A DNA stretch of 64,000 nt from Aggregatilinea lenta. GTDB taxonomy: Bacteria > Chloroflexota > Anaerolineae > Aggregatilineales > Aggregatilineaceae. The position numbers and the translations under genes were made by a program. The stretch covers positions 1,674,001 through 1,738,000 of the forward strand of contig NZ_BFCB01000003.1 in the NCBI RefSeq assembly GCF_003569045.1, read 5' to 3'. A model generated the notes under the pieces. That model was given only the letters and a program-made list of their open reading frames with translations. It made no database searches and was not told where the DNA came from. The number at the start of each line of letters is the position of its first letter. Position 1 is the first letter of the stretch. Positions 1 through 64,000 of the stretch are shown here, in pieces.

Positions 1-3000
1 AGGGAGAGGATACACCCCTCCTCTAGGTTCACGTCTTCTGCGGACTGAGCCGCTTCTAGACCTTGTTTGTAGCATTCTTGAGCATCAAGTAGGTTACTGC
101 GTGAAAAGTAGAAGTTACCAAGGCTGACCAGTACATTGGCTTCATCGCGCCTGAGATAGTAACGACGACTTAACTCACGAGCTTCTTGGAAAGCCGCTAG
201 AGCAGCGTTGTCGTTATTCACTTGCTCATATGCTAGGCCGAGGTTATTAAGGGCTGTAACTGTAAGCTCATGGTCACTTCGCTGCCTCGCAGCAATAACG
301 ATATTCTCCAATAGTCGAATCCCCTCATCGTATTTTTCCTGACGACGTAGTACTTCACCAAGATTATGGGCAACGTTTTCGGCCAAGCGGGCTGGTCCGG
401 TGACTTTTGCGTGGGTCAAAGCGTTTCGTAAATCATTCTCGGCTGCATCAAGCAAATTACATTCTGCAAAGCAATTGCCGCGATTGTATTCTGCGATAGC
501 TAGTAATTCTGGCAACTCCAGGTCTCCGGCCAGTCTGATGCTCTGAGCATAAGCGTCGAAAGCATCTCGGAATCGTCGTCGTTTCTCACAAGTAACGCCA
601 TAATCTATCAACTTAGTCGCCAAGGTTTCTACATCATGTAAATCACTCAGAAGACTTATCTCCCGCTGAAAACAAGCAAAAGCGACGCGATCTCTTTGTA
701 GAACATCAAGATAGATTCTTCCCAGCGTGTTATACACCTGAGCTAACGGCTGAAGTGAGGCGTGTTCCACGAGTCGGTTCTTCAACTGAATCAGTATACG
801 TGTAATTCGCCTTGGATCTGGGGAATCAACAGCAATCAGGTAGCAGTTCACGAGAAAAACAGTGCGGGCTTTCGCATCCCTTAGATTCTCAAAAATGTCG
901 AATCCCTTTTTATAGTACTCTATTGCCCGTTGCTCATTGGAAAGTTTCCAATAGAAGCTTCCGATATCAAAATAGGTAGTGGCGAGCTGTGCTGTATCAT
1001 CTATTCGCTCGTGAATTGCGGCAGCTTCCTCAAAGTACCTAATTGCAGCGTCATAATTGTTTTTTTCTGCGGCAGCAACTCCACGTGCCGTGAGAACCAT
1101 GGTCTGAATGTCTCTAAATCCGTATCGCCCAGCGATCTCGAATGCTTTATCCATCATGTCATTGGAAGCTACTTCTTCCTCCTGATGTGATTTGTGTAGC
1201 CCCAGATTATATGAAAGCTTGGCAATGTCATAGGGTAAGTCTAGCTTTTCAGCAATCGAGTACGCCGCTAGTACATGGTCATCCGCTTTCTGCCACAGTT
1301 CTTGTTCAGCATAGAGATATGCAAAGCCCGCATGCAGAATCATCCGATCGTAGTCTCCATCGGGAATTAGGTCTAGAAGTTCTAGGCCCTGTGACAACAT
1401 TTTTGCAGCTTCAGGATATCGTGCTTCCTGAATATAAAGCGTACCAAGATTGTTATACAGTTGAAGTTGATGTAATTTTGAATCTAGCTGTTTTGCGTTG
1501 GCAAGACCGTTTAAGTAGTAGCGTTCTGCAATCCCCGCATCGATGTTAAGGAAGGCATTCCCCAACCCACGTTGAGCAATAATTACTGCCTCAGTGGCCT
1601 CAAGCTCCTGAGCGATTTGGAGCATTTCATTGTAGTGGGTTTGTGCTGTTTCGTATTTGCGCCAGTGAAAAGCGAACTGGCCTTGAGCGTCCAGTATTCG
1701 CATCCAGTTTTGAGGTGATACTTTATCCGAATCAAAACGATCTAATAGTGTTTTCGCCAGATCGGGGTAATAAAGCATCAGCCCACTATCGTTTAGCTCG
1801 ATAAGTACCTCCGCGGCTTTATTGAGAGCATCGGTTTTGAAGTAGAGGAGAAATGCCTCAAGAACCGTGATGCTGTTGTCAGCATCCTCAAGTAGATAGT
1901 CGGCCAACTTGGTGCGCAGGCTATCCAAGCCATCTGAGTAATTCAAGGTCAGGGTGCGCACTATTTCGTGAATATCATAAAGGTCATCGCCAAGCTGCTC
2001 TATTAAGAACTGTCTGCAAAGATGTGCAAAGATAACTGCTAATTCTTCCGGCGCGAAAATATGTTTGCTGCAATCAAGTAAGTGCGAACGGGAGAAAGGA
2101 AACGGGAGTAAGGATGCAACTAGAAGCACCCGTTTGGCATTTGGCTCGAGATGGTCAAAGATTTCAACGAAAAGATGTTCAACCAACTGCCCTTCTGTTC
2201 GATTGATTAGTTCAGTGAATTCATCTTCGGTATGTCCCATCGCATGTAGGGCGCAGATCCATTCCAAAGCTAATGGAAATCCCTCAAAACGTTCGTGAAT
2301 CGCTTCTACCGCACTTTCATTCAGCACGACTCCCTTAAGCCCGAAATATTCGGCGGTCTCAGAATCGGTCAATCCTCTAAGCTCGATAGTTTTGACATGC
2401 TTTTGTGCTTCATCTAGGCCTGAGTAGAAGATTGGTTTGGTACGACTTGCTAAAATTACCCTGTTACGGGATTGGCGCGACTGGAGTAACTTAAAGAAGC
2501 TGTTGATTCCCGGTTCGGCTTCCGCAACATGGAGGGAGTCGAACAACAGGTAATAATCACTTTCAAGCAATAGGCTTGCCATTAATTCCGCCTGCTGTTG
2601 CAGTGGTAATCGTCCTGTCCTGATCGCAGCAGCGAACTGTTTGGGCAGGGCCTCGCGCTCTTCAAAAAACTGCGCAAGATTCAGTAGGACATCACGGAGC
2701 GAAACAAGCCCTTCCTGAAATTGATAGAAAAAAACCTGCGTGTCCTCTAGTCGCTCCCATAGTTGATGCAAAAATGCTGTCTTACCAATACCTGGAATAC
2801 CAACAATCGCCAGGGTCTGGACCTCACTTAACGACTGAAGTACCTCAAGGAGTGTAGCATCCCTTCCTACAAAGACTTGCCCAGCTTGCGGTTTGTAGGC
2901 GGAAGCCAGAGACAAAGCATTCTTGTTATCCAAAGACACTCGTGCACTCGGAACTCCGAGAGGAAGCATTTCGGGACGCAGACGAGTTGTTTCATTGAAC

Positions 3001-3563
3001 GAAATAGCCGAGTCACGCAACGCTTCGAGTTCCGGTGTGACCAATAGTAGCACTTCGTCATTTGAGTAATGTGCTACTGTCCAGGTAGAAATAACATCTG
3101 TTTCAGAGAGAAATGTTGGCACGACTTCAGCAATAAATGGTTTCCAAAAATAAGCTGGAGATAATGCAACACCAAAGTGAAAACGTATGAAGTTATCGTC
3201 CGCCGATAGGGGGGTTGGCAAGGCTTCTAGGTTTATGTTTATAGGGTAATAGCTCTTTGCCTGCGATTGTAACTCGGGCCCGAAATCAAATATAGTGCGG
3301 CTTCTTTCTTCAGTTCCACTTAGGAACCCTATCCCAAGTGTTGCACTTTTAGTCTGTGTAACATTGATTTCATGAAATGACCGAACCGTTGGAGGCACAG
3401 AAACATTAGGTGCGAAAGACAACTGCAACTGAAGTCGGGAACAACCATGCTTTCGGGCGAGCACGATTTGACCATTCTGTAGCGCTAACTCGCAGGTCAG
3501 GTGCAACTCACAGTTTTCACTCGTGAGTAGCTTGATGCCGACATTGATTAGATTGCTAGCCAT
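1..3563 (-). CDS. STAND-type NTPase with C-terminal TPR array (partial, runs off left edge)
   Basis: Reading frame on the minus strand from an ATG at 3563, open without a stop for about 1187 codons to the window edge, so the C terminus is missing. Residues 1 to about 240 form an N-terminal region of no recognised family. A P-loop, GIPGIGKTAF, lies near residue 257 and a Walker-B-like stretch YYLLFDSLH near 338, followed by an arginine-rich sensor and winged-helix-like region (SRTKPIF, then EGFPLALEW). From about residue 590 to the edge there are tandem 34-residue TPR-like units (for example LYNNLGTLYIQEARYPEAAK and LGLAYEQVNNDNAALAAFQE). This order is typical of STAND signalling ATPases, which act as switches in regulation or defence. 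No good Shine-Dalgarno precedes the ATG. The frame stays open upstream to a TTG at 3614, so the start is uncertain. The gene is clearly more AT-rich than its neighbours, suggesting transfer. The effector or partner is unknown. Confidence 0.85.
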   Translation of the reverse strand, partial: MASNLINVGIKLLTSENCELHLTCELALQNGQIVLARKHGCSRLQLQLSFAPNVSVPPTVRSFHEINVTQTKSATLGIGFLSGTEERSRTIFDFGPELQSQAKSYYPININLEALPTPLSADDNFIRFHFGVALSPAYFWKPFIAEVVPTFLSETDVISTWTVAHYSNDEVLLLVTPELEALRDSAISFNETTRLRPEMLPLGVPSARVSLDNKNALSLASAYKPQAGQVFVGRDATLLEVLQSLSEVQTLAIVGIPGIGKTAFLHQLWERLEDTQVFFYQFQEGLVSLRDVLLNLAQFFEEREALPKQFAAAIRTGRLPLQQQAELMASLLLESDYYLLFDSLHVAEAEPGINSFFKLLQSRQSRNRVILASRTKPIFYSGLDEAQKHVKTIELRGLTDSETAEYFGLKGVVLNESAVEAIHERFEGFPLALEWICALHAMGHTEDEFTELINRTEGQLVEHLFVEIFDHLEPNAKRVLLVASLLPFPFSRSHLLDCSKHIFAPEELAVIFAHLCRQFLIEQLGDDLYDIHEIVRTLTLNYSDGLDSLRTKLADYLLEDADNSITVLEAFLLYFKTDALNKAAEVLIELNDSGLMLYYPDLAKTLLDRFDSDKVSPQNWMRILDAQGQFAFHWRKYETAQTHYNEMLQIAQELEATEAVIIAQRGLGNAFLNIDAGIAERYYLNGLANAKQLDSKLHQLQLYNNLGTLYIQEARYPEAAKMLSQGLELLDLIPDGDYDRMILHAGFAYLYAEQELWQKADDHVLAAYSIAEKLDLPYDIAKLSYNLGLHKSHQEEEVASNDMMDKAFEIAGRYGFRDIQTMVLTARGVAAAEKNNYDAAIRYFEEAAAIHERIDDTAQLATTYFDIGSFYWKLSNEQRAIEYYKKGFDIFENLRDAKARTVFLVNCYLIAVDSPDPRRITRILIQLKNRLVEHASLQPLAQVYNTLGRIYLDVLQRDRVAFACFQREISLLSDLHDVETLATKLIDYGVTCEKRRRFRDAFDAYAQSIRLAGDLELPELLAIAEYNRGNCFAECNLLDAAENDLRNALTHAKVTGPARLAENVAHNLGEVLRRQEKYDEGIRLLENIVIAARQRSDHELTVTALNNLGLAYEQVNNDNAALAAFQEARELSRRYYLRRDEANVLVSLGNFYFSRSNLLDAQECYKQGLEAAQSAEDVNLEEGCILS

Positions 3564-3924
3564 ATGTACGTGTCCAAGCTGGCACCAAGACAAGCGATCG
3601 TATTTGTGTCCCAAATCAATCCAGTAATATCATAACAGATAAAAGGACACAACTAGCTACCACTATCCGAGGCATGACACCACCCAGTTTGTGAGCGCCG
3701 TTACAGCATTTGCAGACTAATACAATAGGCGGAAGCAGGCAGTGCGCGGGAGGTTCCCTGGGAAGGACCCACGCCCAGCATCGGCGTTAGCTGGGCGCGG
3801 CGATAATGAGATGCGTCGCAGGTGTGCATATTGTCGCGCTTGAGTTGGTGCCCACGTTGCGGGCGCTGTTCGGGGAGTTCTGCCGGGAATTGGGTGTGAC
3901 GATCCGCTAGAGCGGCACGACCTG
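3564..3924. other. Intergenic stretch with possible gene debris
   Basis: About 360 bases between the STAND gene and the next gene. The part to about 3670 is AT-rich like the STAND gene; from about 3730 it turns GC-rich. A short plus-strand frame at about 3808-3909 (from an ATG, ending TAG, including HIVALELVPTLRALFGEF) looks protein-like in composition but is too short and isolated to call, and may be the tail of a decayed gene. No terminator or promoter was convincing. Confidence 0.3.
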
Positions 3925-4227
3925 CTATTTCCTGCGCGGGAAACGCCCGCTGGCCGCAAGCCAACACGCCTGTAACCAGAGTGCCTCGGCGTCATCTAGA
4001 ATGACGTTGGGGCACTTGCCATCTTTCACGGGGCGGGGCCTGCCCCAGCCGAGATCGCCGTGATAAAGCGTGCCAGTATTGGCGCTGTAATCGTAGATGA
4101 AGATGAGCTGCTCGCCCTGGGCGTTCTCAAAGTAGCTGTGATAGCGGTTTGGGGTGTTGGCGTCGATGTTGGGTGGGTCGCCACAGGCCGCAACGTGCTT
4201 GTTGTTGACCTCAAAAAGAGGGCCCAT
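3925..4227 (-). CDS. Conserved hypothetical protein, ~100 aa
   Basis: A 100-residue soluble protein with no signal peptide or membrane segment. It is rich in aromatic residues and has a compact N-terminal part (MGPLFEVNNKHVAACGDPP) and a C-terminal part with DDAEALWLQACWLAA. A strong Shine-Dalgarno (GGAGG, 5 bases before ATG) supports the start. I believe similar short proteins occur in other Chloroflexota, but that is recollection and no function is known. It lies directly downstream of tRNA-Asp on the same strand and may be co-transcribed. Codon use is GC-rich, unlike the STAND gene beyond it. Confidence 0.7.
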   Translation of the reverse strand: MGPLFEVNNKHVAACGDPPNIDANTPNRYHSYFENAQGEQLIFIYDYSANTGTLYHGDLGWGRPRPVKDGKCPNVILDDAEALWLQACWLAASGRFPRRK

Positions 4228-4250
4228 CGCACTGCCTCCATATAGCGAAT

Positions 4251-4272
4251 GAGCCAGGTTATTACCTGGCTC
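4251..4272. terminator. Perfect 9-bp hairpin between tRNA-Asp and the small gene
   Basis: Inverted repeat GAGCCAGGT / ACCTGGCTC with a 4-base loop, followed on the plus strand by ATTTTTAT. As an intrinsic terminator it would work for plus-strand transcription. No plus-strand gene ends here, so it may instead act as a processing structure between the tRNA and the following minus-strand gene. Confidence 0.4.
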
Positions 4273-4290
4273 ATTTTTATGAGGAATAGA

Positions 4291-4363
4291 CGGGAGCGAC
4301 GGGATTCGAACCCGCGATCTTCGGCTTGACAGGCCGACATGTTAACCGCTACACTACGCCCCC
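4291..4363 (-). tRNA. trnD: tRNA-Asp (GTC)
   Basis: 73-nt cloverleaf. Acceptor stem GGGGGCG pairs with CGCTCCC with one G-U pair. The D arm is TAGTGTAGCGGTTAACATG. Anticodon stem TCGGC / GCCGA encloses loop CTGTCAA with anticodon GTC. The T arm GCGGG-TTCGAAT-CCCGT is canonical. CCA is not encoded. The only tRNA seen in the window. Confidence 0.96.
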
Positions 4364-4461
4364 TGACGATGTGCAGGATGATAGCATACGCGGTGGGGCC
4401 AGTCAAGACTGAGTTTACCGCAGGCTAGTGAGTCGGTTCCCCGTTGCGTGCAACAGTCAAT

Positions 4462-5496
4462 TTACGCTCTGCTTAGCCGCTCAACCCCAAGTTCGACCAC
4501 ATACTGCCGCTGCTCGCCCGGCTGCAGCGTAATCACTTGACCTAGCGCGCGCGCCTTGTCGCGTCCCGTGACGATCGCCGATCCCGGCTCCAGCCCACAG
4601 ACGTACTCGCCCGCGCCCATCATCTTCCACTGCGTCAGAACCGGCAGCTCGGCGGCGTGATAGCGCACAATAGCGGCCAGCCCCAGCGCCTCGTTGACGA
4701 GCTTCGCCTGCGCGTAACCGGCGCTGTCGGGACGCACAGTGTGGAAGAACACCTGCTCTGAATAGCCGGGGGTCGGCGTCTCGAACTGGTGGCAGCGATC
4801 CAGTCCCGGCTCGGCGATGGCATCGCGCGGGATGATCTCGCTGGCATCGACCTCGACGTGGCTGTTCGGGCTGACGAACGGGAAGCCGAAGTTGCAGTGG
4901 TAGAGCATCATGTGCTCTGCGGGCGTAAAGCCGTCGTTAGTTACCACGTCATCGATCTTCAGCGACGTACCGTCGAGCGTCGTGCTGATCCGGCGCTTGA
5001 GCAGTAGGTTATAACCGAACAGGACCGTCTCGCGGACCTGACCCTCGACCCAGATCACGTACTGGTCGCCATCCCAGCCCGCGCCCGTGCTGACATGCGT
5101 GGCCGGGATGTGCGACATGCGCCCGTGCAGGCCCAGGCTCTCACCCTTATCTTCGGTAGCAGCGCCCATCCAGGACATGCCTGCGCCGGTCATCAGCCCG
5201 CCCGCGAAAGTACGCAGCCAGCCCAGTCCCTGCGGCTCGTAGTAGGCGGGATGTCCGTACGAGGTCGCGAAGTGAGCGGCCAGTGGCGACCCCTGAAATG
5301 CCGCCGCACCGATATCCATGCCCCGGTCGAGCAGAACGGTGAAGGTCAGCCCATTGGCCGTATAGAAGTCCGCGACGCGCAGGCCGCGCTCATTGCCGTC
5401 CGCGAGTTCCCCCAGACGAACGCCGCCGAGTTGGTCGAACGTGCCGACCATCTGGCGGAGTTCACCAGCCGAATAAGTCTTTCCAAAAAGCTCCAT
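4462..5496 (-). CDS. DUF4432 / aldose-1-epimerase-like protein
   Basis: 344 residues, the usual size for the DUF4432 branch of the galactose-mutarotase superfamily, which binds and probably interconverts sugar anomers in the cytoplasm. Seen in the sequence: an N-terminal DRGMDIG sugar-site motif near residue 80, HGRMSHIPA near 145, MMLYHCNFGFPF near 205, and a C-terminal GLEPGSAIVTGRDKAR, all in the expected order. The start has a GAGGGG ribosome site eight bases upstream. The natural sugar is unknown. It shares the upstream decamer CTTCGCCTAA with the xylulokinase region, which hints at common sugar control. Confidence 0.85.
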   Translation of the reverse strand: MELFGKTYSAGELRQMVGTFDQLGGVRLGELADGNERGLRVADFYTANGLTFTVLLDRGMDIGAAAFQGSPLAAHFATSYGHPAYYEPQGLGWLRTFAGGLMTGAGMSWMGAATEDKGESLGLHGRMSHIPATHVSTGAGWDGDQYVIWVEGQVRETVLFGYNLLLKRRISTTLDGTSLKIDDVVTNDGFTPAEHMMLYHCNFGFPFVSPNSHVEVDASEIIPRDAIAEPGLDRCHQFETPTPGYSEQVFFHTVRPDSAGYAQAKLVNEALGLAAIVRYHAAELPVLTQWKMMGAGEYVCGLEPGSAIVTGRDKARALGQVITLQPGEQRQYVVELGVERLSRA

Positions 5497-5523
5497 CGTG
5501 TGCCCCTCGTATTTTAAGTGCTT

Positions 5524-5533
5524 TTAGGCGAAG
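5524..5533 (-). promoter_or_regulatory. Candidate operator half-site CTTCGCCTAA upstream of the DUF4432 gene
   Basis: The decamer (TTAGGCGAAG on plus) lies 28-37 bases before the DUF4432 start codon and recurs exactly at 18066-18075, inside the inverted repeat upstream of xylulokinase. Both genes point to sugar metabolism, so a shared repressor site is possible. Only one arm is clear here. Confidence 0.3.
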
Positions 5534-5707
5534 AAATCATTCTATTAAGCTTATCGCGCTTGCCGCACAGCGTCTAGAGACGGCGCGCCAAAAGCAACCC
5601 TGAGCGGCACGTTCGCGGCAAACAACGCTTGCACTATAATAGGATTATTCAAGCTCACGTTAGGGTGCCCCTGTATCTACAGGCACGAGTGATTGGGGAA
5701 GGGCACT

Positions 5708-6865
5708 ATGGACGCGGTTCAAGCACTAGCTATTTTATCCCTTGGTGCGTTCCTCACCGTGCTGGTGACGGCTATTGTCTATGCGGTGGTGCTGCGTCCC
5801 AGACTGCTGCAAGCCGAGCCTGTGGCAGTGGACGCGTCGCTGTCCCGGTCGCTGCTGGAGGATGAGCTGCACGAGCAGCGCATGGCGATCACCCAGCTTG
5901 CCGACCTGCTAGAGCAGCAATCACCGGAGGACCGTGCAGCGCTGGTGACCCTGGAACAGCGCGACGATCTACAAGCGTCGCTGCACAGACAGGCCGAAGC
6001 CGCCGAGGCGCTCAAACTGTTGCTGAGCGACCAGTCCACACAGATCACGTGGGTCGATGGGCGGCTCAATTATTACGAGTCCAAGCTGGACCAGATCGCC
6101 AGCCGTCTGGACGCGATGGTCGGTATGGGTGCGGCTGAAGACATGGTGGGCGAGGCGGATGATGATGAAGGTGAGAAAGCTCCGGCTGCTACCCTGACTT
6201 CGTCTGAAAGCCTGGAACAGGTTTTGGCCCAGGTGCGCAGCCTTGCCCCGGCGAACGCCGTCGAACGCCTGATGATCCAGGTGGAACAGATCAGCAAGCG
6301 CCTGGACGACATGGTGCCTGCGACGGCGCACGAGTCGATGGCGGCGATGCTGCGCGAACAGGCCACGCAACTGACCGACATCACCATCCAACTGCAAGAA
6401 TGGGCGAGCCGGGATGATCAGGTGGCGGAAAGCGCCGGGCTGCTGGCCGGAATCGATCAGCGGCTGGCCGCACAGGCCGAGATCGCCGCGCAAATCGACG
6501 CGAAGGTCGACGAGCATACCTCGCTGCTGCAGACGTCCGCCGCCGAACAGCGCGAACAGGCAAATATCCTGCACAAAACCGGTGAACTGCTCGACAAACT
6601 GTACCCTACGCTCGATAAGGTGAGCAGCGCGCATCTCCAGCCGGTCCGGGACCGCCTGACAGACATTAACGGCATCGGCCCGGTCTATGCCGCGAAGCTC
6701 TATGAAGCGGGCGTGGATACCTTTGAGGAACTGGCTTCGCTCACGCCGGAAGAGATTCAGTCCATTGTCGGGCTGCCGCGCTGGCGTTACCGGACGAGCG
6801 ACATGACGCATTGGATCGAGCAGGCGCAGATCCTCGCCGACCGGCGGGAAAAGTTGGAGAACTAG
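5708..6865 (+). CDS. Membrane-anchored coiled-coil protein with C-terminal helix-hairpin-helix domain
   Basis: 385 residues from the ATG at 5708, which has GGGGAAGGG just upstream; a TTG at 5693 in frame is less likely. One N-terminal transmembrane helix (about residues 4-28) is followed by about 270 residues of charged, helical, heptad-rich sequence, probably a long coiled coil. The last 65 residues hold a helix-hairpin-helix-like unit (LTDINGIGPVYAAKLYEAGV, then TFEELASLTPEEIQSIVG) of the kind seen in DNA-binding proteins and in ribosomal protein L21-associated domains. The stop is 2 bases before the next start, so the two genes form an operon. The overall plan, membrane tether plus rod plus possible nucleic-acid tip, suggests a tethering role, but no function is established. 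Confidence 0.75.
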   Translation: MDAVQALAILSLGAFLTVLVTAIVYAVVLRPRLLQAEPVAVDASLSRSLLEDELHEQRMAITQLADLLEQQSPEDRAALVTLEQRDDLQASLHRQAEAAEALKLLLSDQSTQITWVDGRLNYYESKLDQIASRLDAMVGMGAAEDMVGEADDDEGEKAPAATLTSSESLEQVLAQVRSLAPANAVERLMIQVEQISKRLDDMVPATAHESMAAMLREQATQLTDITIQLQEWASRDDQVAESAGLLAGIDQRLAAQAEIAAQIDAKVDEHTSLLQTSAAEQREQANILHKTGELLDKLYPTLDKVSSAHLQPVRDRLTDINGIGPVYAAKLYEAGVDTFEELASLTPEEIQSIVGLPRWRYRTSDMTHWIEQAQILADRREKLEN

Positions 6866-6867
6866 CT

Positions 6868-8568
6868 GTGAGCGTAGAGATGCACCGCGTCGTTCGACGG
6901 CTCGATGTCCTGTTTTTCGTGGGCCTGATTGTTACGTCAGGTCTGGCGGCGATCCTCTTTTGGGTAGAGTTTTACGACGACGGAGACGACACTACGACTC
7001 AACTTCCGAGCGTGATCCAGGTGGGGGAGGTTCCCCCGACCGAAGAGATGATTGCACTCGAAGCGACGCAGCCCGCTCTTGAGGACACGGCCACGCTGAT
7101 GGCGACCCCGCTCCCGACCCAAGCCGCAGCGGATGTGGGAACCGGTGCAGCCACCGAACCGCCCGGCGTGGCGCAGACTGAAGCGATGGCCGAACCGGAC
7201 GTTACCGGCACCGGGGCGGCAGGCACGCCGGTTGCCCTCGCACCGACGCTGACCCTTGCGGTGGTGGAGAGCACGGAAGAGGCGGAAGCGATACCGCTCG
7301 GTGGGGCTCTTGAGACGGCGGAAGCGCCGGATGGACAGGGCGGCATGACGGCCCAGGAAGGCGAGATGCCCACGGATGAGGTGGCGCTAGCGTCACCCAC
7401 CCGTGAGGTGTTCCCATCGCTCACCGCGACATCCACGAATACGCCGTTTCCGCGTGCGACTGTGCCGCCTGCGACGGCGACTCTGTCCGCGCCGACGCCC
7501 GCTGTGTTGATGGGCACGGCACAGCCCGGCGACGGTGTGGAACTGTATGAAGACGGCGTGCTGGTGGCGACCGCGACCGCCGATGCACAGGGTGTGTGGT
7601 CGGCAGTGCTGCCGGAAGACGTCGATCCCGGCAGCGTGGTCGTGGTGACGATCGTGCCCGGTGACCTGAGTGGACAGGGCGGCCCACTGGACTTCGACCT
7701 GGAGCAGACGCCCTCGGTGACGCCGAGCCTGACCTTTACGCCCTGGGCCTCGTCTGCTGCGGACGTGACGAACGAGACACCGACCGGCACGGCGCCCGAT
7801 CCGACGGCGACATCTGTGGTAGTGGCCGTGACGCCGACGTTGGGCGCGACGGTTGTGGCGATGGTCCCAGAGAGCGTTGAGGCAGGGCAGGCGGATCAGG
7901 CGGAAGCTGCCGCCGCGCAGCCGGACGCCGTGATCATAAGCGGCACGGCGGAACCCGGTGCGAGCGTGATCATCACCGCCGGCGACGAGGAGATCGGGCA
8001 GGCAACCGCCGACGAGAGCGGCGCATGGAGCTTTACCTGGGTGCCCGGTGCGGCCACCGAGCCGGGCGAGCCAGAGATCGAAGTGCGGCCCGCCGAGGGT
8101 GGCGAGGCGCTGTCGCCGGAAGCCGTCGCGGTGGCCGCTGCCCCGGTGATCTCGGTGCCGGTGTCGGGCGACATCGTGCTGCCGGGGCCGCTGGTGGCGA
8201 TGGGATTCGGCCAACCGGGCGCGACGATCCGGCTGGAGAACCAGACGGAGGGCACCGTGCTCGGCTCTACGACGATCGCAGAGTCCGGCCAGTGGCAGGT
8301 GCGTGCCGCGATGGCGGGCGAGGGCGAGCAGGTGTTGGCCGCCGTCATGATCGCCACCGACGGCCAGATCACCGAGTCTGCGACGGTGACGGTCATCCTG
8401 GCGCAGCCGGTACATCCGCAGACGGGCATGGACTTCAGCCGGCACGGTGAGGCAGGGCGTGCGTTCGCGGCGCTGGTGGCGCTGCTGCTGGCGGCGGGCG
8501 GCTTTGCGACGTACTTCGCCGGGCGGCTGGTCTACATGCTCGCGCAGGATCGGCGGCAGACGGGATAG
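6868..8568 (+). CDS. Membrane protein with Ig-like repeats between two TM segments
   Basis: Starts at a GTG with GGAG upstream and encodes 566 residues. A transmembrane helix (about 17-39) is followed by a long Thr/Pro/Ala/Glu-rich low-complexity region. Three or four Ig-like units carry the recurring pattern G-A-x-P-G-x-x-V and W-S (for example VLMGTAQPGDGVELYEDG, SGTAEPGASVIITAGDEE). A second transmembrane helix lies near the C terminus (FAALVALLLAAGGFATYFAG). Such repeats usually lie outside the cell in adhesive or structural proteins. It is paired with the preceding coiled-coil gene at a 2-base gap, so the two probably form one envelope structure. Unrecognised as a named family. Confidence 0.75.
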   Translation: MSVEMHRVVRRLDVLFFVGLIVTSGLAAILFWVEFYDDGDDTTTQLPSVIQVGEVPPTEEMIALEATQPALEDTATLMATPLPTQAAADVGTGAATEPPGVAQTEAMAEPDVTGTGAAGTPVALAPTLTLAVVESTEEAEAIPLGGALETAEAPDGQGGMTAQEGEMPTDEVALASPTREVFPSLTATSTNTPFPRATVPPATATLSAPTPAVLMGTAQPGDGVELYEDGVLVATATADAQGVWSAVLPEDVDPGSVVVVTIVPGDLSGQGGPLDFDLEQTPSVTPSLTFTPWASSAADVTNETPTGTAPDPTATSVVVAVTPTLGATVVAMVPESVEAGQADQAEAAAAQPDAVIISGTAEPGASVIITAGDEEIGQATADESGAWSFTWVPGAATEPGEPEIEVRPAEGGEALSPEAVAVAAAPVISVPVSGDIVLPGPLVAMGFGQPGATIRLENQTEGTVLGSTTIAESGQWQVRAAMAGEGEQVLAAVMIATDGQITESATVTVILAQPVHPQTGMDFSRHGEAGRAFAALVALLLAAGGFATYFAGRLVYMLAQDRRQTG

Positions 8569-8576
8569 TCTGCTGG

Positions 8577-8656
8577 CGTAGGGGCAGAGCTTGCTCCTCC
8601 CGTTTTGCCGATCGATGTTTAATCCTAAAACGAACGATGCTTGCGTCGCCCCTACG
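8577..8656. repeat. Dispersed palindromic repeat, long form (copy 1)
   Basis: Outer arms CGTAGGGGC (8577) and GCCCCTACG (8648-8656) enclose two inner motifs, GAGCTTGCTC and CGATGCTTGCGTCG. Same architecture as the copies at 36815 and 48394. Lies directly after a stop codon. Confidence 0.7.
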
Positions 8657-8779
8657 GGAAACGAGCATTGATGTCAGCTCAGCATTGAATTTCGCGCAAA
8701 AACGGATACGTACTAGTTTAAAAGTGCGGGGAGTCCAGCCGTCAGGTGGGCGGCTGGCGACACAAGGAGTGCGTTCAAC

Positions 8780-9469
8780 GTGAGAATCATAAGCCGCCGT
8801 GGGGCGGCTGTTCTTTTGCTGCTACTGATCATCGCCCTGGCTGGGGTGCTGTTCGTCACGTCGCTGTGGCTCGATCCCGGCGACAAGGACGACCGTACGA
8901 CGGATCTGGTCACGCCGACGCTGGCCGCGCAGACGGCGCGCGTGTTTGCCGTCGATGCGGAGGCGTCTCGCGTGGATTTCGTGGCGATGGTTCGCGGCGT
9001 GCAGCTCAAGGGCGTATTCCCGGTCGAGTCGGGCACGATCACGCTGGAGCCGGTCGAGGAGGATCTGCGCGTGCTGGTGCAGTTGAACATCGACGTCGAT
9101 CATGTGGATACAGGAAACGCGGCAGTCGATCAGATTCTGCGGGCGGCGATGGCGACGGGCGACTATCCTATTGCGTTTTACGTGGCGACGTCGCAGGATC
9201 TGGTGCCGGTGACTGAGGAGCCGGTGAGCTTCGTGCTGGATGGCACGCTGGACGTGCATAATGTCGAGCACGCGCATACGATGGCGGTCGATGCCCAGGT
9301 CGTCGGGCCGGAGATGGACGCCATCGCCCGCTCCGATCTGGATCTGGCGAATCACGGCGTCGAGTTCCCGGCGATTTTCGGCAGTACGGCGATCACGCTG
9401 GAGGCGCACCTGAGTGCGCACGAGGGTGACGCGCTCGCCGCGACCCAGGCTGCAACGGACGCTCAATAG
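8780..9469 (+). CDS. YceI-like domain protein with N-terminal membrane anchor
   Basis: 229 residues from a GTG with AAGGAG upstream. One transmembrane helix (about 8-30) exports or anchors a domain matching the YceI lipocalin-like fold: FAVDAEASRVDFVAMVRGV, VESGTITLEP, then VDTGNAAVDQILRAAMATGDYPIAFYV and FVLDGTLDVHNVEHAHTM, in the order known for the family. YceI proteins bind isoprenoid-like lipids outside the membrane. The YceI-like N-terminal beta strand is slightly divergent. The last 7 bases overlap the convergent L,D-transpeptidase gene. Confidence 0.85.
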   Translation: MRIISRRGAAVLLLLLIIALAGVLFVTSLWLDPGDKDDRTTDLVTPTLAAQTARVFAVDAEASRVDFVAMVRGVQLKGVFPVESGTITLEPVEEDLRVLVQLNIDVDHVDTGNAAVDQILRAAMATGDYPIAFYVATSQDLVPVTEEPVSFVLDGTLDVHNVEHAHTMAVDAQVVGPEMDAIARSDLDLANHGVEFPAIFGSTAITLEAHLSAHEGDALAATQAATDAQ

Positions 9470-10500
9470 GCGCGGCTGTAGTACACGTAGACCGATCCAC
9501 CGACGCCCAGCCAGTCGTACAGCCAGTGTGCGTCGGTGATCGTCATATTCACGCAGCCGTGGCTGTGCCGGTAGCCGAAGCCGTCGTGCCAGTACGTGCC
9601 GTGCAGGCTGATGTTGCCGTCGAAGTAGAGGGCGTAGGGCACGTTTTCTAGCCGGTAGTAGTCTGGCAGGCCCTCCGCCCCGCTCATGGCGGCGTTGATC
9701 TGCTGCGTCCAGACCTCGAACACGCCTTCGCGCGTGCTCCAGTTGGGCAGGCCGGACGACACCAACGTCGCGAAGACCATCGCATCGCCCTCGTAGGCCA
9801 CCAGCACCTGCTCGTACAGGTCCACGGCCACCCAGCGCGTGCCGACCCCCTCCGGGCGTGCCACACGCTTGATCAGTCCCATGCTGCGCTGCTCGACCCA
9901 CTTGCCCGGCCCCACAAGGTACCAGTCCAGCCCGTCGACGTTGACCGTGCTGTAGACATAAGTCAGCGTGTAGCGCGTAACCTTCATTTCCGGCGTCTGG
10001 ACCGGCGCGCCGCCGGGGCGGTCGCTGGCGTAGCCGTGCTTCAGAATCCACCCAAACGGGCGCGGCGGCTCAGCCTGGATGAACATGCCGGTGAACAGCG
10101 ACGGCTGCACGTAGGCCAGATGCTCTTCCGCGACGTACTCGCCGGGGTTGATCTCCACCCAGCCTTCGCGCACGCTGCGCGGCGTGATGAAGTTGAAACC
10201 CGCGTCGATAGTGTGGAGCACGCGCCCGCCGCCTGGCGCGCTGAGCACCTGGACCGGGTGAGCGGCGATCACGCGCATGAAGGTGTACCCGGCGACCGTG
10301 CCGTGGTCGATGGCAATCGCGGCCACGGGCGGCTGTGGATCGGCGGCCATCTCGGCGTCGCAGTCGGGGGAGGCGAACGCATCGGCGGTGAAGCCCTGGC
10401 AGGCGTTGCGCAGGGACGGGGCGGCTTCGGTGGCGGCGTGGATCGGGACCAGCGCCCCAGCGAGCAGCAGGAACGCCAGGATCAGGCGGGCATGGTACAT
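9463..10500 (-). CDS. L,D-transpeptidase (YkuD family), secreted
   Basis: 345 residues with a signal peptide (about 1-22, cut near HAA). The catalytic YkuD signature is seen as H300-G-T-x-W, then S-H-G-C316-V-N, close to the C terminus. An SH3-like segment probably lies between residues 70 and 130 (VQVLSAPGGG to WVEINPGEYV). The enzyme forms 3-3 cross-links in peptidoglycan or attaches proteins to it, outside the membrane. Start supported by GGAGG six bases upstream. Convergent with the YceI gene, overlapping by 7 bases. Confidence 0.9.
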   Translation of the reverse strand: MYHARLILAFLLLAGALVPIHAATEAAPSLRNACQGFTADAFASPDCDAEMAADPQPPVAAIAIDHGTVAGYTFMRVIAAHPVQVLSAPGGGRVLHTIDAGFNFITPRSVREGWVEINPGEYVAEEHLAYVQPSLFTGMFIQAEPPRPFGWILKHGYASDRPGGAPVQTPEMKVTRYTLTYVYSTVNVDGLDWYLVGPGKWVEQRSMGLIKRVARPEGVGTRWVAVDLYEQVLVAYEGDAMVFATLVSSGLPNWSTREGVFEVWTQQINAAMSGAEGLPDYYRLENVPYALYFDGNISLHGTYWHDGFGYRHSHGCVNMTITDAHWLYDWLGVGGSVYVYYSRAY

Positions 10501-10567
10501 TGTCAGCCTCCGGTCGATAGGTACAGGATCGGCGTGAGGTGCGGTTTGAGTCAGTTATACCGGAAGG

Positions 10568-11905
10568 TCAGGCCGCGCTGCCAGCCGTTTGCCGGGCGGA
10601 ACCCCTGCGCGAGGCCGCCCAATCCCACAGCGCGACCAGCGCGGCGGCGGCGGAGATCCACCAGACCGGCTCGGCGGGGAACAGGTAGCGGGGCAGGGCC
10701 AGCAAAAAGAGGTGAACCAGCGTGGTATACAGCGCGAAGCCCAGCAGCGGCAGCGTGCTGCGCCAGCGGCGGCGCGTGATCCACATGCCCGCCGCGCCCG
10801 CGACGAGGGCGGTATAGTGGAACAGGTAGAGCGCCAGCTTGGGCCAGAAGCCCTGCCCGCCGACCAGATCGCGCAGGCCGTTCAGCGAACGGTCGTCCGT
10901 GAGCCAATCGCGCGCCATGTCTTTGAGGCTCGGTCCGTCGAAGAAGGTCGTGCCGTGGGGCTGCAAATAGGCGCTGGCAAGCTGTTTCACGCGGCGAGTC
11001 ACGTAGCCCACCGGATCTTCGGAGATGGCGCGCTGTGCGCCGGTCAGGAAGACGTCGTCACGGTCGGGGTTGGTCAGCTCATCGGGCGAGAGTTCCGGCA
11101 CGTCTTCCGCGAGCTGCTGGTCAGTCGCTTCCGGCCCTTCCCACTCGCGCGCGCCGATGTACAGGAACGACGCGAAGCCGTCCCCGCCGATCACGAACGT
11201 ATCCCACGCGACGACGTTATAGATCGTCCAGGTGGAGACGACCAAAGCGAACGGCACGATCAGTGCAGCGGCCTGCGCCAGCCCATGCCGCCAGCCGCGC
11301 AGCAGGATCAGGTGGATCGCGAGGCCGAGCGGGAACAGCAGCGGGATCGCACGGGTCAGCGTCGCCAGCCCGAAGACGACCCCGGCGACGGCCAGCGCGC
11401 GCCACGGTGGGCGCTCCGGCGCGTCGGGCAGCGCGGCGAAGTCCACGTACAGCCACAGCGCGCCCATGACGAAGAAGATGTACAACGTCTCGGTGAGCAC
11501 TTGCGCCGCTTCGACGATGAACGCCGGGCCAACGGCCAGGGCTGCCGCCGCCAGCAAGCCCGCGCGTCGGTCTTTGCTGGCGGTCCAGGCGAGGCGGTAG
11601 GCGAAATAGCAGGTGAGCGTGCTGAGGATCGCCTGGCAGAGCCGGATCGCGATGATGGCCGCGCCGTGCGGCGAGAGCAGCCATTCCCACGCGCCGATAA
11701 ACAGCAGGTAGAGCGGGGCGGTGGTCGGCGGGCCGGGCAGGTCGTCGGTGACCATCCAGATCCCATTTTGCAGGTACCATGCCGAGTCATTGCCCGCGCC
11801 GAACACGGCCTCGTGATCCTGCGTGATGCCATGCGCCAGCCGTAGCAGCAGGGCCACGGCCAGGATAACCAGCAGGACCCGGTGCGTGCGTAAGTGACCG
11901 GTCAC
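10568..11905 (-). CDS. GT39-type polytopic glycosyltransferase
   Basis: 445 residues with about ten transmembrane helices. The first loop carries the acidic, aromatic sequence expected for GT-C enzymes (QDHEAVFGAGNDSAWYLQNG), which use polyprenyl-phosphate sugars to glycosylate lipids or proteins on the outer face of the membrane. The GTG start overlaps the stop of the upstream glycosyltransferase by 4 bases (GTGA), so the two are translationally coupled. Acceptor unknown. Confidence 0.82.
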   Translation of the reverse strand: MTGHLRTHRVLLVILAVALLLRLAHGITQDHEAVFGAGNDSAWYLQNGIWMVTDDLPGPPTTAPLYLLFIGAWEWLLSPHGAAIIAIRLCQAILSTLTCYFAYRLAWTASKDRRAGLLAAAALAVGPAFIVEAAQVLTETLYIFFVMGALWLYVDFAALPDAPERPPWRALAVAGVVFGLATLTRAIPLLFPLGLAIHLILLRGWRHGLAQAAALIVPFALVVSTWTIYNVVAWDTFVIGGDGFASFLYIGAREWEGPEATDQQLAEDVPELSPDELTNPDRDDVFLTGAQRAISEDPVGYVTRRVKQLASAYLQPHGTTFFDGPSLKDMARDWLTDDRSLNGLRDLVGGQGFWPKLALYLFHYTALVAGAAGMWITRRRWRSTLPLLGFALYTTLVHLFLLALPRYLFPAEPVWWISAAAALVALWDWAASRRGSARQTAGSAA

Positions 11906-13455
11906 GGCTGGTCCGGCTCGAAGCGGTACAGCTCGTACTGGGTCCCCGGTACGGTGGCGGCCAGCACGAAGCGCGAATCGACTTCCTCGCCGTGGTACAG
12001 CGCGTCGATTGAGGGGCGAGCGGGCGGCATGAGCAGGTAGTCCACGCCGTAGCGCCCCGCCGCTTCCAGTACGGTGTCGCGGTCATCGAAGGGGATCACG
12101 ACCGACTTCACCCCCAGGAAGCTCAGCATGAACTGGTCCTGGTTCATGAGCACGATGTCGCCGTCGCCGTTCGTGTCCGGCAGGGTGCGCACAGTCGCCA
12201 CAACCTGACGCATGTCGTCCACGTATGTATTGGTAAAGCGCACATCGGCGCGCACCATCTCGACCGCGTTAGCGGTCATCAGCACCAGCGCGAGACCCAT
12301 CGCGCCCAGCAGCAGGCGGCGCTCCGGGACGGCGCGCTCCATGACGATCGCGCCCAGCGGGATCAGCAGCGGCACGAGCGAGAGGTACGCTTTTTTGAAG
12401 CTGCCGCCCTGGCTCATGTAGGGGTTGATGACGGTGTAGAAGACGAAAAAGCCGAGCAGCAGGATCAGCGTGGGCGCGAGGGTTAGCAGGCGATCCCGGT
12501 CGCGGCGCGCGGCCAGCCACAGCAGTCCGCCGATCATCGGCACAGGCAGGAACACATCCAGGCCGGTGTAGAGCAGCTTGACGCTGGCGGCCATTTCGAA
12601 CAGGCGCTTGGCGACGATTGCACTCAGGCTCTTCGAGGCGCGCAGGGTACTCCAGGTGAAGTGCGGCTCGTAGGCGTACTGCTCGCGGATGTCGTCCCAG
12701 AAGGCGAACTGGCTCTGGTTGGGTGGGGTCAGCCAGCCGAACTCATGCAGGTTGCGCGCCAGCCAGGGCGCGACGACGATCCCGGCGACGACGATCGGCA
12801 GCAGCAGCGTAACGGGCTTCGCGCGCAGCGCGGACGGGCGCACGATCGCGTACAACGCGGCGGTGACGACCAGCATCGGCAGAAGCAGGATCGCCTCGCT
12901 GCGGGTGAGGTAGGCCAGCCCCGCCAGCAGGCCGCTGCCCGCCAGCGTGCGCGGATCGCCGGTTCGCATACCGCGCACCAGCAGCATGATCGCGCCGCAG
13001 ACAAACAGTGCGTTGGGGATCAGCGTGTTGGTGCGCACGGAGTTCAGCACCAGCTCCGGCAGCACAGCGACCGCCGCTGCCGCGAACAGGCCCGCCAACT
13101 CCGAGCCGCCCAACTGCCGCGTGGCCGCATAGGCGAGCAGGGGCAGGAGCGCCCCGAGCACGACGAACGGGGCCAGCGCGGCGTGCACGCTGACGCCGAA
13201 AAGGGTCATACCACCCGCCGCAATGACGCCGGTCAGCGGCATCCACCAGTCGATCGGGTGGACGACGGCGTCAGGCTTAGCGTAGAACTGCCAGATGTAG
13301 TCGATCTGGAAGCCGTGCCCCGCCGTTAGCTCGCGTCCAAGATTATAATAGTGATTGGGATCGGCAATGCCGGGGTGCGCGACGAATGCCGCCAGCCCTG
13401 CACGCAGGATCAGCGCGGCAAGACAAATCAGTGCGAGCTTGTGCCAGAGTTTCAT
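11902..13455 (-). CDS. GT39-type polytopic glycosyltransferase
   Basis: 517 residues from ATG at 13455. The frame continues upstream but that part is antisense to the next gene and is not coding. Begins with a membrane helix (MKLWHKLALICLAALILRAG), then a short loop with DPNHYYNLGRELTAGHGF, the ArnT/PMT-like region with an acidic residue, and about ten more helices. The C-terminal extracellular part (NGDGDIVLMNQDQFMLSFLG) fits the family. Probably works with the coupled enzyme at 10568-11905 on cell-envelope glycans. Confidence 0.82.
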   Translation of the reverse strand: MKLWHKLALICLAALILRAGLAAFVAHPGIADPNHYYNLGRELTAGHGFQIDYIWQFYAKPDAVVHPIDWWMPLTGVIAAGGMTLFGVSVHAALAPFVVLGALLPLLAYAATRQLGGSELAGLFAAAAVAVLPELVLNSVRTNTLIPNALFVCGAIMLLVRGMRTGDPRTLAGSGLLAGLAYLTRSEAILLLPMLVVTAALYAIVRPSALRAKPVTLLLPIVVAGIVVAPWLARNLHEFGWLTPPNQSQFAFWDDIREQYAYEPHFTWSTLRASKSLSAIVAKRLFEMAASVKLLYTGLDVFLPVPMIGGLLWLAARRDRDRLLTLAPTLILLLGFFVFYTVINPYMSQGGSFKKAYLSLVPLLIPLGAIVMERAVPERRLLLGAMGLALVLMTANAVEMVRADVRFTNTYVDDMRQVVATVRTLPDTNGDGDIVLMNQDQFMLSFLGVKSVVIPFDDRDTVLEAAGRYGVDYLLMPPARPSIDALYHGEEVDSRFVLAATVPGTQYELYRFEPDQP

Positions 13456-13683
13456 ACGGCGTGCCTTTGGGCGCTCGTCCGGGTTACTACACATAGAACA
13501 CGCCACGCAGGTGAGATACGCTGGCGATTGTAGTGGACTTTGCCGTTTTTTCAAGGTGCAGCGACCGGCGGTGGACGTACGTTTGCCCGCCGCCGCCGGG
13601 GTGGTCACCCGGGTTGCTGTCTCGTCATTTGATACCTGAGCCACGACACGACCGCCATCCGTGGCGCTGTAGGGGAAAACGAT

Positions 13684-14907
13684 ATGATCATCCGTGAGCC
13701 ACGGGTCCACGCGACCTATTACTACCTGCGCGAGCTGCCCGGCGAAAGCTCGACTCGTGTCCAGGCCCGGCACGAGGCGTTCGTCGCCGACCTGCACGCC
13801 ATGCACCAGGCGATTACGGGCTGGCTGGCGATGCCCGCCGCGCCCGACCTGCCGCCGGTGCCCACCTGGGATTCGCCCGCGCCGCTCTCGCCGCGCCCGA
13901 TCATGCGGACCGGCGTGCTGGCAGGCCGCACCAACGCCTCGGCGCGCATGGTTGCGCAGGTGCTGCGGGATATGCTGCTGCTGCACGTTGTCGTGGAGCG
14001 GTCGGGCGATCACGAGCAGGACGTCTGGACCATGCTCGACGCCTCGCTGGGCAATATGCCGACCACGCCCTCGTGGATCCACACCACGCGCTACTGGTGC
14101 GGCATCGCGACGCGCCCGCCGGAAGACCTGGACCAGAGGCGCTCACAGCCGGTGCGCACACCCTACGGCGTGCTGTGCCTCGCGCCCGATTCGCAGCCGA
14201 ACCTGCTGATCTACCCCGACGTGCATACCGGCGAACGCGCCAATGGCTTTTTGGATGCGCTGGCGGCGGAGATCGACTGGTACTCGGTCGAGGCGCATCA
14301 CCGCCTGGAAGCCTACGAGGATATGGCTGCTCGCTCGACGCGCGCGCAGCAGACCGCGCTCGACCGGGTGGCGCATTCCGTGCGCGACTGGACTGCGCCG
14401 AACGGTCCGGACCGGATGCGCTCGCTGCTGCCGCTCCAGGCCGACCTGGAGGTATTGGAGACGACGCAGAACGGTTTACTGGCCGACCGCGCCGCGACGG
14501 AAGCCAGCGCACGCGAGGTCCAGGTATTGGCACAGCAGTTCCGGCTGGCGCTGATGCACACCGGCCTGTGGGACACCGCGCCGACGGTGTGGGAGGCGCG
14601 TGCTACCGCCATCGACCAGGTGCGCGATCGCATTGCGGCAGATCTGCACCTGATCGACCTGTCGCTGCAGCGCACGCAGTTGATGCTGGGCAGCCTGCAA
14701 ATGCGCGTGGCGCTGCTGCAAACAGAGCGCGAGCGTATGTTGTTTTTCCTCGTCGGCGCGATCGGGCTGGCGCTGCTGGCCGTGCTGGTGGTGGACAGCG
14801 ACGTGGTGACAATGCTGATCCGGCTGGCGGTGCTGGTGCTGATCGCCGTGGGCGGCTGGTGGGTGTGGCAGCGGCGCGGGCCGAAAGGCGGCACGCCGAC
14901 CGGGTAG
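13684..14907 (+). CDS. Uncharacterised protein with two C-terminal TM helices (CATRA-like?)
   Basis: 407 residues; a GGGGA ribosome site 8 bases before ATG supports the start. The N-terminal 230 residues look globular (VHATYYYLRELPGESSTRVQ; RDMLLLHVVVERSGDHEQD; WTMLDASLGNM). Residues 230-350 are predicted helical. Two transmembrane helices close the protein (about 355-373 and 378-395, ending RRG). I do not securely recognise the family. The plan, a globular domain, a helical region and two terminal membrane helices, and some local patterns recall CATRA-type proteins of predicted conflict systems, but this is a weak resemblance from memory. It faces a TIR-domain gene 33 bases away, tail to tail, which strengthens the idea of a defence module. 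Not operonic with the divergent glycosyltransferases. Confidence 0.55.
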   Translation: MIIREPRVHATYYYLRELPGESSTRVQARHEAFVADLHAMHQAITGWLAMPAAPDLPPVPTWDSPAPLSPRPIMRTGVLAGRTNASARMVAQVLRDMLLLHVVVERSGDHEQDVWTMLDASLGNMPTTPSWIHTTRYWCGIATRPPEDLDQRRSQPVRTPYGVLCLAPDSQPNLLIYPDVHTGERANGFLDALAAEIDWYSVEAHHRLEAYEDMAARSTRAQQTALDRVAHSVRDWTAPNGPDRMRSLLPLQADLEVLETTQNGLLADRAATEASAREVQVLAQQFRLALMHTGLWDTAPTVWEARATAIDQVRDRIAADLHLIDLSLQRTQLMLGSLQMRVALLQTERERMLFFLVGAIGLALLAVLVVDSDVVTMLIRLAVLVLIAVGGWWVWQRRGPKGGTPTG

Positions 14908-14940
14908 CCTGGGGACGTTTTGTTCGCCCTGGTCCGCCAG

Positions 14941-16308
14941 TTACCGGATGGCCCACAAAAAGTAGGTTTCATCCTGCTTCAGCGGCAGCTTTTCGATGAG
15001 GTACCTGGCGTATGCGGGAGTCGCTGCCAGCAAGTCCCCGGAATAGCCCCGGAACTGAACGGTATTGCCCGTCTTGACGATGCCATAGATCGCCAGTTTC
15101 CAATTGGACCGGAGACCGGCGGTAGGCCATACGGCGTCGAGATCGCCCCGAAGTTGGGCGATCCGTGCCGTGATTTCCTCCTGGATGGCTACCCGTTGGC
15201 CCGCAAAGTCGTCGCGGGCAAAGCAGGCGCGCAGCGCATCGATTCGCATCGCCAGGAATTGCGCGGCGTCTCGGACGGATGACCAGCCGCCCAGTGTGTC
15301 CAGCGAAACGCCTTCAACGACGGGCAGCGCCAACTCCATTAGCGGCTTGAATTCGGGATAGTCCAGGATGAGGGCGTCGTTGGGATGTATGGCGCGGTGC
15401 CAGGTGTCGCGCGGGGGGCACTCCGTCCAATCCACGTGTTCCTGTATCGACTCGTAAGGTAGTTGCCCGCCGTCAACCGGATCAGCGTCCCAGTCCGAGA
15501 AGTTAAACTCACCGGCCAGAGGTTGGAACGTAACGATCCCTTGCGCCGCTAGCCCGCCGGTGGCCCGGAGCCAGTCGCGCAGCGCGCCGTTGTCCGCTGT
15601 GAAGTAGGCCATTCCTCCGTAGACGGCTTCGTACGAGCCGAAGCCCTCGTAGCCATAACTGATCAAATTGGTATCGACGACATACAGCTTCAGATCTTCG
15701 TCTTGATCGGCTGTTTCCCAGAACGCGATGTTAGGCGTCACCATGAGCAGCCGCCGGGTGATCGCCTCCAGATCGGGATACGAGCGGATACACACCCCAA
15801 CGCACAGCGGCGCTGATGTCTGCCTGCGCGCACGGATCGCGTCGATCAACGGCTTGTATGTGGGGTCGATATACGTAGATTGACGGAACATATATTTGCG
15901 CAGGTGAACCGATTTGACGTGGTGCGTTGTGATCTGGGTGACGTATTTGGCCAGAGCACTGTAGAACTTCGCCGGGGGCAACTGCCCGTCCTGTATGTCG
16001 GCGAGTTGGATGTCTTCGACGGCGGGCCAGATCTTGCCCGCCAACAGGAGGGGGAAAAGCGGCTTGTTTTTAGTCTGGGCAAGCGCAAGCTCGCGCCTGA
16101 CCCAGGATGACTCGTGTGCGTGGGGCGACATGATCAGGATGAATGCACCGCAGTCGTCGATATTTTGCTCGATAACGTCTGCCCACTTCGTTCCATAGTC
16201 AATCTTGTCGTCTATCCAGACGGCAAAGCCCATATCCTCCAGCGTTCTGGCCAGCAGGTGCGCATAGCCACTATCCTCGCGGCTGTAGCTGATGACTGCA
16301 TGCGACAT
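14941..16308 (-). CDS. TIR-domain protein with unknown C-terminal domain
   Basis: 455 residues. Residues 1 to about 130 are a TIR domain: MSHAVISYSREDSGYAHLLA, then WIDDKIDYGTKWADVIEQNI, FILIMSPHAHESSWVRREL and PLFPLLLAG. The Glu of WVRREL occupies the place of the NAD-cleaving glutamate of enzymatic TIRs. Residues 165-455 form a domain I do not recognise, with CVGVCIRSYPDLEAITRRLL and a GYEGFGSYEAVYGGMAYF aromatic stretch. Known TIR proteins of this kind act as NADase effectors or signalling adaptors. The ribosome site is weak. Convergent with the two-TM gene at 13684, which could be its membrane partner (inference). Confidence 0.85.
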   Translation of the reverse strand: MSHAVISYSREDSGYAHLLARTLEDMGFAVWIDDKIDYGTKWADVIEQNIDDCGAFILIMSPHAHESSWVRRELALAQTKNKPLFPLLLAGKIWPAVEDIQLADIQDGQLPPAKFYSALAKYVTQITTHHVKSVHLRKYMFRQSTYIDPTYKPLIDAIRARRQTSAPLCVGVCIRSYPDLEAITRRLLMVTPNIAFWETADQDEDLKLYVVDTNLISYGYEGFGSYEAVYGGMAYFTADNGALRDWLRATGGLAAQGIVTFQPLAGEFNFSDWDADPVDGGQLPYESIQEHVDWTECPPRDTWHRAIHPNDALILDYPEFKPLMELALPVVEGVSLDTLGGWSSVRDAAQFLAMRIDALRACFARDDFAGQRVAIQEEITARIAQLRGDLDAVWPTAGLRSNWKLAIYGIVKTGNTVQFRGYSGDLLAATPAYARYLIEKLPLKQDETYFLWAIR

Positions 16309-16440
16309 CGGTTTTTCCCGGTCCAGTAGTGTTGTAAGACGTGAAGCATGGAATAAGTGCTTGTGCCATATGTCGGTTGATCGTCAGGGTAACCCGTCTG
16401 GCCGATCTCAGGTGGTCGCAGCTTGCACTGGTGCCGGCGC

Positions 16441-17943
16441 TTACTCGACCGCCCGCAGCGCCGGATACAGTGCCCGGTACCGCGCCAACCTCTCGGCGTA
16501 GGTGTCGGCGGCTGTCAGGTCCGGCTCCTCGCCGGGGCCATAGCGCACGGCCAGCGCGATCGCCTGGTCCAGATCGTAAAAAACCTTCGACCCGACCCCC
16601 GCCAGCATCGCTGCGCCGAGCGCGGTGTGCTCCGATCCCGTGACCGTTTGCAGCCCAACACCTAACGCATTCGCGATGATCTGCCGCCACAACGTACTCT
16701 TGGAGCCGCCCCCGCCGATCAGGAAGTGATCCGGGACCGGCCCGGCGGCGCGCAGCGTGTCCAGGCAGTCGCGGAAGGCAAAGGCTACGCCTTCGAGCAC
16801 GGCGCGCGTCATATGCGCGGGCGTGTGACGCAGCGTCAGACCGTGGAACGCGCCGGTCGCGTGCGGATCCATGTGCGGCGTGCGCTCGCCCTCCAGGTAG
16901 GGCAGAAACGTCAGCCCTTCCGCACCCGCCGGAATCGCAGCCGCTTCGGCGGTCAGGGTGTCGTAGGGAAGCGATCCGTCCCGGTTGAGCGTGTTGCGCC
17001 ACCAGCGCAGGGCGATCCCGCCGTTAAGGATGGCGCCCATCGTGTACCAGCGGCCCGGCATCGCGTGGCAGAACGTGTTCAGCCGCAGGCCGGGGTCGAT
17101 CTGGGGGCGGCTGGAGATGATCGTCATCTGGCCACCCGTGCCGAGCGTGATCACGCCGCGACCCGGCTCTGCGACGCCCGCGCCGACCAGCAGCGCCGCC
17201 TGGTCTGCCGCGCCCGCGACGACCGGAATGCCGGGCCGCAGGCCGAGTTGCTCGGCGGCGTCGGGCCGCAGCCTGCCGACTACGCTCGCCGATTCGGAGA
17301 CCGGCGGCAGCACCTCCGACGACACGCCGCAGGCTCCCGCCAGCACGTCCGACCAGTCCCGCTGCCGGATGTCGAATAACCACGTCGCCGAGGCGTCGCT
17401 CGGCTCGCTGACGATCTCGCCCGTCAGGCACAGCGTCAGGTAGTCTTTGGGTTGGAGCACGGCCCGCGTCTGCGCCAGTGTGTCCGGCTCGGCCTGCGCG
17501 ATCCATGCGAGCGTGGCCCCCATGAAGCCCGGCGAGAGGCGGTTGCCCGCGATCTCCGCGATTTGCTCCGGCGAGACGCGCGCCTGGATGTCAGCGCACA
17601 GGTTGGCGCTGCGCCGATCCATCCAGATGATCGCGGGACGCAGCGGTTTCAGAGTCGCGCCCACCAGCACCCCGCCGTGCATCTGCCCGGTGAGACCGAT
17701 GCCCTGGACGTGTACCGGGGCAATGCCTGCCTGACGCAGCGCATCGCGCACGGCTCCGGCCACCGCCGCCCACCACGCGTCGGGATCTTGCTCCGCCCAA
17801 CCGGGACGCGGTGTCAGCACCGGGTAGCCGTACTGCCCAACGCCGCGAAGCTGGCCGTTCGCGTCGAGCACGACGCACTTGGCGCTCTGCGTGCCGACGT
17901 CGATGCCTAGCGTGATGTCGATATGCTGCGGGCTGGTTTGCAT
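16441..17943 (-). CDS. xylB: Xylulokinase (FGGY family)
   Basis: 500 residues, normal length. Phosphorylates D-xylulose with ATP, feeding the pentose phosphate pathway. Seen: the N-terminal phosphate-binding motif LGIDVGTQSAKCVVLD, the substrate loop GLTGQMHGGV, IWMDRRS, the VVAGAADQAA segment with the catalytic Asp, the TLGTGGQ loop and the C-terminal GGGGSKSTLWRQIIANAL FGGY signature. AAGGATGG upstream of ATG supports the start. No xylose isomerase is seen nearby, so the kinase may serve another ketose. An inverted repeat in its upstream region may be its operator. Confidence 0.92.
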   Translation of the reverse strand: MQTSPQHIDITLGIDVGTQSAKCVVLDANGQLRGVGQYGYPVLTPRPGWAEQDPDAWWAAVAGAVRDALRQAGIAPVHVQGIGLTGQMHGGVLVGATLKPLRPAIIWMDRRSANLCADIQARVSPEQIAEIAGNRLSPGFMGATLAWIAQAEPDTLAQTRAVLQPKDYLTLCLTGEIVSEPSDASATWLFDIRQRDWSDVLAGACGVSSEVLPPVSESASVVGRLRPDAAEQLGLRPGIPVVAGAADQAALLVGAGVAEPGRGVITLGTGGQMTIISSRPQIDPGLRLNTFCHAMPGRWYTMGAILNGGIALRWWRNTLNRDGSLPYDTLTAEAAAIPAGAEGLTFLPYLEGERTPHMDPHATGAFHGLTLRHTPAHMTRAVLEGVAFAFRDCLDTLRAAGPVPDHFLIGGGGSKSTLWRQIIANALGVGLQTVTGSEHTALGAAMLAGVGSKVFYDLDQAIALAVRYGPGEEPDLTAADTYAERLARYRALYPALRAVE

Positions 17944-18006
17944 GGTGAGCCATCCTTAAACTTTTGAAGTCATAAATACTGCTGGCGCGATGCAGGGGGT
18001 AATTGT

Positions 18007-18074
18007 TTCGCCTATAAGTATAAGCGGGGATTGGCGTATAATCTATTCCAACCTGCTTATATTTATTAGGCGAA
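18007..18074. promoter_or_regulatory. Divergent promoter region with a ~20-bp imperfect inverted repeat around a TATAAT box
   Basis: Left arm TTCGCCTATAAGTATAAGC (18007-18025) and right arm GCTTATATTTATTAGGCGAA (18055-18074) are inverted copies differing by one indel and one mismatch. A TATAAT at 18037-18042, on the recombinase strand, sits between them. No good -35 is seen. The arms could be operators for a sugar repressor controlling xylB, or binding sites of the adjacent tyrosine recombinase. Confidence 0.55.
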
Positions 18075-18097
18075 GCATTCGTTCGAGCGAGAGAGTC

Positions 18098-19120
18098 ATG
18101 AGTTTTCTCCTTCAGCCGGTCGATCCGCGTGACAACCGCTTGCCCGCGCTGCCGCCGGACGCGACGTTCGACTTCGCGGCGGTGCTGGCCGGGCGCGCCA
18201 GCAGCCCGCACACGCAGCGCGCCTACGCACGATGGGTGGACCGCTACCTGGAAGACGTCGGCGGGCTGGATGGCACGACCGGCCCGGAACGCATGCACCG
18301 CATGCGGACGCTGCCGCTGGCCGCGCTGCTGCCCGGCATGTCCCCATCCGCGCTGCGGGCATGGCTCGGTTGGCTGGCGGAGGAGGGGCAGGGCAAGCAG
18401 GGTTTGACCCAGGCGCGCGCGGCGATCGTCACGCTGGCGCAATTGCTATCCGAGGCAGGCTGGATCGACGACTACACCAGCGCGGCGATGGGCAACGTGC
18501 GCGCGCCTGCCGCCGAAGATGGTCAGCGGCCCGGACGGTGGCTCTCGGTCGATCAATTGCGGCAGCTCATGGCCGCGGCGGAAGCGATCGCCAACACCGA
18601 CGCGCAGCGTATCCGCAACCGGGTGGTGATCTCGATGCTGTGCACGATGGCGTTGCGCCGCGAGGAGCTGGCCGACGCGCGTTGGTCTGATCTCAGCACG
18701 CAGAATGGCCGTCCGGTGATGCTGGTGCATGGCAAGGGCAGCAAGGCCGTTTACGTGGACGTGCCGGGCGTGGTGATGGAGGCGCTTCAGCGCTGGGTGC
18801 TGTATGTCTCTCCGAGGAAGGGCAGCCCGCTGGTGCGGCGGATCTGGCGCGGCGGCCACGTTGCGGACTACGGCGTGTCCACGGACGCGCTGTGGCGGAT
18901 CGTCAACGCGGCGGCGGCGGAAGCCGGGCTGGGGCTGGTGTCCCCGCACGACCTGCGGCGCAGCGTGGCGGGCGCGCTCCAGGTGAGCGGCGTGCCGATC
19001 GACACGATCAGCCGCCTGCTGCGCCACTCGAACGTGGCCGTCACGGAGCGTTACCTGAGCAAACTGCCGCAGCATAACGAAGGGGCGATGCTCATGGCCG
19101 ATCTGCTGGGCCTCGATTGA
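18098..19120 (+). CDS. Tyrosine recombinase / phage integrase family protein
   Basis: 340 residues from the ATG at 18098, preceded by GAGAGAG; an earlier in-frame ATG at 17990 lies within the inverted-repeat region and is less likely. The N-terminal SAM-like domain (about 28-125) has HTQRAYARWVDRYLE. The catalytic set is complete: R187 (MALRREEL), K213 (HGKGSK), H284-x-x-R287 (SPHDLRRS), H310 (LLRHSN) and Y319 (ERYLSK). It cuts and rejoins DNA at specific sites. It is unusual in standing alone, with no phage, transposon or integron genes around it. Confidence 0.9.
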   Translation: MSFLLQPVDPRDNRLPALPPDATFDFAAVLAGRASSPHTQRAYARWVDRYLEDVGGLDGTTGPERMHRMRTLPLAALLPGMSPSALRAWLGWLAEEGQGKQGLTQARAAIVTLAQLLSEAGWIDDYTSAAMGNVRAPAAEDGQRPGRWLSVDQLRQLMAAAEAIANTDAQRIRNRVVISMLCTMALRREELADARWSDLSTQNGRPVMLVHGKGSKAVYVDVPGVVMEALQRWVLYVSPRKGSPLVRRIWRGGHVADYGVSTDALWRIVNAAAAEAGLGLVSPHDLRRSVAGALQVSGVPIDTISRLLRHSNVAVTERYLSKLPQHNEGAMLMADLLGLD

Positions 19121-19237
19121 CCGGATGGCTGTGCATTTCCTTTTTTCCCTCCCTACAATCTAACTAGGCTCCGGCGGCACACTGCCGGGCCGGGACTTGT
19201 GTTGGATTAACCGGATGAGCATGGAATGGGGAGTGAT

Positions 19238-20140
19238 ATGACGCGCACAGCAGTGTCGATTCAAGACGAACTTGATCGAGCCATGAAGAAAATTCCATTG
19301 TTGTCGACGGCGGCAAACGGCGTCAAAAGCACGCTGCATGGCCTCGTGATGGCGGGTGGGCAGCCGGTGCGCCGGGTCGCGGACGTGCTGCACGGCACGT
19401 GGCTGGGCCACCCGCTGCATCCCGTGCTGACGGACATCACGATCGGGGCCTGGACGCTCGCGCCGCTGTTTGATCTGTTGGGGTTAATGGGGCGTTCGAA
19501 GGGAGCGCGCGAAACCGGCGACCGGCTGGTAGCACTGGGCACCGCCTCCGCGGCGGCGACTGCCGTGACCGGCTGGGCCGATTTTTCGACGATCCCTAAC
19601 CCGGCGGCGCGGACGGGACTGGTGCACGGCGTGCTGAATGTGTGCGCACTCGTGCTGAACGTGCTCTCGATGGGCGCGCGGCGTAAGGGCAACCACGTCG
19701 GCGGGACGCTCACGTCGATGTTCGCGCTGAGCGTCGCCACGCTGTCAGCCTATCTTGGTGGCGATCTCGTCTTTCGCCACAAGGTCGGCGTGAACCATGC
19801 CCCAGCGCATCGCGGCAAGCCTGAAGACTGGACGCGGGTGCTGCCTGAAGGTGAGCTGATCGAACACACGCCCATACGCATCGAGGTCGAAGATGTGCCG
19901 GTGCTGCTGTACCGCTACGGCGGCATGGTGTATGCCCTTGGTGCGACGTGCAGTCATGCCGGTGGGCCGCTGGAGCAGGGCATGTTCGATGGCACATGCG
20001 TGGAGTGCCCATGGCACCAGTCGGTGTTCGATTTGCGCGACGGCGCGGTGGTGCACGGCCCGGCGACGTACCAGCAGCCGACCTACCAGACGCGCATTGA
20101 GGATGGGCAGATCGAGCTGCGGGCGGTGCCTGCGGGCTGA
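19238..20140 (+). CDS. DUF2231 membrane domain fused to Rieske [2Fe-2S] domain
   Basis: 300 residues from ATG at 19238 (GGGGAG four bases upstream). The N-terminal part carries the DUF2231 pattern WLGHPLHPVLTDITIGAWT and about four membrane helices. The C-terminal part is a ferredoxin-type Rieske domain with C238-S-H240 and C257-P-W-H260 ligands. Rieske domains move electrons; DUF2231 proteins are predicted membrane proteins of unknown partner. A membrane-tethered electron carrier is the natural inference. A strong palindromic terminator follows 26 bases after the stop. Confidence 0.87.
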   Translation: MTRTAVSIQDELDRAMKKIPLLSTAANGVKSTLHGLVMAGGQPVRRVADVLHGTWLGHPLHPVLTDITIGAWTLAPLFDLLGLMGRSKGARETGDRLVALGTASAAATAVTGWADFSTIPNPAARTGLVHGVLNVCALVLNVLSMGARRKGNHVGGTLTSMFALSVATLSAYLGGDLVFRHKVGVNHAPAHRGKPEDWTRVLPEGELIEHTPIRIEVEDVPVLLYRYGGMVYALGATCSHAGGPLEQGMFDGTCVECPWHQSVFDLRDGAVVHGPATYQQPTYQTRIEDGQIELRAVPAG

Positions 20141-20166
20141 GTGCGGTTTGAGGGGACGTGAGATAA

Positions 20167-20203
20167 TCCCTGTACGTTCGCGCGAACGTACAGGGATTTT
20201 TTT
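20167..20203 (+). terminator. Intrinsic terminator, 30-bp perfect palindrome
   Basis: Arms TCCCTGTACGTTCGC and GCGAACGTACAGGGA make a perfect 30-base palindrome, followed by seven T residues. Placed just after the Rieske gene and just before the end of the convergent phosphatase gene. Confidence 0.9.
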
Positions 20204-20207
20204 GTGT

Positions 20208-21374
20208 CTAGGGCGAAAGCGGCTTGGAAACCTGTTTGACGATCTTTTCCAGCGTGTCCGGCTCTTTTTGATCCTCAGTGCGCTCCTGGCGGATGCCCGG
20301 CAGGGCTTCCGGCACGATCAGCCCGTGTTCGGCGGCGTGCACGGCGGCGGCAACCGTATCCTCGACCAGCAGCAAATCGACGTCTGTGTCGGCGGCGTGC
20401 GCCATCGCCTCGACCACCCGCTTATCCTCACGGTCTGGCGTAACGTCGCGGATGTAGATCGCCTTGATGCGTCCCGGATACTTTTCCAACGCTTCCAGGT
20501 AAATCGCGGCGTCCTGCTCGCCGCTGTCGCCGATGAGCACGAAGGGCAGGTCGGGGTGGGTGGTCAGGATGGTGTCGATGGCTCCCAGCTTGTGCTCGAC
20601 GGGGTCCGCGCGGAAGAAGTGCTCGTCGGTCAGGCCCAGATTGGTCAGAAACAGCGGACCAAGCGGGATCTGCCGCACCTCGAAGAAGTCCATGAGCAGG
20701 TCGTACAGGTTAAAGGGACTGTTCGAGACGTAGTAAATCGGGTTGTAAGTGTTTGCCGTGCCTCTTTGCAGCGCGAGGTAGAACTCCGCCACGCCCGCGA
20801 ACGGCAGCCGCGTGCGCGAATTGTGCAGGAAGGTGTTGCGCGCCATCGCCACGAGGTTGAACACGTCGGTCTGGATGACCGTGTCGTCCAGGTCGCTGAT
20901 CACGCCGAACTGCGCGTTCGGCGGCGGTACGATGACCTGTCCCATGGCGGTCACGTGCTGGTCGGGGTAATCGAGCAGTTCTAGCTGGACCTCATGCCAC
21001 ACGTTGTTGAGAGGCAGTGGTGTTTCCCAGGCCATGTTAATGTGGAAGATGCCTTCGTCGTCGGCGGTGACTTCCTCCTCATGGTCGCGGAAGCGCGCCC
21101 GCACCCGCGCGTGCGGGATTTCCTTAGTGCGGAAGCGGCGGTACATGTTGTGCAGGTTTTCCCAGATTGTGTCGTTGTCGGCGGCAGGCTCCACGTGATA
21201 GTCTTCCAGAATCCTCCCGCTGATGTGCAGGCCGTACGGAGTGCCATGACCGAGGTAGGGCAGCAGGTGGATGGGACCTATCCCTAACCGCTCGCGCAGG
21301 TTCATTTTCAAGGCATCGTATTGATCTTCCACGTTGCTTGCAACATACGATAGGACCTCTTTCCAATCACCCAT
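20208..21374 (-). CDS. App1-like phosphatidate phosphatase (DUF2183)
   Basis: 388 residues. The C-terminal half is the App1/DUF2183 phosphatase domain of the HAD superfamily: D161-L-D-D-T catalytic motif in ISDLDDTVIQTD, then YYVSNSPFNLYDLLMDF and LIGDSGEQDAAIY with the second acidic motif. The N-terminal 150 residues form a beta-rich region (FRDHEEEVTADDEGIFHINM) found with this family. Likely dephosphorylates phosphatidate or related lipids. GGAGG seven bases before ATG confirms the start. Confidence 0.88.
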   Translation of the reverse strand: MGDWKEVLSYVASNVEDQYDALKMNLRERLGIGPIHLLPYLGHGTPYGLHISGRILEDYHVEPAADNDTIWENLHNMYRRFRTKEIPHARVRARFRDHEEEVTADDEGIFHINMAWETPLPLNNVWHEVQLELLDYPDQHVTAMGQVIVPPPNAQFGVISDLDDTVIQTDVFNLVAMARNTFLHNSRTRLPFAGVAEFYLALQRGTANTYNPIYYVSNSPFNLYDLLMDFFEVRQIPLGPLFLTNLGLTDEHFFRADPVEHKLGAIDTILTTHPDLPFVLIGDSGEQDAAIYLEALEKYPGRIKAIYIRDVTPDREDKRVVEAMAHAADTDVDLLLVEDTVAAAVHAAEHGLIVPEALPGIRQERTEDQKEPDTLEKIVKQVSKPLSP

Positions 21375-21416
21375 ACAATCGCCTCCAGCGTCTGTCGAAT
21401 GACACTCTGCGCTCGC

Positions 21417-21746
21417 TTATTTGCGATCCACGGCGGTGAAGGTGTCCTCGTCGGGGGTGTCGCCCGTGGCGCCATCTTTGCGCCACTGAACGTCCCGCTC
21501 GTCGACTTCTTGCGGTGATTGCTGCTGGATGATCTGCCGGGCCATGGCAAGCCGTTCGGGGTCCACGGTGACGGTGACCAGCGCAGGCCCTTCCTGTTCG
21601 AGTTGCGCTTTCGAGTTGGGGCTGGGCGCTTGCTTGCTGATCGCCAGGCCGATGTCCTCACGCTCGAACTTATTCTTGACCAGTTCGTCAACCACGGCCT
21701 CGGCGGCGTGCAGTGTCGAATAACTGGCCACGATTGTTTTCCGCAT
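21417..21746 (-). CDS. General stress protein 17M-like (YflT domain)
   Basis: 109 residues from ATG at 21746, which has GGAGG six bases upstream. An in-frame codon further up is less likely. The N-terminal half (TIVASYSTLHAAEAVVDEL, KFEREDIGLAI) and the VTVTVDPERLAMARQIIQQQ stretch match the YflT-type ferredoxin-like fold. Such proteins are stress induced; their biochemical role is unclear. Separated from the phosphatase gene downstream by 42 bases, probably one transcript. Confidence 0.7.
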   Translation of the reverse strand: MRKTIVASYSTLHAAEAVVDELVKNKFEREDIGLAISKQAPSPNSKAQLEQEGPALVTVTVDPERLAMARQIIQQQSPQEVDERDVQWRKDGATGDTPDEDTFTAVDRK

Positions 21747-22047
21747 GAATGCCTCCTGTGCGTGTCCTGATAAGCGTTCCACCATTGGTCCACGAATGAT
21801 AGATGGTTAGTAGTCATCTTACTTGTGACGCTATATCTAAGGTATCACGGATAAATCCAACTGGCATCGGGAATCCGGCGCGTTTTTGTATAGGTCATAT
21901 GGTGGATAGGGTCATAGGCGCTTTGTCTAGATCTTTGCCGCAGGCTGCCAGATGAGTAGAGCCTCTTGCTACAATCGGCATAGGAGAGGCGCAATTTGAA
22001 GCGCTAAAAGGGTAAAGTGGAGAACCGGAACGCGAGGGGTAGCCGTA

Positions 22048-23121
22048 ATGAATGTGCGTGAAATATGGAGACTGATTAAGCAAACGATCAAGGAATGGCA
22101 GGAAGACAAGGCGTCGCGCTACGCGGCAGCACTGGCCTACTACACGGTGTTTTCGCTGGGACCCCTGCTGCTGATCGTGATCGTGCTCGTGGGCGCGGTG
22201 TGGGGTCAGGATGCCGCGCGCGGGCAGGTTTACCAGCAACTACGGGACACCGCCGGAGAGGACACCGCGCGCGCGATCCAGGATCTCATTCAGAACCTGA
22301 ATGAGTCCCAGTCGAGCGGGCTTGCTGCCGTCATCGGCATTGTCGGTTTGGTCGTCGGCGCGACGAGCATTATCACCCAATTGCAGGATTCGCTGAACTC
22401 GATATGGGGCGTTGAGCTGCAATCGGAGGGCGGGATCGTCGGCATGATCAAAGGACGCGGCATGGCCTTTTTACTGATCATCGGGTTAGGCGGGCTGCTG
22501 TTGTTATCGCTGGTCTCGGACACGGTGCTGAACGGCCTGGCCGGTGAAATCAGCGATTTGCTGCCCAGCGCTGCTTATCTGGTGCTGCTCCAGGTGCTCA
22601 ATATAGTCGTGTTCCTGGGGCTGTTGGCGCTGGCGTTTGCGATGGTCTATAAGGTGCTGCCTGCGGTCGATCTGTCGTGGTCGGACGTGGGCGTGGGCGC
22701 GTTGGTGACGGCAGTGCTGTTCGTGATCGGACGCTACGCGATCAGCCTCTACCTCGCGCGCAGCAGTACGACCTCGGCCTATGGGGCGGCGGGATCGTTC
22801 ATCCTGATCCTGGTGTGGGTCTACTACTCCGCGCAGATTTTCTTCGTGGGCGCGGAGTTCACGCAGGTCTATGCGCGGCGGCACGGCAAGCTGATCCGGC
22901 CCTCCGAAAACGCACAGCCGGCGGCGAACAACCCGGCGAACGCGGCAGGCAAGCCGGGGTCCGGCGCGCAGGAACAAGGCGCGCAGGAGAAAAAAGAAGG
23001 AAGGAAGCCCACGTCGCGCAAGAGTCTGACGCAGGTGGCCGTGACAGCCGTGTTGGCGTTCGTCGTGGGGGCAGTCGCGGGCTTTTTCGGAGACAAGGAT
23101 TCCGCCGAGATCGATGCGTAA
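22048..23121 (+). CDS. YihY/BrkB family inner-membrane protein
   Basis: 357 residues with six transmembrane helices and the family motifs KASRYAAALAYYTVFSLGPLL near the N terminus, then YGAAGSFILILVWVYYSAQIFFVGAEFTQVYARRHG at the end of the membrane part (shown here as the expected run of residues 240-276). The role is not settled in any organism. A charged, Ala/Pro-rich tail with a final hydrophobic helix (about 325-345) extends beyond the usual family end. Start has GAGGGG upstream. The alpha/beta hydrolase gene follows 49 bases later. Confidence 0.9.
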   Translation: MNVREIWRLIKQTIKEWQEDKASRYAAALAYYTVFSLGPLLLIVIVLVGAVWGQDAARGQVYQQLRDTAGEDTARAIQDLIQNLNESQSSGLAAVIGIVGLVVGATSIITQLQDSLNSIWGVELQSEGGIVGMIKGRGMAFLLIIGLGGLLLLSLVSDTVLNGLAGEISDLLPSAAYLVLLQVLNIVVFLGLLALAFAMVYKVLPAVDLSWSDVGVGALVTAVLFVIGRYAISLYLARSSTTSAYGAAGSFILILVWVYYSAQIFFVGAEFTQVYARRHGKLIRPSENAQPAANNPANAAGKPGSGAQEQGAQEKKEGRKPTSRKSLTQVAVTAVLAFVVGAVAGFFGDKDSAEIDA

Positions 23122-23170
23122 TCGGATCGTGGTGTGGGACGCCAGCGTGACCAAAAAGGAGAAGTGATAT

Positions 23171-24148
23171 ATGGCGAAGCAAGAGACACGCAGCGCAGCA
23201 GAAGGGGTCGCTGCGCTCCTATCGCCGGTGGTTGGGCTGGCGCTGGGCTGGATCGGGTACAGCGCGTTTGGCATCAACCACCACCAGCCGTTGCCGTCTG
23301 CCATTGACGCGGAACGTGCCGCTTTCGTCGACCGGCACGGGCGGCTGCAAACCTATTACGTCGAGCGCCAGGGGAGTGGGCGTCCGTTGCTGCTGGTGCA
23401 CAGCATCAACGCTGCCGCCTCGGCGTACGAGATGCGCCCCCTGTTCGAGTTCTACCGGGAGCGGCGGCCTGTCTACGCGCTCGATTTGCCCGGCTTCGGG
23501 TATTCGGATCGCGCCGATCGACACTATTCGCCCGACTTGTACGCGCATGCGATCCTCGACACGGTGGAACAGATCGGCAATCCGGTCGACGTGGTGGCGC
23601 TGTCGCTCGGCTGCGAATTCGCGGCGCGGGCTGCGCTCATCGCGCCGGAGCGGATCAACAGTCTGGCTATGATCTCGCCGACGGGGTTGCAAGCGACGCC
23701 GCGCGAAGGGCAGGGTAACTCGCGCGCGCTGTCGCTGCTGGCGTTCCCGCTGTGGAGCCAGGCGTTTTTTGACGCGATCGCGACCCGTGTGAGCATTCGC
23801 TATTTCCTGGGCCAGAGCTTAGTGGGACCGGTGGACGAAGGCATGATCGATTATGCTTACCAGACCGCGCACCAGCCCGGCGCACGCTTCGCGCCGCTGG
23901 CTTTCCTCGCAGGCATGCTGTTCACGCCCGACATGGCCTCCCTCTACGAACGGCTGACCGTCCCGGTGCTGGCGCTCTACGACGAGGACGCCTTCACCAG
24001 CTTCGAGCGTCTGCCCGATCTGCTGCGCGATTCCTCCCACTGGCAGGCCCGGCGCATCACGCCGTCGCGCGGCCTGCCGCAGTTCGAGCGTCTGGCGGAC
24101 ACCGTGCACGCCCTTAACCAGTTCTGGTCCGCTCAACCGCCTCTCTAG
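23171..24148 (+). CDS. Alpha/beta hydrolase
   Basis: 325 residues preceded by AAAGGAG. The N-terminal 35 residues contain one hydrophobic helix and may anchor the protein. Fold motifs in order: LLLVHSINAAAS (oxyanion strand), LDLPGFGYSDR, the nucleophile elbow VVALSLGCEF with serine in A-L-S-L-G, and late acid VLALYDEDAF. The final His expected in the triad is not obvious near RGLPQFERL, so activity is uncertain. Substrate unknown. Follows yihY on the same strand. Confidence 0.8.
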   Translation: MAKQETRSAAEGVAALLSPVVGLALGWIGYSAFGINHHQPLPSAIDAERAAFVDRHGRLQTYYVERQGSGRPLLLVHSINAAASAYEMRPLFEFYRERRPVYALDLPGFGYSDRADRHYSPDLYAHAILDTVEQIGNPVDVVALSLGCEFAARAALIAPERINSLAMISPTGLQATPREGQGNSRALSLLAFPLWSQAFFDAIATRVSIRYFLGQSLVGPVDEGMIDYAYQTAHQPGARFAPLAFLAGMLFTPDMASLYERLTVPVLALYDEDAFTSFERLPDLLRDSSHWQARRITPSRGLPQFERLADTVHALNQFWSAQPPL

Positions 24149-24260
24149 CGTCTGGCCCCGTGACGCTGCCGCAGGGTGAACGTTGCCCGGCGCAACCGGG
24201 AGTTGCGGTATCCTGGTTTAGGCAAGACTGTACCGGGCTGATTTCGGGCGGAGGCGCTGC

Positions 24261-26378
24261 GTGCCGCTTGGCAGAGAGCAAAACCTGGACGAACTGAGCC
24301 GCGCGTCGTGGACGGCAGGACGACGCACGCGCCTGTGGATCGCGCTGGCGATCCTGCTGGTCGCCGCCGGTGCGCGGTTGTGGGCGTTTGGAGACGTGCC
24401 GCCGGGCCTCCAGCACGACGAGATCTTCAAAGCTGAAGAGGGTCGCCGCCTTGCGGAATACGGCGACTTCCGGCTGTTTTACCCCAGCAATCAGGGCCAC
24501 GAAGGGCTGTACATCTGGCTGCTGTCCGGCTCCTACCGCCTCTTTGGCGCCTCCCTCATGATGATCAAGTTCCCCGCGTTTGCGTGCGGCATGCTCACCG
24601 TGGCGCTGCTGTATCGCGTGCTGTCGGAGTTGTACGGCGGGGTGGTAGGCGCGACCGCGTCCGGGTTGGCGGCGATCTCGTTCTGGGCGATCTTCACCAG
24701 CCGGGTGGGGTTGCGCGCGGTGACGCTGCCGCTGGTCGTGCTGCTGGTCGTGTGGGGCGTGTACCACTTGATACGACCGTCGCGGCGGCCCGATCAGCCG
24801 CATGGGCGGCGGTGGGCGTTGGCGGTGGGAACCGGGCTGGCGCTGGGGCTGGCGATCTACACTTATACGTCGTCGGTCGTGGTCTACATCGCGTACGCGC
24901 TGTTCGTCGTTGGACTGACCATCGTCGATCGGGCTGCGCTGCGACGCCGTTTGCCGGAACTGGCACTGGTTGCGTTCCTCGGCACGGTGCTGGCCCTGCC
25001 GATGGTCACCATCCGCATCACCGATCCGCAGGGGCTGAACCGCGCGCAGACGATCAACCGGCCCTGGGAGGAGTTCAAGCAGGGTCGCCCCGAGGAGCTG
25101 CTCGACAATGCGCGCGGGTTGGCGGGTATGCTGGCCTTCACGGGCGACCCGGAATGGCGTTACAACGTCGCGGGGCGCGCGTTGTTCGTGCTGCCGGTCG
25201 GGCTGTTGGGCTACCTGGGCCTGGGCGTCGCCGCGCGGCGCGCCCGGCGGCAGGCGGCGAGCCTGCTGCTGGTGCTGCTGGCAGGAATCGGGCTGATCCC
25301 CAGTCTCGTGACGGTGTCCGCCCCGTCGTTTTTGCGGTCGGTGGTGATGTTGCCCAGCGTGATGGCCTTCGTCGCGCTGGGAACGGAGCAGGTGGGGCGG
25401 TGGACCGGACACAGGCGCGCGGCGCGCTGGGTCGTGGCGGTCGGAGCCGTCGTGATCGGGATCACCGCCGCCGCCGATCTGCCCGCCTATTTCCACACGT
25501 GGCCGCGCAGCGACGCTGTGCAGGCCATCTACCGGGGCGATCTGGCACGACTGGCGGCTGATCTGCGGGCGCGCGACGAGACGACCGTGTTCGTGTCCAC
25601 GCCAAACCGCGAGCTGGATCCTCTGTTGTACAACTACTCGAATCCGCCCGACGACACACAGGTCGTGTTCTTCGACGCGTACGCGACGGTCGTGCTCCGC
25701 GACCAGCCGGTGATGCTGTATGTCTCGCCGCTGTCGCCCCTCTCGCCGCCGCACGCCGATTGGCTGACCGAAGCGAACGGCACGGTCTATGAAGGGCAGC
25801 TGCTGCGCAAGGATGGCGACGTGGCCTTCGACCTCTACCGCCTCAGCGCGCAGGGCGACGCGCTGGCGGCACGGCTGGCGCAAGTGAGTGCACTCCCGGT
25901 TTACCTGCCGGGCGCGGATGAGATCCCCTCGCTCGATCTGGCGGCGTGGGCCGAAGCCGCCGCTTACCCGGTGAATTTTGGAGATGTCGTGCAGTTGGCC
26001 GGAATCGAGATTCCGCGCGAGCAGGTATCGGGCCAGAACGACGGCGTGAACCTCCAGCTCTATCTCCAGCCATTGGTATCGCGCCTGGACCAGTCCTTGA
26101 ATGTGTTCGTGCACCTGCTCGCGCCGGATGGCCGCATCGTCGCGCAGCGCGACCTGCTGGGCGTCTCGCCGCTGCACTGGCAGGCGGGCATGACGATTCT
26201 GCAGGACAACTACGTGCCGTTCTGGACGCCGGTTCCTGCCGGGCAGTACGTGCTGAGCATGGGCGTTTACAACTGGCGCACCGGGGAGCGGCTGCCTGTG
26301 CTTGGGCCGGACGGCAGCGTTCGGGGCGACCACGTGTTGCTGGGCACGGTCGAGGTCGTGGCTGCTGCCCAGGACTGA
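24261..26378 (+). CDS. GT39-type polytopic glycosyltransferase
   Basis: 705 residues from a GTG with GGAGG about seven bases upstream. About eleven transmembrane helices. The first loop has the acidic motif FGDVPPGLQHDEIFKAEEGR followed by GHEGLYIWLLSGSYRLFG, typical of GT-C enzymes that use polyprenyl-phosphate sugars. The C-terminal 250 residues are a soluble extracytoplasmic domain with a carbohydrate-binding look (GVNLQLYLQPLVSRLDQSLN). Acts on the outer face of the membrane, acceptor unknown. A bidirectional terminator follows immediately. Confidence 0.83.
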   Translation: MPLGREQNLDELSRASWTAGRRTRLWIALAILLVAAGARLWAFGDVPPGLQHDEIFKAEEGRRLAEYGDFRLFYPSNQGHEGLYIWLLSGSYRLFGASLMMIKFPAFACGMLTVALLYRVLSELYGGVVGATASGLAAISFWAIFTSRVGLRAVTLPLVVLLVVWGVYHLIRPSRRPDQPHGRRWALAVGTGLALGLAIYTYTSSVVVYIAYALFVVGLTIVDRAALRRRLPELALVAFLGTVLALPMVTIRITDPQGLNRAQTINRPWEEFKQGRPEELLDNARGLAGMLAFTGDPEWRYNVAGRALFVLPVGLLGYLGLGVAARRARRQAASLLLVLLAGIGLIPSLVTVSAPSFLRSVVMLPSVMAFVALGTEQVGRWTGHRRAARWVVAVGAVVIGITAAADLPAYFHTWPRSDAVQAIYRGDLARLAADLRARDETTVFVSTPNRELDPLLYNYSNPPDDTQVVFFDAYATVVLRDQPVMLYVSPLSPLSPPHADWLTEANGTVYEGQLLRKDGDVAFDLYRLSAQGDALAARLAQVSALPVYLPGADEIPSLDLAAWAEAAAYPVNFGDVVQLAGIEIPREQVSGQNDGVNLQLYLQPLVSRLDQSLNVFVHLLAPDGRIVAQRDLLGVSPLHWQAGMTILQDNYVPFWTPVPAGQYVLSMGVYNWRTGERLPVLGPDGSVRGDHVLLGTVEVVAAAQD

Positions 26379-26410
26379 AAAAGCCCCGCGAGAAGCGGGG
26401 CTTTGTTTGT
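26379..26410. terminator. Bidirectional intrinsic terminator
   Basis: Stem AAGCCCCGC / GCGGGGCTT (26381-26389 and 26395-26403) with loop GAGAA. It is followed by TGTTTG on plus and preceded by AAAA, which gives a T-run on minus. It therefore serves both the glycosyltransferase gene and the convergent stress-type gene. Confidence 0.87.
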
Positions 26411-26439
26411 CGGCTATTCGGTTATTCAGCGTACAACGC

Positions 26440-26835
26440 TTAGCCGGTCGCCAGTTCATCGCGACGCGTGTTCAGCGTGACGCGATCGTTGCTGACGCTG
26501 GATACCTGGCTCAACACCGCGTAGCGGTCGGAGCGCAGCAGGCCGCTGTCGATCTTGATGTAGCCTTCGCGCAGCAACTGGGCCCGAATGGCTTCCGGTA
26601 GATCCGGGCCGGATGTCAGCGCCTCAGCGACGTCGTCAATGAACGTCTTGTCACCGGCGTTCGGGTCGCGCGCGGTGGCCGCTTCTACTTTCGGCGTGGA
26701 CGGATCGTCGTCGCCAAACTGGATGTAGTCCACTGTCCCGATCTTGTTGTTTTCCGCGTCATAAACGTCCATGCCCTCGTGAATCGATTCCAGCATGGTC
26801 GTTTTCGGTGTATTGTTCATACCCAGGCTCGTCAT
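26440..26835 (-). CDS. DUF2171 / PRC-barrel-like small protein
   Basis: 131 residues, AAGGAG eight bases before ATG. Contains the short beta-rich motif IHEGMDVYDAENNKIGTVDYI seen in PRC-barrel-like and DUF2171 proteins, a middle acidic segment, and a C-terminal beta hairpin (DRYAVLSQVSSVSNDRVTLN). Cytoplasmic, probable stress or RNA-metabolism-associated protein by family; no specific role can be assigned. Alternative in-frame ATG codons lie at residues 6 and 14. Confidence 0.65.
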   Translation of the reverse strand: MTSLGMNNTPKTTMLESIHEGMDVYDAENNKIGTVDYIQFGDDDPSTPKVEAATARDPNAGDKTFIDDVAEALTSGPDLPEAIRAQLLREGYIKIDSGLLRSDRYAVLSQVSSVSNDRVTLNTRRDELATG

Positions 26836-27018
26836 CTCGTAATCTCCTTTTCACTTGCCACTGTGTTTCGCTTGCTGCTTGGTAGCATTACATCTCAACC
26901 TCAAGCTAGCTATAACCTTAACCTGCTGGCCGCGAAATCACATGTGCTGGATGGTGGATTTAGGGATAGGTGAAGTGGCGCATTCGGATTGGGTTGGGTA
27001 GGGGGCCGGACGCGGACG

Positions 27019-28110
27019 TCAGCCGGAGAGCGCGCATTCACGCAGGAACGCAGCGGTAACCGTCTCGTCGGCGTCCAGCGCGTAGGGGGAATCCGGCTGC
27101 TCCGAGTGCACCTGCTCGATGATCTCCGCCATCCGTCCAGTTGGGTAGCAGTCGAGCACGGCGGGATGGATGTAGTAGCTGCGGCAGACGGAGGGCGTGT
27201 TACCCAGCTCCTCTGCGACCTGCTTGACGACCGCTGTCACGTTGCGCTGTGCCTCGGCTTCGTCGCCGGTCGGCCCCATCTCCATCAGCACGCGCACGGC
27301 GCGCACCGTGCCGCCCCACGTGCGGAAGTCCTTGGCGCTGATGTCCTCGCCGGTGATATCGCGCAGGTAGTCGTTCACGTCGCCGGAATCGATGCTCTGA
27401 CGGTTCCCGTCGTCGTCCAGGTACTGGAACAGCTCGTAGCCGGGGATGTCCTTGCACTGCTGGACCACGCGCGCCAGGCGGCGGTCGTGCAGCACGACGT
27501 CGTGCTGCTTGCCGCTCTTGCCGCTGAACTCGAACTCGATTACCGTGCCGGAAATGGTCACGTGGCGGTCGCGCAGGGTCGTCAGGCCAAACGACGCATT
27601 GCGCCGTGCATATTCGGCGTTGCCGATGCGGATCAGAGTCGATTCCAGCAGGCGCACGACGGCGGCCAGCACCTTTTCGCGCGGGAGGCCGCGCTTGCGC
27701 AGGTCGTGATCGGTCCGCTCGCGGATGCCGGGCAATTTCTCCGCAAAGAGGATCATGCGGTTGAACTTGGTTTCGTTGCGGATCTCGTGCCAGCGCGGAT
27801 GATAGATGTACTGCTTGCGGCCCTTTTCGTCGCGGCCCGTGGCCTGGATGTGGCCATCGGGCGACGGGCAGATCCAGACCTCGGTCCACGCGGGCGGGAT
27901 GACGAGCGACTTGATCCGGTGCAGGGTGGCCGGCTCGGTAATACGCTCGCCGTTGGCGTTCCGGTAGCTAAAGCCGCGCCCGATCTTTTTGCGCCGCAGT
28001 CCCGGCACCTCGTCGCTGACGTGACGCAAACGCGCCGCCTTCGCGGCCTCCACCGGATCGGTGACGATCGCGTTTTCGAGGGCTATGGAGTTTTGATCGC
28101 TGTTCGTCAT
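27019..28110 (-). CDS. DNA topoisomerase IB
   Basis: 363 residues from the ATG at 28110; the frame extends 33 codons further up but that part is not conserved in type. Motifs of the poxvirus-like bacterial type IB enzyme: RRKKIGRGFSYRNANGERI, IPPAWTEVWICPSPDGHIQA, GRDEKGRKQYIYHPRW, DFRTWGGTVRAV with a catalytic Arg, and the active-site tyrosine in SVCRSYYIHP near residue 312. Relaxes supercoils through a 3'-phosphotyrosine link. No clear ribosome site. Such enzymes are scattered in bacteria and often transferred. Followed by three signalling genes further upstream on the same strand but separated by 172 bases. Confidence 0.92.
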   Translation of the reverse strand: MTNSDQNSIALENAIVTDPVEAAKAARLRHVSDEVPGLRRKKIGRGFSYRNANGERITEPATLHRIKSLVIPPAWTEVWICPSPDGHIQATGRDEKGRKQYIYHPRWHEIRNETKFNRMILFAEKLPGIRERTDHDLRKRGLPREKVLAAVVRLLESTLIRIGNAEYARRNASFGLTTLRDRHVTISGTVIEFEFSGKSGKQHDVVLHDRRLARVVQQCKDIPGYELFQYLDDDGNRQSIDSGDVNDYLRDITGEDISAKDFRTWGGTVRAVRVLMEMGPTGDEAEAQRNVTAVVKQVAEELGNTPSVCRSYYIHPAVLDCYPTGRMAEIIEQVHSEQPDSPYALDADETVTAAFLRECALSG

Positions 28111-28282
28111 GGATGTCGCTGCGTCAATAGGCTCACAATACACAACCAATACCAGTAAAACGCACAAGCGCCGTGACGGAATGTGTGCGTAGAAAGACTC
28201 TAGCATCATTCACGCCAAACGGCGCTTTGTAATCTTGGTTTGGCTGCGTCCTGCACAGGCGGCGCAGGGGAGCCGCGCGCTG

Positions 28283-28693
28283 CTACAGCGGGCTTTCAAG
28301 CCCCTGGCGCATCAGGCCGGACGATCCAGTGTTGTATACGGACTGGATCGTGTTCACGAGCGCCGAAACCGACACGTTCTTGAGTAGATAGCCAATCGCG
28401 CCCGCCTGGAGAGCTGATTGAATCATCGACTTTTCACGAACGCCGGTTAACACGATAACGTGTGTGTCGGGCAGGGCCTTGCGGATCGCCCGCGTTGTGG
28501 CGACTCCATCGATGCCAGGCATCGCCAGATCCATAAGGACGATATCTGGTTGTACCTGTTCGCACAGCCGGATTGCTTCAGCACCATTGGCTGCTTCGGC
28601 GACCAGATCGAGATCCGGAAAGGCCTCCAGAGATATGGCTAACCCCTCGCGCACCGAGGCGCTGTCGTCCACGATCATTACTCTTATGGGCAT
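28283..28693 (-). CDS. Stand-alone response-regulator receiver domain
   Basis: 136 residues: a complete receiver domain with acidic pair D9-D10, phosphorylation site D55 (VLMDLAMPG), T83 and K105. It ends shortly after the fifth helix and has no HTH output. It is strongly similar to the receiver of the NarL-type regulator 136 bases upstream, including VMIVDD, FPDLDLVAEA, and AGAIGYLLK. A likely tandem duplicate that lost its DNA-binding domain, perhaps acting as a phosphate sink for the adjacent kinase. Confidence 0.87.
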   Translation of the reverse strand: MPIRVMIVDDSASVREGLAISLEAFPDLDLVAEAANGAEAIRLCEQVQPDIVLMDLAMPGIDGVATTRAIRKALPDTHVIVLTGVREKSMIQSALQAGAIGYLLKNVSVSALVNTIQSVYNTGSSGLMRQGLESPL

Positions 28694-28829
28694 GAGTGCA
28701 GTTTTCTATCTGTTGCAACAGTCCACCAGTCCGTCAGCCACGCTGACTATGCCAAGAATAAGGCATAACGATCCTTCTGACACGGGCGGGTCGGGGAAAT
28801 TAGTCGTAGGTCACCCGGCCTATATACCC

Positions 28830-29477
28830 TTAGGTCATTTGGATAATTTGCTTCTGGATTGCCAGTGCGGCGGCCTCAGTGCGCGTCGCCACGCCTAGCT
28901 TCGACAGGATGCTGCTGACATGATTCTTCACGGTCGAGGGGCTGACGGTGAGCATGGCGGCGATCTGCGCGTTGTTTAGGCCCTTGACCACCAGGGCCAG
29001 CACTTCCAGCTCGCGCTCGGTCAGGTCGTGGCCGGGAGGCGCGGGCTGAGTAGTCGCGTGAATGAGCACGCGCGTTGCCTCTGGCGAAAGCGTTGGTTCG
29101 CCTTTCTTGGCAGCCCGGATCGCGGTTGCCAGGCTGTTGGCCTCGATGTCCTTCAGCAGATAGCCGATCGCCCCAGCCTCGATGGCGCCGGTGACGTAAT
29201 GTTTCTCGTTGAAGCTCGTCAGCGCCAGCACTTGCACGTCGGGGAACTGTTTGCGGATCTCCTGGGTGGCGCTGATTCCGTCCATCTCTGGCATCAGCAT
29301 GTCCATCAAGACGACATCCGGCATGTGCTCGCCGCAGATCCGGATGGCTTCCAGGCCGTTGCTGGCCTCGGCAACCAGTTCCAGATCTGGAAACACGTCC
29401 AACAGGGTGGCCAGCCCTTCCCGCACAATCGTGTGATCGTCGACAATCATGACTCGAATCGTGGCATCACTGCTCAT
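28830..29477 (-). CDS. NarL/LuxR-type response regulator
   Basis: 215 residues from the ATG at 29477, which has GGAG six bases upstream; another ATG at 29489 lacks a site. Receiver domain with D59 in VVLMDMLMPEMDG and Lys in GYLLKD. The C-terminal LuxR-type helix-turn-helix (about 150-212) is seen in LTERELEVLALVVKGLNNAQ and STVKNHVSSILSKLGV. It is the natural partner of the kinase gene immediately upstream (16 bases), and probably regulates transcription when phosphorylated. Confidence 0.93.
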   Translation of the reverse strand: MSSDATIRVMIVDDHTIVREGLATLLDVFPDLELVAEASNGLEAIRICGEHMPDVVLMDMLMPEMDGISATQEIRKQFPDVQVLALTSFNEKHYVTGAIEAGAIGYLLKDIEANSLATAIRAAKKGEPTLSPEATRVLIHATTQPAPPGHDLTERELEVLALVVKGLNNAQIAAMLTVSPSTVKNHVSSILSKLGVATRTEAAALAIQKQIIQMT

Positions 29478-29493
29478 GTTTATCTCCATTGCG

Positions 29494-32400
29494 CTAGTTT
29501 CTGGCCCAGGATACGCACACGTGGGTCCCCTGACCCTTCGTGCTGGTGACGGTGCATTCAGCGCCCACAGCCGTTGCTCTTTCTTTCATTATACCCACCC
29601 CGAAGTGCCCGGCGGGAATTTCCTCCGGATTGAAGCCCTGGCCATCGTCGGTGATGGACAGCGTCACGGCGTTCGGGGTGCAGCGCAGCTCGACGTCGAT
29701 ACGCGTGGCCATCGCGTGCTTCATGATATTGTTCAGCGATTCCTGGGCAATGCGGTAAAACACCATTTGTAGATCGGCGGGCAGGCCGCAGTCTTCGTCC
29801 GTGTCCAGATTGATCTCAGCGCGGGTCCGGCTGGCGATGGCTTCGGCCTGTTGGCGCAGCAGATCGTCGATGCCCACCTCCACCAATGCCGTTGGTCGCA
29901 GTTCCAGCAGCAGGGTGCGCATCTCCGCCAGCGCGCCGCGGGTGAGCTGCTTGAGGCGCGCCAGCTTTTCGCGTCCCTTGTCGGGGTTGGCTTCCCACAT
30001 CGTGGGCAGCACGTCCGCAATCAGGCTGGCGGACCACAGCGTCTGGCTGACGGCGTCGTGCAACTCGTGCGCCAGCCGCTGGCGTTCTTGCAGCGTGGCC
30101 AGCTCCTGCGCCTGAGAGAACAACTGCGCGTTGCGGATCGCGATCGACGCCTGATCTGCGAAGGCCGCCAAACGTTCGGCGTGAGTGATGGAGAAGAAGC
30201 CGGATGTTGCGCTTTCCAGATTAATGAACCCGATAATCTCCTCGTTCCAGTGGATCGGTGCACCCGCGTACGACCGCAGCCACGTGTCGCCCGGCCACGC
30301 CGCCCACTCACCGGTATCGGCGCTGTCGGTGTCGGGGATAGCGAGCGGCTGGCGCGTAATCGCCATGCGGTTCAGGTTGGGGTGGTCGCTGATAGTGTAC
30401 GTCCGCGTCAGCAGATCGGGGTCGGGCATGTACTCGTTGTGGCCGTGGCTACCCGCGATACGCGCGCGTCCGCGCTCGACCAGCATGATATTCGCTACGT
30501 CGTGCGGCACCACGTGTCCGAGCTGCCCCAGGATGCGCTCGATCACCTCTTCCAGGTCCAGCGTGCGGTTGAAGGCGGCGCTGGTGTCACGCAGGGCTTC
30601 GGCCAGCGTGCGCTGCTCGCGCTCGGCCTGTTCGGTGCGGCGGTGCTCGCGGATCTCGCGCTTCAGCAGCTTGTTGGCGACGACCAACTCGGCGGTGCGT
30701 TCCGAGACACGCTGCTCAAGCTGGATGTTGGCCATGTGGACGCGCTCGTGTAACCGCGCCTGCTGGATGGCGACGGCGAGCTGGTTGGCGACTTCCTGCA
30801 CGATTTCAATGTGCTGGCCCTCGATCTTGTTCCCGTCCTCCATGCCGAGGTTGATCGAGCCGATCAGCGAGTCCTGGTAGAGCAGGGGCATGCTGATCGA
30901 CGTGCTCAGCCCGTCGAACAATCGGGACAGCGTGCCCTGGTGGCCGTTGCCGTCCGGTTTGCCGGTCCGGGTGAACAGGACATGCTCGCCCTGCTGGAGC
31001 TTTTCCAGGCCGGTGAAGTGATCCAGGGTGAGCTGGTCGCCTACGTCGAATGTCGGGCTGTCGGCGCTGACGGCGAGCGCTTGCGCGGTCTGGGCCTCCA
31101 GGTCGAACAATGTGACGCTGGCGCTGGCGCTGGGCACCAACTCGCGCAGCTTGATCAGGGCAGCGGCAGCGATCTCTTCCGGGGATCGCGCAGCGAGGAT
31201 CGCCCGGTCGATCTCGTGGAAGGCTTCCAGCCGGGCCGTGTAATGCCGGAGTTGTTCTTCGGCGCGTTTGCGCGTGGTGACGTCGCGCACGATTGCTTGC
31301 TGCGCGGGCTGGCCCACGTAGGTGATGGGCGCGGAGGTTACCTCAAAGTACATCGTTTCGCCGTCGTGTCTGGCGAGGTGGCCTTCGACGACATGCCTGC
31401 GGTTGCGCTGCATCTCAAGCGTGGTGGGGCGTTCCTGCGTGCTGCGAATCGCCTGGCTGACGTCGAGACCGGGCTTGCCGATGATCTGGGAGAGCTGCGG
31501 GACTTTGAGCAGATCGGCCCCCGCCTGATTGGTGTAGAGCACCTTCTCGTCGTCGTAGACCACGATCATTTCCGGCGACAGCTCGATCAACTGGCGGTAG
31601 CGCGTTTCACTTTCCTTGAGCGCCAGCTCGCCGCGCACACTTTCGATGGCGGCGGCCAGCACGTTGGCGACTGATTGCAGGAAGTGAATCTCGTCGTCCG
31701 AATAAGTGCGCTGGTGGGTGGTATGCGCGCCAAGGATGCCGTAGACCTGCTGGCCGCTGTTGATCGCCACGCTCACGCCGCTTTTGACGCCGTGCTCGCT
31801 CAGCAGTGCCGGGATCTTGAAGCGCGTCTCGTTGAGCGCATCGAGGATGACCACCGGTTCGACCGAGATCAGGGTTTGGCCCACCTGCGAGTCCTCGCTG
31901 ACGTCGATCATCGCGTGCCCGACCGTCCCTTCGTGCCATCCCACGCCCGCAACCATGCGCAGCGTTTCTGTGCCAGGCAGCAGTTCCAGCACCTTGCCAT
32001 ATTCCACGTTCAGGTAGTAGCTGGTCATTTCCACCGCGCTGTCCATCAGCGTGCGCAGATCGGTTCCGTCCAGCGCTTTTTGGCCCAGCTCGGCCAGCGC
32101 CGCCTGCTGCCGGGCACGCAGCTCACGCTCGGCTTGGGTGCGTTGGATGTCTTCGGACATGCGGTTGAAGGCGTCCGCCAGCACTTCCAGCTCGTCGCCG
32201 CTGTGCACGTCCACGCGCGTGGCGATGCTGCTCTGGCCCACGGACTGTGCCGCTTCGGTCAGGCGGCTGAGCGGGCGCGTCAGGCGCGACGAGAACCAGA
32301 TTGCCAGCCCGACCGCGACCAGACCTACGGCGCTCATCAGCGCGATCACCCCGCCGATGATGTCGCGGATGGTCTTCTGGATCGAGGCGTTCGACTTCGC

Positions 32401-33171
32401 GATTTCGATCGTACCGACCGACTCGACGGCGCTTTGCCCGCGCAGCGGCCCGTACACCGTGTGATAGGCGCTGCCGCCGATGTCGATCGTGGAGTGCTGC
32501 GTGATGTCGGTTTGGAGCACGGCATCGCTGCTGTTGACGTCAAGCGTCGTAAAGAGCCGCCTGCCGCCGACGATCAGGGACACGTCCTCGCCAGTCGAGG
32601 CTTTGAGGTCGTCCACAAACACCTGATCGAGCGCCTGCCCGACGACGATGGCCCCCAACAGCGCTTCGGGCGCGTCGTTGTCCACGAGTGGCACGCCGCC
32701 GACGGCGTAAATCGCGTCACCTTCGACGTATTCGAGCGTCTCGACCGTCTTGCCCTGCAGCGACCACTCGACCACGCTGCGGCTGGTGACGCTGTCGCCA
32801 TAGCGCTCCGGGTCGTGGGCGCGCGCCAGCACGAGGCCGTCCGGGTCGGTGATGGTGATCGTGTCGGAGCCTTGCTGGAGCCGGTACTGGTCGATGATGC
32901 GCTGGATCGCCTGATGATCGCCCTCGGCGACCGCGCGCTGCAAATCGCCGCGCAGCGCCAGGGCAGCGGCGTCGGCGCGCGAGTCCTTTTGATGCAGACG
33001 GATGATCAACTGCACCGACTGCCGGTCGTCGAGCAGTTCGTCGATGGCCTGATCGTTAATGTACAGGCTCAGGCGGTGCAGGCTGAGCGCGACGCTGATG
33101 CCGACGGTCAGCACGGTCAGGGCCAGGAGCGTGAGCGCGAGCTTGCTGCGAATACTAAGGCGAAAAGACAT
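29494..33171 (-). CDS. NarX-type sensor histidine kinase with HAMP, PAS and several GAF domains
   Basis: 1225 residues. A membrane helix (about 10-32), an outer sensor region of about 250 residues with a double-Cache-like pattern, and a second helix (about 285-307) are followed by a HAMP segment. Next come a GAF-like domain (about 375-520), a PAS domain (about 530-650), a GAF-like domain (about 680-830), a coiled coil and a further GAF-like domain (about 880-1010). The catalytic end is HisKA_3 with the phosphorylated histidine in HELHDAVSQTLW near 1035, then HATPase with AQESLNNIMKHA and DDGQGFNPEE. Several ligand-binding domains suggest integration of internal and external signals. Adjacent NarL-type regulator is the expected partner. 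GGAG is twelve bases before the ATG. Confidence 0.92.
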   Translation of the reverse strand: MSFRLSIRSKLALTLLALTVLTVGISVALSLHRLSLYINDQAIDELLDDRQSVQLIIRLHQKDSRADAAALALRGDLQRAVAEGDHQAIQRIIDQYRLQQGSDTITITDPDGLVLARAHDPERYGDSVTSRSVVEWSLQGKTVETLEYVEGDAIYAVGGVPLVDNDAPEALLGAIVVGQALDQVFVDDLKASTGEDVSLIVGGRRLFTTLDVNSSDAVLQTDITQHSTIDIGGSAYHTVYGPLRGQSAVESVGTIEIAKSNASIQKTIRDIIGGVIALMSAVGLVAVGLAIWFSSRLTRPLSRLTEAAQSVGQSSIATRVDVHSGDELEVLADAFNRMSEDIQRTQAERELRARQQAALAELGQKALDGTDLRTLMDSAVEMTSYYLNVEYGKVLELLPGTETLRMVAGVGWHEGTVGHAMIDVSEDSQVGQTLISVEPVVILDALNETRFKIPALLSEHGVKSGVSVAINSGQQVYGILGAHTTHQRTYSDDEIHFLQSVANVLAAAIESVRGELALKESETRYRQLIELSPEMIVVYDDEKVLYTNQAGADLLKVPQLSQIIGKPGLDVSQAIRSTQERPTTLEMQRNRRHVVEGHLARHDGETMYFEVTSAPITYVGQPAQQAIVRDVTTRKRAEEQLRHYTARLEAFHEIDRAILAARSPEEIAAAALIKLRELVPSASASVTLFDLEAQTAQALAVSADSPTFDVGDQLTLDHFTGLEKLQQGEHVLFTRTGKPDGNGHQGTLSRLFDGLSTSISMPLLYQDSLIGSINLGMEDGNKIEGQHIEIVQEVANQLAVAIQQARLHERVHMANIQLEQRVSERTAELVVANKLLKREIREHRRTEQAEREQRTLAEALRDTSAAFNRTLDLEEVIERILGQLGHVVPHDVANIMLVERGRARIAGSHGHNEYMPDPDLLTRTYTISDHPNLNRMAITRQPLAIPDTDSADTGEWAAWPGDTWLRSYAGAPIHWNEEIIGFINLESATSGFFSITHAERLAAFADQASIAIRNAQLFSQAQELATLQERQRLAHELHDAVSQTLWSASLIADVLPTMWEANPDKGREKLARLKQLTRGALAEMRTLLLELRPTALVEVGIDDLLRQQAEAIASRTRAEINLDTDEDCGLPADLQMVFYRIAQESLNNIMKHAMATRIDVELRCTPNAVTLSITDDGQGFNPEEIPAGHFGVGIMKERATAVGAECTVTSTKGQGTHVCVSWARN

Positions 33172-33655
33172 TTTTTGTGTTTACTCCGGCGATCTGCTCA
33201 GGTTGGGCATCCGTGGGATGCTGCTAAGTTTGGCGCGAACTCTGACTGATGCGATGAAAGCCCGTCTGGCCCCGGTATAAAACCGGATGCATGCCGGAAA
33301 CCTGACGAATTGTGAGTGATGGAAAGAACGCCACTGGCGTGCCTGGATGTGTGCTGGTCCGGTTCTGCAGGGGAATAGTTGGGTGCTGGCAGGACGACCA
33401 CCGTGTTGAGAGCCTGTTGTCTGCGCTTCTCCCTGGGACTCGCGATTCTATGCACCTCGAAAGGTTTGAGATCTGACTAAGAATGTAGGGGAAATGCTCC
33501 TCAATCGACCAATTTGCATCTAGATTCAAGGGGGATCTCGTCGGCGCGGTGGGACTGCACGCGCAAAATCGGGCAACGGGTCGCAGAACCGCCCCGCATT
33601 CAGTAGAATGAACGCCAGAAAACGCGCGGTTCAGTTTGAGGTGAGGAACATCATT
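33172..33655. other. 484-base intergenic region between divergent genes
   Basis: Separates the kinase gene (minus) from the methyltransferase gene (plus), so it should hold two promoters, but no strong -35/-10 pair was found. A small hairpin CCGGT-ATAAA-ACCGG (about 33274-33288) adjoins a second CCGG palindrome. The long leader before the methyltransferase does not show a recognisable SAM or SAH riboswitch. Nothing else is seen. Confidence 0.35.
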
Positions 33656-34543
33656 ATGCGGACGACGCTGAATGACTTGTTGAGTGACGGCCAGCCGGTT
33701 GTGGCGGATGGCGGTATGGGCACCATGCTGTTCGCCAAGGGGCTGGAACGCGGGTCTGCGCCGGAGGTGTGGAACGTCGAGCGTCCCGACGACGTGCGCA
33801 GCATCCATCGCGGGTACATTGAGGCAGGCGCGCAGATCGTCCTGACCAACACCTTTGGCGGCAACGCGATCCGGTTGGGCATGCACGGATTGGCCGATCG
33901 CGCGCACGAGCTGAACTGTGCTGGGGCACAGTTGGCGCGCCAGGAAGCGGACGCCGCCGCGCAGCCGGTGGTGGTCGGCGGATCGATGGGACCGACCGGG
34001 CAGATGCTGGAGCCGCTGGGCGACCTGACGTTCGACGACGCGGCTGCCGTGTTCGAAGCGCAGGCCTCGGCACTGGTCGAAGGCGGGGTCGATGTGCTAT
34101 GGATCGAGACGATGGCCGATCTCGAAGAAGTGCGCGCCGCCGTGGAAGGCGCTCGCCGCGCCGCGCCGGAGTTGCCGCTGGTGGCGACCATGACCTTTGA
34201 CACGCGCGGGCGCACCATGATGGGCGTTACACCCGAACGCGCCGTAGAGACGCTGAGCGCGTATAACGTCATCGCGCTGGGCGCAAACTGCGGCAATGGG
34301 CCGGACGAGCTTGAAGCGGTGATCGGCAAAATGCACGCAGCGGACCCGGCGGTGAGCCTGATCGCCAAAGCCAACGCGGGGCTGCCGCACATGGAAGACG
34401 GGCAGGCAGTCTACGACGCCTCGCCGGACGTGATGAACGCCTATGCGGCACGGGTGCGCACCCTGGGCGCGCGCATTGTCGGCGCGTGCTGCGGCAGCAC
34501 GCCGGATCACATCCGGGCGATTGCCGAGGCGCTGCGCACGTAA
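33656..34543 (+). CDS. Homocysteine S-methyltransferase family protein
   Basis: 295 residues from the ATG at 33656, which has GAGGAAC upstream; an in-frame start 48 bases earlier is less supported. Betaine/homocysteine methyltransferase barrel: GGMGTMLFAKGL near the N terminus, NTFGGNAIRL, IETMADLEEV, then the zinc ligands Cys in LGANCGNG (about 209) and the Cys pair in VGACCGSTPDHI near the C terminus. Transfers a methyl group to homocysteine to make methionine, or acts with a corrinoid partner. The methyl donor cannot be told. Followed 50 bases later by zwf. Confidence 0.87.
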   Translation: MRTTLNDLLSDGQPVVADGGMGTMLFAKGLERGSAPEVWNVERPDDVRSIHRGYIEAGAQIVLTNTFGGNAIRLGMHGLADRAHELNCAGAQLARQEADAAAQPVVVGGSMGPTGQMLEPLGDLTFDDAAAVFEAQASALVEGGVDVLWIETMADLEEVRAAVEGARRAAPELPLVATMTFDTRGRTMMGVTPERAVETLSAYNVIALGANCGNGPDELEAVIGKMHAADPAVSLIAKANAGLPHMEDGQAVYDASPDVMNAYAARVRTLGARIVGACCGSTPDHIRAIAEALRT

Positions 34544-34593
34544 GGGGTCTACACCACGGCTCCGCCGGGTAGGGCGGAGCACAGGAGCAGCAC

Positions 34594-36055
<1,462 letters not shown>

Positions 36056-36063
<8 letters not shown>

Positions 36064-36790
36064 GAACGTCGAGGTCCACGCCGACAACTCGGCGCTGGCC
36101 GAGGCCGTCGCCGGGCAGATCATCACGCAAGCGTGGGGCGCGATCGCGGCGCGGGCGCGCTTCAGCATCGGGCTGTCCGGGGGATCGACGCCGCGCGGGC
36201 TGTTCGAGATGCTGGCCCAGAAGCCGTATGCGGCCCGCCTGGACTGGAGCAAGGTACACGTCTTCTGGGGCGACGAGCGCTGCGTGCCGCCCGACGATCC
36301 CGACAGCAACTACGGCATGGCGCGCGAGGCACTGCTGAAGCACGTCCCGCTGCCGGACGACAACGTGCACCGTGTACCGGGCGAACTGCCTCCGGCGGAG
36401 GCGGCGGCCCAGTACGAGCAAATGCTGCGGCGCTTCTTCGACGAGCAGAAGCCGCGCTTCGACCTGCTGCTGCAAGGCATGGGCGATGACGGACACACCG
36501 CATCGCTGTTCCCACACACAAAGGCTCTGCGCGAGCGCAAGCGCTGGGTGATTCCCAATTACGTGCCGAGGCTGGACGCGTGGCGCATCACGCTGACCGT
36601 CACCGCGATCAACGCGGCGCGCAGCGTGATCTTCATGGTCAGCGGGCCGGGTAAAGCGCAGGCGCTGCACGACGTGTTGGAAGGGCCGCACCAGCCGGAG
36701 ACGCTGCCATCGCAGTTCGTCGCACCGCCCAACGGGCAGGTCACGTGGATGGTAGACGAGGCGGCGGCCTCTCTCCTGCGGCGGCACTAA
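36056..36790 (+). CDS. pgl: 6-phosphogluconolactonase
   Basis: 244 residues from the ATG at 36056, inside the end of zwf; a start further upstream would be fully embedded in zwf. Family motifs: FSIGLSGGSTPRGLFEML near residue 40, FWGDERCVPPDDPDSNYGMA near 80, and LLQGMGDDGHTASLFPHT near 140. Hydrolyses the lactone formed by zwf to 6-phosphogluconate. Same operon as zwf. A repeat-derived terminator follows. Confidence 0.95.
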
Positions 36791-36814
36791 TAGGGGGACA
36801 CAACCAGGGGTTTT

Positions 36815-36898
36815 CGTAGGGGCGATGCTTGCATCGCCCTTTTTTGTGTGGTTTTAACGCGGAGAAAAGCAAGCGCGGGTTGCAAACCCGCCCCTACG
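36815..36898. repeat. Dispersed palindromic repeat, long form (copy 2)
   Basis: Outer arms CGTAGGGGC at 36815 and GCCCCTACG ending 36898. Inner hairpins GGGCGATGC-TT-GCATCGCCC and GCGGGTTGCAAACCCGC. Sits between pgl and the hydrogenase operon, which converge here. Confidence 0.75.
36820..36845 (+). terminator. Intrinsic terminator within the repeat, after pgl
   Basis: GGGCGATGC / GCATCGCCC with a 2-base centre (effectively a 4-base loop), followed by six T residues. A good terminator for the methyltransferase-zwf-pgl transcripts, supplied by the left half of the repeat element. Confidence 0.8.
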
Positions 36899-36920
36899 GA
36901 ACCAGAAGCCCGTTCACGCT

Positions 36921-37436
36921 CTAATCGATGAGCGCGTCCGCCAGCCCGGCGATCACGCGCTCCATGACGGCCTGCATGCGGGGCGTCAGCGGCGCGTCGA
37001 TCTGGTTGGCGAACGGTTGCATGCCGATCAGCGCGACGTGGCAGCCGAACTCGGACACCATGTAGCGTGCAAGCACGTGTGGCGGCAGGGAGTGCGTCGA
37101 GGCGCTGACGCCGGTCGTCTGCTCCCAGTCGAGCCAGCGCACCGTCCCTGGCGGCTCACCCATTTGCGCCGCATCGACCATCAGCACCAGATCCGGCCCA
37201 AAGCGGCGCAGCGCGCCGGTCGTGTTTTCCGGCGCAGGACCCGCATCGATCACCAACAGCCGGTCCAGTCCGGCGGCGCGCTCCATCAGCGCCCGCGCTA
37301 TGACCGGTCCGGCTGCGTCGTCTCCGTTCAGTTCGTGCCCCATGCCGATCACGGCGACACGGGGCACGCGGTTGTTATTCTGAGCCAGCCGGTTCAGCGT
37401 CTGGATCAGCGCGCTGTGCCAGGACGGCTGCGACAT
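36921..37436 (-). CDS. [NiFe] hydrogenase maturation endopeptidase
   Basis: 171 residues from the ATG at 37436 (GGGGAT about 8 bases upstream); other in-frame starts lie 9 and 15 bases further up. HyaD/HycI-type protease: VAVIGMGHELNGDDAAGPVI with a nickel-binding acidic residue, VIDAGPAPENT with a second Asp, and STHSLPPHVLARY with the His ligand. It removes the C-terminal tail of the large subunit after nickel insertion. Last gene of the hydrogenase operon. Its start lies inside the ferredoxin-like gene, overlapping by 62 bases. Confidence 0.9.
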   Translation of the reverse strand: MSQPSWHSALIQTLNRLAQNNNRVPRVAVIGMGHELNGDDAAGPVIARALMERAAGLDRLLVIDAGPAPENTTGALRRFGPDLVLMVDAAQMGEPPGTVRWLDWEQTTGVSASTHSLPPHVLARYMVSEFGCHVALIGMQPFANQIDAPLTPRMQAVMERVIAGLADALID

Positions 37437-37800
37437 GTTCTTCATCCCCAAAGGTCAGCGTCATCGGCCCGCGGCTCAACCCGGCCAGCTCCCATTCGTC
37501 GCTGGACATCGAGAGGCAGTTCTTGTTGCAACTCACCACGCACTGCGCGCAGAACGTGCAGCGATCCACATGGTAGCGAAAAACGAACTGCTTGGCTTTC
37601 TTGTCGATGGTGATCACTTCGATGGCATCGGCGGGGCAGTCCTTGCTGCACAACTGGCAGCCGGTACACTCCGTCGAGTCCCAGTGCAGCCGCCCGCGCA
37701 GGCGAGGTGGGGCGTCGAGCCGCACAAAGGGGTAGCGCTCTGTGACGGGCTTCTTCACCAGCCCGTCGATGGCGTCTTTCCACATTCCGGCGAGCTTCAT
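37375..37800 (-). CDS. Hydrogenase ferredoxin-like subunit (NuoI-like, 2x[4Fe-4S])
   Basis: 141 residues. Two cluster motifs: C45-T-G-C-Q-L-C-S-K-D-C55-P and C81-T-F-C-A-Q-C-V-V-S-C91. Carries electrons from an external donor, most likely ferredoxin, to the small subunit. The start codon overlaps the stop of the NuoH-like gene by 4 bases (ATGA). The C-terminal 20 residues are encoded inside the start of the endopeptidase gene. Confidence 0.93.
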   Translation of the reverse strand: MKLAGMWKDAIDGLVKKPVTERYPFVRLDAPPRLRGRLHWDSTECTGCQLCSKDCPADAIEVITIDKKAKQFVFRYHVDRCTFCAQCVVSCNKNCLSMSSDEWELAGLSRGPMTLTFGDEEHVAAVLAQRADPDAEPAGSE

Positions 37801-38720
37801 GCGACGACCCCTTCCCAAATGACCATGACCAGGAACTGGACCAGCACCAGCAGCGTGCCGTAGCGCCACCACAGCCCGACGGTCTGATCGATGCGCAAGC
37901 GCGCCAGCAGCGATTGCAGCCCGGCGAGCAGGCCCAGCATCAGCAGCGTTTTGACGAAGAAGAAAATCGGGTTGGCGACGCCGCCCAGGTAGAAGGCCGC
38001 GACCAGCGTCAGCCCGACGATCAGTTCCACGCCTTTGCCCAGGTGGAACATCGCCAGCCCGCGCCCGCTATACTCAGTCAGCGCGCCCGCGACGATCTCC
38101 GTCTCGGCTTCCGGCGCGTCGAAGGGCGGCAGCTCCAGCTTGCCCATCAGGCCGATCAGCGCCACGACGAAGCCGATCGGCTGCGTGGCGATCAGCCAGT
38201 GGTGCTCGGCGTAACCCGCAATCTCGCTGATCTGCCAGCTCTTGGCGACGATGGCCGGGCCGAGCAGCGCCAGCAAAAACGGGGCTTCGTACGAGAACAA
38301 CTGCGTGAGCGTGCGCGTCGCGCCGATCAGCGAGAAGCGGTCGAGCGTGTTCGCGCCCGCCAGCCCGGTACACAGCGTCAGCAGGCTGAGCATGTATACC
38401 GCGACGATCAGGTCGCCGCTGAAGCTTTCCGCCGGACGCAGGCCGAAGATCGGCACGTAGAGCGCCGCCGTTAGCGCACCCGCCAGCGCGATCACCGGCA
38501 GCACGACGAACAGACGGGGGTCTACGCCGTCCGGCACGATTTCCTCTTTCGCCAGCAGCTTGATGTTGTCGGCGAGGGGCTGGAACCAGCGTGGCCCGAC
38601 TCGGTTGTGGAAACGGGCGACCAACTTGCGGTCCACCCACTCGTACGCCATCCCGGCAAAGATCAGGCACAGTCCGCCGGGAAAGATCAGGATGGCGAGA
38701 ATCGCTTCTAGAGTTTTCAT
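37797..38720 (-). CDS. Hydrogenase membrane subunit, NuoH-like
   Basis: 307 residues and about eight transmembrane helices. Conserved complex I subunit H/1 sequence: ERKxxxRxxxRxGP-like segment seen as VDRKLVARFHNRVGPRW, then LADNIKLLAKEEIVPDG, and FDAPEAETEIVAGALTEYSG. Forms the foot of the ion channel next to the catalytic module. Both ends overlap neighbours by 4 bases. Confidence 0.92.
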   Translation of the reverse strand: MKTLEAILAILIFPGGLCLIFAGMAYEWVDRKLVARFHNRVGPRWFQPLADNIKLLAKEEIVPDGVDPRLFVVLPVIALAGALTAALYVPIFGLRPAESFSGDLIVAVYMLSLLTLCTGLAGANTLDRFSLIGATRTLTQLFSYEAPFLLALLGPAIVAKSWQISEIAGYAEHHWLIATQPIGFVVALIGLMGKLELPPFDAPEAETEIVAGALTEYSGRGLAMFHLGKGVELIVGLTLVAAFYLGGVANPIFFFVKTLLMLGLLAGLQSLLARLRIDQTVGLWWRYGTLLVLVQFLVMVIWEGVVA

Positions 38721-39931
38721 CGATAGTACTCGATTCCGTACTGGCGCAGGGCTTCCCACGACATCGTCTTGTCGTTGCCGCGCGGGTCGTTGATCGTGAA
38801 CATGCGGTCGTTGCACGAGAAGCACGGGTCGATGCCACTGATGATCATCGGGATGTCAGCCAATTGGTGGCCGACCGCCGACGCCGCCACCGAGGCCATC
38901 GCGGGCAGGGTGGGCGTGCGGACCTTGACGCGCTCCGGCGTGTCGGTGCCGTTGCTCTTGATGAAGTACAGCAGCTCGCCACGCGGCGCTTCGGCTCGGC
39001 TGATGGTTTCGCCGGGCTTGATGCGGCGCGGCATGCGCGTCGTCAGCTCGCCGTCGGGCATCTGGTCGAGGATCGCGCGGATGACGCGGTAGCACTCGAA
39101 CAGTTCCTTGACGCGCACCACGCAGCGGGCCAGCAGGTCACCCGCCGGATCGATCACCATTGTAACCGGGAACTCCGGGTAGGCAGCGTAGGGCGAATCC
39201 ACGCGCACGTCGCGGGCCACACCCGACGCACGCGCCGTCGGCCCGACGATGCCCAGGCTTTCGGTCTGTTCCTGGCTCATGAGGCCGATGCCCTGCGTGC
39301 GGCGCAGGAACATCGCGTCGGTGGTGACCACTTCGAGGTAGTGCTGCGTGCGCTCTTCGAGGAAGTCCATGCCGGTGCGGATCGACGCGTCGATCTCCGG
39401 CGTGATGTCGCATTTGACGCCGCCCAGCACGTTTGCCGAGTAGTTGACGCGGTTGCCGGTGATGCCTTCCAGCAGGTTCATGACCGTTTCGCGGTCGCGC
39501 CAAGTATACATGAACAGCATGTCGAACCCGGCCTCGTGCGCGGCCACGCCGAGCCACAGCAGGTGGCTGTGGATGCGCTCCATCTCCGCGATTAGCGTGC
39601 GGATGGCGCGGGCGCGCGGCGGGACCTCGACTTCGGCCAGCTTCTCCGCGCCCTGGCAAAAGACCGTGGCGTGGATGTGCGAGCAGATGCCGCAGATGCG
39701 CTCGACGAGGTACATGTTCTGGACGTAGGTGCGGCTCTCGGCGCCTTTTTCGATGCCGCGATGCACGTAGCCCAGGCGCACCGTGGCGCTGGTGACGATC
39801 TCGCCGTCCACCGTGAACGCGAAGTGCCCCGGTTCTTTGAGCGCCGGGTGCTGCGGGCCAATCGGGATGATGAACTTGTCACCGTCCCGCTTCACTTCCA
39901 GGGATTGGAGTTGAATGATGTTGGGTTCCAT
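38717..39931 (-). CDS. Group 4 [NiFe] hydrogenase large (catalytic) subunit
   Basis: 404 residues. Overall like NuoD (GPQHPALKEPGHFAFTV; RGIEKGAESRTY), but with the two nickel-binding pairs that NuoD has lost: C80-G-I-C83 in RICGICSHIHA and C370-F-S-C373 in DPCFSCNDR. After Arg376 there is a 28-residue tail ending YGIEYYR, matching the tail that HycI-type proteases remove after metal insertion; the protease gene is in the same operon. It makes or oxidises H2. Classification as group 4 follows from its complex-I-like partners. This is an established family, though the exact subgroup cannot be given by eye. Confidence 0.95.
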   Translation of the reverse strand: MEPNIIQLQSLEVKRDGDKFIIPIGPQHPALKEPGHFAFTVDGEIVTSATVRLGYVHRGIEKGAESRTYVQNMYLVERICGICSHIHATVFCQGAEKLAEVEVPPRARAIRTLIAEMERIHSHLLWLGVAAHEAGFDMLFMYTWRDRETVMNLLEGITGNRVNYSANVLGGVKCDITPEIDASIRTGMDFLEERTQHYLEVVTTDAMFLRRTQGIGLMSQEQTESLGIVGPTARASGVARDVRVDSPYAAYPEFPVTMVIDPAGDLLARCVVRVKELFECYRVIRAILDQMPDGELTTRMPRRIKPGETISRAEAPRGELLYFIKSNGTDTPERVKVRTPTLPAMASVAASAVGHQLADIPMIISGIDPCFSCNDRMFTINDPRGNDKTMSWEALRQYGIEYYR

Positions 39932-39933
39932 CG

Positions 39934-40410
39934 CTACGCCTCGTGAAGTTGTGTCATGTCAAAGTCCTTACGCAGCGGGTAGACGCCGTCCGGCCAGTCA
40001 TCGGGCAGGAAGAGGCGGTCGGTGTTGGGCGTGTTGGTGACCGTCACGCCGAACATCTCCATCAGCTCGCGCTCATAAAACGTCACCGACTGGATCAGCC
40101 CGTACAGGCTCGGCACGGTGGCCGCGTCGCGCGGGACCGGGACGCGCAGCGTGAGCACTGCCGCGCCGTCGCAGAAGTGGTAGAGCACCTCGATGATCCC
40201 GGCTTCCGCACCCTGGTCCAGCCCGGTGATGGCCGACAGGTAGCCCCACTTGGCGTTGTGCAGTGCGGCTACCGCGTCCAGCAGATCCCCGGCGTCGATC
40301 ACCACGTCGAGGCGGTTGGCTTCTGGCTCGGCGGCCTCTTTGGTGCACGGCGCGACCAGCGCGCGTCCGGCATTGAGCAGGTCTGTGTTGAGCAAGTTGG
40401 CGGCGGTCAT
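39934..40410 (-). CDS. Hydrogenase subunit, NuoC-like (30 kDa)
   Basis: 158 residues from the ATG at 40410, which overlaps the small-subunit stop by 4 bases. Family segments: LHNAKWGYLSAITGLDQG, VLYHFCDGAAVLTLRVPV, then the signature YERELMEMFGVTVTN and FLPDDWPDGVYPLRKDF. Connects catalytic and electron-transfer subunits. The gap to the large subunit gene is 2 bases. Confidence 0.93.
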   Translation of the reverse strand: MTAANLLNTDLLNAGRALVAPCTKEAAEPEANRLDVVIDAGDLLDAVAALHNAKWGYLSAITGLDQGAEAGIIEVLYHFCDGAAVLTLRVPVPRDAATVPSLYGLIQSVTFYERELMEMFGVTVTNTPNTDRLFLPDDWPDGVYPLRKDFDMTQLHEA

Positions 40411-40931
40411 GCGGTGGCTTCCTCCTCCGGCAGACCGGGATCGGCCACCGGGACTTTTTCGCCCGCCTTGACGGACGCTTGCAGCGCGGTTAGCAGCTTC
40501 ACCACGCCGTCGATGATCGCTTCGGGGCGGGGCGGGCAGCCAGGCACGTAGGCGTCCACCGGGATCACCTGATCGATGCCACCCATGATGTTGTAGCAGC
40601 CGTGGAATGCGCCGCCCGTCAGGGCGCACGAACCGACCGCCACCACGAACTTAGGGTCGGGCATCTGCTCGTAGATGCGGATGAGGCGCTCGCGGGCCTG
40701 CCGTGTGACCGGCCCGGTGCAGATCAACACATCCGCGTGACGCGGGCTGCCTTGCAACTTCACGCCGAAGCGTTCCATGTCGTAGCGTGGAGTGAGCGTG
40801 GCGAGGATCTCGATGTCGCAGCCGTTGCACGAGCCGCTGTTGAAATGGATCGCCCACGGCGAGTTCACGCGCGCCCAGGTTTTGACCTGATCCAGCGCGG
40901 TCTGCCAGGATTTATCCAGACTGAGGGTCAT
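40407..40931 (-). CDS. Group 4 [NiFe] hydrogenase small subunit, NuoB-like
   Basis: 174 residues. Ligands of the proximal [4Fe-4S] cluster: C35-N-G-C38-D, C102 in GSCALTGGAF and C132 in VPGCPPRPEAI. Passes electrons to the nickel site. The residues between C38 and C102 fit NuoB-type proteins (ILATLTPRYDMERFGV). GGAGG five bases before the start. First gene of a tightly overlapping block C-D-H-I. Confidence 0.95.
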   Translation of the reverse strand: MTLSLDKSWQTALDQVKTWARVNSPWAIHFNSGSCNGCDIEILATLTPRYDMERFGVKLQGSPRHADVLICTGPVTRQARERLIRIYEQMPDPKFVVAVGSCALTGGAFHGCYNIMGGIDQVIPVDAYVPGCPPRPEAIIDGVVKLLTALQASVKAGEKVPVADPGLPEEEATA

Positions 40932-40963
40932 TGTTTCCTCCTGTTAGGGGTCCGGTGCGGGCG

Positions 40964-41278
40964 CTAGCCCAGGATCAGCGCGATCAGGGCCAGCATCAGC
41001 CCGACCAGATAGATCCCCGTGACGGACGAAAGGTCACCGCTGCCTAACACGAGCACGCCCAGGTGCAGCACGGCGAAAAACAGCGCGACGACGAAGAATG
41101 GCCGGTAGCCGGGCACTGCAGGGCGGGTGGGCGACGATTCGCCTGCCGAGTAGGTGCTCGTCTTGGCGGGCGATTGGCTGCTCGCCCCGGCCAGGACGCG
41201 TCCGAAACCGGAGAGAATTGCGACCAGCGCAATGTAGAACACAAAGGCAACTGGCGGAGCCAGAAGGATTTCATCCAT
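40964..41278 (-). CDS. Small membrane subunit, NuoA-like
   Basis: 104 residues with three transmembrane helices. A hydrophilic loop (PAKTSTYSAGESSPTRP) followed by YRPFFVVALFFAVLHLGVLV resembles the YECG...FY loop and second helix of NuoA, but the family cysteine and following acidic motif are altered. Placed between the antiporter-like and catalytic genes, 32 bases before the small subunit. Assignment is by topology and position. Confidence 0.7.
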   Translation of the reverse strand: MDEILLAPPVAFVFYIALVAILSGFGRVLAGASSQSPAKTSTYSAGESSPTRPAVPGYRPFFVVALFFAVLHLGVLVLGSGDLSSVTGIYLVGLMLALIALILG

Positions 41279-41379
41279 AGAACGACCTCGTAAACGTGCT
41301 TCTAATTGCTAGCGACCGATAAGTTGGCTAAAAGGGCTGTCTTGGCGATGCAAGACGGCGACGACAGCGAAACCCTCCC

Positions 41380-42879
41380 TTAGAATCCGAATGATGCGAT
41401 CAGCGCGTGGCCTGCCGGGCCGCTCAGCCAGTTGAGCAGGTTGGGCCACACGCCGACCGCGACAATCGCCACGCCGAGCACGGCCAGCGGCACGTTCATC
41501 AGCGCGGGCAGTGGTCCGCCTGCCAGCACCGTGTCAGAGGGCTTCTGGCGGTAGAGGGCGTTGACCAGCGGTGCGTAGTAGGCCAGCGACAGCACGCTGT
41601 TGAGCGCGGCGAACAGCACCAGCGCCTCGATCCAGCCGTTTTTCGTCTCGAACCCCGCGACGAAGATCTGCCACTTGGACATGAACCCCGCCAGCGGGGG
41701 CAGCCCGGCCAAACCGAGCACCGCCACGCTAAGACCGAGCGCCGCCCAGGGGTATTTCTGCGCCGCGCCGCTGAGATCGGAAATCGTCAGCGGGCCGTGA
41801 TCGCCCATCGAGGCGTGCAGCGCGTAGAGCAGCGCGCCTGCCGCCAGGAAGGCCAGCCCCTTCATCATGCCGTGCGTCAGCATGTGGAAAAAGCCGCCCT
41901 CAGCTCCTGCCGCCTGCTGCGCGTAGAGCGCGATGCCCAGGCCAAGCAGCATGTACCCGACGTGGCTCAGGCTGGAGTAGGCCAGCAGGCGCTTGACCTG
42001 CGACTGGCGCAGGGCCATCAGGTTGCCCAACAGCATGTTGAACGCGCCGAAGACCATCAGCAGCTCGCCCCATGTCGCGCCGATTCCCGCCAGCGGCGAG
42101 ATCGCGCGCAGCAGCGCGACGAGGCCCGCCTCGATTACCACGCCGGACAGCATGGCGCTGATACCACTCGGCGCCTGCGAATGCGCGTCCGGCAGCCAGG
42201 TGTGCATCGGGACCAGCGCGGCTTTGACGCCGAAGCCGATCAGGAACAGCCCGCCCGCTGCCAGCAGCGGGACCGAGCTTTCGGGCGCAGCGGCGCGGAT
42301 CGCGGTCAGGTCGAGCGTGCCGGTTTGCGACAGCACCAGCGCGATGCCTAGCAGCACGAACACCGAGCCGACCGCGCTCTGCACGAGGTACTTCACGCCC
42401 GCTTCGAGCGAAGTAGGCTGCTCGTGGTAAAACGCGACCAGCAGGTACGACGCGATGGCCATCGCTTCGAACCACACCCACAGGTTGAACAGATCCGATG
42501 CGCAGCCGAGGCCCATCATTATGCCGACCATCGCCACCAGCGAAGCGTAGTACTTTTCTTGCCCGGCGTCGGCGGCCATGTAGGGGCCGGAGTAGAACAC
42601 GACGACCGTGCCCAGACCGAGCGACAGCGCCGCCAGCAACAGGCCGAGGTCGTCCAGACGCAGCGATACCGTGCCGAGCGTGTAGGTTTGTACGCCGCCC
42701 GCATCCAGGTCGGAGGCGGCCAGCGCGAAGGGAATCCAGGTAAGGCCGAGCGCGATCAATGCCGCCCAGCGCGTCAGCGCTTCACCATCCGGTTTGACCA
42801 GCCGCCCGATCAGGTAAATGACGGGCGCGGCCAGCAAAGGCAGCGCGATCATCCAGGTAAAAGCAGTCATGTCAGCCAT
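41380..42879 (-). CDS. Proton-translocating membrane subunit, NuoN/MrpD-like
   Basis: 499 residues and about fourteen transmembrane helices, an antiporter-like subunit of complex I and related hydrogenases. Conserved parts: FEAMAIASYLLVAFYHEQPT with the key glutamate, AALVPMHTWLPDAHSQAPS, and the lysine-containing LRQSQVKRLLAYSSLSHVGY. Moves ions across the membrane in step with electron transfer. Six bases follow the NuoL-like gene. Confidence 0.93.
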   Translation of the reverse strand: MADMTAFTWMIALPLLAAPVIYLIGRLVKPDGEALTRWAALIALGLTWIPFALAASDLDAGGVQTYTLGTVSLRLDDLGLLLAALSLGLGTVVVFYSGPYMAADAGQEKYYASLVAMVGIMMGLGCASDLFNLWVWFEAMAIASYLLVAFYHEQPTSLEAGVKYLVQSAVGSVFVLLGIALVLSQTGTLDLTAIRAAAPESSVPLLAAGGLFLIGFGVKAALVPMHTWLPDAHSQAPSGISAMLSGVVIEAGLVALLRAISPLAGIGATWGELLMVFGAFNMLLGNLMALRQSQVKRLLAYSSLSHVGYMLLGLGIALYAQQAAGAEGGFFHMLTHGMMKGLAFLAAGALLYALHASMGDHGPLTISDLSGAAQKYPWAALGLSVAVLGLAGLPPLAGFMSKWQIFVAGFETKNGWIEALVLFAALNSVLSLAYYAPLVNALYRQKPSDTVLAGGPLPALMNVPLAVLGVAIVAVGVWPNLLNWLSGPAGHALIASFGF

Positions 42880-42885
42880 GATCCG

Positions 42886-44634
42886 TTACGCCCCCAGTGC
42901 GAGAATGACGAGCACGACGATGAGCGCGCCGACGATGCCCGCGACGTTCCAGTTGACCGATCCGGTTTGGAATGCGCGCAGCGATTCTCCGGCGGTGGTC
43001 GCCCACTGAACGACGCGACGGTTGATCCACTCGAAGCCGAAGTCGGCAGCGGCGGCGTCACCGATGGGACGCAGGGACGTCACGAGGCCGCCCAGCGCGT
43101 CACGGTACTGCCACGCCAGCAGACCGAGCGCGACCACGCCCAGCGCGAGGTACGTCGCGGGAGCGGCGATCACGTCGCCGAGCAGGGCGGTGCCCGCCTC
43201 GACGTGCAGATGGTGGAACGGCAGCGTATTTTCCAGCAGCTCCCCGAACAGCCCGGCCAGCAGCCAGGTCGTCGCGGTGCCCGCCGCCAGGATGCCCGTC
43301 GAGAGGCGCATCATCTGCCCGGCGGGGTGCACGTGGAGCTTGGCGCGCGGCGTGCCGTAGAAGACCAGCCACACCATGCGGAACGTATACAGCGCCGTGA
43401 TACCCGCGCCGACCAACATGCCGATATACGCCCAGATGGGACCGTCGTGCAGGCCACCTTCCAGGATGAGTTCCTTGCTCCAGAAGCCGTTGAGCACCGG
43501 CAGGCCCGCCAACGCCAGCGCGCCGACCACGAACACGTTGCGGATGAACGGCATCTTTTTGCCCAGGCCGCCCATCTCGCGCATGTCGCGCGTGCCGACG
43601 CTGTGGATCACCGCACCCGCGCTGAGGAACAACAGCGCCTTGAACACAGCGTGACTCAGCAGGTGGAACTGGCTGGCGAAGATGTCACCTACGCCCACGG
43701 CGTAAACCATGTAACCGAGCTGGCTGATGGTCGAGTAGGCCAGGACGCGCTTGAGATCGGTGGCGACCAGCGCCATCAGCGCGGCCATCAGGGCGGACAC
43801 CAGCCCGACCAGCGTTACCGCCGTGGTCCAGCCGCTCACGCCCTCGAAGGCCGGGTAGAAGCGCGCCAGCACGTACACGCCTGCATTGACCATCGTCGCG
43901 GCGTGGATCAGCGCGCTGACAGGCGTCGGCGCTTCCATCGCGCCGGGCAGCCACGTGTGGAACGGGACCTGCGCAGACTTGGCGGCGGCGGCGATCAGGA
44001 AGCCGAAGGCCAGCGCGGCCAGAACGCCGGAAGGTAACTCGTCGGCACGGCTGAGCAGCGTGCTGATCTGGTAGTCGCCCAGGTAGGCGTACACGATCAG
44101 CCCGCCGACCAGCATCCCCACGCCGCCGAACGAGGTGATGACCAGGGCTTTGATACCGCCCTCGACCGCTTTGGGATCGTCATTGTAGAAGGAAATAAGG
44201 GCATAAGAGGTGAGTGCAGTGATTTCCCAAAAAACAAACAGCAGAAGGATACTGTCGGTGAGCACCAACCCGACCATCGCGCCGATGAACAGCAGCACAA
44301 AGCTGTAGAAACGTCCCAACTGTTTTTCACCGTGCATGTAATCCACGGAGAAGATGACTGCGAGACAGCCGATGACCGTTGCCACGGCTGCCAGGAAGAC
44401 GCCCAGTCCGTCGGGCACGAAGGTGAAATCTCCGAACACGCTGCCGACCTCGATCCGCAGCGCAACCGTGTCGCCTGCCGAGGGGATCAGCAGCAGGGCC
44501 GCGAGGCCCGCCAGCACGCTGAAGATCACCGCGAGACGGTGCTGCTGATCCGGGCGGTCGTCGCCGGTCAGCCAGACCGCCAGCGCGCCGAGCCAGGGCA
44601 GCCCGATTGTGAGCACGATGAGCCAGTCTGTCAT
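42886..44634 (-). CDS. Proton-translocating membrane subunit, NuoL/MrpA-like
   Basis: 582 residues, about sixteen transmembrane helices. Motifs: FWEITALTSYALISFYNDDP with the conserved glutamate, SAQVPFHTWLPGAMEAPTPVSAL, and TDLKRVLAYSTISQLGYM with the catalytic lysine. It lacks obvious room for the long lateral helix of full NuoL, as is common in group 4 hydrogenases. AAGGA ribosome site before ATG. Confidence 0.92.
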   Translation of the reverse strand: MTDWLIVLTIGLPWLGALAVWLTGDDRPDQQHRLAVIFSVLAGLAALLLIPSAGDTVALRIEVGSVFGDFTFVPDGLGVFLAAVATVIGCLAVIFSVDYMHGEKQLGRFYSFVLLFIGAMVGLVLTDSILLLFVFWEITALTSYALISFYNDDPKAVEGGIKALVITSFGGVGMLVGGLIVYAYLGDYQISTLLSRADELPSGVLAALAFGFLIAAAAKSAQVPFHTWLPGAMEAPTPVSALIHAATMVNAGVYVLARFYPAFEGVSGWTTAVTLVGLVSALMAALMALVATDLKRVLAYSTISQLGYMVYAVGVGDIFASQFHLLSHAVFKALLFLSAGAVIHSVGTRDMREMGGLGKKMPFIRNVFVVGALALAGLPVLNGFWSKELILEGGLHDGPIWAYIGMLVGAGITALYTFRMVWLVFYGTPRAKLHVHPAGQMMRLSTGILAAGTATTWLLAGLFGELLENTLPFHHLHVEAGTALLGDVIAAPATYLALGVVALGLLAWQYRDALGGLVTSLRPIGDAAAADFGFEWINRRVVQWATTAGESLRAFQTGSVNWNVAGIVGALIVVLVILALGA

Positions 44635-44638
44635 CGGG

Positions 44639-44944
44639 CTATCCTTTCAACGTAGAGAGTGCATCGACGTCGAGCGTGCCGAGCAGCCGCTTGGTCTGAA
44701 CCGCCAGCGCCAGCCCAACCACCCCGACGACCGTATCCGCGACGATGACCGTGATCGCGAGGCTCTGGCTCAGGCCCACCTGGCCGCTGGCATCGCCTGC
44801 CGCGACGAGCGCGATCAGCGCGCCTTTGACCAGGATTTGCAGCGCCACGACGACCTTGATCAGGTTGCGCGTGATCAGCAGCCCGTACAGGCCGACCCCG
44901 ACGATGGCGATGACGCCGACCACGAGGATCTCAAGCGTGGACAT
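44639..44944 (-). CDS. NuoK/MrpC-like small membrane subunit
   Basis: 101 residues with three transmembrane helices. Seen: GLYGLLITRNLIKVVVALQI, the usual loop, and QSLAITVIVADTVVGVVGLA with an Asp/Glu-bearing helix of the NuoK type. Its start lies 14 bases inside the preceding NuoJ-like gene, its end 4 bases before NuoL-like. Confidence 0.88.
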   Translation of the reverse strand: MSTLEILVVGVIAIVGVGLYGLLITRNLIKVVVALQILVKGALIALVAAGDASGQVGLSQSLAITVIVADTVVGVVGLALAVQTKRLLGTLDVDALSTLKG

Positions 44945-45527
44945 CGGCAGCCTCCGGTTTGATTTCGGCTCCGCTGAGGTCCAGCGCCAGGGCGGGCTGC
45001 GGCGTGTGGCCGTTCTTCGCCGTGTTCGGCTGGACGGTGGTCGCCGCCGGAACGCGCCGCATCGCAGGCACCGCCGCTTCGCTGAGCAGGCCGAGCACGC
45101 CCAGCACGCCGGTGAAGATCAGTACGACCTGCACCAGCACGTCCAGCGCGCGGTCTTCCCACAGCACGGCAGACAGGTCGCCGCTGGCGGATACCGCTTC
45201 GATCCCGTCCAGGGGCAGGATCATCCAGCCGAGCAGCGCCGCGAAGATCAGCAGCAGCCCCACCGCCAGCCGGACCGGGATGCGCGGCGCGGCTTGCATG
45301 GTGTCGTCGCCCGCGATGCTGATCGCGAACACGAACAGGACCGTGACCAGCCCTGCACCGACGCTCAGCTCGACCACGGCAACCTGATGCGCGCCGAGTC
45401 GGTAAAGAATGATTGCGGCCAGCGCGCTGACCCCGGCGAGCCACAGCGCACTCGAAATAAGTTTTTGCGCCCGGACGGCCATGAGCGCGCATACAGCGGC
45501 TCCAGCGACCAGGAAGGCATATAACAT
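44931..45527 (-). CDS. NuoJ/DUF4040-like membrane subunit, first gene of the hydrogenase operon
   Basis: 198 residues from the ATG at 45527, which has GGAGGG five bases upstream; the frame continues upstream but is unlikely to be coding. About five transmembrane helices. The VAVVELSVGAGLVTVLFVFA segment with acidic residue fits NuoJ and the DUF4040/MbhD part of Mrp-type complexes. A polar tail (about 165-198) is unusual. No clear promoter was found in the 251-base upstream region. Confidence 0.82.
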   Translation of the reverse strand: MLYAFLVAGAAVCALMAVRAQKLISSALWLAGVSALAAIILYRLGAHQVAVVELSVGAGLVTVLFVFAISIAGDDTMQAAPRIPVRLAVGLLLIFAALLGWMILPLDGIEAVSASGDLSAVLWEDRALDVLVQVVLIFTGVLGVLGLLSEAAVPAMRRVPAATTVQPNTAKNGHTPQPALALDLSGAEIKPEAADVHA

Positions 45528-45778
45528 TGTTCCCTCCTTCACAAACGAGTTGACGTTATCATAACAGGATATGCGTAGGCGTCCATAGTGCAGGAAATCA
45601 CAAGCGCTTACGATAATGCTCCCCGCTAGCGGGGCTGGTGCGGCACTTGGCGGCATCCGCGTGCCGGATCGGGCTGGTAGGCAGACGTCGCGGCGGATTT
45701 TGTCGGGTGGTTGCAGAAGCCTTTATTCGTCACTAAACTAGTCTCGCACTCGCATACAGCACAGGAGGGCTTCAGAAG

Positions 45779-46594
45779 ATGTTTTCGCGGATGAAACGAG
45801 CGGTTGTGCCTTTACTCTTGGCGGCAGCATTCGTGCTCTCGCTGACGCCGGTATTTGCTGCTGGGCCGGTCTACCCCGACCTGCCGGACCTGGAGGGGCA
45901 GGAGATTCGCATCGCGGTTGAGAACCTGTACACCCCCTTCCAGTTTGAGGAAGCCACTACAGGCGAAGTAATGGGCTTTGAGTATGATCTGATGGCGGAG
46001 CTGTGCGCGCGGATCAACTGCACGCCGGTGTACGAAAACACGAGCTGGGACGTCATGATCCCGTCGGTGGGCGAAGGCCAGTACGACATGGGCATGACGG
46101 GGATCAGCATCTACGAAGAACGCAAGGAGATCGTCGACTTCAGCGATCCCTACATCAACCTGGACCAGTACCTGCTGGTGCAGGCGGACGAAGATCGCTT
46201 CACGAACATCGACGAGTTCGTGGCGAACGACGACCTGATCCTGGGTGTGCAGCAGGGCACGGCGGGCTTCTTCGTGACGCAGGACGTGGTGCCCGACGAG
46301 CGGCGCTCGGTCTACAACGAGTTCGGCGCGCTGGTGCAGGCGCTGGTCAACGGCGACATCGACGCGATGCCGGCGGACGTATCGGCGGCGGCGGGCTTCA
46401 TCAGCGCCACGGCGGACGCGGTCAAGCTGGTGGGCGACCCGATCTCGAAAGACGAGATGGGCTTCATCTTCCCCAAGGGCAGCGAGCTGGTCGACCCGGT
46501 CAACGCCGCGTTGGCCTCGATGAAGGAAGACGGCTTCCTCGATTACATCTACTATAAGTGGTTCATCACGTTCCAACCGGCGTCCCAGGAATAA
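45779..46594 (+). CDS. Amino-acid ABC transporter substrate-binding protein
   Basis: 271 residues. A signal peptide (about 1-27, ending VFA) is followed by an SBP_bac_3 domain: [61 protein letters not shown] and [10 protein letters not shown]. It captures amino acids outside the membrane. AGGAGGG nine bases before ATG. A hairpin follows before the permease gene, which could raise its expression over the permease. Confidence 0.93.
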
Positions 46595-46618
46595 GCCAGC
46601 CGGAACGAGCATCAGGTG

Positions 46619-46650
46619 GGAGAGGCGCTTCGGGGCCTCTCCTGTTTATT
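46619..46650 (+). terminator. Partial terminator between binding protein and permease
   Basis: Stem GGAGAGGC / GCCTCTCC with an 8-base loop, followed by TGTTTATT. Probably a leaky terminator that keeps the binding protein in excess over the permease. Confidence 0.65.
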
Positions 46651-46740
46651 CTATGCAAATCGATTCTGCGCAAGACGAGCCACCGGGATTAACGCGCGGT
46701 GGCCTCGTTCCGTCTTCAGGTAACCAGTGGAAAACCCTGC

Positions 46741-47658
<918 letters not shown>

Positions 47659-47660
47659 GC

Positions 47661-48374
47661 ATGTTCGACTTTTCGGACCGGGTGGTGATGGTGACGGGCG
47701 CGGGTGGCAGCCTGGGCGCGGCGGTCGTGCGCACGTTTTACGCGGGCGGTGCGCAGGTCGTGCTGTCTGAGCGCGCGGCGGACAAAATCGAGGCGGCGCT
47801 GCCGGAGATCGCGCGGGACAGGGAGCGCGTGCTGCTTCACGCTGCCGATCAGAACGATCCGCAGGCGGTGGCCGGGCTTGTGGAGGCTGCGCTGGAACGC
47901 TTCGGGCAGATCGACGCGCTGGCGAACCTCGTGGGCGGCTTTGGGTTGTCGCCGGTGGCCGAGACGTCCGTCGCGCAGTGGGACTTCATGCTGACCCTGA
48001 ACGCACGCACGGCGTTTCTGGTCAGCCAGGCGGTGATCGCACCGATGCGCGCGCAGGGGACGGGGCGGATCGTGCATGTTGGGTCGCGCGCGGCGCTTGC
48101 AGGCAGCGCGAAGATGGCTGCCTACAGCGCGTCGAAGGCCGCGCTGATCCGGCTGGTAGAAAGCCTCGCCGCCGAGTTAAAACACGACGGTATCACCGTT
48201 AACTGCGTGCTGCCCGGCACGATTGATACGCCAAAGAACCGCGCCGAGATGGTCAACGCCGACCGGTCACGGTGGGTGACCGCGGAAGACGTGGCGAACG
48301 TGATCGCGTTCCTGGCCTCGGACGCGGCGCGGGCCGTGCAGGGGGCGGCGATCCCGGTCTACGGGCGAGGCTGA
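47661..48374 (+). CDS. Short-chain dehydrogenase/reductase (FabG-like)
   Basis: 237 residues starting 2 bases after the permease stop, with GGAGGCGGG upstream. Rossmann motif VVMVTGAGGSLGAAVV (TGxxxGxG), NLVGGFG in the NNAG position, and the catalytic Y-x-x-x-K in AAYSASKAALIRL with Ser upstream (VGSRAAL). NAD(P)-dependent alcohol/ketone oxidoreductase of unknown substrate. The altered NNAG (NLVG) is found in some families. Its position in a transporter operon is not typical. Confidence 0.87.
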   Translation: MFDFSDRVVMVTGAGGSLGAAVVRTFYAGGAQVVLSERAADKIEAALPEIARDRERVLLHAADQNDPQAVAGLVEAALERFGQIDALANLVGGFGLSPVAETSVAQWDFMLTLNARTAFLVSQAVIAPMRAQGTGRIVHVGSRAALAGSAKMAAYSASKAALIRLVESLAAELKHDGITVNCVLPGTIDTPKNRAEMVNADRSRWVTAEDVANVIAFLASDAARAVQGAAIPVYGRG

Positions 48375-48393
48375 GCACGTTCTTGCGTTTCAC

Positions 48394-48457
48394 CGTAGGG
48401 GCAAAGCTTGCTCTGCCCGCTGCCAAAAGCCGGGTAGGGCAAGCCCTACCCCCTACG
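48394..48457. repeat. Dispersed palindromic repeat, long form (copy 3)
   Basis: CGTAGGGGC at 48394-48402 and CCCCCTACG ending 48457, with inner palindromes GCAAAGCTTGCTCTGC and GTAGGGCAAGCCCTAC. Placed between a plus-strand and a minus-strand gene end. Confidence 0.7.
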
Positions 48458-48529
48458 TAAATTGAGACGGCAGACCGCTGCCGTATCCTCACCTGTAACG
48501 TATGGTAAGCCGCTGAACCCCGTTCCCCC

Positions 48530-49324
48530 TTAATCGAGCAAGAAGTCCAGCAGGATCTGGTTGAACGCCTCCGGCTGCTCCCAGAACGAAGCATGTCCCG
48601 CGCCCTCGATGACGTGCAGGTCCGCGTTGGGGACGCACTCCGCGATCGTCTCCGAATAGTGCACCGGCTTCAGAATGTCCCTTTCGCCCACGATGACGCA
48701 CGTCGGCTGCGCGATTTCCGGCAGGCGCGCGGTGGTGTCCATCGTGAGGAAGCAGCGGCAGAGCTGGATCACCGAGGGCAAATCGAGGGCTTTGGCGGCG
48801 TCGATGCGGCTGGTCAGGAACTCGTAGCGCGATCCAAAAAATGCCTCGCTGAAGTTCCAATACCACGTCGCGCGATAAAACATCTCGTGGTCCCCGGTCG
48901 CCGCAATGCGTGCCCAACTGTCCGCGATGGCGTCCAACATCGGCTCGACGTGGCTGACCGCGTCCGCGATGACCAGCTTCCGGCAGCGGTCGGGGTAGCG
49001 CAGGGCGAAGACCTGCGTCAGCTCGCCGCCGTACGAGATCCCGCCGATGTGCGCCGCCGGGATGTCGAGCGCGTCCATCAACGCGGCGAGGTCGTCCGCA
49101 TGCTGCGTCCAGGTGTAATCGGGATCGCCGGGCTGCCACTTCTGCGAGCGGCCCTGTCCGCGCATATCGTAGACCAGCACGCGCAGGTGCGGCGACAGGG
49201 CGGCGACCTGCGCGGCCCAGCTTCCCGTGCTGGCGATGATGCCATTGTTTAGGATCAGCGTGTCGGGGCCGCTGCCGTGCAGTTCGTAATACAGTTCCGC
49301 GCCGTTGGCGGTGAGGGTGGGCAT
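48530..49324 (-). CDS. Alpha/beta hydrolase
   Basis: 264 residues preceded by AAGGAG nine bases upstream. Motifs: LYYELHGSGPDTLILNNG, MRGQGRSQKW, the nucleophile GGISYGGEL with serine, VGERDILKPV with Asp, and the late histidine in IEGAGHASFWEQPEAF. Similar in plan to 3-oxoadipate enol-lactone hydrolases, but the substrate is unknown. Not part of a clear operon. Confidence 0.87.
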   Translation of the reverse strand: MPTLTANGAELYYELHGSGPDTLILNNGIIASTGSWAAQVAALSPHLRVLVYDMRGQGRSQKWQPGDPDYTWTQHADDLAALMDALDIPAAHIGGISYGGELTQVFALRYPDRCRKLVIADAVSHVEPMLDAIADSWARIAATGDHEMFYRATWYWNFSEAFFGSRYEFLTSRIDAAKALDLPSVIQLCRCFLTMDTTARLPEIAQPTCVIVGERDILKPVHYSETIAECVPNADLHVIEGAGHASFWEQPEAFNQILLDFLLD

Positions 49325-49529
49325 TGCTTAACACTCCTTAGCGCAAAAAATCTCTCTGGCTTCAGTGTAGCACCGGGAGTTGCAGGCCGGATACAGCGTT
49401 TCCCCGCCGGGCTGCCCAAAGATCCGTCTTCGGGCGGGGGTTGTTTCCGTCTTTCGGTGGATGTGCCGCGCGGGCAGGTCGCATACCATGAGCGTATCAA
49501 ACGCGATCGGCCTGTAGGAGCATCCCATC

Positions 49530-50075
49530 ATGGAAACGACCATCGACCGGGTTTACAACCCCGTGCAAAAAGACTATGCCACGTTTTTGAAGACCGCGAG
49601 CCAGACCGGCGGCGCACTGACGCTGATCGAGGTGGAGCTGGCTCCGTACGGTGGCAACGCGCTGCACCGCCATTCCGCGTTCAGCGAAGGGTTCGAGGTG
49701 CTCGATGGCGAGCTGAATGTGCAAGTCGGCGCGGCGCACAAGCTGCTGCGCGCCGGCGACCAAGCCCTCGTGCCACTCGGCGTCACCCACCGCTTCTACA
49801 GCACGTCGGACGCGCTCACCCGTTTTCTGGTCACGATCCAGCCCGGTCACCAGGGATTCGAGGAGAGCGTGCGCATCGCCTACGGGCTGGCAACCGACGG
49901 CCAGATGAACGCCAGCGGCGCGCCTAAAAACCCGCTGATTTTGGGCTTGCTGGCTGAAATGAGCGGGACCGAAGTGGCGGGGGCGATGGGGGTGCTGCGC
50001 CCTCTGATATCCGTGCTGGCACGCCTGGCCCGGCGGCGCGGCCTGGACCGTGCCCTTGCGGAGAAGTACCTGTAG
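49530..50075 (+). CDS. Cupin-domain protein
   Basis: 181 residues, GGAG eight bases upstream of ATG. Cupin motif 1 as GGNALHRHSAFSEGFEVLDGEL with two His and one Glu, motif 2 as PLGVTHRFYSTSDALTRF with the third His. Likely binds a metal and acts as a sugar or small-molecule binding protein or dioxygenase. C-terminal helical extension (about 135-181). Confidence 0.85.
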   Translation: METTIDRVYNPVQKDYATFLKTASQTGGALTLIEVELAPYGGNALHRHSAFSEGFEVLDGELNVQVGAAHKLLRAGDQALVPLGVTHRFYSTSDALTRFLVTIQPGHQGFEESVRIAYGLATDGQMNASGAPKNPLILGLLAEMSGTEVAGAMGVLRPLISVLARLARRRGLDRALAEKYL

Positions 50076-50104
50076 GCGCGGTGGCACGACGAGCACAACG
50101 TACG

Positions 50105-50141
50105 AAAAACGGGCCGGGCAGAAGTGAAGGCTGCCCGGCCC
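50105..50141 (-). terminator. Strong intrinsic terminator for the secreted-protein gene
   Basis: Stem GGGCCGGGCAG / CTGCCCGGCCC (50111-50121, 50131-50141) with a 9-base loop, followed on the minus strand by a G and a run of five T. Lies 24 bases after the end of the 50165-50659 gene. Confidence 0.87.
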
Positions 50142-50164
50142 GCTGGTAGGGGGTGGTAGGGTGG

Positions 50165-50659
50165 TTAGCCGCGCCGGATGCGCGGGGCCACGAGCGGCGT
50201 GTAGGTGATTGTCAGCGCGTCGTCGGTGACGTCCACGGCGGTGATGCGCCCGGTCGGGCCGTGCGTCTTGACGTAGTTGGCCCACGAGCTGGTGATGCTG
50301 GCGTTGATCTGCGCCAGCAGATCGTCAGAGGCCGGATCGCCGTCGATCAGCGCTTCGTCCACGGTCCACGTTACGCGGCCATTGGTGACTGCCGGGATCA
50401 GGGTGGTTTCCGTCACGTGCGTCGCGCCGTTACGGAAGGTCATCGTCGCGCTGATGACGACCTGGTCCGGCTGCAAATCGACGCTGAGGTCGTCCACGCT
50501 GCGCCGCCAGGGGTTGCTGACGCGGTAGCTGTCGTTGATGGCGTCTTCCGTGATGGATTTCGACTTGCTGCCGTCGCTCTGCGCGGCGGCGGGCAGCGCC
50601 ATCGCACCGAACGCGGCGATCATCAGCATCACACTCAGGATCTTGGTCAGGCGTTTCAT
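50165..50659 (-). CDS. Small secreted protein of unknown function
   Basis: 164 residues from the ATG at 50659 (GAGGAA about nine bases upstream). Signal peptide, about residues 1-27, ending AQSDG. Mature part of about 137 residues with mixed alpha/beta pattern (VDLQPDQVVISATMTFR, RVTWTVDEALIDGDPAS, RITAVDVTDDALTITYT). No cysteines, no known motif. Followed by its own terminator, so monocistronic. Confidence 0.75.
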   Translation of the reverse strand: MKRLTKILSVMLMIAAFGAMALPAAAQSDGSKSKSITEDAINDSYRVSNPWRRSVDDLSVDLQPDQVVISATMTFRNGATHVTETTLIPAVTNGRVTWTVDEALIDGDPASDDLLAQINASITSSWANYVKTHGPTGRITAVDVTDDALTITYTPLVAPRIRRG

Positions 50660-50890
50660 GGGTTCATTCCTCTCATTGGCTGCAGTGGTCAATTGCGATC
50701 AGTATGCGCCCCGGATGTTGTTGAAGTGTTATCGCTGGGCCCTGGTCTGTAAAATGTTCGTTACCCGGTTGTAATTGACGCGGCGCGCCCGGTCCGTGTA
50801 GAAGCGCCCAGCGCGTGTTATTATTGGGCGTTCGCAGTGCCTGCGCGTCGCGGGGCCACCGGCGGCCCCTCCCGGAGACAGCCTTTGACC

Positions 50891-53236
50891 ATGACCCTTT
50901 CGATTGTGCGCCGCCCCTGGTTTGGGCCGCTTTGTATCGCAGTGATCGTCCTGGCGTTTTTTGCCCACACGCTGATCCTTCCGGCAGGGGAAGCGCTGCC
51001 CGGCGACGACTTCGTGCAACAGTTTTACCCGTGGTTCCACTTCGTCGTGCAGAGCGTGCATGACACGGGCACGCTGCCGCTGTGGAATCCGCACCAGTTC
51101 CTGGGCAACAGCGTCGCCGCCAACCCGCAGATCGGCCTGTTCTATCCCCCCAACTGGCTGATGATCCCCTTCGGCGCGGACCACATTTATACGGCGCTGG
51201 CGTTCGTCATCGCGCTGCACGCGATATGGGCCGGATGGGGCATGTACGTGCTCATGCGGCTGTGGGGCGCGGATCGATCCGGGGCGTTCGTCGCGGCGCT
51301 ACTGCTGGCGACGGGCGGTTTTTTGACGGGGCGCGTGCGCGCTGGGCACTACTCGATGGTGACGGCTTACGCGTGGCTGCCGTGGGTGCTGGCGGGCTAC
51401 CGGCTGGCCTTGCAGCGCCACCGCTGGTACTGGGCGCTGCCGGGCGGTATGGCGCTGGGTATGGGCATCCTCTCCGGCTATCCGCAGTTGATCTACTTCC
51501 TGGGCATGGTGCTGGTGCTGCATGCGATCTACGAGATCGTGCGCATGCCGGCGCGCCCAGTGGTGACGCTGGTCGCGCGCCAACTGATCATCCTCGGCGT
51601 GGTCGGGCTGCTGCTTAGCACGGTGAGCTGGATGATCACAGTCGATTACCTGCCTAAAGCCTCCCGCGAGAACCAACAGTCGTACAGCTTTGCCAACGAG
51701 CAGTCGATGCCCGCCAATCGGCTGGCGCTGCTGGCGATCCCGAATCTGCTCGGCGCGCGGCTGGAGACGGATACCCCGCCCGGCTATTGGGGTGAAGCAC
51801 CGTACTTCGAGGAATCCCTGGCCTATACGGGGCTGCTGCCGCTGCTGGCGCTGCTGCTGGTGCCGTTCCTGCGCGAGCGGCGGCTGTGGCTGTTCGCGGC
51901 GGTGGCCGTGCTGGGTATTCTGCTCAGCCTGGGCTTCGACGGCGTGTTGTGGCTGGCGCTGTACCGCTGGTTCCCGGTTTTGCGCAACTTCCGGGGCGCG
52001 GCGCGCGCGCTGGCGCTGACGAATCTGGGGCTGGCGGCACTGATGGCACTGGTGATCACCGTCCTGGCGCGGACTCCACTGGCCCGGCGGCAGATCGTGC
52101 TGCGTCCGCTGGTGACGCGGCTGATTCCGGCGCTGCTGGCGGTCCTGTGGATCGGGGCGCTCGCCCTGACCGTCGCCAATTCGCTGCTGCAAGACGGGAC
52201 CGAGAGCGCCCTGCGTGCGGCGACGATGGCGCGCCAGTTGGGGCTGGCCGGGGTCTACCTGGCGCTGGCCGGGTTCGCGCTGTGGCTGTGGACCGACGAG
52301 CGGCCCCAGGCGGCGCGCTGGGCCGTGGCCGTGATGGTGGTCGTGACCGTCCTGGATATGTGGCACATCGCGTGGCCGCTGACCTACACCACCGAAACGC
52401 AGTTCTCGCCGCCGTGGGCCAACGCCGCCGTGGACATTCCGGTCGGCGAAGCCGCCGCCTACGGGCGCGTGATGCAAATGTCGCCGCCGCCGGGTATCCC
52501 CAACGGCGCGACGTGGACCGGGCACCAGTCGCCGCAGGGCTACGATCCGTCCGCTCCGGCGGGCTGGGCGACGCTGAACCTGGACGCGACGTGGAACCCC
52601 GCCAGTCCGATCAACCGGCTGTTCGGCGTGAAGTACGTCATTTCCGGCACGGAGCTGAAGAACTACGGCTTCGGCGGCACGGAAGATTGGGACCTGATCG
52701 GCATCCGCGACGGGCTGGTGTTCTACGAAAATCCCGATCCCCTGCCGCGCGCGTTCGTCGTGTCCGCGTATGAGGTCGTGCCGGACGAAACCGCCGCGCG
52801 CCAGCGCATCGGCAGCGGCGACATGAGCACGGGCGAGACAGTCGTACTGGCGACGGAACCGGGCTGCACGGTGGATGGCAGCGGCGGCACGGCGACCATC
52901 ACGCATTACGAGCCGAACAGCGTCACGGTCGATGTAGAGGCGGATGGGTCGGGGCTGCTGGTGCTGTCCGACCAGTATGACGACGACTGGAAAGTGACCG
53001 TCGATGGCGAGGACGCCGATCTGCTTCAGGCGGACATCGCGCTGCGGGCCGTATGTGTGCCCGATGGCGCGCATACCGTGCGTTTCGACTACCGCCCCTG
53101 GACGGTGACGGTTGGCGCGGTCGTGACGCTGGTCGGCTGGGCGCTAATGATCCCGGCGGGCGTGGTGCTGGTCCGGCGCTGGCGGCGCGACACACCTACC
53201 GCCGACCTCGACGACGACCAGGATGAGGTCGCATGA
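50891..53236 (+). CDS. YfhO-like polytopic membrane protein
   Basis: 781 residues from the ATG at 50891; a frame start 54 bases earlier is less likely. About twelve transmembrane helices resembling the YfhO family of GT-C-type glycosyltransferase-like proteins: PGDDFVQQFYPWFHFVVQSV in the first loop, then GYPQLIYFLGMVL and FRGAARALALTNLGLAAL. The C-terminal 200 residues, outside the membrane, end with LSDQYDDDWKVTVDGED, a pattern typical of this family. Probably adds sugars to envelope polymers. The stop overlaps the BTAD gene by 4 bases. Confidence 0.82.
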   Translation: MTLSIVRRPWFGPLCIAVIVLAFFAHTLILPAGEALPGDDFVQQFYPWFHFVVQSVHDTGTLPLWNPHQFLGNSVAANPQIGLFYPPNWLMIPFGADHIYTALAFVIALHAIWAGWGMYVLMRLWGADRSGAFVAALLLATGGFLTGRVRAGHYSMVTAYAWLPWVLAGYRLALQRHRWYWALPGGMALGMGILSGYPQLIYFLGMVLVLHAIYEIVRMPARPVVTLVARQLIILGVVGLLLSTVSWMITVDYLPKASRENQQSYSFANEQSMPANRLALLAIPNLLGARLETDTPPGYWGEAPYFEESLAYTGLLPLLALLLVPFLRERRLWLFAAVAVLGILLSLGFDGVLWLALYRWFPVLRNFRGAARALALTNLGLAALMALVITVLARTPLARRQIVLRPLVTRLIPALLAVLWIGALALTVANSLLQDGTESALRAATMARQLGLAGVYLALAGFALWLWTDERPQAARWAVAVMVVVTVLDMWHIAWPLTYTTETQFSPPWANAAVDIPVGEAAAYGRVMQMSPPPGIPNGATWTGHQSPQGYDPSAPAGWATLNLDATWNPASPINRLFGVKYVISGTELKNYGFGGTEDWDLIGIRDGLVFYENPDPLPRAFVVSAYEVVPDETAARQRIGSGDMSTGETVVLATEPGCTVDGSGGTATITHYEPNSVTVDVEADGSGLLVLSDQYDDDWKVTVDGEDADLLQADIALRAVCVPDGAHTVRFDYRPWTVTVGAVVTLVGWALMIPAGVVLVRRWRRDTPTADLDDDQDEVA

Positions 53237-54033
53237 GCACCCTGCGCGTCCAGACGCTTGGCATGTTCCGGGTGTGGATCGACGACGAGCCGCTGCCGGG
53301 TACGGTATGGAAGCGCGAAAAGGCGCAGCGTCTGTTCCAGTTTTTCATCACCGCCCTGCTGAACGACAGCCATCAGGTGCTGCCCAAAGAGCGCATCGTT
53401 GCGGACCTGTGGCCCACGCTGGACGAGACGCGCGCCGACCGCGACTTCAAGGTGGCGCTCAACGCGCTCAACGACGCGCTGGAACCGGATCGTTCGTCGC
53501 GGTCGCTGTCGTCGTACATTGTGCGCTATGGGCTGGCGTATGGCCTGGACCCCGACGCGGACATTCACATCGACGCGGATGAGTTCCGGCGCGGCCTGAA
53601 GACGGCGGCGCGCCTGGAAACGGATGATGTGGACGCGGCCATCGACGCCTACCGCGACGCGATCGATCGCTACGCGGGCGACTATCTGCCCGACGCGCTG
53701 TACGAGGACTGGGCCAGTCTGGAACGCGAGCGGCTGCAAACGCTTTATCTGTCGGGCGCGATGCGGCTGGCGGCGCTGCTGCTTCAGCGCGAGGGCTACC
53801 AGGAGGCGGTGCATCTGTGCCAGTCGGTGCTGGTGCTGGATCGTTACTGGGAGGAAGCATACCGGCTGATGATGCTCAGCCACGCCATGCGCGGCAACCG
53901 TCCGCTGGCGATGCGCGCCTACGAGCAGTGCCGTGCCGTGCTGGACGAGGGCCTGGGCCTGGACCCTATGCGCGAAACCGTGGACCTCTACGAACAGATC
54001 GTGCATGGCGACAAGTTAGTCGTTGGTCGTTAG
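53233..54033 (+). CDS. BTAD-domain transcriptional regulator (SARP-like)
   Basis: 266 residues. An N-terminal winged-helix DNA-binding domain (MSTLRVQTLGMFRVWIDDEP, FITALLNDSHQVLPKERIVA, WPTLDETRADRDFKVALNAL) and a bacterial transcriptional activator domain (about 110-260) with YAGDYLPDALYEDWASLERE and the TPR-like repeats at the end. SARP-type proteins activate secondary-metabolism genes. It is translationally coupled to the YfhO-like gene (ATGA overlap), which is unusual. It lies just upstream of the PHA and lipid genes and could control them. Confidence 0.9.
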   Translation: MSTLRVQTLGMFRVWIDDEPLPGTVWKREKAQRLFQFFITALLNDSHQVLPKERIVADLWPTLDETRADRDFKVALNALNDALEPDRSSRSLSSYIVRYGLAYGLDPDADIHIDADEFRRGLKTAARLETDDVDAAIDAYRDAIDRYAGDYLPDALYEDWASLERERLQTLYLSGAMRLAALLLQREGYQEAVHLCQSVLVLDRYWEEAYRLMMLSHAMRGNRPLAMRAYEQCRAVLDEGLGLDPMRETVDLYEQIVHGDKLVVGR

Positions 54034-54135
54034 TTGTTGGTTGTCAGTCAAAAACGGGATCTGCCGTTTGTACGGAATGCGGCGAGAACCGGCTTTTGCC
54101 TTTCACTAAAAACTGAAAACTAACCACTGAAAACT
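54010..54135. repeat. Short GTTAGT/GTTGGT-type tandem repeats and ACTGAAAACT copies
   Basis: The end of the BTAD gene runs into a stretch of near-repeats TTAGTCGTTGG-TCGTTAGTTGTTGG, followed by ACTGAAAACT twice (about 54112 and 54126). Low-complexity intergenic DNA of unknown role. Confidence 0.45.
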
Positions 54136-54206
54136 GTTGTTTGAGACCCGGTTGCAACTGGGTCCGTGTATACCCTTGAAAAAGGACGAAGGCCGGAGAG
54201 AGTTTG

Positions 54207-54692
54207 ATGAATCAGGAAGTCGTCTCGTTTGTGTTGCGCTTCGTGCGTGAGGGGGACAATGAGCAGGCGCGCTGGCGCGGCGTGATTAAGCACGTGCAGA
54301 GCGACGATACCGCGGACTTCGCGCGGTTCAACGACGCGCTGGAATTCATGCAGGAGCGCGTCAACGACACGATCCGGCAGTCGTTTGCGTCCGACGAGCA
54401 GCCCACGCCCGACAAGATGTTCGCGGAGACGGCGCGGCTGTGGGGCGAGATGGCTCCGCGGTATACCGACATCATGCTGCAATCGATGGAAGTGTTTTTG
54501 GAGCAGGGGCGGCGCATGGGCGAAACGCTGGCCGATTCGCTGGCGAATCGCGCTGTCGCCGCGCAGCAGTCCGACCAGAGCCAGCAGGGGCGGCTGATCT
54601 CGATCATTGAGCGGCTGGCTGGGCAGGTGGAAACGCTGACCTCTAAGGTCGATGAGCTTGAGGAGCGACTGCGCGATGAGCCGACCGACTGA
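54207..54692 (+). CDS. PhaE-like small subunit or phasin-type protein
   Basis: 161 residues from the ATG at 54207, GGAGAG upstream. Entirely helical: charged amphipathic helices and a C-terminal coiled coil (IERLAGQVETLTSKVDELEE). Resembles PhaE or phasin proteins in plan only. Located directly before the second small coiled-coil gene (16-base overlap) and phaC, so it likely belongs to the PHA granule or synthase. No catalytic motifs. Confidence 0.6.
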   Translation: MNQEVVSFVLRFVREGDNEQARWRGVIKHVQSDDTADFARFNDALEFMQERVNDTIRQSFASDEQPTPDKMFAETARLWGEMAPRYTDIMLQSMEVFLEQGRRMGETLADSLANRAVAAQQSDQSQQGRLISIIERLAGQVETLTSKVDELEERLRDEPTD

Positions 54693-54984
54693 CTCCGGCC
54701 TGCGCGAAGGCGTCGAGGCGTGGGAGCGCGAGGCCGCCGCGTACTGGGATAACCTGACGCGCTCGCCCGACTTCTTGCGGCGCGTGGGCTACCAGCTCAG
54801 CCGCAGCCTGCAGTCGCAGCAGCAGATCACCGCGTCGTTCGAGGCGTTCGTGCTCAGTATGGCGGGTATGCAGGATCAGACCGCGCGCGAGCTGTACCTG
54901 CTCGAACAGCTCGAACAGCGCCTTGACGTGCTGGCCGGGCGGATCGACCGGCTGGAAGATACGCTCTCCGGCGATGACGACTGA
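54676..54984 (+). CDS. PhaE-like coiled-coil protein
   Basis: 102 residues; the ATG at 54676 lies inside the previous gene and the end overlaps phaC by 11 bases. Contains WEREAAAYWDNLTRSPDFLR, then LYLLEQLEQRLDVLAGRIDR, a terminal leucine-rich coiled coil like that at the C terminus of class III PhaE. Likely the small regulatory subunit of the synthase. Confidence 0.65.
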   Translation: MSRPTDSGLREGVEAWEREAAAYWDNLTRSPDFLRRVGYQLSRSLQSQQQITASFEAFVLSMAGMQDQTARELYLLEQLEQRLDVLAGRIDRLEDTLSGDDD

Positions 54985-56056
54985 CGCGTTGTTCGACCGT
55001 TGGGCCGACCTGTGGGGCGCGGGGATGCGCGAGGTATGGACCGGCTACACCACCGCGCAGGATACGATCCTGGCGCAAGGGCGCGCCCTGGTGGGCCAGA
55101 CGCCCGCCGAGGTCGTGCACACGGAAGGTCACGTGCGCGTGCTGCGTTATACGCCGCTGGTCGAGCGCCCGCTTCCGGTCCCCGTGCTGTGTGTGCCCTC
55201 GCTGATCAACCACTACTACGTGATGGACCTCATCCCAGAGCGCAGCCTCGTGCGCTCGATGCTCGAACGCGGCATCGACGTATATATGCTCGACTGGGGC
55301 ATAGCCACCGAAGCCGATCGCTCGATCACGATGGACGACTTCATCACGGAGCGGCTGGGCCGCGCGATCCGCGTCGTGCGCGAGCAGTCCGGCCAGCCCG
55401 CGATTTCGCTGCTCGGGTACTGCATGGGCGGGCTGATGTCGTCGCTGTACAGCGTGCTGTTTCCGCAGGACGTGGCGACGCTGATCAACCTCGCCGGGCC
55501 GATCAACTACCACGACGACGGCATCTACAGCCTGTGGACGCGCCGAGAGTGGCTCAACGTCGATCTGATGGTCGATACGCTGGGCAACATCCCGGCGGAG
55601 CTGCTGAACGTCACGTTCAAGCTGGTGCGGCCCACGGACGAGATCGTGCGCGCGCTCGACTGGTGGGAGCACCGCGACGACCCGGCATTCACGCGACGCT
55701 TCGTCGCCATGCAGCTTTGGACCAACGACCCCACGCCGTTTCCCGGCGAGGTCTTCCGTAAGTACATCAAGGAGTTCTACCAGGAAAATCGCCTGATGCG
55801 AGGCGATCTGACGATTGCCGGGCAGCCGGTCGACCTGGGGAGGCTGGCGCTCCCCACGCTGACTATCGCTGCGCGGCGCGATCACATCGCGCCGTGGCGC
55901 TCCGTGGCGGCGCTGCACGATCTGGCAGGCAGCGCGGACAAGGAACTACTCATCATCGAGCGCGGGCACATCGGTATGGTGATGGGCAGCGACGCACCCC
56001 GCAAGCTCTGGCCGCGCCTGGGCGACTGGTTGGTTGCTCGGTCGGGCGCGCGCTGA
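54974..56056 (+). CDS. phaC: Poly(3-hydroxyalkanoate) synthase, class III type
   Basis: 360 residues from ATG at 54974, the usual size for class III PhaC. Polymerises hydroxyacyl-CoA into PHA on granules. Catalytic triad as known: nucleophile C150 in the lipase-like box LLGYCMGGL, D303 in ARRDHIAPW and H332 in ERGHIGMVMG. The neighbouring helical subunits are the expected partners. An (R)-specific reductase candidate is at 58470. The start overlaps the preceding gene. Confidence 0.9.
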   Translation: MTTDALFDRWADLWGAGMREVWTGYTTAQDTILAQGRALVGQTPAEVVHTEGHVRVLRYTPLVERPLPVPVLCVPSLINHYYVMDLIPERSLVRSMLERGIDVYMLDWGIATEADRSITMDDFITERLGRAIRVVREQSGQPAISLLGYCMGGLMSSLYSVLFPQDVATLINLAGPINYHDDGIYSLWTRREWLNVDLMVDTLGNIPAELLNVTFKLVRPTDEIVRALDWWEHRDDPAFTRRFVAMQLWTNDPTPFPGEVFRKYIKEFYQENRLMRGDLTIAGQPVDLGRLALPTLTIAARRDHIAPWRSVAALHDLAGSADKELLIIERGHIGMVMGSDAPRKLWPRLGDWLVARSGAR

Positions 56057-56124
56057 TGCCCGGTTTTTCTCACCCCACTCTAGCTTTTCTGGTACACTGA
56101 GATCATCTGACCACGGAGGGCACG

Positions 56125-56433
56125 ATGAGAAACCGGGCGACATTCACCGATCGACTCCTGCTGCGGCTGTGGCGCACCCGCGCCGTGCAGGGCCTCGTCC
56201 TGGCGGGCGCAGCATGGCTGCTGCAAATGCTGCGGCGACGGGGCGGCTCGACGCTGAACTTCGGCTTCGAGTCGCCGCCTGTACTGGACGCGCTTGACCG
56301 CTTCGTGCGCGAGCGGGGCGCGGGTCCGCGCGTGGTCGATATGCCCCCCACGCCCGTTGACACATCTACCCAGACGCCGCCCGATTCGCGCGCGACGGAT
56401 ACGTCCCCGGTCGATCTGCCGCCCTCAACTTGA
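56125..56433 (+). CDS. Small hypothetical protein
   Basis: 102 residues preceded by GGAGGG. A hydrophobic helix near residues 22-38 (VQGLVLAGAAWLLQML) and an Arg-rich flank suggest membrane attachment. The C terminus is Pro/Thr/Asp-rich and looks disordered. No family recognised. The stop codon overlaps an FNR-type box. Confidence 0.55.
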   Translation: MRNRATFTDRLLLRLWRTRAVQGLVLAGAAWLLQMLRRRGGSTLNFGFESPPVLDALDRFVRERGAGPRVVDMPPTPVDTSTQTPPDSRATDTSPVDLPPST

Positions 56434-56443
56434 TCTGGATCAA
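56430..56443 (+). promoter_or_regulatory. FNR/CRP-family binding site TTGAT-N4-ATCAA
   Basis: TTGATCTGGATCAA is an exact match to the FNR consensus and a perfect dyad except for its two-base centre. It lies 51-64 bases before the start of the YwiC-like gene at 56494 (66-79 before the alternative ATG at 56509). That is a plausible place for an activator. Suggests oxygen or nitrogen-oxide control. Confidence 0.6.
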
Positions 56444-56493
56444 GGGTGGGGCGCTCGCCCACGCTAGACTGGGTTTATCGCCTGTATGCAGCC

Positions 56494-57321
56494 GTGAGCA
56501 AACCGCCGATGCCGTCCTCCGTGACTACCGCCGCTCCCGCCGTTCGCCTGAAGTCCGTTGCGCTGCCGCCGGAACACGGCGGCTGGGGTTTCGTGATCGA
56601 GCCGATCCTGCTGGGGCTGCTGGTCGCGCCGTCGTGGGGTGGGCTGGCGTTTGGTGTGGCCGTGCTGGGCGCGTTCCTGGCGCGGCATCCGCTGAAGATC
56701 GCGGTGACAGATCATCGGCGCGGGCGGCGCTATGCACGCACCGCGGCAGCGGAGCGGGTCGCGGCGATCTATCTGGTGCTGGTCGTGGTAGGCGGGGCTG
56801 CGGCGCTGCTGCTGGCCGGCCCTGCGATTCTGGTCCCGGTCGCGCTGGCCGCGCCGATGGGGATCGTGCAGCTGGGCGGCACGCTGGCCGGACGCGGGCG
56901 CGACCTGCTGCCGGAGCTGGCGGGCGCGGTGGCTCTGGCGGCGGCTGCGGCCAGCATCGCGCGAGCAGGCGATGGATCAGTGAGCGTCGCGCTGGGTTTG
57001 TGGGCGATTCTGGCGGCGCGTGACGTGCCCTCGATTCTGTACGTGCGCGAGCGCCTGCGGCTCGATAAAGGCAGAACGCATGCACCCACGCTCGTGCTGG
57101 CGGCCAATGGAGTGGCCGCGATCGCGTTGGCGCTGTTGGTAGTGGTGCAGCGTGCGCCGTGGCTGTCCCTATTGGCCGTGATCGCGTTGGCGGCGCGGGC
57201 CGTGTGGGGCCTGTCTCCCAATCGCAGGCCAGTCCCGGTGAAGGTGATCGGTTTCCTCGAAGTGTTCTACGGCCTGCTGGTCGTTGTGCTGGCCGCGCTC
57301 GGCCATCACCTGGGCCTGTGA
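56494..57321 (+). CDS. YwiC-like membrane protein
   Basis: 275 residues from GTG at 56494, or 270 from ATG at 56509; no good ribosome site in either case. Eight or so transmembrane helices. The family motif LPPEHGGWGFVIEPILLGLL near residue 22-42 and GFLEVFYGLLVVVLAALGHH at the end are typical of YwiC proteins. In Bacillus subtilis the gene belongs to the narK-fnr region (recalled). Function is not known; anaerobic metabolism is suggested by the exact FNR box upstream. Confidence 0.82.
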   Translation: MSKPPMPSSVTTAAPAVRLKSVALPPEHGGWGFVIEPILLGLLVAPSWGGLAFGVAVLGAFLARHPLKIAVTDHRRGRRYARTAAAERVAAIYLVLVVVGGAAALLLAGPAILVPVALAAPMGIVQLGGTLAGRGRDLLPELAGAVALAAAAASIARAGDGSVSVALGLWAILAARDVPSILYVRERLRLDKGRTHAPTLVLAANGVAAIALALLVVVQRAPWLSLLAVIALAARAVWGLSPNRRPVPVKVIGFLEVFYGLLVVVLAALGHHLGL

Positions 57322-57406
57322 GGGCGTAACTCGCGCGTAACTGGTACTTTGTAAGCTCAAAACACCAAGAGTGTATTTTGTTCTTTGAGCCACTTTGGAC
57401 GACTTC

Positions 57407-58429
57407 ATGACCTCAATCGAACTCCCCCCGATTGGCATCGCGGGTTTAGGTACCTATATCCCTTCGTCGGTTCTCACCGGACAGGAAATCGCCGCGCGCG
57501 CCGACCTGCCCGAATTTGTCGTGCTGGACAAAATGGGCATCCACGAGGTGCACGTTGCTGGGCCGGATGACACTGTAACCGCGATGGCGAGTCAGGCCGG
57601 GCTGCGCGCGCTGGATATGGCGGGCCTTGACGCCAAAGACGTAGATCTGATCGTCTATCACGGCAGCGAATACAAAGATCATATCGTGTGGTCGGCAGCG
57701 TCGAAGATCCAGAATCTGCTGGGCGCGACAAATGCAGCGGCCTTCGAGATGTACGCGCTGTGCGCGGGCGCGCCGATTGCGTACAAGGCCGCGCGCGATA
57801 TGATGCGGCTCGATCCGCGCCTGCAAAACGTGCTGCTGGTTACTGCCAGCCGTGAAAACGACCTGATCGACTTCAGCAACGGGCGCACGCGTTTCATGTT
57901 CAACTTTGGCGCGGGCGGCGGCGCGATGCTGTTCCAGCGCAGACTGGATCGCAACCTCGTGCTGGAATCCGCGATGCGGACCGACGGCACGCTGGCCGAT
58001 ACGGTGGTGATGACGCCCGCTGAAGAGGGCGTGGCGCTGCTGCCGTCGGAGATGGGCACGCTGCACGGACGGCTGGATGTGCAGCACGCCGACTACATGG
58101 GCGAGCGGCTGGGTGAAGTGTCGCTGGGGCGCTTCGTGGAAGTGATCACGGAGGCGATCGAGCTAAGTGGTTATACGTTGGCGGATCTGCGCTTCCTGGG
58201 CATCACGCACATGAAGGCCTCGTTCTACCGCGAGATCCTGGGCGCGGTCGGGCTGACGCCGGAACAGTCGGTTTATTTGCAGGACTACGGCCACATTCAG
58301 AGCGTCGATCAGGCGCTGGCGCTGGAACTTGGACTGGCGCAGGACAAGATCAAGCAGGGCGATCTGATTGTGCTGGCCGGGGCCGGAACAGGGTATACAT
58401 GGAGCGCTACCGCTTTCCGGTGGGGCTAA
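57407..58429 (+). CDS. FabH-like condensing enzyme (ketoacyl synthase III family), altered triad
   Basis: 340 residues, no clear ribosome site. Thiolase-fold protein: nucleophile C119 (EMYALCAGAPI), H268 in GITHMKAS, but the usual N-T-S-A-A-S loop is replaced by GHIQSVDQ with His at 296. FabH joins acetyl-CoA to malonyl-ACP; variants make acyl transfers or beta-keto esters. It is the first gene of a lipid-type cluster (57407-64000), 40 bases before an SDR gene. The true substrate is unknown. Confidence 0.85.
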   Translation: MTSIELPPIGIAGLGTYIPSSVLTGQEIAARADLPEFVVLDKMGIHEVHVAGPDDTVTAMASQAGLRALDMAGLDAKDVDLIVYHGSEYKDHIVWSAASKIQNLLGATNAAAFEMYALCAGAPIAYKAARDMMRLDPRLQNVLLVTASRENDLIDFSNGRTRFMFNFGAGGGAMLFQRRLDRNLVLESAMRTDGTLADTVVMTPAEEGVALLPSEMGTLHGRLDVQHADYMGERLGEVSLGRFVEVITEAIELSGYTLADLRFLGITHMKASFYREILGAVGLTPEQSVYLQDYGHIQSVDQALALELGLAQDKIKQGDLIVLAGAGTGYTWSATAFRWG

Positions 58430-58469
58430 TTTTTTGAGTCTGGACTAAAGCATTAAAAGGCAGGGACCA

Positions 58470-59216
58470 ATGGCAGACATGCTGAAGGGGCGCGTGGCGC
58501 TGGTGACGGGCGGCGCGCAGGGCATTGGTAAGGCGATCGCGCTGCGCTTTGCGCGCGAAGGCGCGAAAGTCGTCGTGATCGACGTGACGCAGGACAAGGC
58601 CGACGCGACCGTCGCGGAAATCAGGGCGGCGGGCGGCGAGGCGATGGCCGCGATCTGCAACGTGGTGGACCGCGAGCAGGTGGCGGACGTGGTGGCGAAG
58701 GTGATCGAAGCGTACGGCCAGATCGACATTCTGTGCAACAACGCAGGCATCCTGCGTGACGCCCGGCTGGTCAAGATGACCGAAGAACAGTTCGACAGCG
58801 TGATCGACGTCAACCTCAAGGGCGTGTTCAACATGACGCAGGCCGTCGCGCCGCACATGGTCGAACGCGGGTACGGGCGTATCATCAGCACGTCATCGAT
58901 CGTGGGCCTCTATGGCAACTTCGGCCAGACCAACTACGTGGCGACCAAAGCCGCCGTGATCGGCATGACGCGCGTCTGGGCGCGCGAATTGGGGCCGAAG
59001 GGCATCACCGCCAACGCTGTCGCGCCGGGCTTCATCGCCACGGACATGGTCAAGGCCATGCCGGAGAAGGTGCTCGACATGTTCAACGAGCGCACGCCGG
59101 TGCACCGCCTGGGCGAGCCGGAAGATATTGCGTACGGCTACCTGATGCTGGCGACTGAGGAAGCCTCGTTCATCAACGGCATCGTGCTCAGTGTGGACGG
59201 CGGCCTGGTGATGTAG
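58470..59216 (+). CDS. 3-oxoacyl reductase, FabG/PhaB-like SDR
   Basis: 248 residues. GGAQGIGKAIALRF cofactor loop, NNAGILRDARL, Ser in STSSIVGLYG and the Y-x-x-x-K of TNYVATKAAVIG. Reduces 3-ketoacyl groups with NADPH, in fatty-acid or PHA monomer synthesis. Located with a FabH-like gene 40 bases upstream and phaC 2.4 kb upstream, so it could supply (R)-3-hydroxyacyl-CoA. Repeat element follows. Confidence 0.92.
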   Translation: MADMLKGRVALVTGGAQGIGKAIALRFAREGAKVVVIDVTQDKADATVAEIRAAGGEAMAAICNVVDREQVADVVAKVIEAYGQIDILCNNAGILRDARLVKMTEEQFDSVIDVNLKGVFNMTQAVAPHMVERGYGRIISTSSIVGLYGNFGQTNYVATKAAVIGMTRVWARELGPKGITANAVAPGFIATDMVKAMPEKVLDMFNERTPVHRLGEPEDIAYGYLMLATEEASFINGIVLSVDGGLVM

Positions 59217-59235
59217 TTCAGTACGTTGATTGTTT

Positions 59236-59263
59236 GTAGGGGTAATTCATGAATTGCCCCTAC
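59236..59263. repeat. Dispersed palindromic repeat, short form (copy 4)
   Basis: GTAGGGGTAATTCA / TGAATTGCCCCTAC, a 28-base palindrome with one mismatched pair. Same outer arms as the long copies. Between the reductase and the acyl-CoA synthetase. Confidence 0.75.
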
Positions 59264-59313
59264 CGTTCCACCATTCTTTTTTTGCTGAAATAGTTTAGTC
59301 TACCGGCAACCAA

Positions 59314-60855
59314 ATGAATCAAAAGTCTCTATACATCACCGATTTTCTGCACCGGCGGGCGCAGCTTTCGCCGGATCGACTGGCGATCCGTGATACGCTC
59401 ACCGGGTGCGACTATACCTATGCGGCCTGGAACGCTCAGGCCATCCAGACCGCTAACTACCTGCGTGCGCTCGGCGTCAAAGGCGGCGACCGCGTGGCCG
59501 TTTATGCCGCCAACTGCATGGCCTACCTCGACGTCTGGATGGCGTGCGGCAAGATCGGGGCCGTGCTGCAAAACCTCAACTGGCGGCTGGCCGTGCCGGA
59601 GCTGGTCGGCCTGATCTGCGACGCCACGCCGGACGTGCTGGTCTATTCGTCCGAGTTCGTCGAGCAGGTGAACGCCATGCGCGCCGACATCGCGTGCATG
59701 CATCATTTCGTGGCGATCGGCGACCGGGCCGCGCCGGATGACTGCGCGTTTGCCGACCGTGACGACTATCCCGAGACGCTGACCGCGCCGCGCCCCGACC
59801 TCGACTGGGATTCGCCGTGGGTGATCTGCTACACGGGCGGCACGACCGGTCTGCCGAAAGGCGCGATCCTCTCGCACGGCAACATTACGTGGAACAGCAT
59901 CAACACCGTCATGAGCTGGGGGTTGGACCAGAACGACTGCGCGATTCTTAACTCGCCGTTGTTCCACACCGGCGGGCTGAACGTCTTCACACTGCCGCTG
60001 ATCCACGCGGGCGGCGCGAGTATCTTGTGCGGCGGCTTTGATGTCGACCAGACCTTCGACCTGTTCGCCTCCGGTGACGTGACGCTGTTCTTTGGCGTGC
60101 CGACCATGTTCACCGTCATGCAGCAGCATCCACGCTGGGCGGACGCCGACTTCAGCCGCCTCAAGCTGGTGATCAGCGGCGGCGCGCCGTGCCCGCTGCC
60201 GATCTTCGAGCGTTTCTGGGACAAGGGCGTGGACTTCAAGACCGGCTATGGCCTGACCGAAGCCGGGCCGAACACTTTCTGGCTGCCGCAGGCGGACGTA
60301 CGCCGCAAGCCGGGTGCGGTCGGGTTCCCGCTGATGCACGTGGATGTGAAGTCCGTGCGCGCGGATGGTTCCGAAACGACGCCGGGCGAACCGGGTGAGT
60401 TGTTGATCCGGGGGCCGCACGTTACGCCGGGGTATTGGAACAATCCGCAGGCGACCACCGAGGCGATCGTGGACGGCTGGCTGCACACCGGCGATCTCGC
60501 CATCTGCGACGACGAAGGCTATTACACCATCGTCGGGCGGCTGAAAGACATGATTATTTCCGGCGGCGAAAACGTCTACCCGGCGGAAGTCGAAAGTATC
60601 ATGTACCGCCATCCCGCCATCCACGAGGCCGCGCTGATCGGCGTGGCGGACGACAAGTGGGGCGAGGTGGGGCGCGCGGTCGTCGTCGTGGAACCGGGAC
60701 AAGCCCTGGACGAAGATGACCTGATTGACTTCCTGCGCGAGCGACTGGCGCGGTATAAGCTGCCCAAGTCCGCGGTGTTCGTGGACGCGCTGCCCAAGAC
60801 CGGCGCGGGCAAGATCGACAAAAAAGAACTCGTGCGGCAGTACGGCACGGTCTGA
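59314..60855 (+). CDS. AMP-dependent acyl-CoA synthetase
   Basis: 513 residues, normal length. ATP-binding loop YTGGTTGLPKGAILSHG near residue 172, GYGLTEAGPNTFWLP near 310, GWLHTGDLAICDDEGYYTIVGRLKDMI near 395 (read in segments), and the C-terminal lysine in KTGAGKIDKKELVRQY. Activates a carboxylic acid as acyl-CoA. No ribosome site before ATG. Part of the lipid cluster; substrate unknown. Confidence 0.93.
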   Translation: MNQKSLYITDFLHRRAQLSPDRLAIRDTLTGCDYTYAAWNAQAIQTANYLRALGVKGGDRVAVYAANCMAYLDVWMACGKIGAVLQNLNWRLAVPELVGLICDATPDVLVYSSEFVEQVNAMRADIACMHHFVAIGDRAAPDDCAFADRDDYPETLTAPRPDLDWDSPWVICYTGGTTGLPKGAILSHGNITWNSINTVMSWGLDQNDCAILNSPLFHTGGLNVFTLPLIHAGGASILCGGFDVDQTFDLFASGDVTLFFGVPTMFTVMQQHPRWADADFSRLKLVISGGAPCPLPIFERFWDKGVDFKTGYGLTEAGPNTFWLPQADVRRKPGAVGFPLMHVDVKSVRADGSETTPGEPGELLIRGPHVTPGYWNNPQATTEAIVDGWLHTGDLAICDDEGYYTIVGRLKDMIISGGENVYPAEVESIMYRHPAIHEAALIGVADDKWGEVGRAVVVVEPGQALDEDDLIDFLRERLARYKLPKSAVFVDALPKTGAGKIDKKELVRQYGTV

Positions 60856-60945
60856 GAGCTTTTGAGAGGCACACCGCAGCAATTGACAGGGTTTTGAACG
60901 TACAGTCGCGGGCGGGTTGGCTTCTTGTGAATAAGGACGGCAGCT

Positions 60946-61752
60946 ATGCCAAAAGTGAAGACAAACGACATCACGCTCTATTACGAAATCCACGGTGAGG
61001 ACCACCCCGAGACGCTGATTCTGATCAACGGCGTGGGGCAGTGGCACGAGGCGTGGTGGCGCAACGTGAGGCCGTTGGCCGAGCATTTCCGCGTGGTGAC
61101 GTTCGACAACCGGGGCGTCGGGGATTCCGACAAGCCAGATATCCCGTACACGATCGACATGATGGCCGACGACGCGCTGGGCCTGATGGACGGCCTGGGC
61201 ATCGAGCGCGCGCATGTGCTGGGGCATTCACTGGGCGGCGGGATCGCGCTGTTTATGGCGCGCAAGCAGTCGCAGCGCATCCAGTCACTGATCCTGGCCT
61301 CGACGCTGTACTGGGGGCCGCAGGTGGTCATGCCGTCGCCGCGCGCGATGCAGCTTTTGCAGGATCGCTCCGGCGACCCGCTGGAGCTGGTGAAAAACGG
61401 CGCGCGCGTGGCCGCCGCCGAAGGCTTCGAGACGCGCGATCCTGAAGGGTTCCGCAAACTGATCGACATGCGTTTCGCCAGCCAGCAAACACCCAACCTG
61501 TACCTGCGCCACAGCCAGGCCGGGTTGCCGTACTTCGCCGCCGACTACATCGCGGACTTCGTGCCGCCGATGCCGGTGCTGCTGCTGGTCGGGGAGCACG
61601 ACGAGGTCGCGCCGCCCGCCAACAGCGAGGCGATCGCGCTGCAGTGGCCGCACGCGAAGTTCGTGGTGATCGAGGGCGCGGGCCACCTGTTCAACATCGA
61701 AAAGCCGGAGGAATCGAACCGGATCATCACCGAGTTTTTGCAGAGTCAATGA
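60946..61752 (+). CDS. Alpha/beta hydrolase
   Basis: 268 residues, AAGGAC upstream. LINGVGQWHEAWWRN, DNRGVGDSDKP, nucleophile GHSLGGGIALFMA (Ser near 96), Asp in VGEHDEVAPP and His in EGAGHLFNIEKPEE. Full catalytic triad. Similar plan to the hydrolase at 48530-49324. Likely an esterase or thioesterase acting within the cluster. The next gene is 81 bases downstream, separated by a repeat. Confidence 0.9.
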   Translation: MPKVKTNDITLYYEIHGEDHPETLILINGVGQWHEAWWRNVRPLAEHFRVVTFDNRGVGDSDKPDIPYTIDMMADDALGLMDGLGIERAHVLGHSLGGGIALFMARKQSQRIQSLILASTLYWGPQVVMPSPRAMQLLQDRSGDPLELVKNGARVAAAEGFETRDPEGFRKLIDMRFASQQTPNLYLRHSQAGLPYFAADYIADFVPPMPVLLLVGEHDEVAPPANSEAIALQWPHAKFVVIEGAGHLFNIEKPEESNRIITEFLQSQ

Positions 61753-61764
61753 TGCGTGGACCGT

Positions 61765-61792
61765 GTAGGGGCGTATCGCAATACGCCCCTAC
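61765..61792. repeat. Dispersed palindromic repeat, short form (copy 5)
   Basis: Perfect 12-base arms GTAGGGGCGTAT / ATACGCCCCTAC with a 4-base loop. Between two hydrolase genes. Confidence 0.8.
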
Positions 61793-61833
61793 GAAAACTG
61801 CCATTTCGACCATTTACCAACGAGGGTAACACG

Positions 61834-62901
61834 ATGAGCGTTCCGACGCTTCCGGGTATTACCGCCAAGACCATCACCACCGCCCGCCTGAGCACGCGCG
61901 TGCTGTTCGCCGGGCCGGACGACGGCGTGCCGGTGCTGTTCGTGCACGGCAACGCGTCCTCCGCGACGTTCTGGGAAGAGGTTATGCTGGCGCTGCCGGA
62001 GGGGTTCCGCGCGCTGGCCCCCGATCTGCGCGGCTACGGCGGCGCGGATCGTGCCGTGCTGATCGACGCGACGCGCGGGATGCGCGATTTTTCCGACGAC
62101 CTGCGGGCACTGCTGGACACGCTCGGCATCGAAAAGGCGCACGTGGTCGGGCATTCGCTCGGCGGCGCGGTGATCTGGCAGATGATGATGGACTATCCCG
62201 AACGGCTGATCACGGTGACGCAGGTCGATCCCGGCTCGCCGTTTGGTTTCGGCGGCTCGAAGGGCCTCGACGGCCAGCCGACGCAGCCGGACTTCGCCGG
62301 ATCGGGTGGCGGCACGGTCAACCCCGACTTCGCACGGCTGATGGGCGAGGGGAACCGCGCAGCGGATAACCCGCAGGCGTCCCCGCGCATCGTGATGAAC
62401 AGCTTCTACTGGAAACCGCCGTTTGTGCCTGCGCGCGAAGAGGATCTGCTTTCCTCGCTGCTGTCGGAACACGTCGGGCCGGAGCAGTACCCCGGCGATT
62501 TTGTGCCGTCTGAGAACTGGCCGAACGTCGCGCCCGGGCTGTGGGGACCGATCAACGCCATGTCAGCAAAATACGCCGCGCCTATTGAGGGACTGTACGC
62601 CGCCGATCCCAAGTCGCCCGTATTGTGGGTGCGCGGCAGCGACGACCAGATCGTCTCGGACATGTCGCTGTTCGACTTCGGCACGTTGGGCAAGCTGGGC
62701 GCGGTGCCCGGTTATCCCGGTGAGGACGTCTTCCCGCCGCAGCCGATGGTGAGTCAGACGCGCGCCGTGCTGGAGCAGTATGTCGCGCGCGGCGGATCGT
62801 TCCGCGAGGAAGTGATCGAGGGCACGGGACACACGCCGTACATCGAAAAACCCGCTGAATTTAATGCCCTGCTGCACGCACACTTGCAGCGCGGCGCGTA
62901 A
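61834..62901 (+). CDS. Alpha/beta hydrolase
   Basis: 355 residues from ATG at 61834, GAGGG upstream; an in-frame start 78 bases earlier would run through the repeat and is rejected. LFVHGNASSATFWEEV, DLRGYGGADRA, nucleophile GHSLGGAVIWQ, Asp candidate VRGSDDQIVSD and His in EGTGHTPYIEKPAEF. It is longer than the usual 270 residues because of an insert (about 140-240) between the nucleophile and acid. Substrate unknown. Confidence 0.88.
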   Translation: MSVPTLPGITAKTITTARLSTRVLFAGPDDGVPVLFVHGNASSATFWEEVMLALPEGFRALAPDLRGYGGADRAVLIDATRGMRDFSDDLRALLDTLGIEKAHVVGHSLGGAVIWQMMMDYPERLITVTQVDPGSPFGFGGSKGLDGQPTQPDFAGSGGGTVNPDFARLMGEGNRAADNPQASPRIVMNSFYWKPPFVPAREEDLLSSLLSEHVGPEQYPGDFVPSENWPNVAPGLWGPINAMSAKYAAPIEGLYAADPKSPVLWVRGSDDQIVSDMSLFDFGTLGKLGAVPGYPGEDVFPPQPMVSQTRAVLEQYVARGGSFREEVIEGTGHTPYIEKPAEFNALLHAHLQRGA

Positions 62902-62920
62902 CGGACGAGGACAACGACCT

Positions 62921-63916
62921 ATGGCGCGTTTTGCGCAGATCGTCAGCACCGGGCGGTACGTGCCCGAAAAAGTGATGACCAACGCCGAGCTTGAGCCGCT
63001 GCTGGGCGAATCGGTGGACCAATGGCTGATCGACAACGTGGGCATCCGCGAGCGGCGGTTGATCGCGGACGATGAGGTGACGTCCGATCTTGCCGTGGCG
63101 TCCGCGCTCGAAGCGATGGAACGCGGCGGCGTCGGGCCGGAAGACCTGGATCTGATCATCATGGCGACCGACACGCCCGATTACGTTTCGCCGGGCACGG
63201 CGTCGGTGGTGCAGTACAAGCTCGGCGCGAGCAACGCGGGCACGTTCGACCTGAACAGCGCGTGCGCCGCGTGGGTGATCGGGCTGGATCAGGCCAGCCG
63301 TTACATCGCCACCGACACGGACTACAACAACGTGCTCGTGGTCGGCGCGTATGGCATGACACGCTACGTGGACTGGACCGATAAGCGCACCTGCACGCTG
63401 TTTGGCGACGGCGCAGGCGCGGTCCTGCTGCGCGCGGGGGATAAACCCGGCTGGCTGGGCGGCAATATGCACGCTGACGGCGCGTTCCACGACTACATGG
63501 GCGTGTTCATCGGCGGCACGGTCGCGCCGACGGGCGGGCCGGACTCGCCGCGCCAGGTGCTTGAAATCCGCAAGCGCTTCCCGCCCGACACGAACAACAA
63601 GGGCTGGCCGCCGCTCGTCCGCGCGCTGATGCAGAAGATCGGGCGGTCCGTGGACGAGATCGACAAGATTTATTTCACGCAGCTCAACCTGCGCACCATC
63701 GAATACGTGCTGGATGACCTGGGCCTGCCGCGCGAGAAGACCCACACCATCATGGACAAGTGGGGCTATACCGGCTCGGCGTGCATGCCGATGGCGCTCG
63801 ACGACGCGGTGGTGGAAGGCGCTGGCCCGCAGCCGGGCGATCTGGTGGTGTTCTGCGGCAGCGGCGCGGGCTATACGATGGCCGCTTCCGCGTTTATCTG
63901 GACGGCATCATTGTAG
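62921..63916 (+). CDS. FabH-like protein lacking the catalytic His and Asn
   Basis: 331 residues from ATG at 62921, GAGGA upstream. Overall a FabH-family thiolase fold with STGRYVPEKVMTNAEL, WLIDNVGIRERR and nucleophile C115 (DLNSACAAWV). The FabH motif HQAN reads TQLN (Thr253) and the GNTSAAS loop reads GYTGSAC (Tyr283), so both catalytic partners of the Cys are gone. It may perform acyl transfer or another reaction. It is only 19 bases from the preceding hydrolase gene. Confidence 0.85.
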   Translation: MARFAQIVSTGRYVPEKVMTNAELEPLLGESVDQWLIDNVGIRERRLIADDEVTSDLAVASALEAMERGGVGPEDLDLIIMATDTPDYVSPGTASVVQYKLGASNAGTFDLNSACAAWVIGLDQASRYIATDTDYNNVLVVGAYGMTRYVDWTDKRTCTLFGDGAGAVLLRAGDKPGWLGGNMHADGAFHDYMGVFIGGTVAPTGGPDSPRQVLEIRKRFPPDTNNKGWPPLVRALMQKIGRSVDEIDKIYFTQLNLRTIEYVLDDLGLPREKTHTIMDKWGYTGSACMPMALDDAVVEGAGPQPGDLVVFCGSGAGYTMAASAFIWTASL

Positions 63917-63923
63917 AACAACC

Positions 63924-63947
63924 GTAGGGGCAATTCACGCATTGCCC
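63924..63947. repeat. Dispersed palindromic repeat, short form, truncated (copy 6)
   Basis: GTAGGGGCAATTCACG then CATTGCCC; the final CCTAC of the right arm is absent. Lies between the FabH-like gene and the next start. Confidence 0.6.
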
Positions 63948-63964
63948 GGAAGAAGGGATCGGAG

Positions 63965-64000
63965 ATGTACATCGGGGACACGCTGGCACGGCGCGCGATT
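63965..64000 (+). CDS. Start of a protein, probably acyl-CoA synthetase (partial)
   Basis: ATG with GGAG close upstream, then MYIGDTLARRAI, cut by the window edge. The residues resemble the N terminus of AMP-dependent synthetases (compare YITDFLHRRAQLSP of the gene at 59314), so a second synthetase is likely. Twelve codons only. Confidence 0.5.
   Translation, partial: MYIGDTLARRAI

Follow-up and report, generated by a model that had tools for sequence, protein, structure and literature searches.

The MBH hydrogenase of Pyrococcus furiosus has one large antiporter subunit, and the growth of complex I from hydrogenase-like ancestors by pump addition is an old question. MBH (HydDB class 4d; PDB 6cfw) also has a Na+ module, MbhABCF (PMC7886697). 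The same paper describes Hfo, an Fpo-like hydrogenase of 11 subunits in Bathyarchaeia (HydDB class 4g), for which it proposes a gradient-driven oxidation of H2 that yields reduced ferredoxin for biosynthesis. A complex I-like group 4 [NiFe] hydrogenase with two antiporters and a lateral helix has already been described in Asgard archaea (Atabeyarchaeia/Freyarchaeia), and the account of it lists hyaD among its hydrogenase-associated genes (PMC11291895).

The window is the whole 64,000-nucleotide stretch of DNA analysed here. At 36921-45527 on its minus strand, exactly where the initial annotation had placed them, eleven genes form one tight run in which the widest intergenic gap is 101 bases (Table 1). 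Ten encode the subunits of a complex in the order J-K-L-N-A-B-C-D-H-I, and the eleventh encodes a HycI-type protease. Pfam calls in the run were HycI, Fer4, NADHdh, 49-kDa plus NiFe hydrogenase, 30-kDa, 20-kDa, two of antiporter type and NuoK. The NuoA-, B-, C-, H-, I-, J-, K-, L- and N-like set is thus present in one run as annotated, the NuoA-like member being a remote relative below the Pfam cut-off. Neither gene reading nor Pfam found NuoE, NuoF or NuoG in the run, and small Mrp E/F/G/B-type genes are likewise missing from it, with no room for them. The annotated "complete antiporter-like module" therefore stands as to its two antiporter-like subunits but not as to completeness, since complex I has three and the Mrp E/F/G/B-type genes are lacking. 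Taken together, Pfam matches, alignments and trees identify a group 4 [NiFe] hydrogenase that has ion-pump subunits and its own protease, and we put at roughly three in four the probability that the run encodes a membrane-bound, energy-converting enzyme of this group, predicted from sequence to make H2 from reduced ferredoxin while pumping ions.

The subunits are a mosaic: B, D and the proximal antiporter come closest to their counterparts in P. furiosus MBH, and the distal antiporter is NuoL-like. MBH is the best solved match for B, D, N and J; the window run has no genes like MbhABCF and adds the second antiporter. Formate hydrogenlyase of E. coli, Hyc/Hyf (HydDB class 4a; PDB 7z0s), is the second-best match for D and B and likewise has a C-terminal tail and HycI, but there C is fused to D, the hyc stretch has no match for A, J or K, and the enzymes fall in a separate tree group. 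Respiratory complex I shares homologues of A, H, J, K and L and the NuoL fold, whereas the window run has NiFe ligands, CNGC in B, two antiporters instead of three and no NuoEFG. Hfo resembles the window enzyme in its NuoA-like subunit, complex I-type membrane arm, intact NiFe motifs and lack of NuoEFG or FpoFO; it differs in having 11 subunits in Nuo/Fpo order, whereas here there are 10 in another order, with one antiporter fewer and with HycI. The Asgard enzyme is archaeal and has genes for a group 3 hydrogenase, Hdr and ATP synthase in the same block, and its lateral helix is called "full-length" (PMC11291895), whereas that of L falls ~23 residues short of the E. coli NuoL helix. The gene content differs from the common Ech and HycE types, as had been noted. 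The further suggestion of a new or little described subgroup holds only in part: the two-antiporter Asgard enzyme and Bathyarchaeial Hfo are known, but in an open-licence library we found no description of this bacterial lineage. We expect it to fall in HydDB class 4g, a loose class of unknown function.

Table 1. Features of the hydrogenase run and its flanks, in window coordinates
Feature	Position	Strand	Basis
Promoter-like match, ~30 bases before J	45558..45585	-	Consensus scan only; 9/12 + TG before second hexamer
J: NuoJ-like; MbhD-type (DUF4040) domain + further C-terminal part	44931..45527	-	Profile MbhD E 5.4e-12, NuoJ E 2e-5
K: NuoK/MrpC-like	44639..44944	-	PF00420 E 8.5e-15; NuoK 39 bits, MbhG 31.5 bits
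L: NuoL-like distal antiporter with lateral helix	42886..44634	-	Nqo12 272 bits, MrpA 252, MbhH 185
N: MbhH/MrpD-like proximal antiporter	41380..42879	-	MbhH 217 bits, next P. furiosus 6u8y_H 154, MrpD 139, E. coli NuoN 125
A: NuoA-like three-helix membrane protein	40964..41278	-	Family profile; PF00507 below cut-off
B: small subunit, one FeS cluster (CNGC...C...C)	40407..40931	-	MbhJ 188 bits, HycG 146, complex I 143
C: NuoC-like	39934..40410	-	PF00329 E 1e-26
D: [NiFe] large (catalytic) subunit, 404 aa	38717..39931	-	MbhL 274 bits, HycE 259, complex I Nqo4 206
L1 motif RICGICSHIH (C80, C83) of D	39671..39700	-	R78, C80, C83, H87 invariant in 28/28
L2 motif DPCFSCNDR (C370, C373) of D	38804..38830	-	D368, C370, C373, D375, R376 invariant in 28/28
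C-terminal tail of D (28 residues), presumed HycI substrate	38720..38803	-	Read in sequence; cleavage putative
H: NuoH/MbhM-like membrane anchor	37797..38720	-	PF00146 E 2.1e-70
I: ferredoxin-like, two 4Fe-4S motifs	37375..37800	-	Fer4 hits; eight cysteines invariant in 27/27
HycI-type maturation protease, start codon uncertain	36921..37436	-	PF01750 E 5.6e-14
Terminator-like hairpin after HycI	36875..36891	-	Consensus scan only

Both CxxC nickel pairs of D and the tail that follows R376 can be read directly in the sequence, as the initial annotation had it. In alignments, C80/C83 and C370/C373 coincide with cysteines of MbhL (6cfw) and HycE (7z0s); all four are missing from T. thermophilus Nqo4. 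The pairs lie within recognizable L1 and L2 motifs: CGICSHIH and DPCFSCNDR follow the [NiFe] patterns C[GS][ILV]C[AGNS]xxH and [DE][PL]Cx[AGST]Cx[DE][RL], respectively, given in PMC7886697. All 28 clade members compared keep the four cysteines. The small subunit B is of the hydrogenase type (CNGC), and its four cluster cysteines are invariant in 27/27. The genome also yielded two further NuoD-like proteins, and both lack the [NiFe] cysteines.

The last gene was annotated as a HyaD/HycI-type protease, and this identity is borne out by a PF01750 match of 52.5 bits (cut-off 23) and by an alignment in which its DD, D and H residues coincide with those of E. coli HycI; we take these acidic and His positions to be nickel-binding. 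The NCBIfam equivalog TIGR00142 (hycI) gave 95 bits, under its cut-off of 119. Tail and HycI were both present or both absent at 54 of the 56 group 4 loci counted, a count that leaves out two complex I rows and L108, L138, L143 and L156 (fewer than 2300 bases downstream of D); a second count, with the HycI state of the same four loci dropped, gave agreement in 58/61 rows. HycI was scored as absent where phmmer gave no match (E 1e-4) to HycI of the window on the same strand within the retrieved sequence. We set this coupling aside as statistical proof because it represents only 5-6 independent changes (sign test, median p 0.25). D would be made with its tail, Hyp proteins would insert the metal centre, and HycI would then remove the tail at a predicted cleavage site. 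A HypD match (E 1.7e-150), which we took as the sign of Hyp maturation, is present in the window's genome, and HypD occurs in 26 of the 28 genomes carrying the clade. HypD is not specific to the clade, because one clade-bearing genome (G040, 97% complete) has no HypD match and 23 of the 33 clade-free genomes have one. The window's genome also has further [NiFe] family matches, likewise Hyp-dependent.

In the membrane arm, L has a NuoL-like fold in its model (pLDDT 84.6; Z 50.2 to E. coli NuoL over 529 residues), although its last membrane helix (residues 555-582) was modelled at low confidence (pLDDT <50). The residues E137, K219, K332 and K387 of L and E138, K219, K340 and K402 of N are each invariant in 23/23, and we take them to be pump residues with the role known from complex I work. 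Subunit A had no Pfam match at E 0.001; against PF00507 it scored E 0.0016 and 19.1 bits, below the curated cut-off of 23.3. PF00507 matched 20 of the 22 A-family members at E<=1 (best 5.4e-5), and all 21 PDB matches of the family profile at E<=10 were of ND3/NuoA type (best E 2.4e-4). By sequence, A is thus weakly similar to NuoA/ND3, resembles only these proteins and is probably their remote relative. MbhI was not matched by the A profile at E<=10, although the two may still be homologous. The model of A is weak (pLDDT 78, pTM 0.46). Foldseek returned seven rows with it, none significant, three being from complex I or NDH entries; in a VIA structure comparison, nine of 12 rows were complex I/NDH (Z 4.7-5.7), with an unrelated helical protein first (Z 6.3). 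The model was therefore set aside as structural proof of NuoA identity.

In the mechanism we propose, electrons from reduced ferredoxin would enter at the two clusters of I and pass via the B cluster to the [NiFe] centre of D, where protons would become H2. The released energy would be transmitted via H, A, J and K to the antiporter-like N and L, which would expel H+ (or Na+) from the cell at a stoichiometry that we can only infer, with L clasping N by its lateral helix. The annotated ferredoxin-linked H2 evolution with pumping holds insofar as the donor is plausible, given the two-cluster I, the lack of NuoEFG in the run and a 1207-aa reading frame of the pyruvate:ferredoxin-oxidoreductase (POR) type in the genome. 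POR co-occurrence itself was rejected as a guide to the donor, since POR_N matches occur in all 61 genomes (61/61) and so do not single out this hydrogenase. The genome also encodes a heme-copper oxidase, so the enzyme need not have a strictly fermentative role. This oxidase could supply a gradient, and group 4 enzymes can be reversible; the enzyme might then run in reverse, with the ion gradient driving H2 oxidation to give reduced ferredoxin for biosynthesis, as proposed for Hfo. We consider this unlikely, as POR-type enzymes already provide reduced ferredoxin and neither the run nor its flanks show any sign of carbon fixation.

In the trees, D sits among group 4 hydrogenases and outside complex I, so the large subunit does lie inside group 4. 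The named group 4 references were limited to HycE, HyfG, MbhL and four plasmid-borne sequences (two from Azospirillum, one from Butyrivibrio and E. coli Hyf). In the large-subunit tree, the window clade and HycE/HyfG are separate groups (100/99 and 100/100), and MbhL, on a long branch (1.12) with the deep order not fixed, groups with L108 (100/96) rather than with the window clade. A branch at 73/90 separates the A-bearing set (window type, DLC type and L006) from the other rows of the careful large-subunit tree, whose bootstrap had not settled and which omits 11 rows (L081, L086, L097, L110, L137, L139, L141, L143, L151, L154 and L156); the set has 98/93 in a concatenated B+D+H+I tree and 96 SH-aLRT in a quick tree. 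The initial annotation had called the enzyme close to the ancestor of complex I, which goes beyond what the large-subunit tree can carry, as it does not fix the deep order: a tree with the window clade and complex I as neighbours was 7.27 lnL units below the best tree, with AU p 0.192, and is neither favoured nor rejected. The clade could be the nearest living hydrogenase to complex I and not one of several parallel complex I-like hydrogenases; its NuoA-like and NuoL-like subunits fit this, as does the concatenated tree, where complex I is inserted between the A-bearing group and the other rows. That tree, however, has a single long complex I row (3.26 in all), and B, D and N resemble MBH more than they do complex I, which together with the lower likelihood makes such a position quite improbable.

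The clade is carried by 41 of the 396 genomes of the class. The gene run is conserved, beyond chance: among 20 fully read relatives, 17 keep the eleven genes complete and in this order, and of the other three, one has C fused to D, one has J cut by a contig end and one has a broken cluster. One relative, L006 (53%), came from a single-sequence scan of genome contigs, and 72,556 plasmid records gave no match at >=60% identity. The sequence GGAGGG precedes the ATG of J. Consensus scans found three promoter-like sites of the kind before J in the region against 1.0 expected, and seven terminator-like hairpins against 5.3 expected. The neighbouring zwf/pgl genes were rejected as part of the system, being present at four of the 22 other clade loci (L075, L076, L077 and L094), all one family. 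Neighbours matter to another possibility, that electrons come not from free ferredoxin but from a separately encoded module oxidizing formate, NAD(P)H or an aldehyde. An aldehyde ferredoxin oxidoreductase lies beside an Azospirillum group 4 cluster, and a molybdopterin-type oxidoreductase-like frame lies beside that of L098; the window run has no such gene and the synteny unit in relatives ends with I and HycI, so we think such a donor very unlikely here. Finally, a complex lacking [NiFe] chemistry, whether hydrogenase-related (Ehr) or a short complex I, as might be read from the best Pfam match of D (Complex1_49kDa) and its best NCBIfam match (NuoD, below cut-off), is hardly credible given the four ligands invariant in 28/28, CNGC in B, the encoded protease with a tail for it to cut, and the place of D apart from complex I in the trees.

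As an energy-converting hydrogenase, the window enzyme may belong, we suggest tentatively, to a widespread bacterial ten-subunit lineage between MBH and complex I, in which the electron arm and proximal pump resemble those of MBH and are joined by a subunit like NuoA and a single distal pump of NuoL type. With no more than two pumps to hold together, the lateral helix would be shorter by roughly the width of one pump (~23 residues, about 35 angstrom). If so, the lineage would offer an extant model for a two-pump stage through which complex I grew. With a two-pump bacterial hydrogenase that has a NuoA-like subunit and a shortened lateral helix, the number of ions per H2 and the role of the lateral helix become testable. 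Some clade members lack both tail and protease, and tail-dependent maturation can therefore be compared between otherwise similar enzymes. If the proposed function is correct, this tenth of the sampled genomes of the class could use surplus electrons from ferredoxin to make H2 and build an ion gradient.

The window's operon is real, as the initial annotation had proposed, and it is intact and conserved. Its eleven genes lie head to tail on one strand in the order J, K, L, N, A, B, C, D, H, I and HycI (see table) and overlap or lie no more than 32 bases apart, with a single exception, a gap of 101 bases. By every sequence feature tested, they encode a group 4 [NiFe] hydrogenase. The operon is flanked on one side by genes for glucose-6-phosphate dehydrogenase and a 6-phosphogluconolactonase-like protein and on the other by an amino-acid ABC transporter-like pair (names read from the sequences). 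These neighbors are retained at 4 of the 22 other loci, and those 4 belong to one family. At the start of the window, near a tRNA-Asp gene, GC content falls to 46-48%, against 59-69% in the remainder; this stretch is possibly foreign DNA.

Locations of features in the window and at loci of relatives and homologues
Feature	Location	Strand	Remark
Eleven-gene run	window 45527-36921	-	J to HycI
J start codon	window 45527	-	ATG, GGAGGG ahead of it
Promoter-like match	window 45585-45558	-	just outside run; consensus match only, hardly exceeds shuffles
Terminator-like hairpin	window 36891-36875	-	just outside run; consensus match only, hardly exceeds shuffles
Operon flanks	window 34594-36790 and 45779-47658		
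Low-GC stretch	window 1-4000		
tRNA-Asp gene	window 4291-4363		
C-D fusion	L090:8506-10176		one reading frame
Partial cluster	L083:5408-8232		B, C, D and I only
Shortened tail	L141:5992-7101		
Azospirillum hydrogenase	L115:261-9074		plasmid pAB510b
Hydrogenase beside molybdopterin-oxidoreductase-like frame	L098:1548-12030		

The large catalytic subunit D carries both cysteine pairs, in the motifs RICGICSHIH (C80, C83) and DPCFSCNDR (C370, C373), followed after R376 by the 28-residue tail, all of which bears out the annotation. Its best matches in the PDB were MbhL of the P. furiosus hydrogenase MBH (274 bits) and HycE (259 bits), then the complex I subunit Nqo4 (206 bits). In the alignments, the four cysteines fall on those of MbhL and HycE, and Nqo4 lacks them. 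Across 28 sequences of the clade (the D homologues that group with the window's D), R78, C80, C83, H87, D368, C370, C373, D375 and R376 are invariant. The small subunit B has CNGC, as does MbhJ; at this place the complex I chain aligned with B shows two adjacent cysteines instead. A search of the window's own genome with the NuoD family returned two further NuoD-like proteins, neither of which has the [NiFe] cysteines of D. These two, at loci L001 and L002 (G000:C4, G000:C2), are NuoD proteins of the complex I type, one of them fused to NuoC.

In the careful large-subunit tree (58 rows; bootstrap not settled), the large subunit falls with group 4, as had been claimed, and apart from complex I: the window clade is one group of 22 rows (100/99), separate from HycE/HyfG and their kin (100/100), MbhL with L108 (100/96) and complex I (100/100). 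A quick tree of 69 rows also recovers the clade (28 rows, SH-aLRT 100). Some tail-less cousins of the same class have a DLC..C version of the L2 motif together with an A gene (L095, L097, L144, L146, L148 and L150, also L096, L147, L152 and L153); no HycI match was found at these loci. Tail-less cousins with the DLC motif, the window type and L006, a relative at 53% identity whose record is titled 'Bacillota bacterium', form one group in a concatenated B+D+H+I tree (98/93) and in the large-subunit tree (73/90). The trees neither support nor reject the further claim of closeness to the complex I ancestor: the large-subunit tree fixes no order among the groups, and a placement of complex I next to the window clade is not rejected (p 0.192).

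Of the window's genome and 60 relatives, 61 in all, 28 contain the clade at 62% identity or more, partial copies counted. Going by general features, these genomes are presumably Chloroflexota of the class Anaerolineae. Among 396 genomes of the class, the clade is found at 64% or more in 41, cousins at 45-55% in 25 and a gene at 39-40% in 3; the 9 positive genomes among 400 sampled over the phylum all belong to this one class. All eleven genes are present in the same order in 17 of the 20 relatives analysed in full (L075-L094). The remaining three are L090, in which C is fused to D; L093, cut at J by a contig end; and L083, which retains only B, C, D with its tail, and I. No match to H, the antiporters or HycI was found within 16 kb around L083; this cluster would be degraded or a soluble remnant. 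C and D also share one reading frame in L130, L131, L133, L136 and L144, likewise in HycE and NuoCD. L140 and L142 carry all ten subunit genes but neither HycI nor the tail. Elsewhere, a tail-less group 4 hydrogenase on an Azospirillum plasmid directly follows an aldehyde ferredoxin oxidoreductase gene, and in another genome of the phylum (L098) a group 4 hydrogenase that has both the tail and HycI adjoins a molybdopterin-oxidoreductase-like frame.

Of the 56 group 4 loci whose sequence continues for 2300 bases or more beyond the end of D, 24 combine tail with HycI (20 of the clade) and 30 have neither (4 of the clade). The tail occurs without HycI once, in the broken cluster L083, and HycI occurs once with a tail reduced to 7 residues (L141). 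At L141, the short tail is followed by repeat-like, stop-rich sequence with HycI still downstream; here the tail may be on its way to being lost. Mapped on the tree, tail and HycI agree in 58 of 61 rows, the third exception being E. coli Hyf, with no HycI within the stretch examined. The tail changes 6 times; independent tail and HycI changes never run in opposite directions, although they are too few for significance. The pattern fits HycI acting on the tail of D. Aligned with E. coli HycI, the window's protease retains the DD, D and H residues, which we take to be nickel-binding.

The membrane arm is a mosaic. For the proximal antiporter-like subunit N, the top match is MbhH (217 bits), ahead of P. 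furiosus 6u8y_H (154), MrpD (139) and E. coli NuoN (125); for the distal one, L, it is Nqo12/NuoL (272 bits), ahead of MrpA (252) and MbhH (185). K scores 39 bits against NuoK and 31.5 bits against MbhG, and J matches MbhD (E 5.4e-12) and NuoJ (2e-5). For A, all 21 PDB matches at E<=10 are ND3/NuoA-type chains (best 2.4e-4); PF00507 is matched at E<=1 by 20 of 22 members of the A family, the window's A lying under the Pfam cut-off. E137, K219, K332 and K387 of L and E138, K219, K340 and K402 of N are constant in 23 of 23 sequences and presumably are pump residues, as in complex I; two histidines of L vary (kept in 16 and 22 of 23).

L was modelled with AlphaFold from 21 sequences (overall pLDDT 84.6, but below 50 at residues 555-582; pTM 0.89), and the model is NuoL-like. 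Foldseek matched it to mycobacterial NuoL (E 3.3e-29), and residues 2-557 superimpose on E. coli NuoL (VIA) with Z 50.2 and rmsd 2.6 over 529 residues. Because MrpA of the Mrp antiporter follows in VIA at Z 46.1, an MrpA-like origin of L is possible. Relative to E. coli NuoL, a 23-residue block is missing from the lateral-helix stretch ahead of the last membrane helix in the window's L and in two of three relatives aligned with it, and the third (L091) lacks 16 residues there. We infer that the lateral helix is shortened to bridge two pumps, not three.

The subgroup had been called new or little described. For bacteria, no description of this subunit set was found, but the two-pump, lateral-helix plan is already known from a hydrogenase of Asgard archaea; PMC11291895 describes its lateral helix and two antiporters as absent from the other group 4 respiratory hydrogenases that have been structurally characterised. 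Passages of PMC12361115, PMC5459899 and PMC6472368 contain nothing on the window's type, nor did searches of an open-licence library turn up a description; a review of energy-converting hydrogenases or the hydrogenase survey of 2016 may mention it. Group 4 hydrogenases with Mrp-like subunits are reported from other bacteria (PMC6349859), as are Mrp-linked enzymes of HydDB class 4g from Cloacimonadota and Omnitrophota (PMC8542988). According to PMC7886697, class 4g is structurally heterogeneous, with no member biochemically characterised, and Hfo, the Bathyarchaeia Fpo-like hydrogenase, has 11 subunits. Since three antiporter-like reading frames were recognised in each of L095, L097, L144, L146, L148 and L150, these cousins look closer to the Hfo plan.

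HypD is present in the window's genome and in 26 of the 28 that carry the clade; among the 33 that lack the clade, 23 have HypD. It is non-specific evidence for the window enzyme, because that genome has another [NiFe] family match. The two clade genomes without a HypD match are G012 (73% complete) and G040 (97% complete), the latter perhaps reflecting a missing contig or unusual maturation. The window's genome also encodes a heme-copper oxidase and has four matches to POR_N, one of them within a reading frame of 1207 aa. With the ferredoxin-like subunit I and no other input module in the run, the electron donor of the hydrogenase would be ferredoxin.
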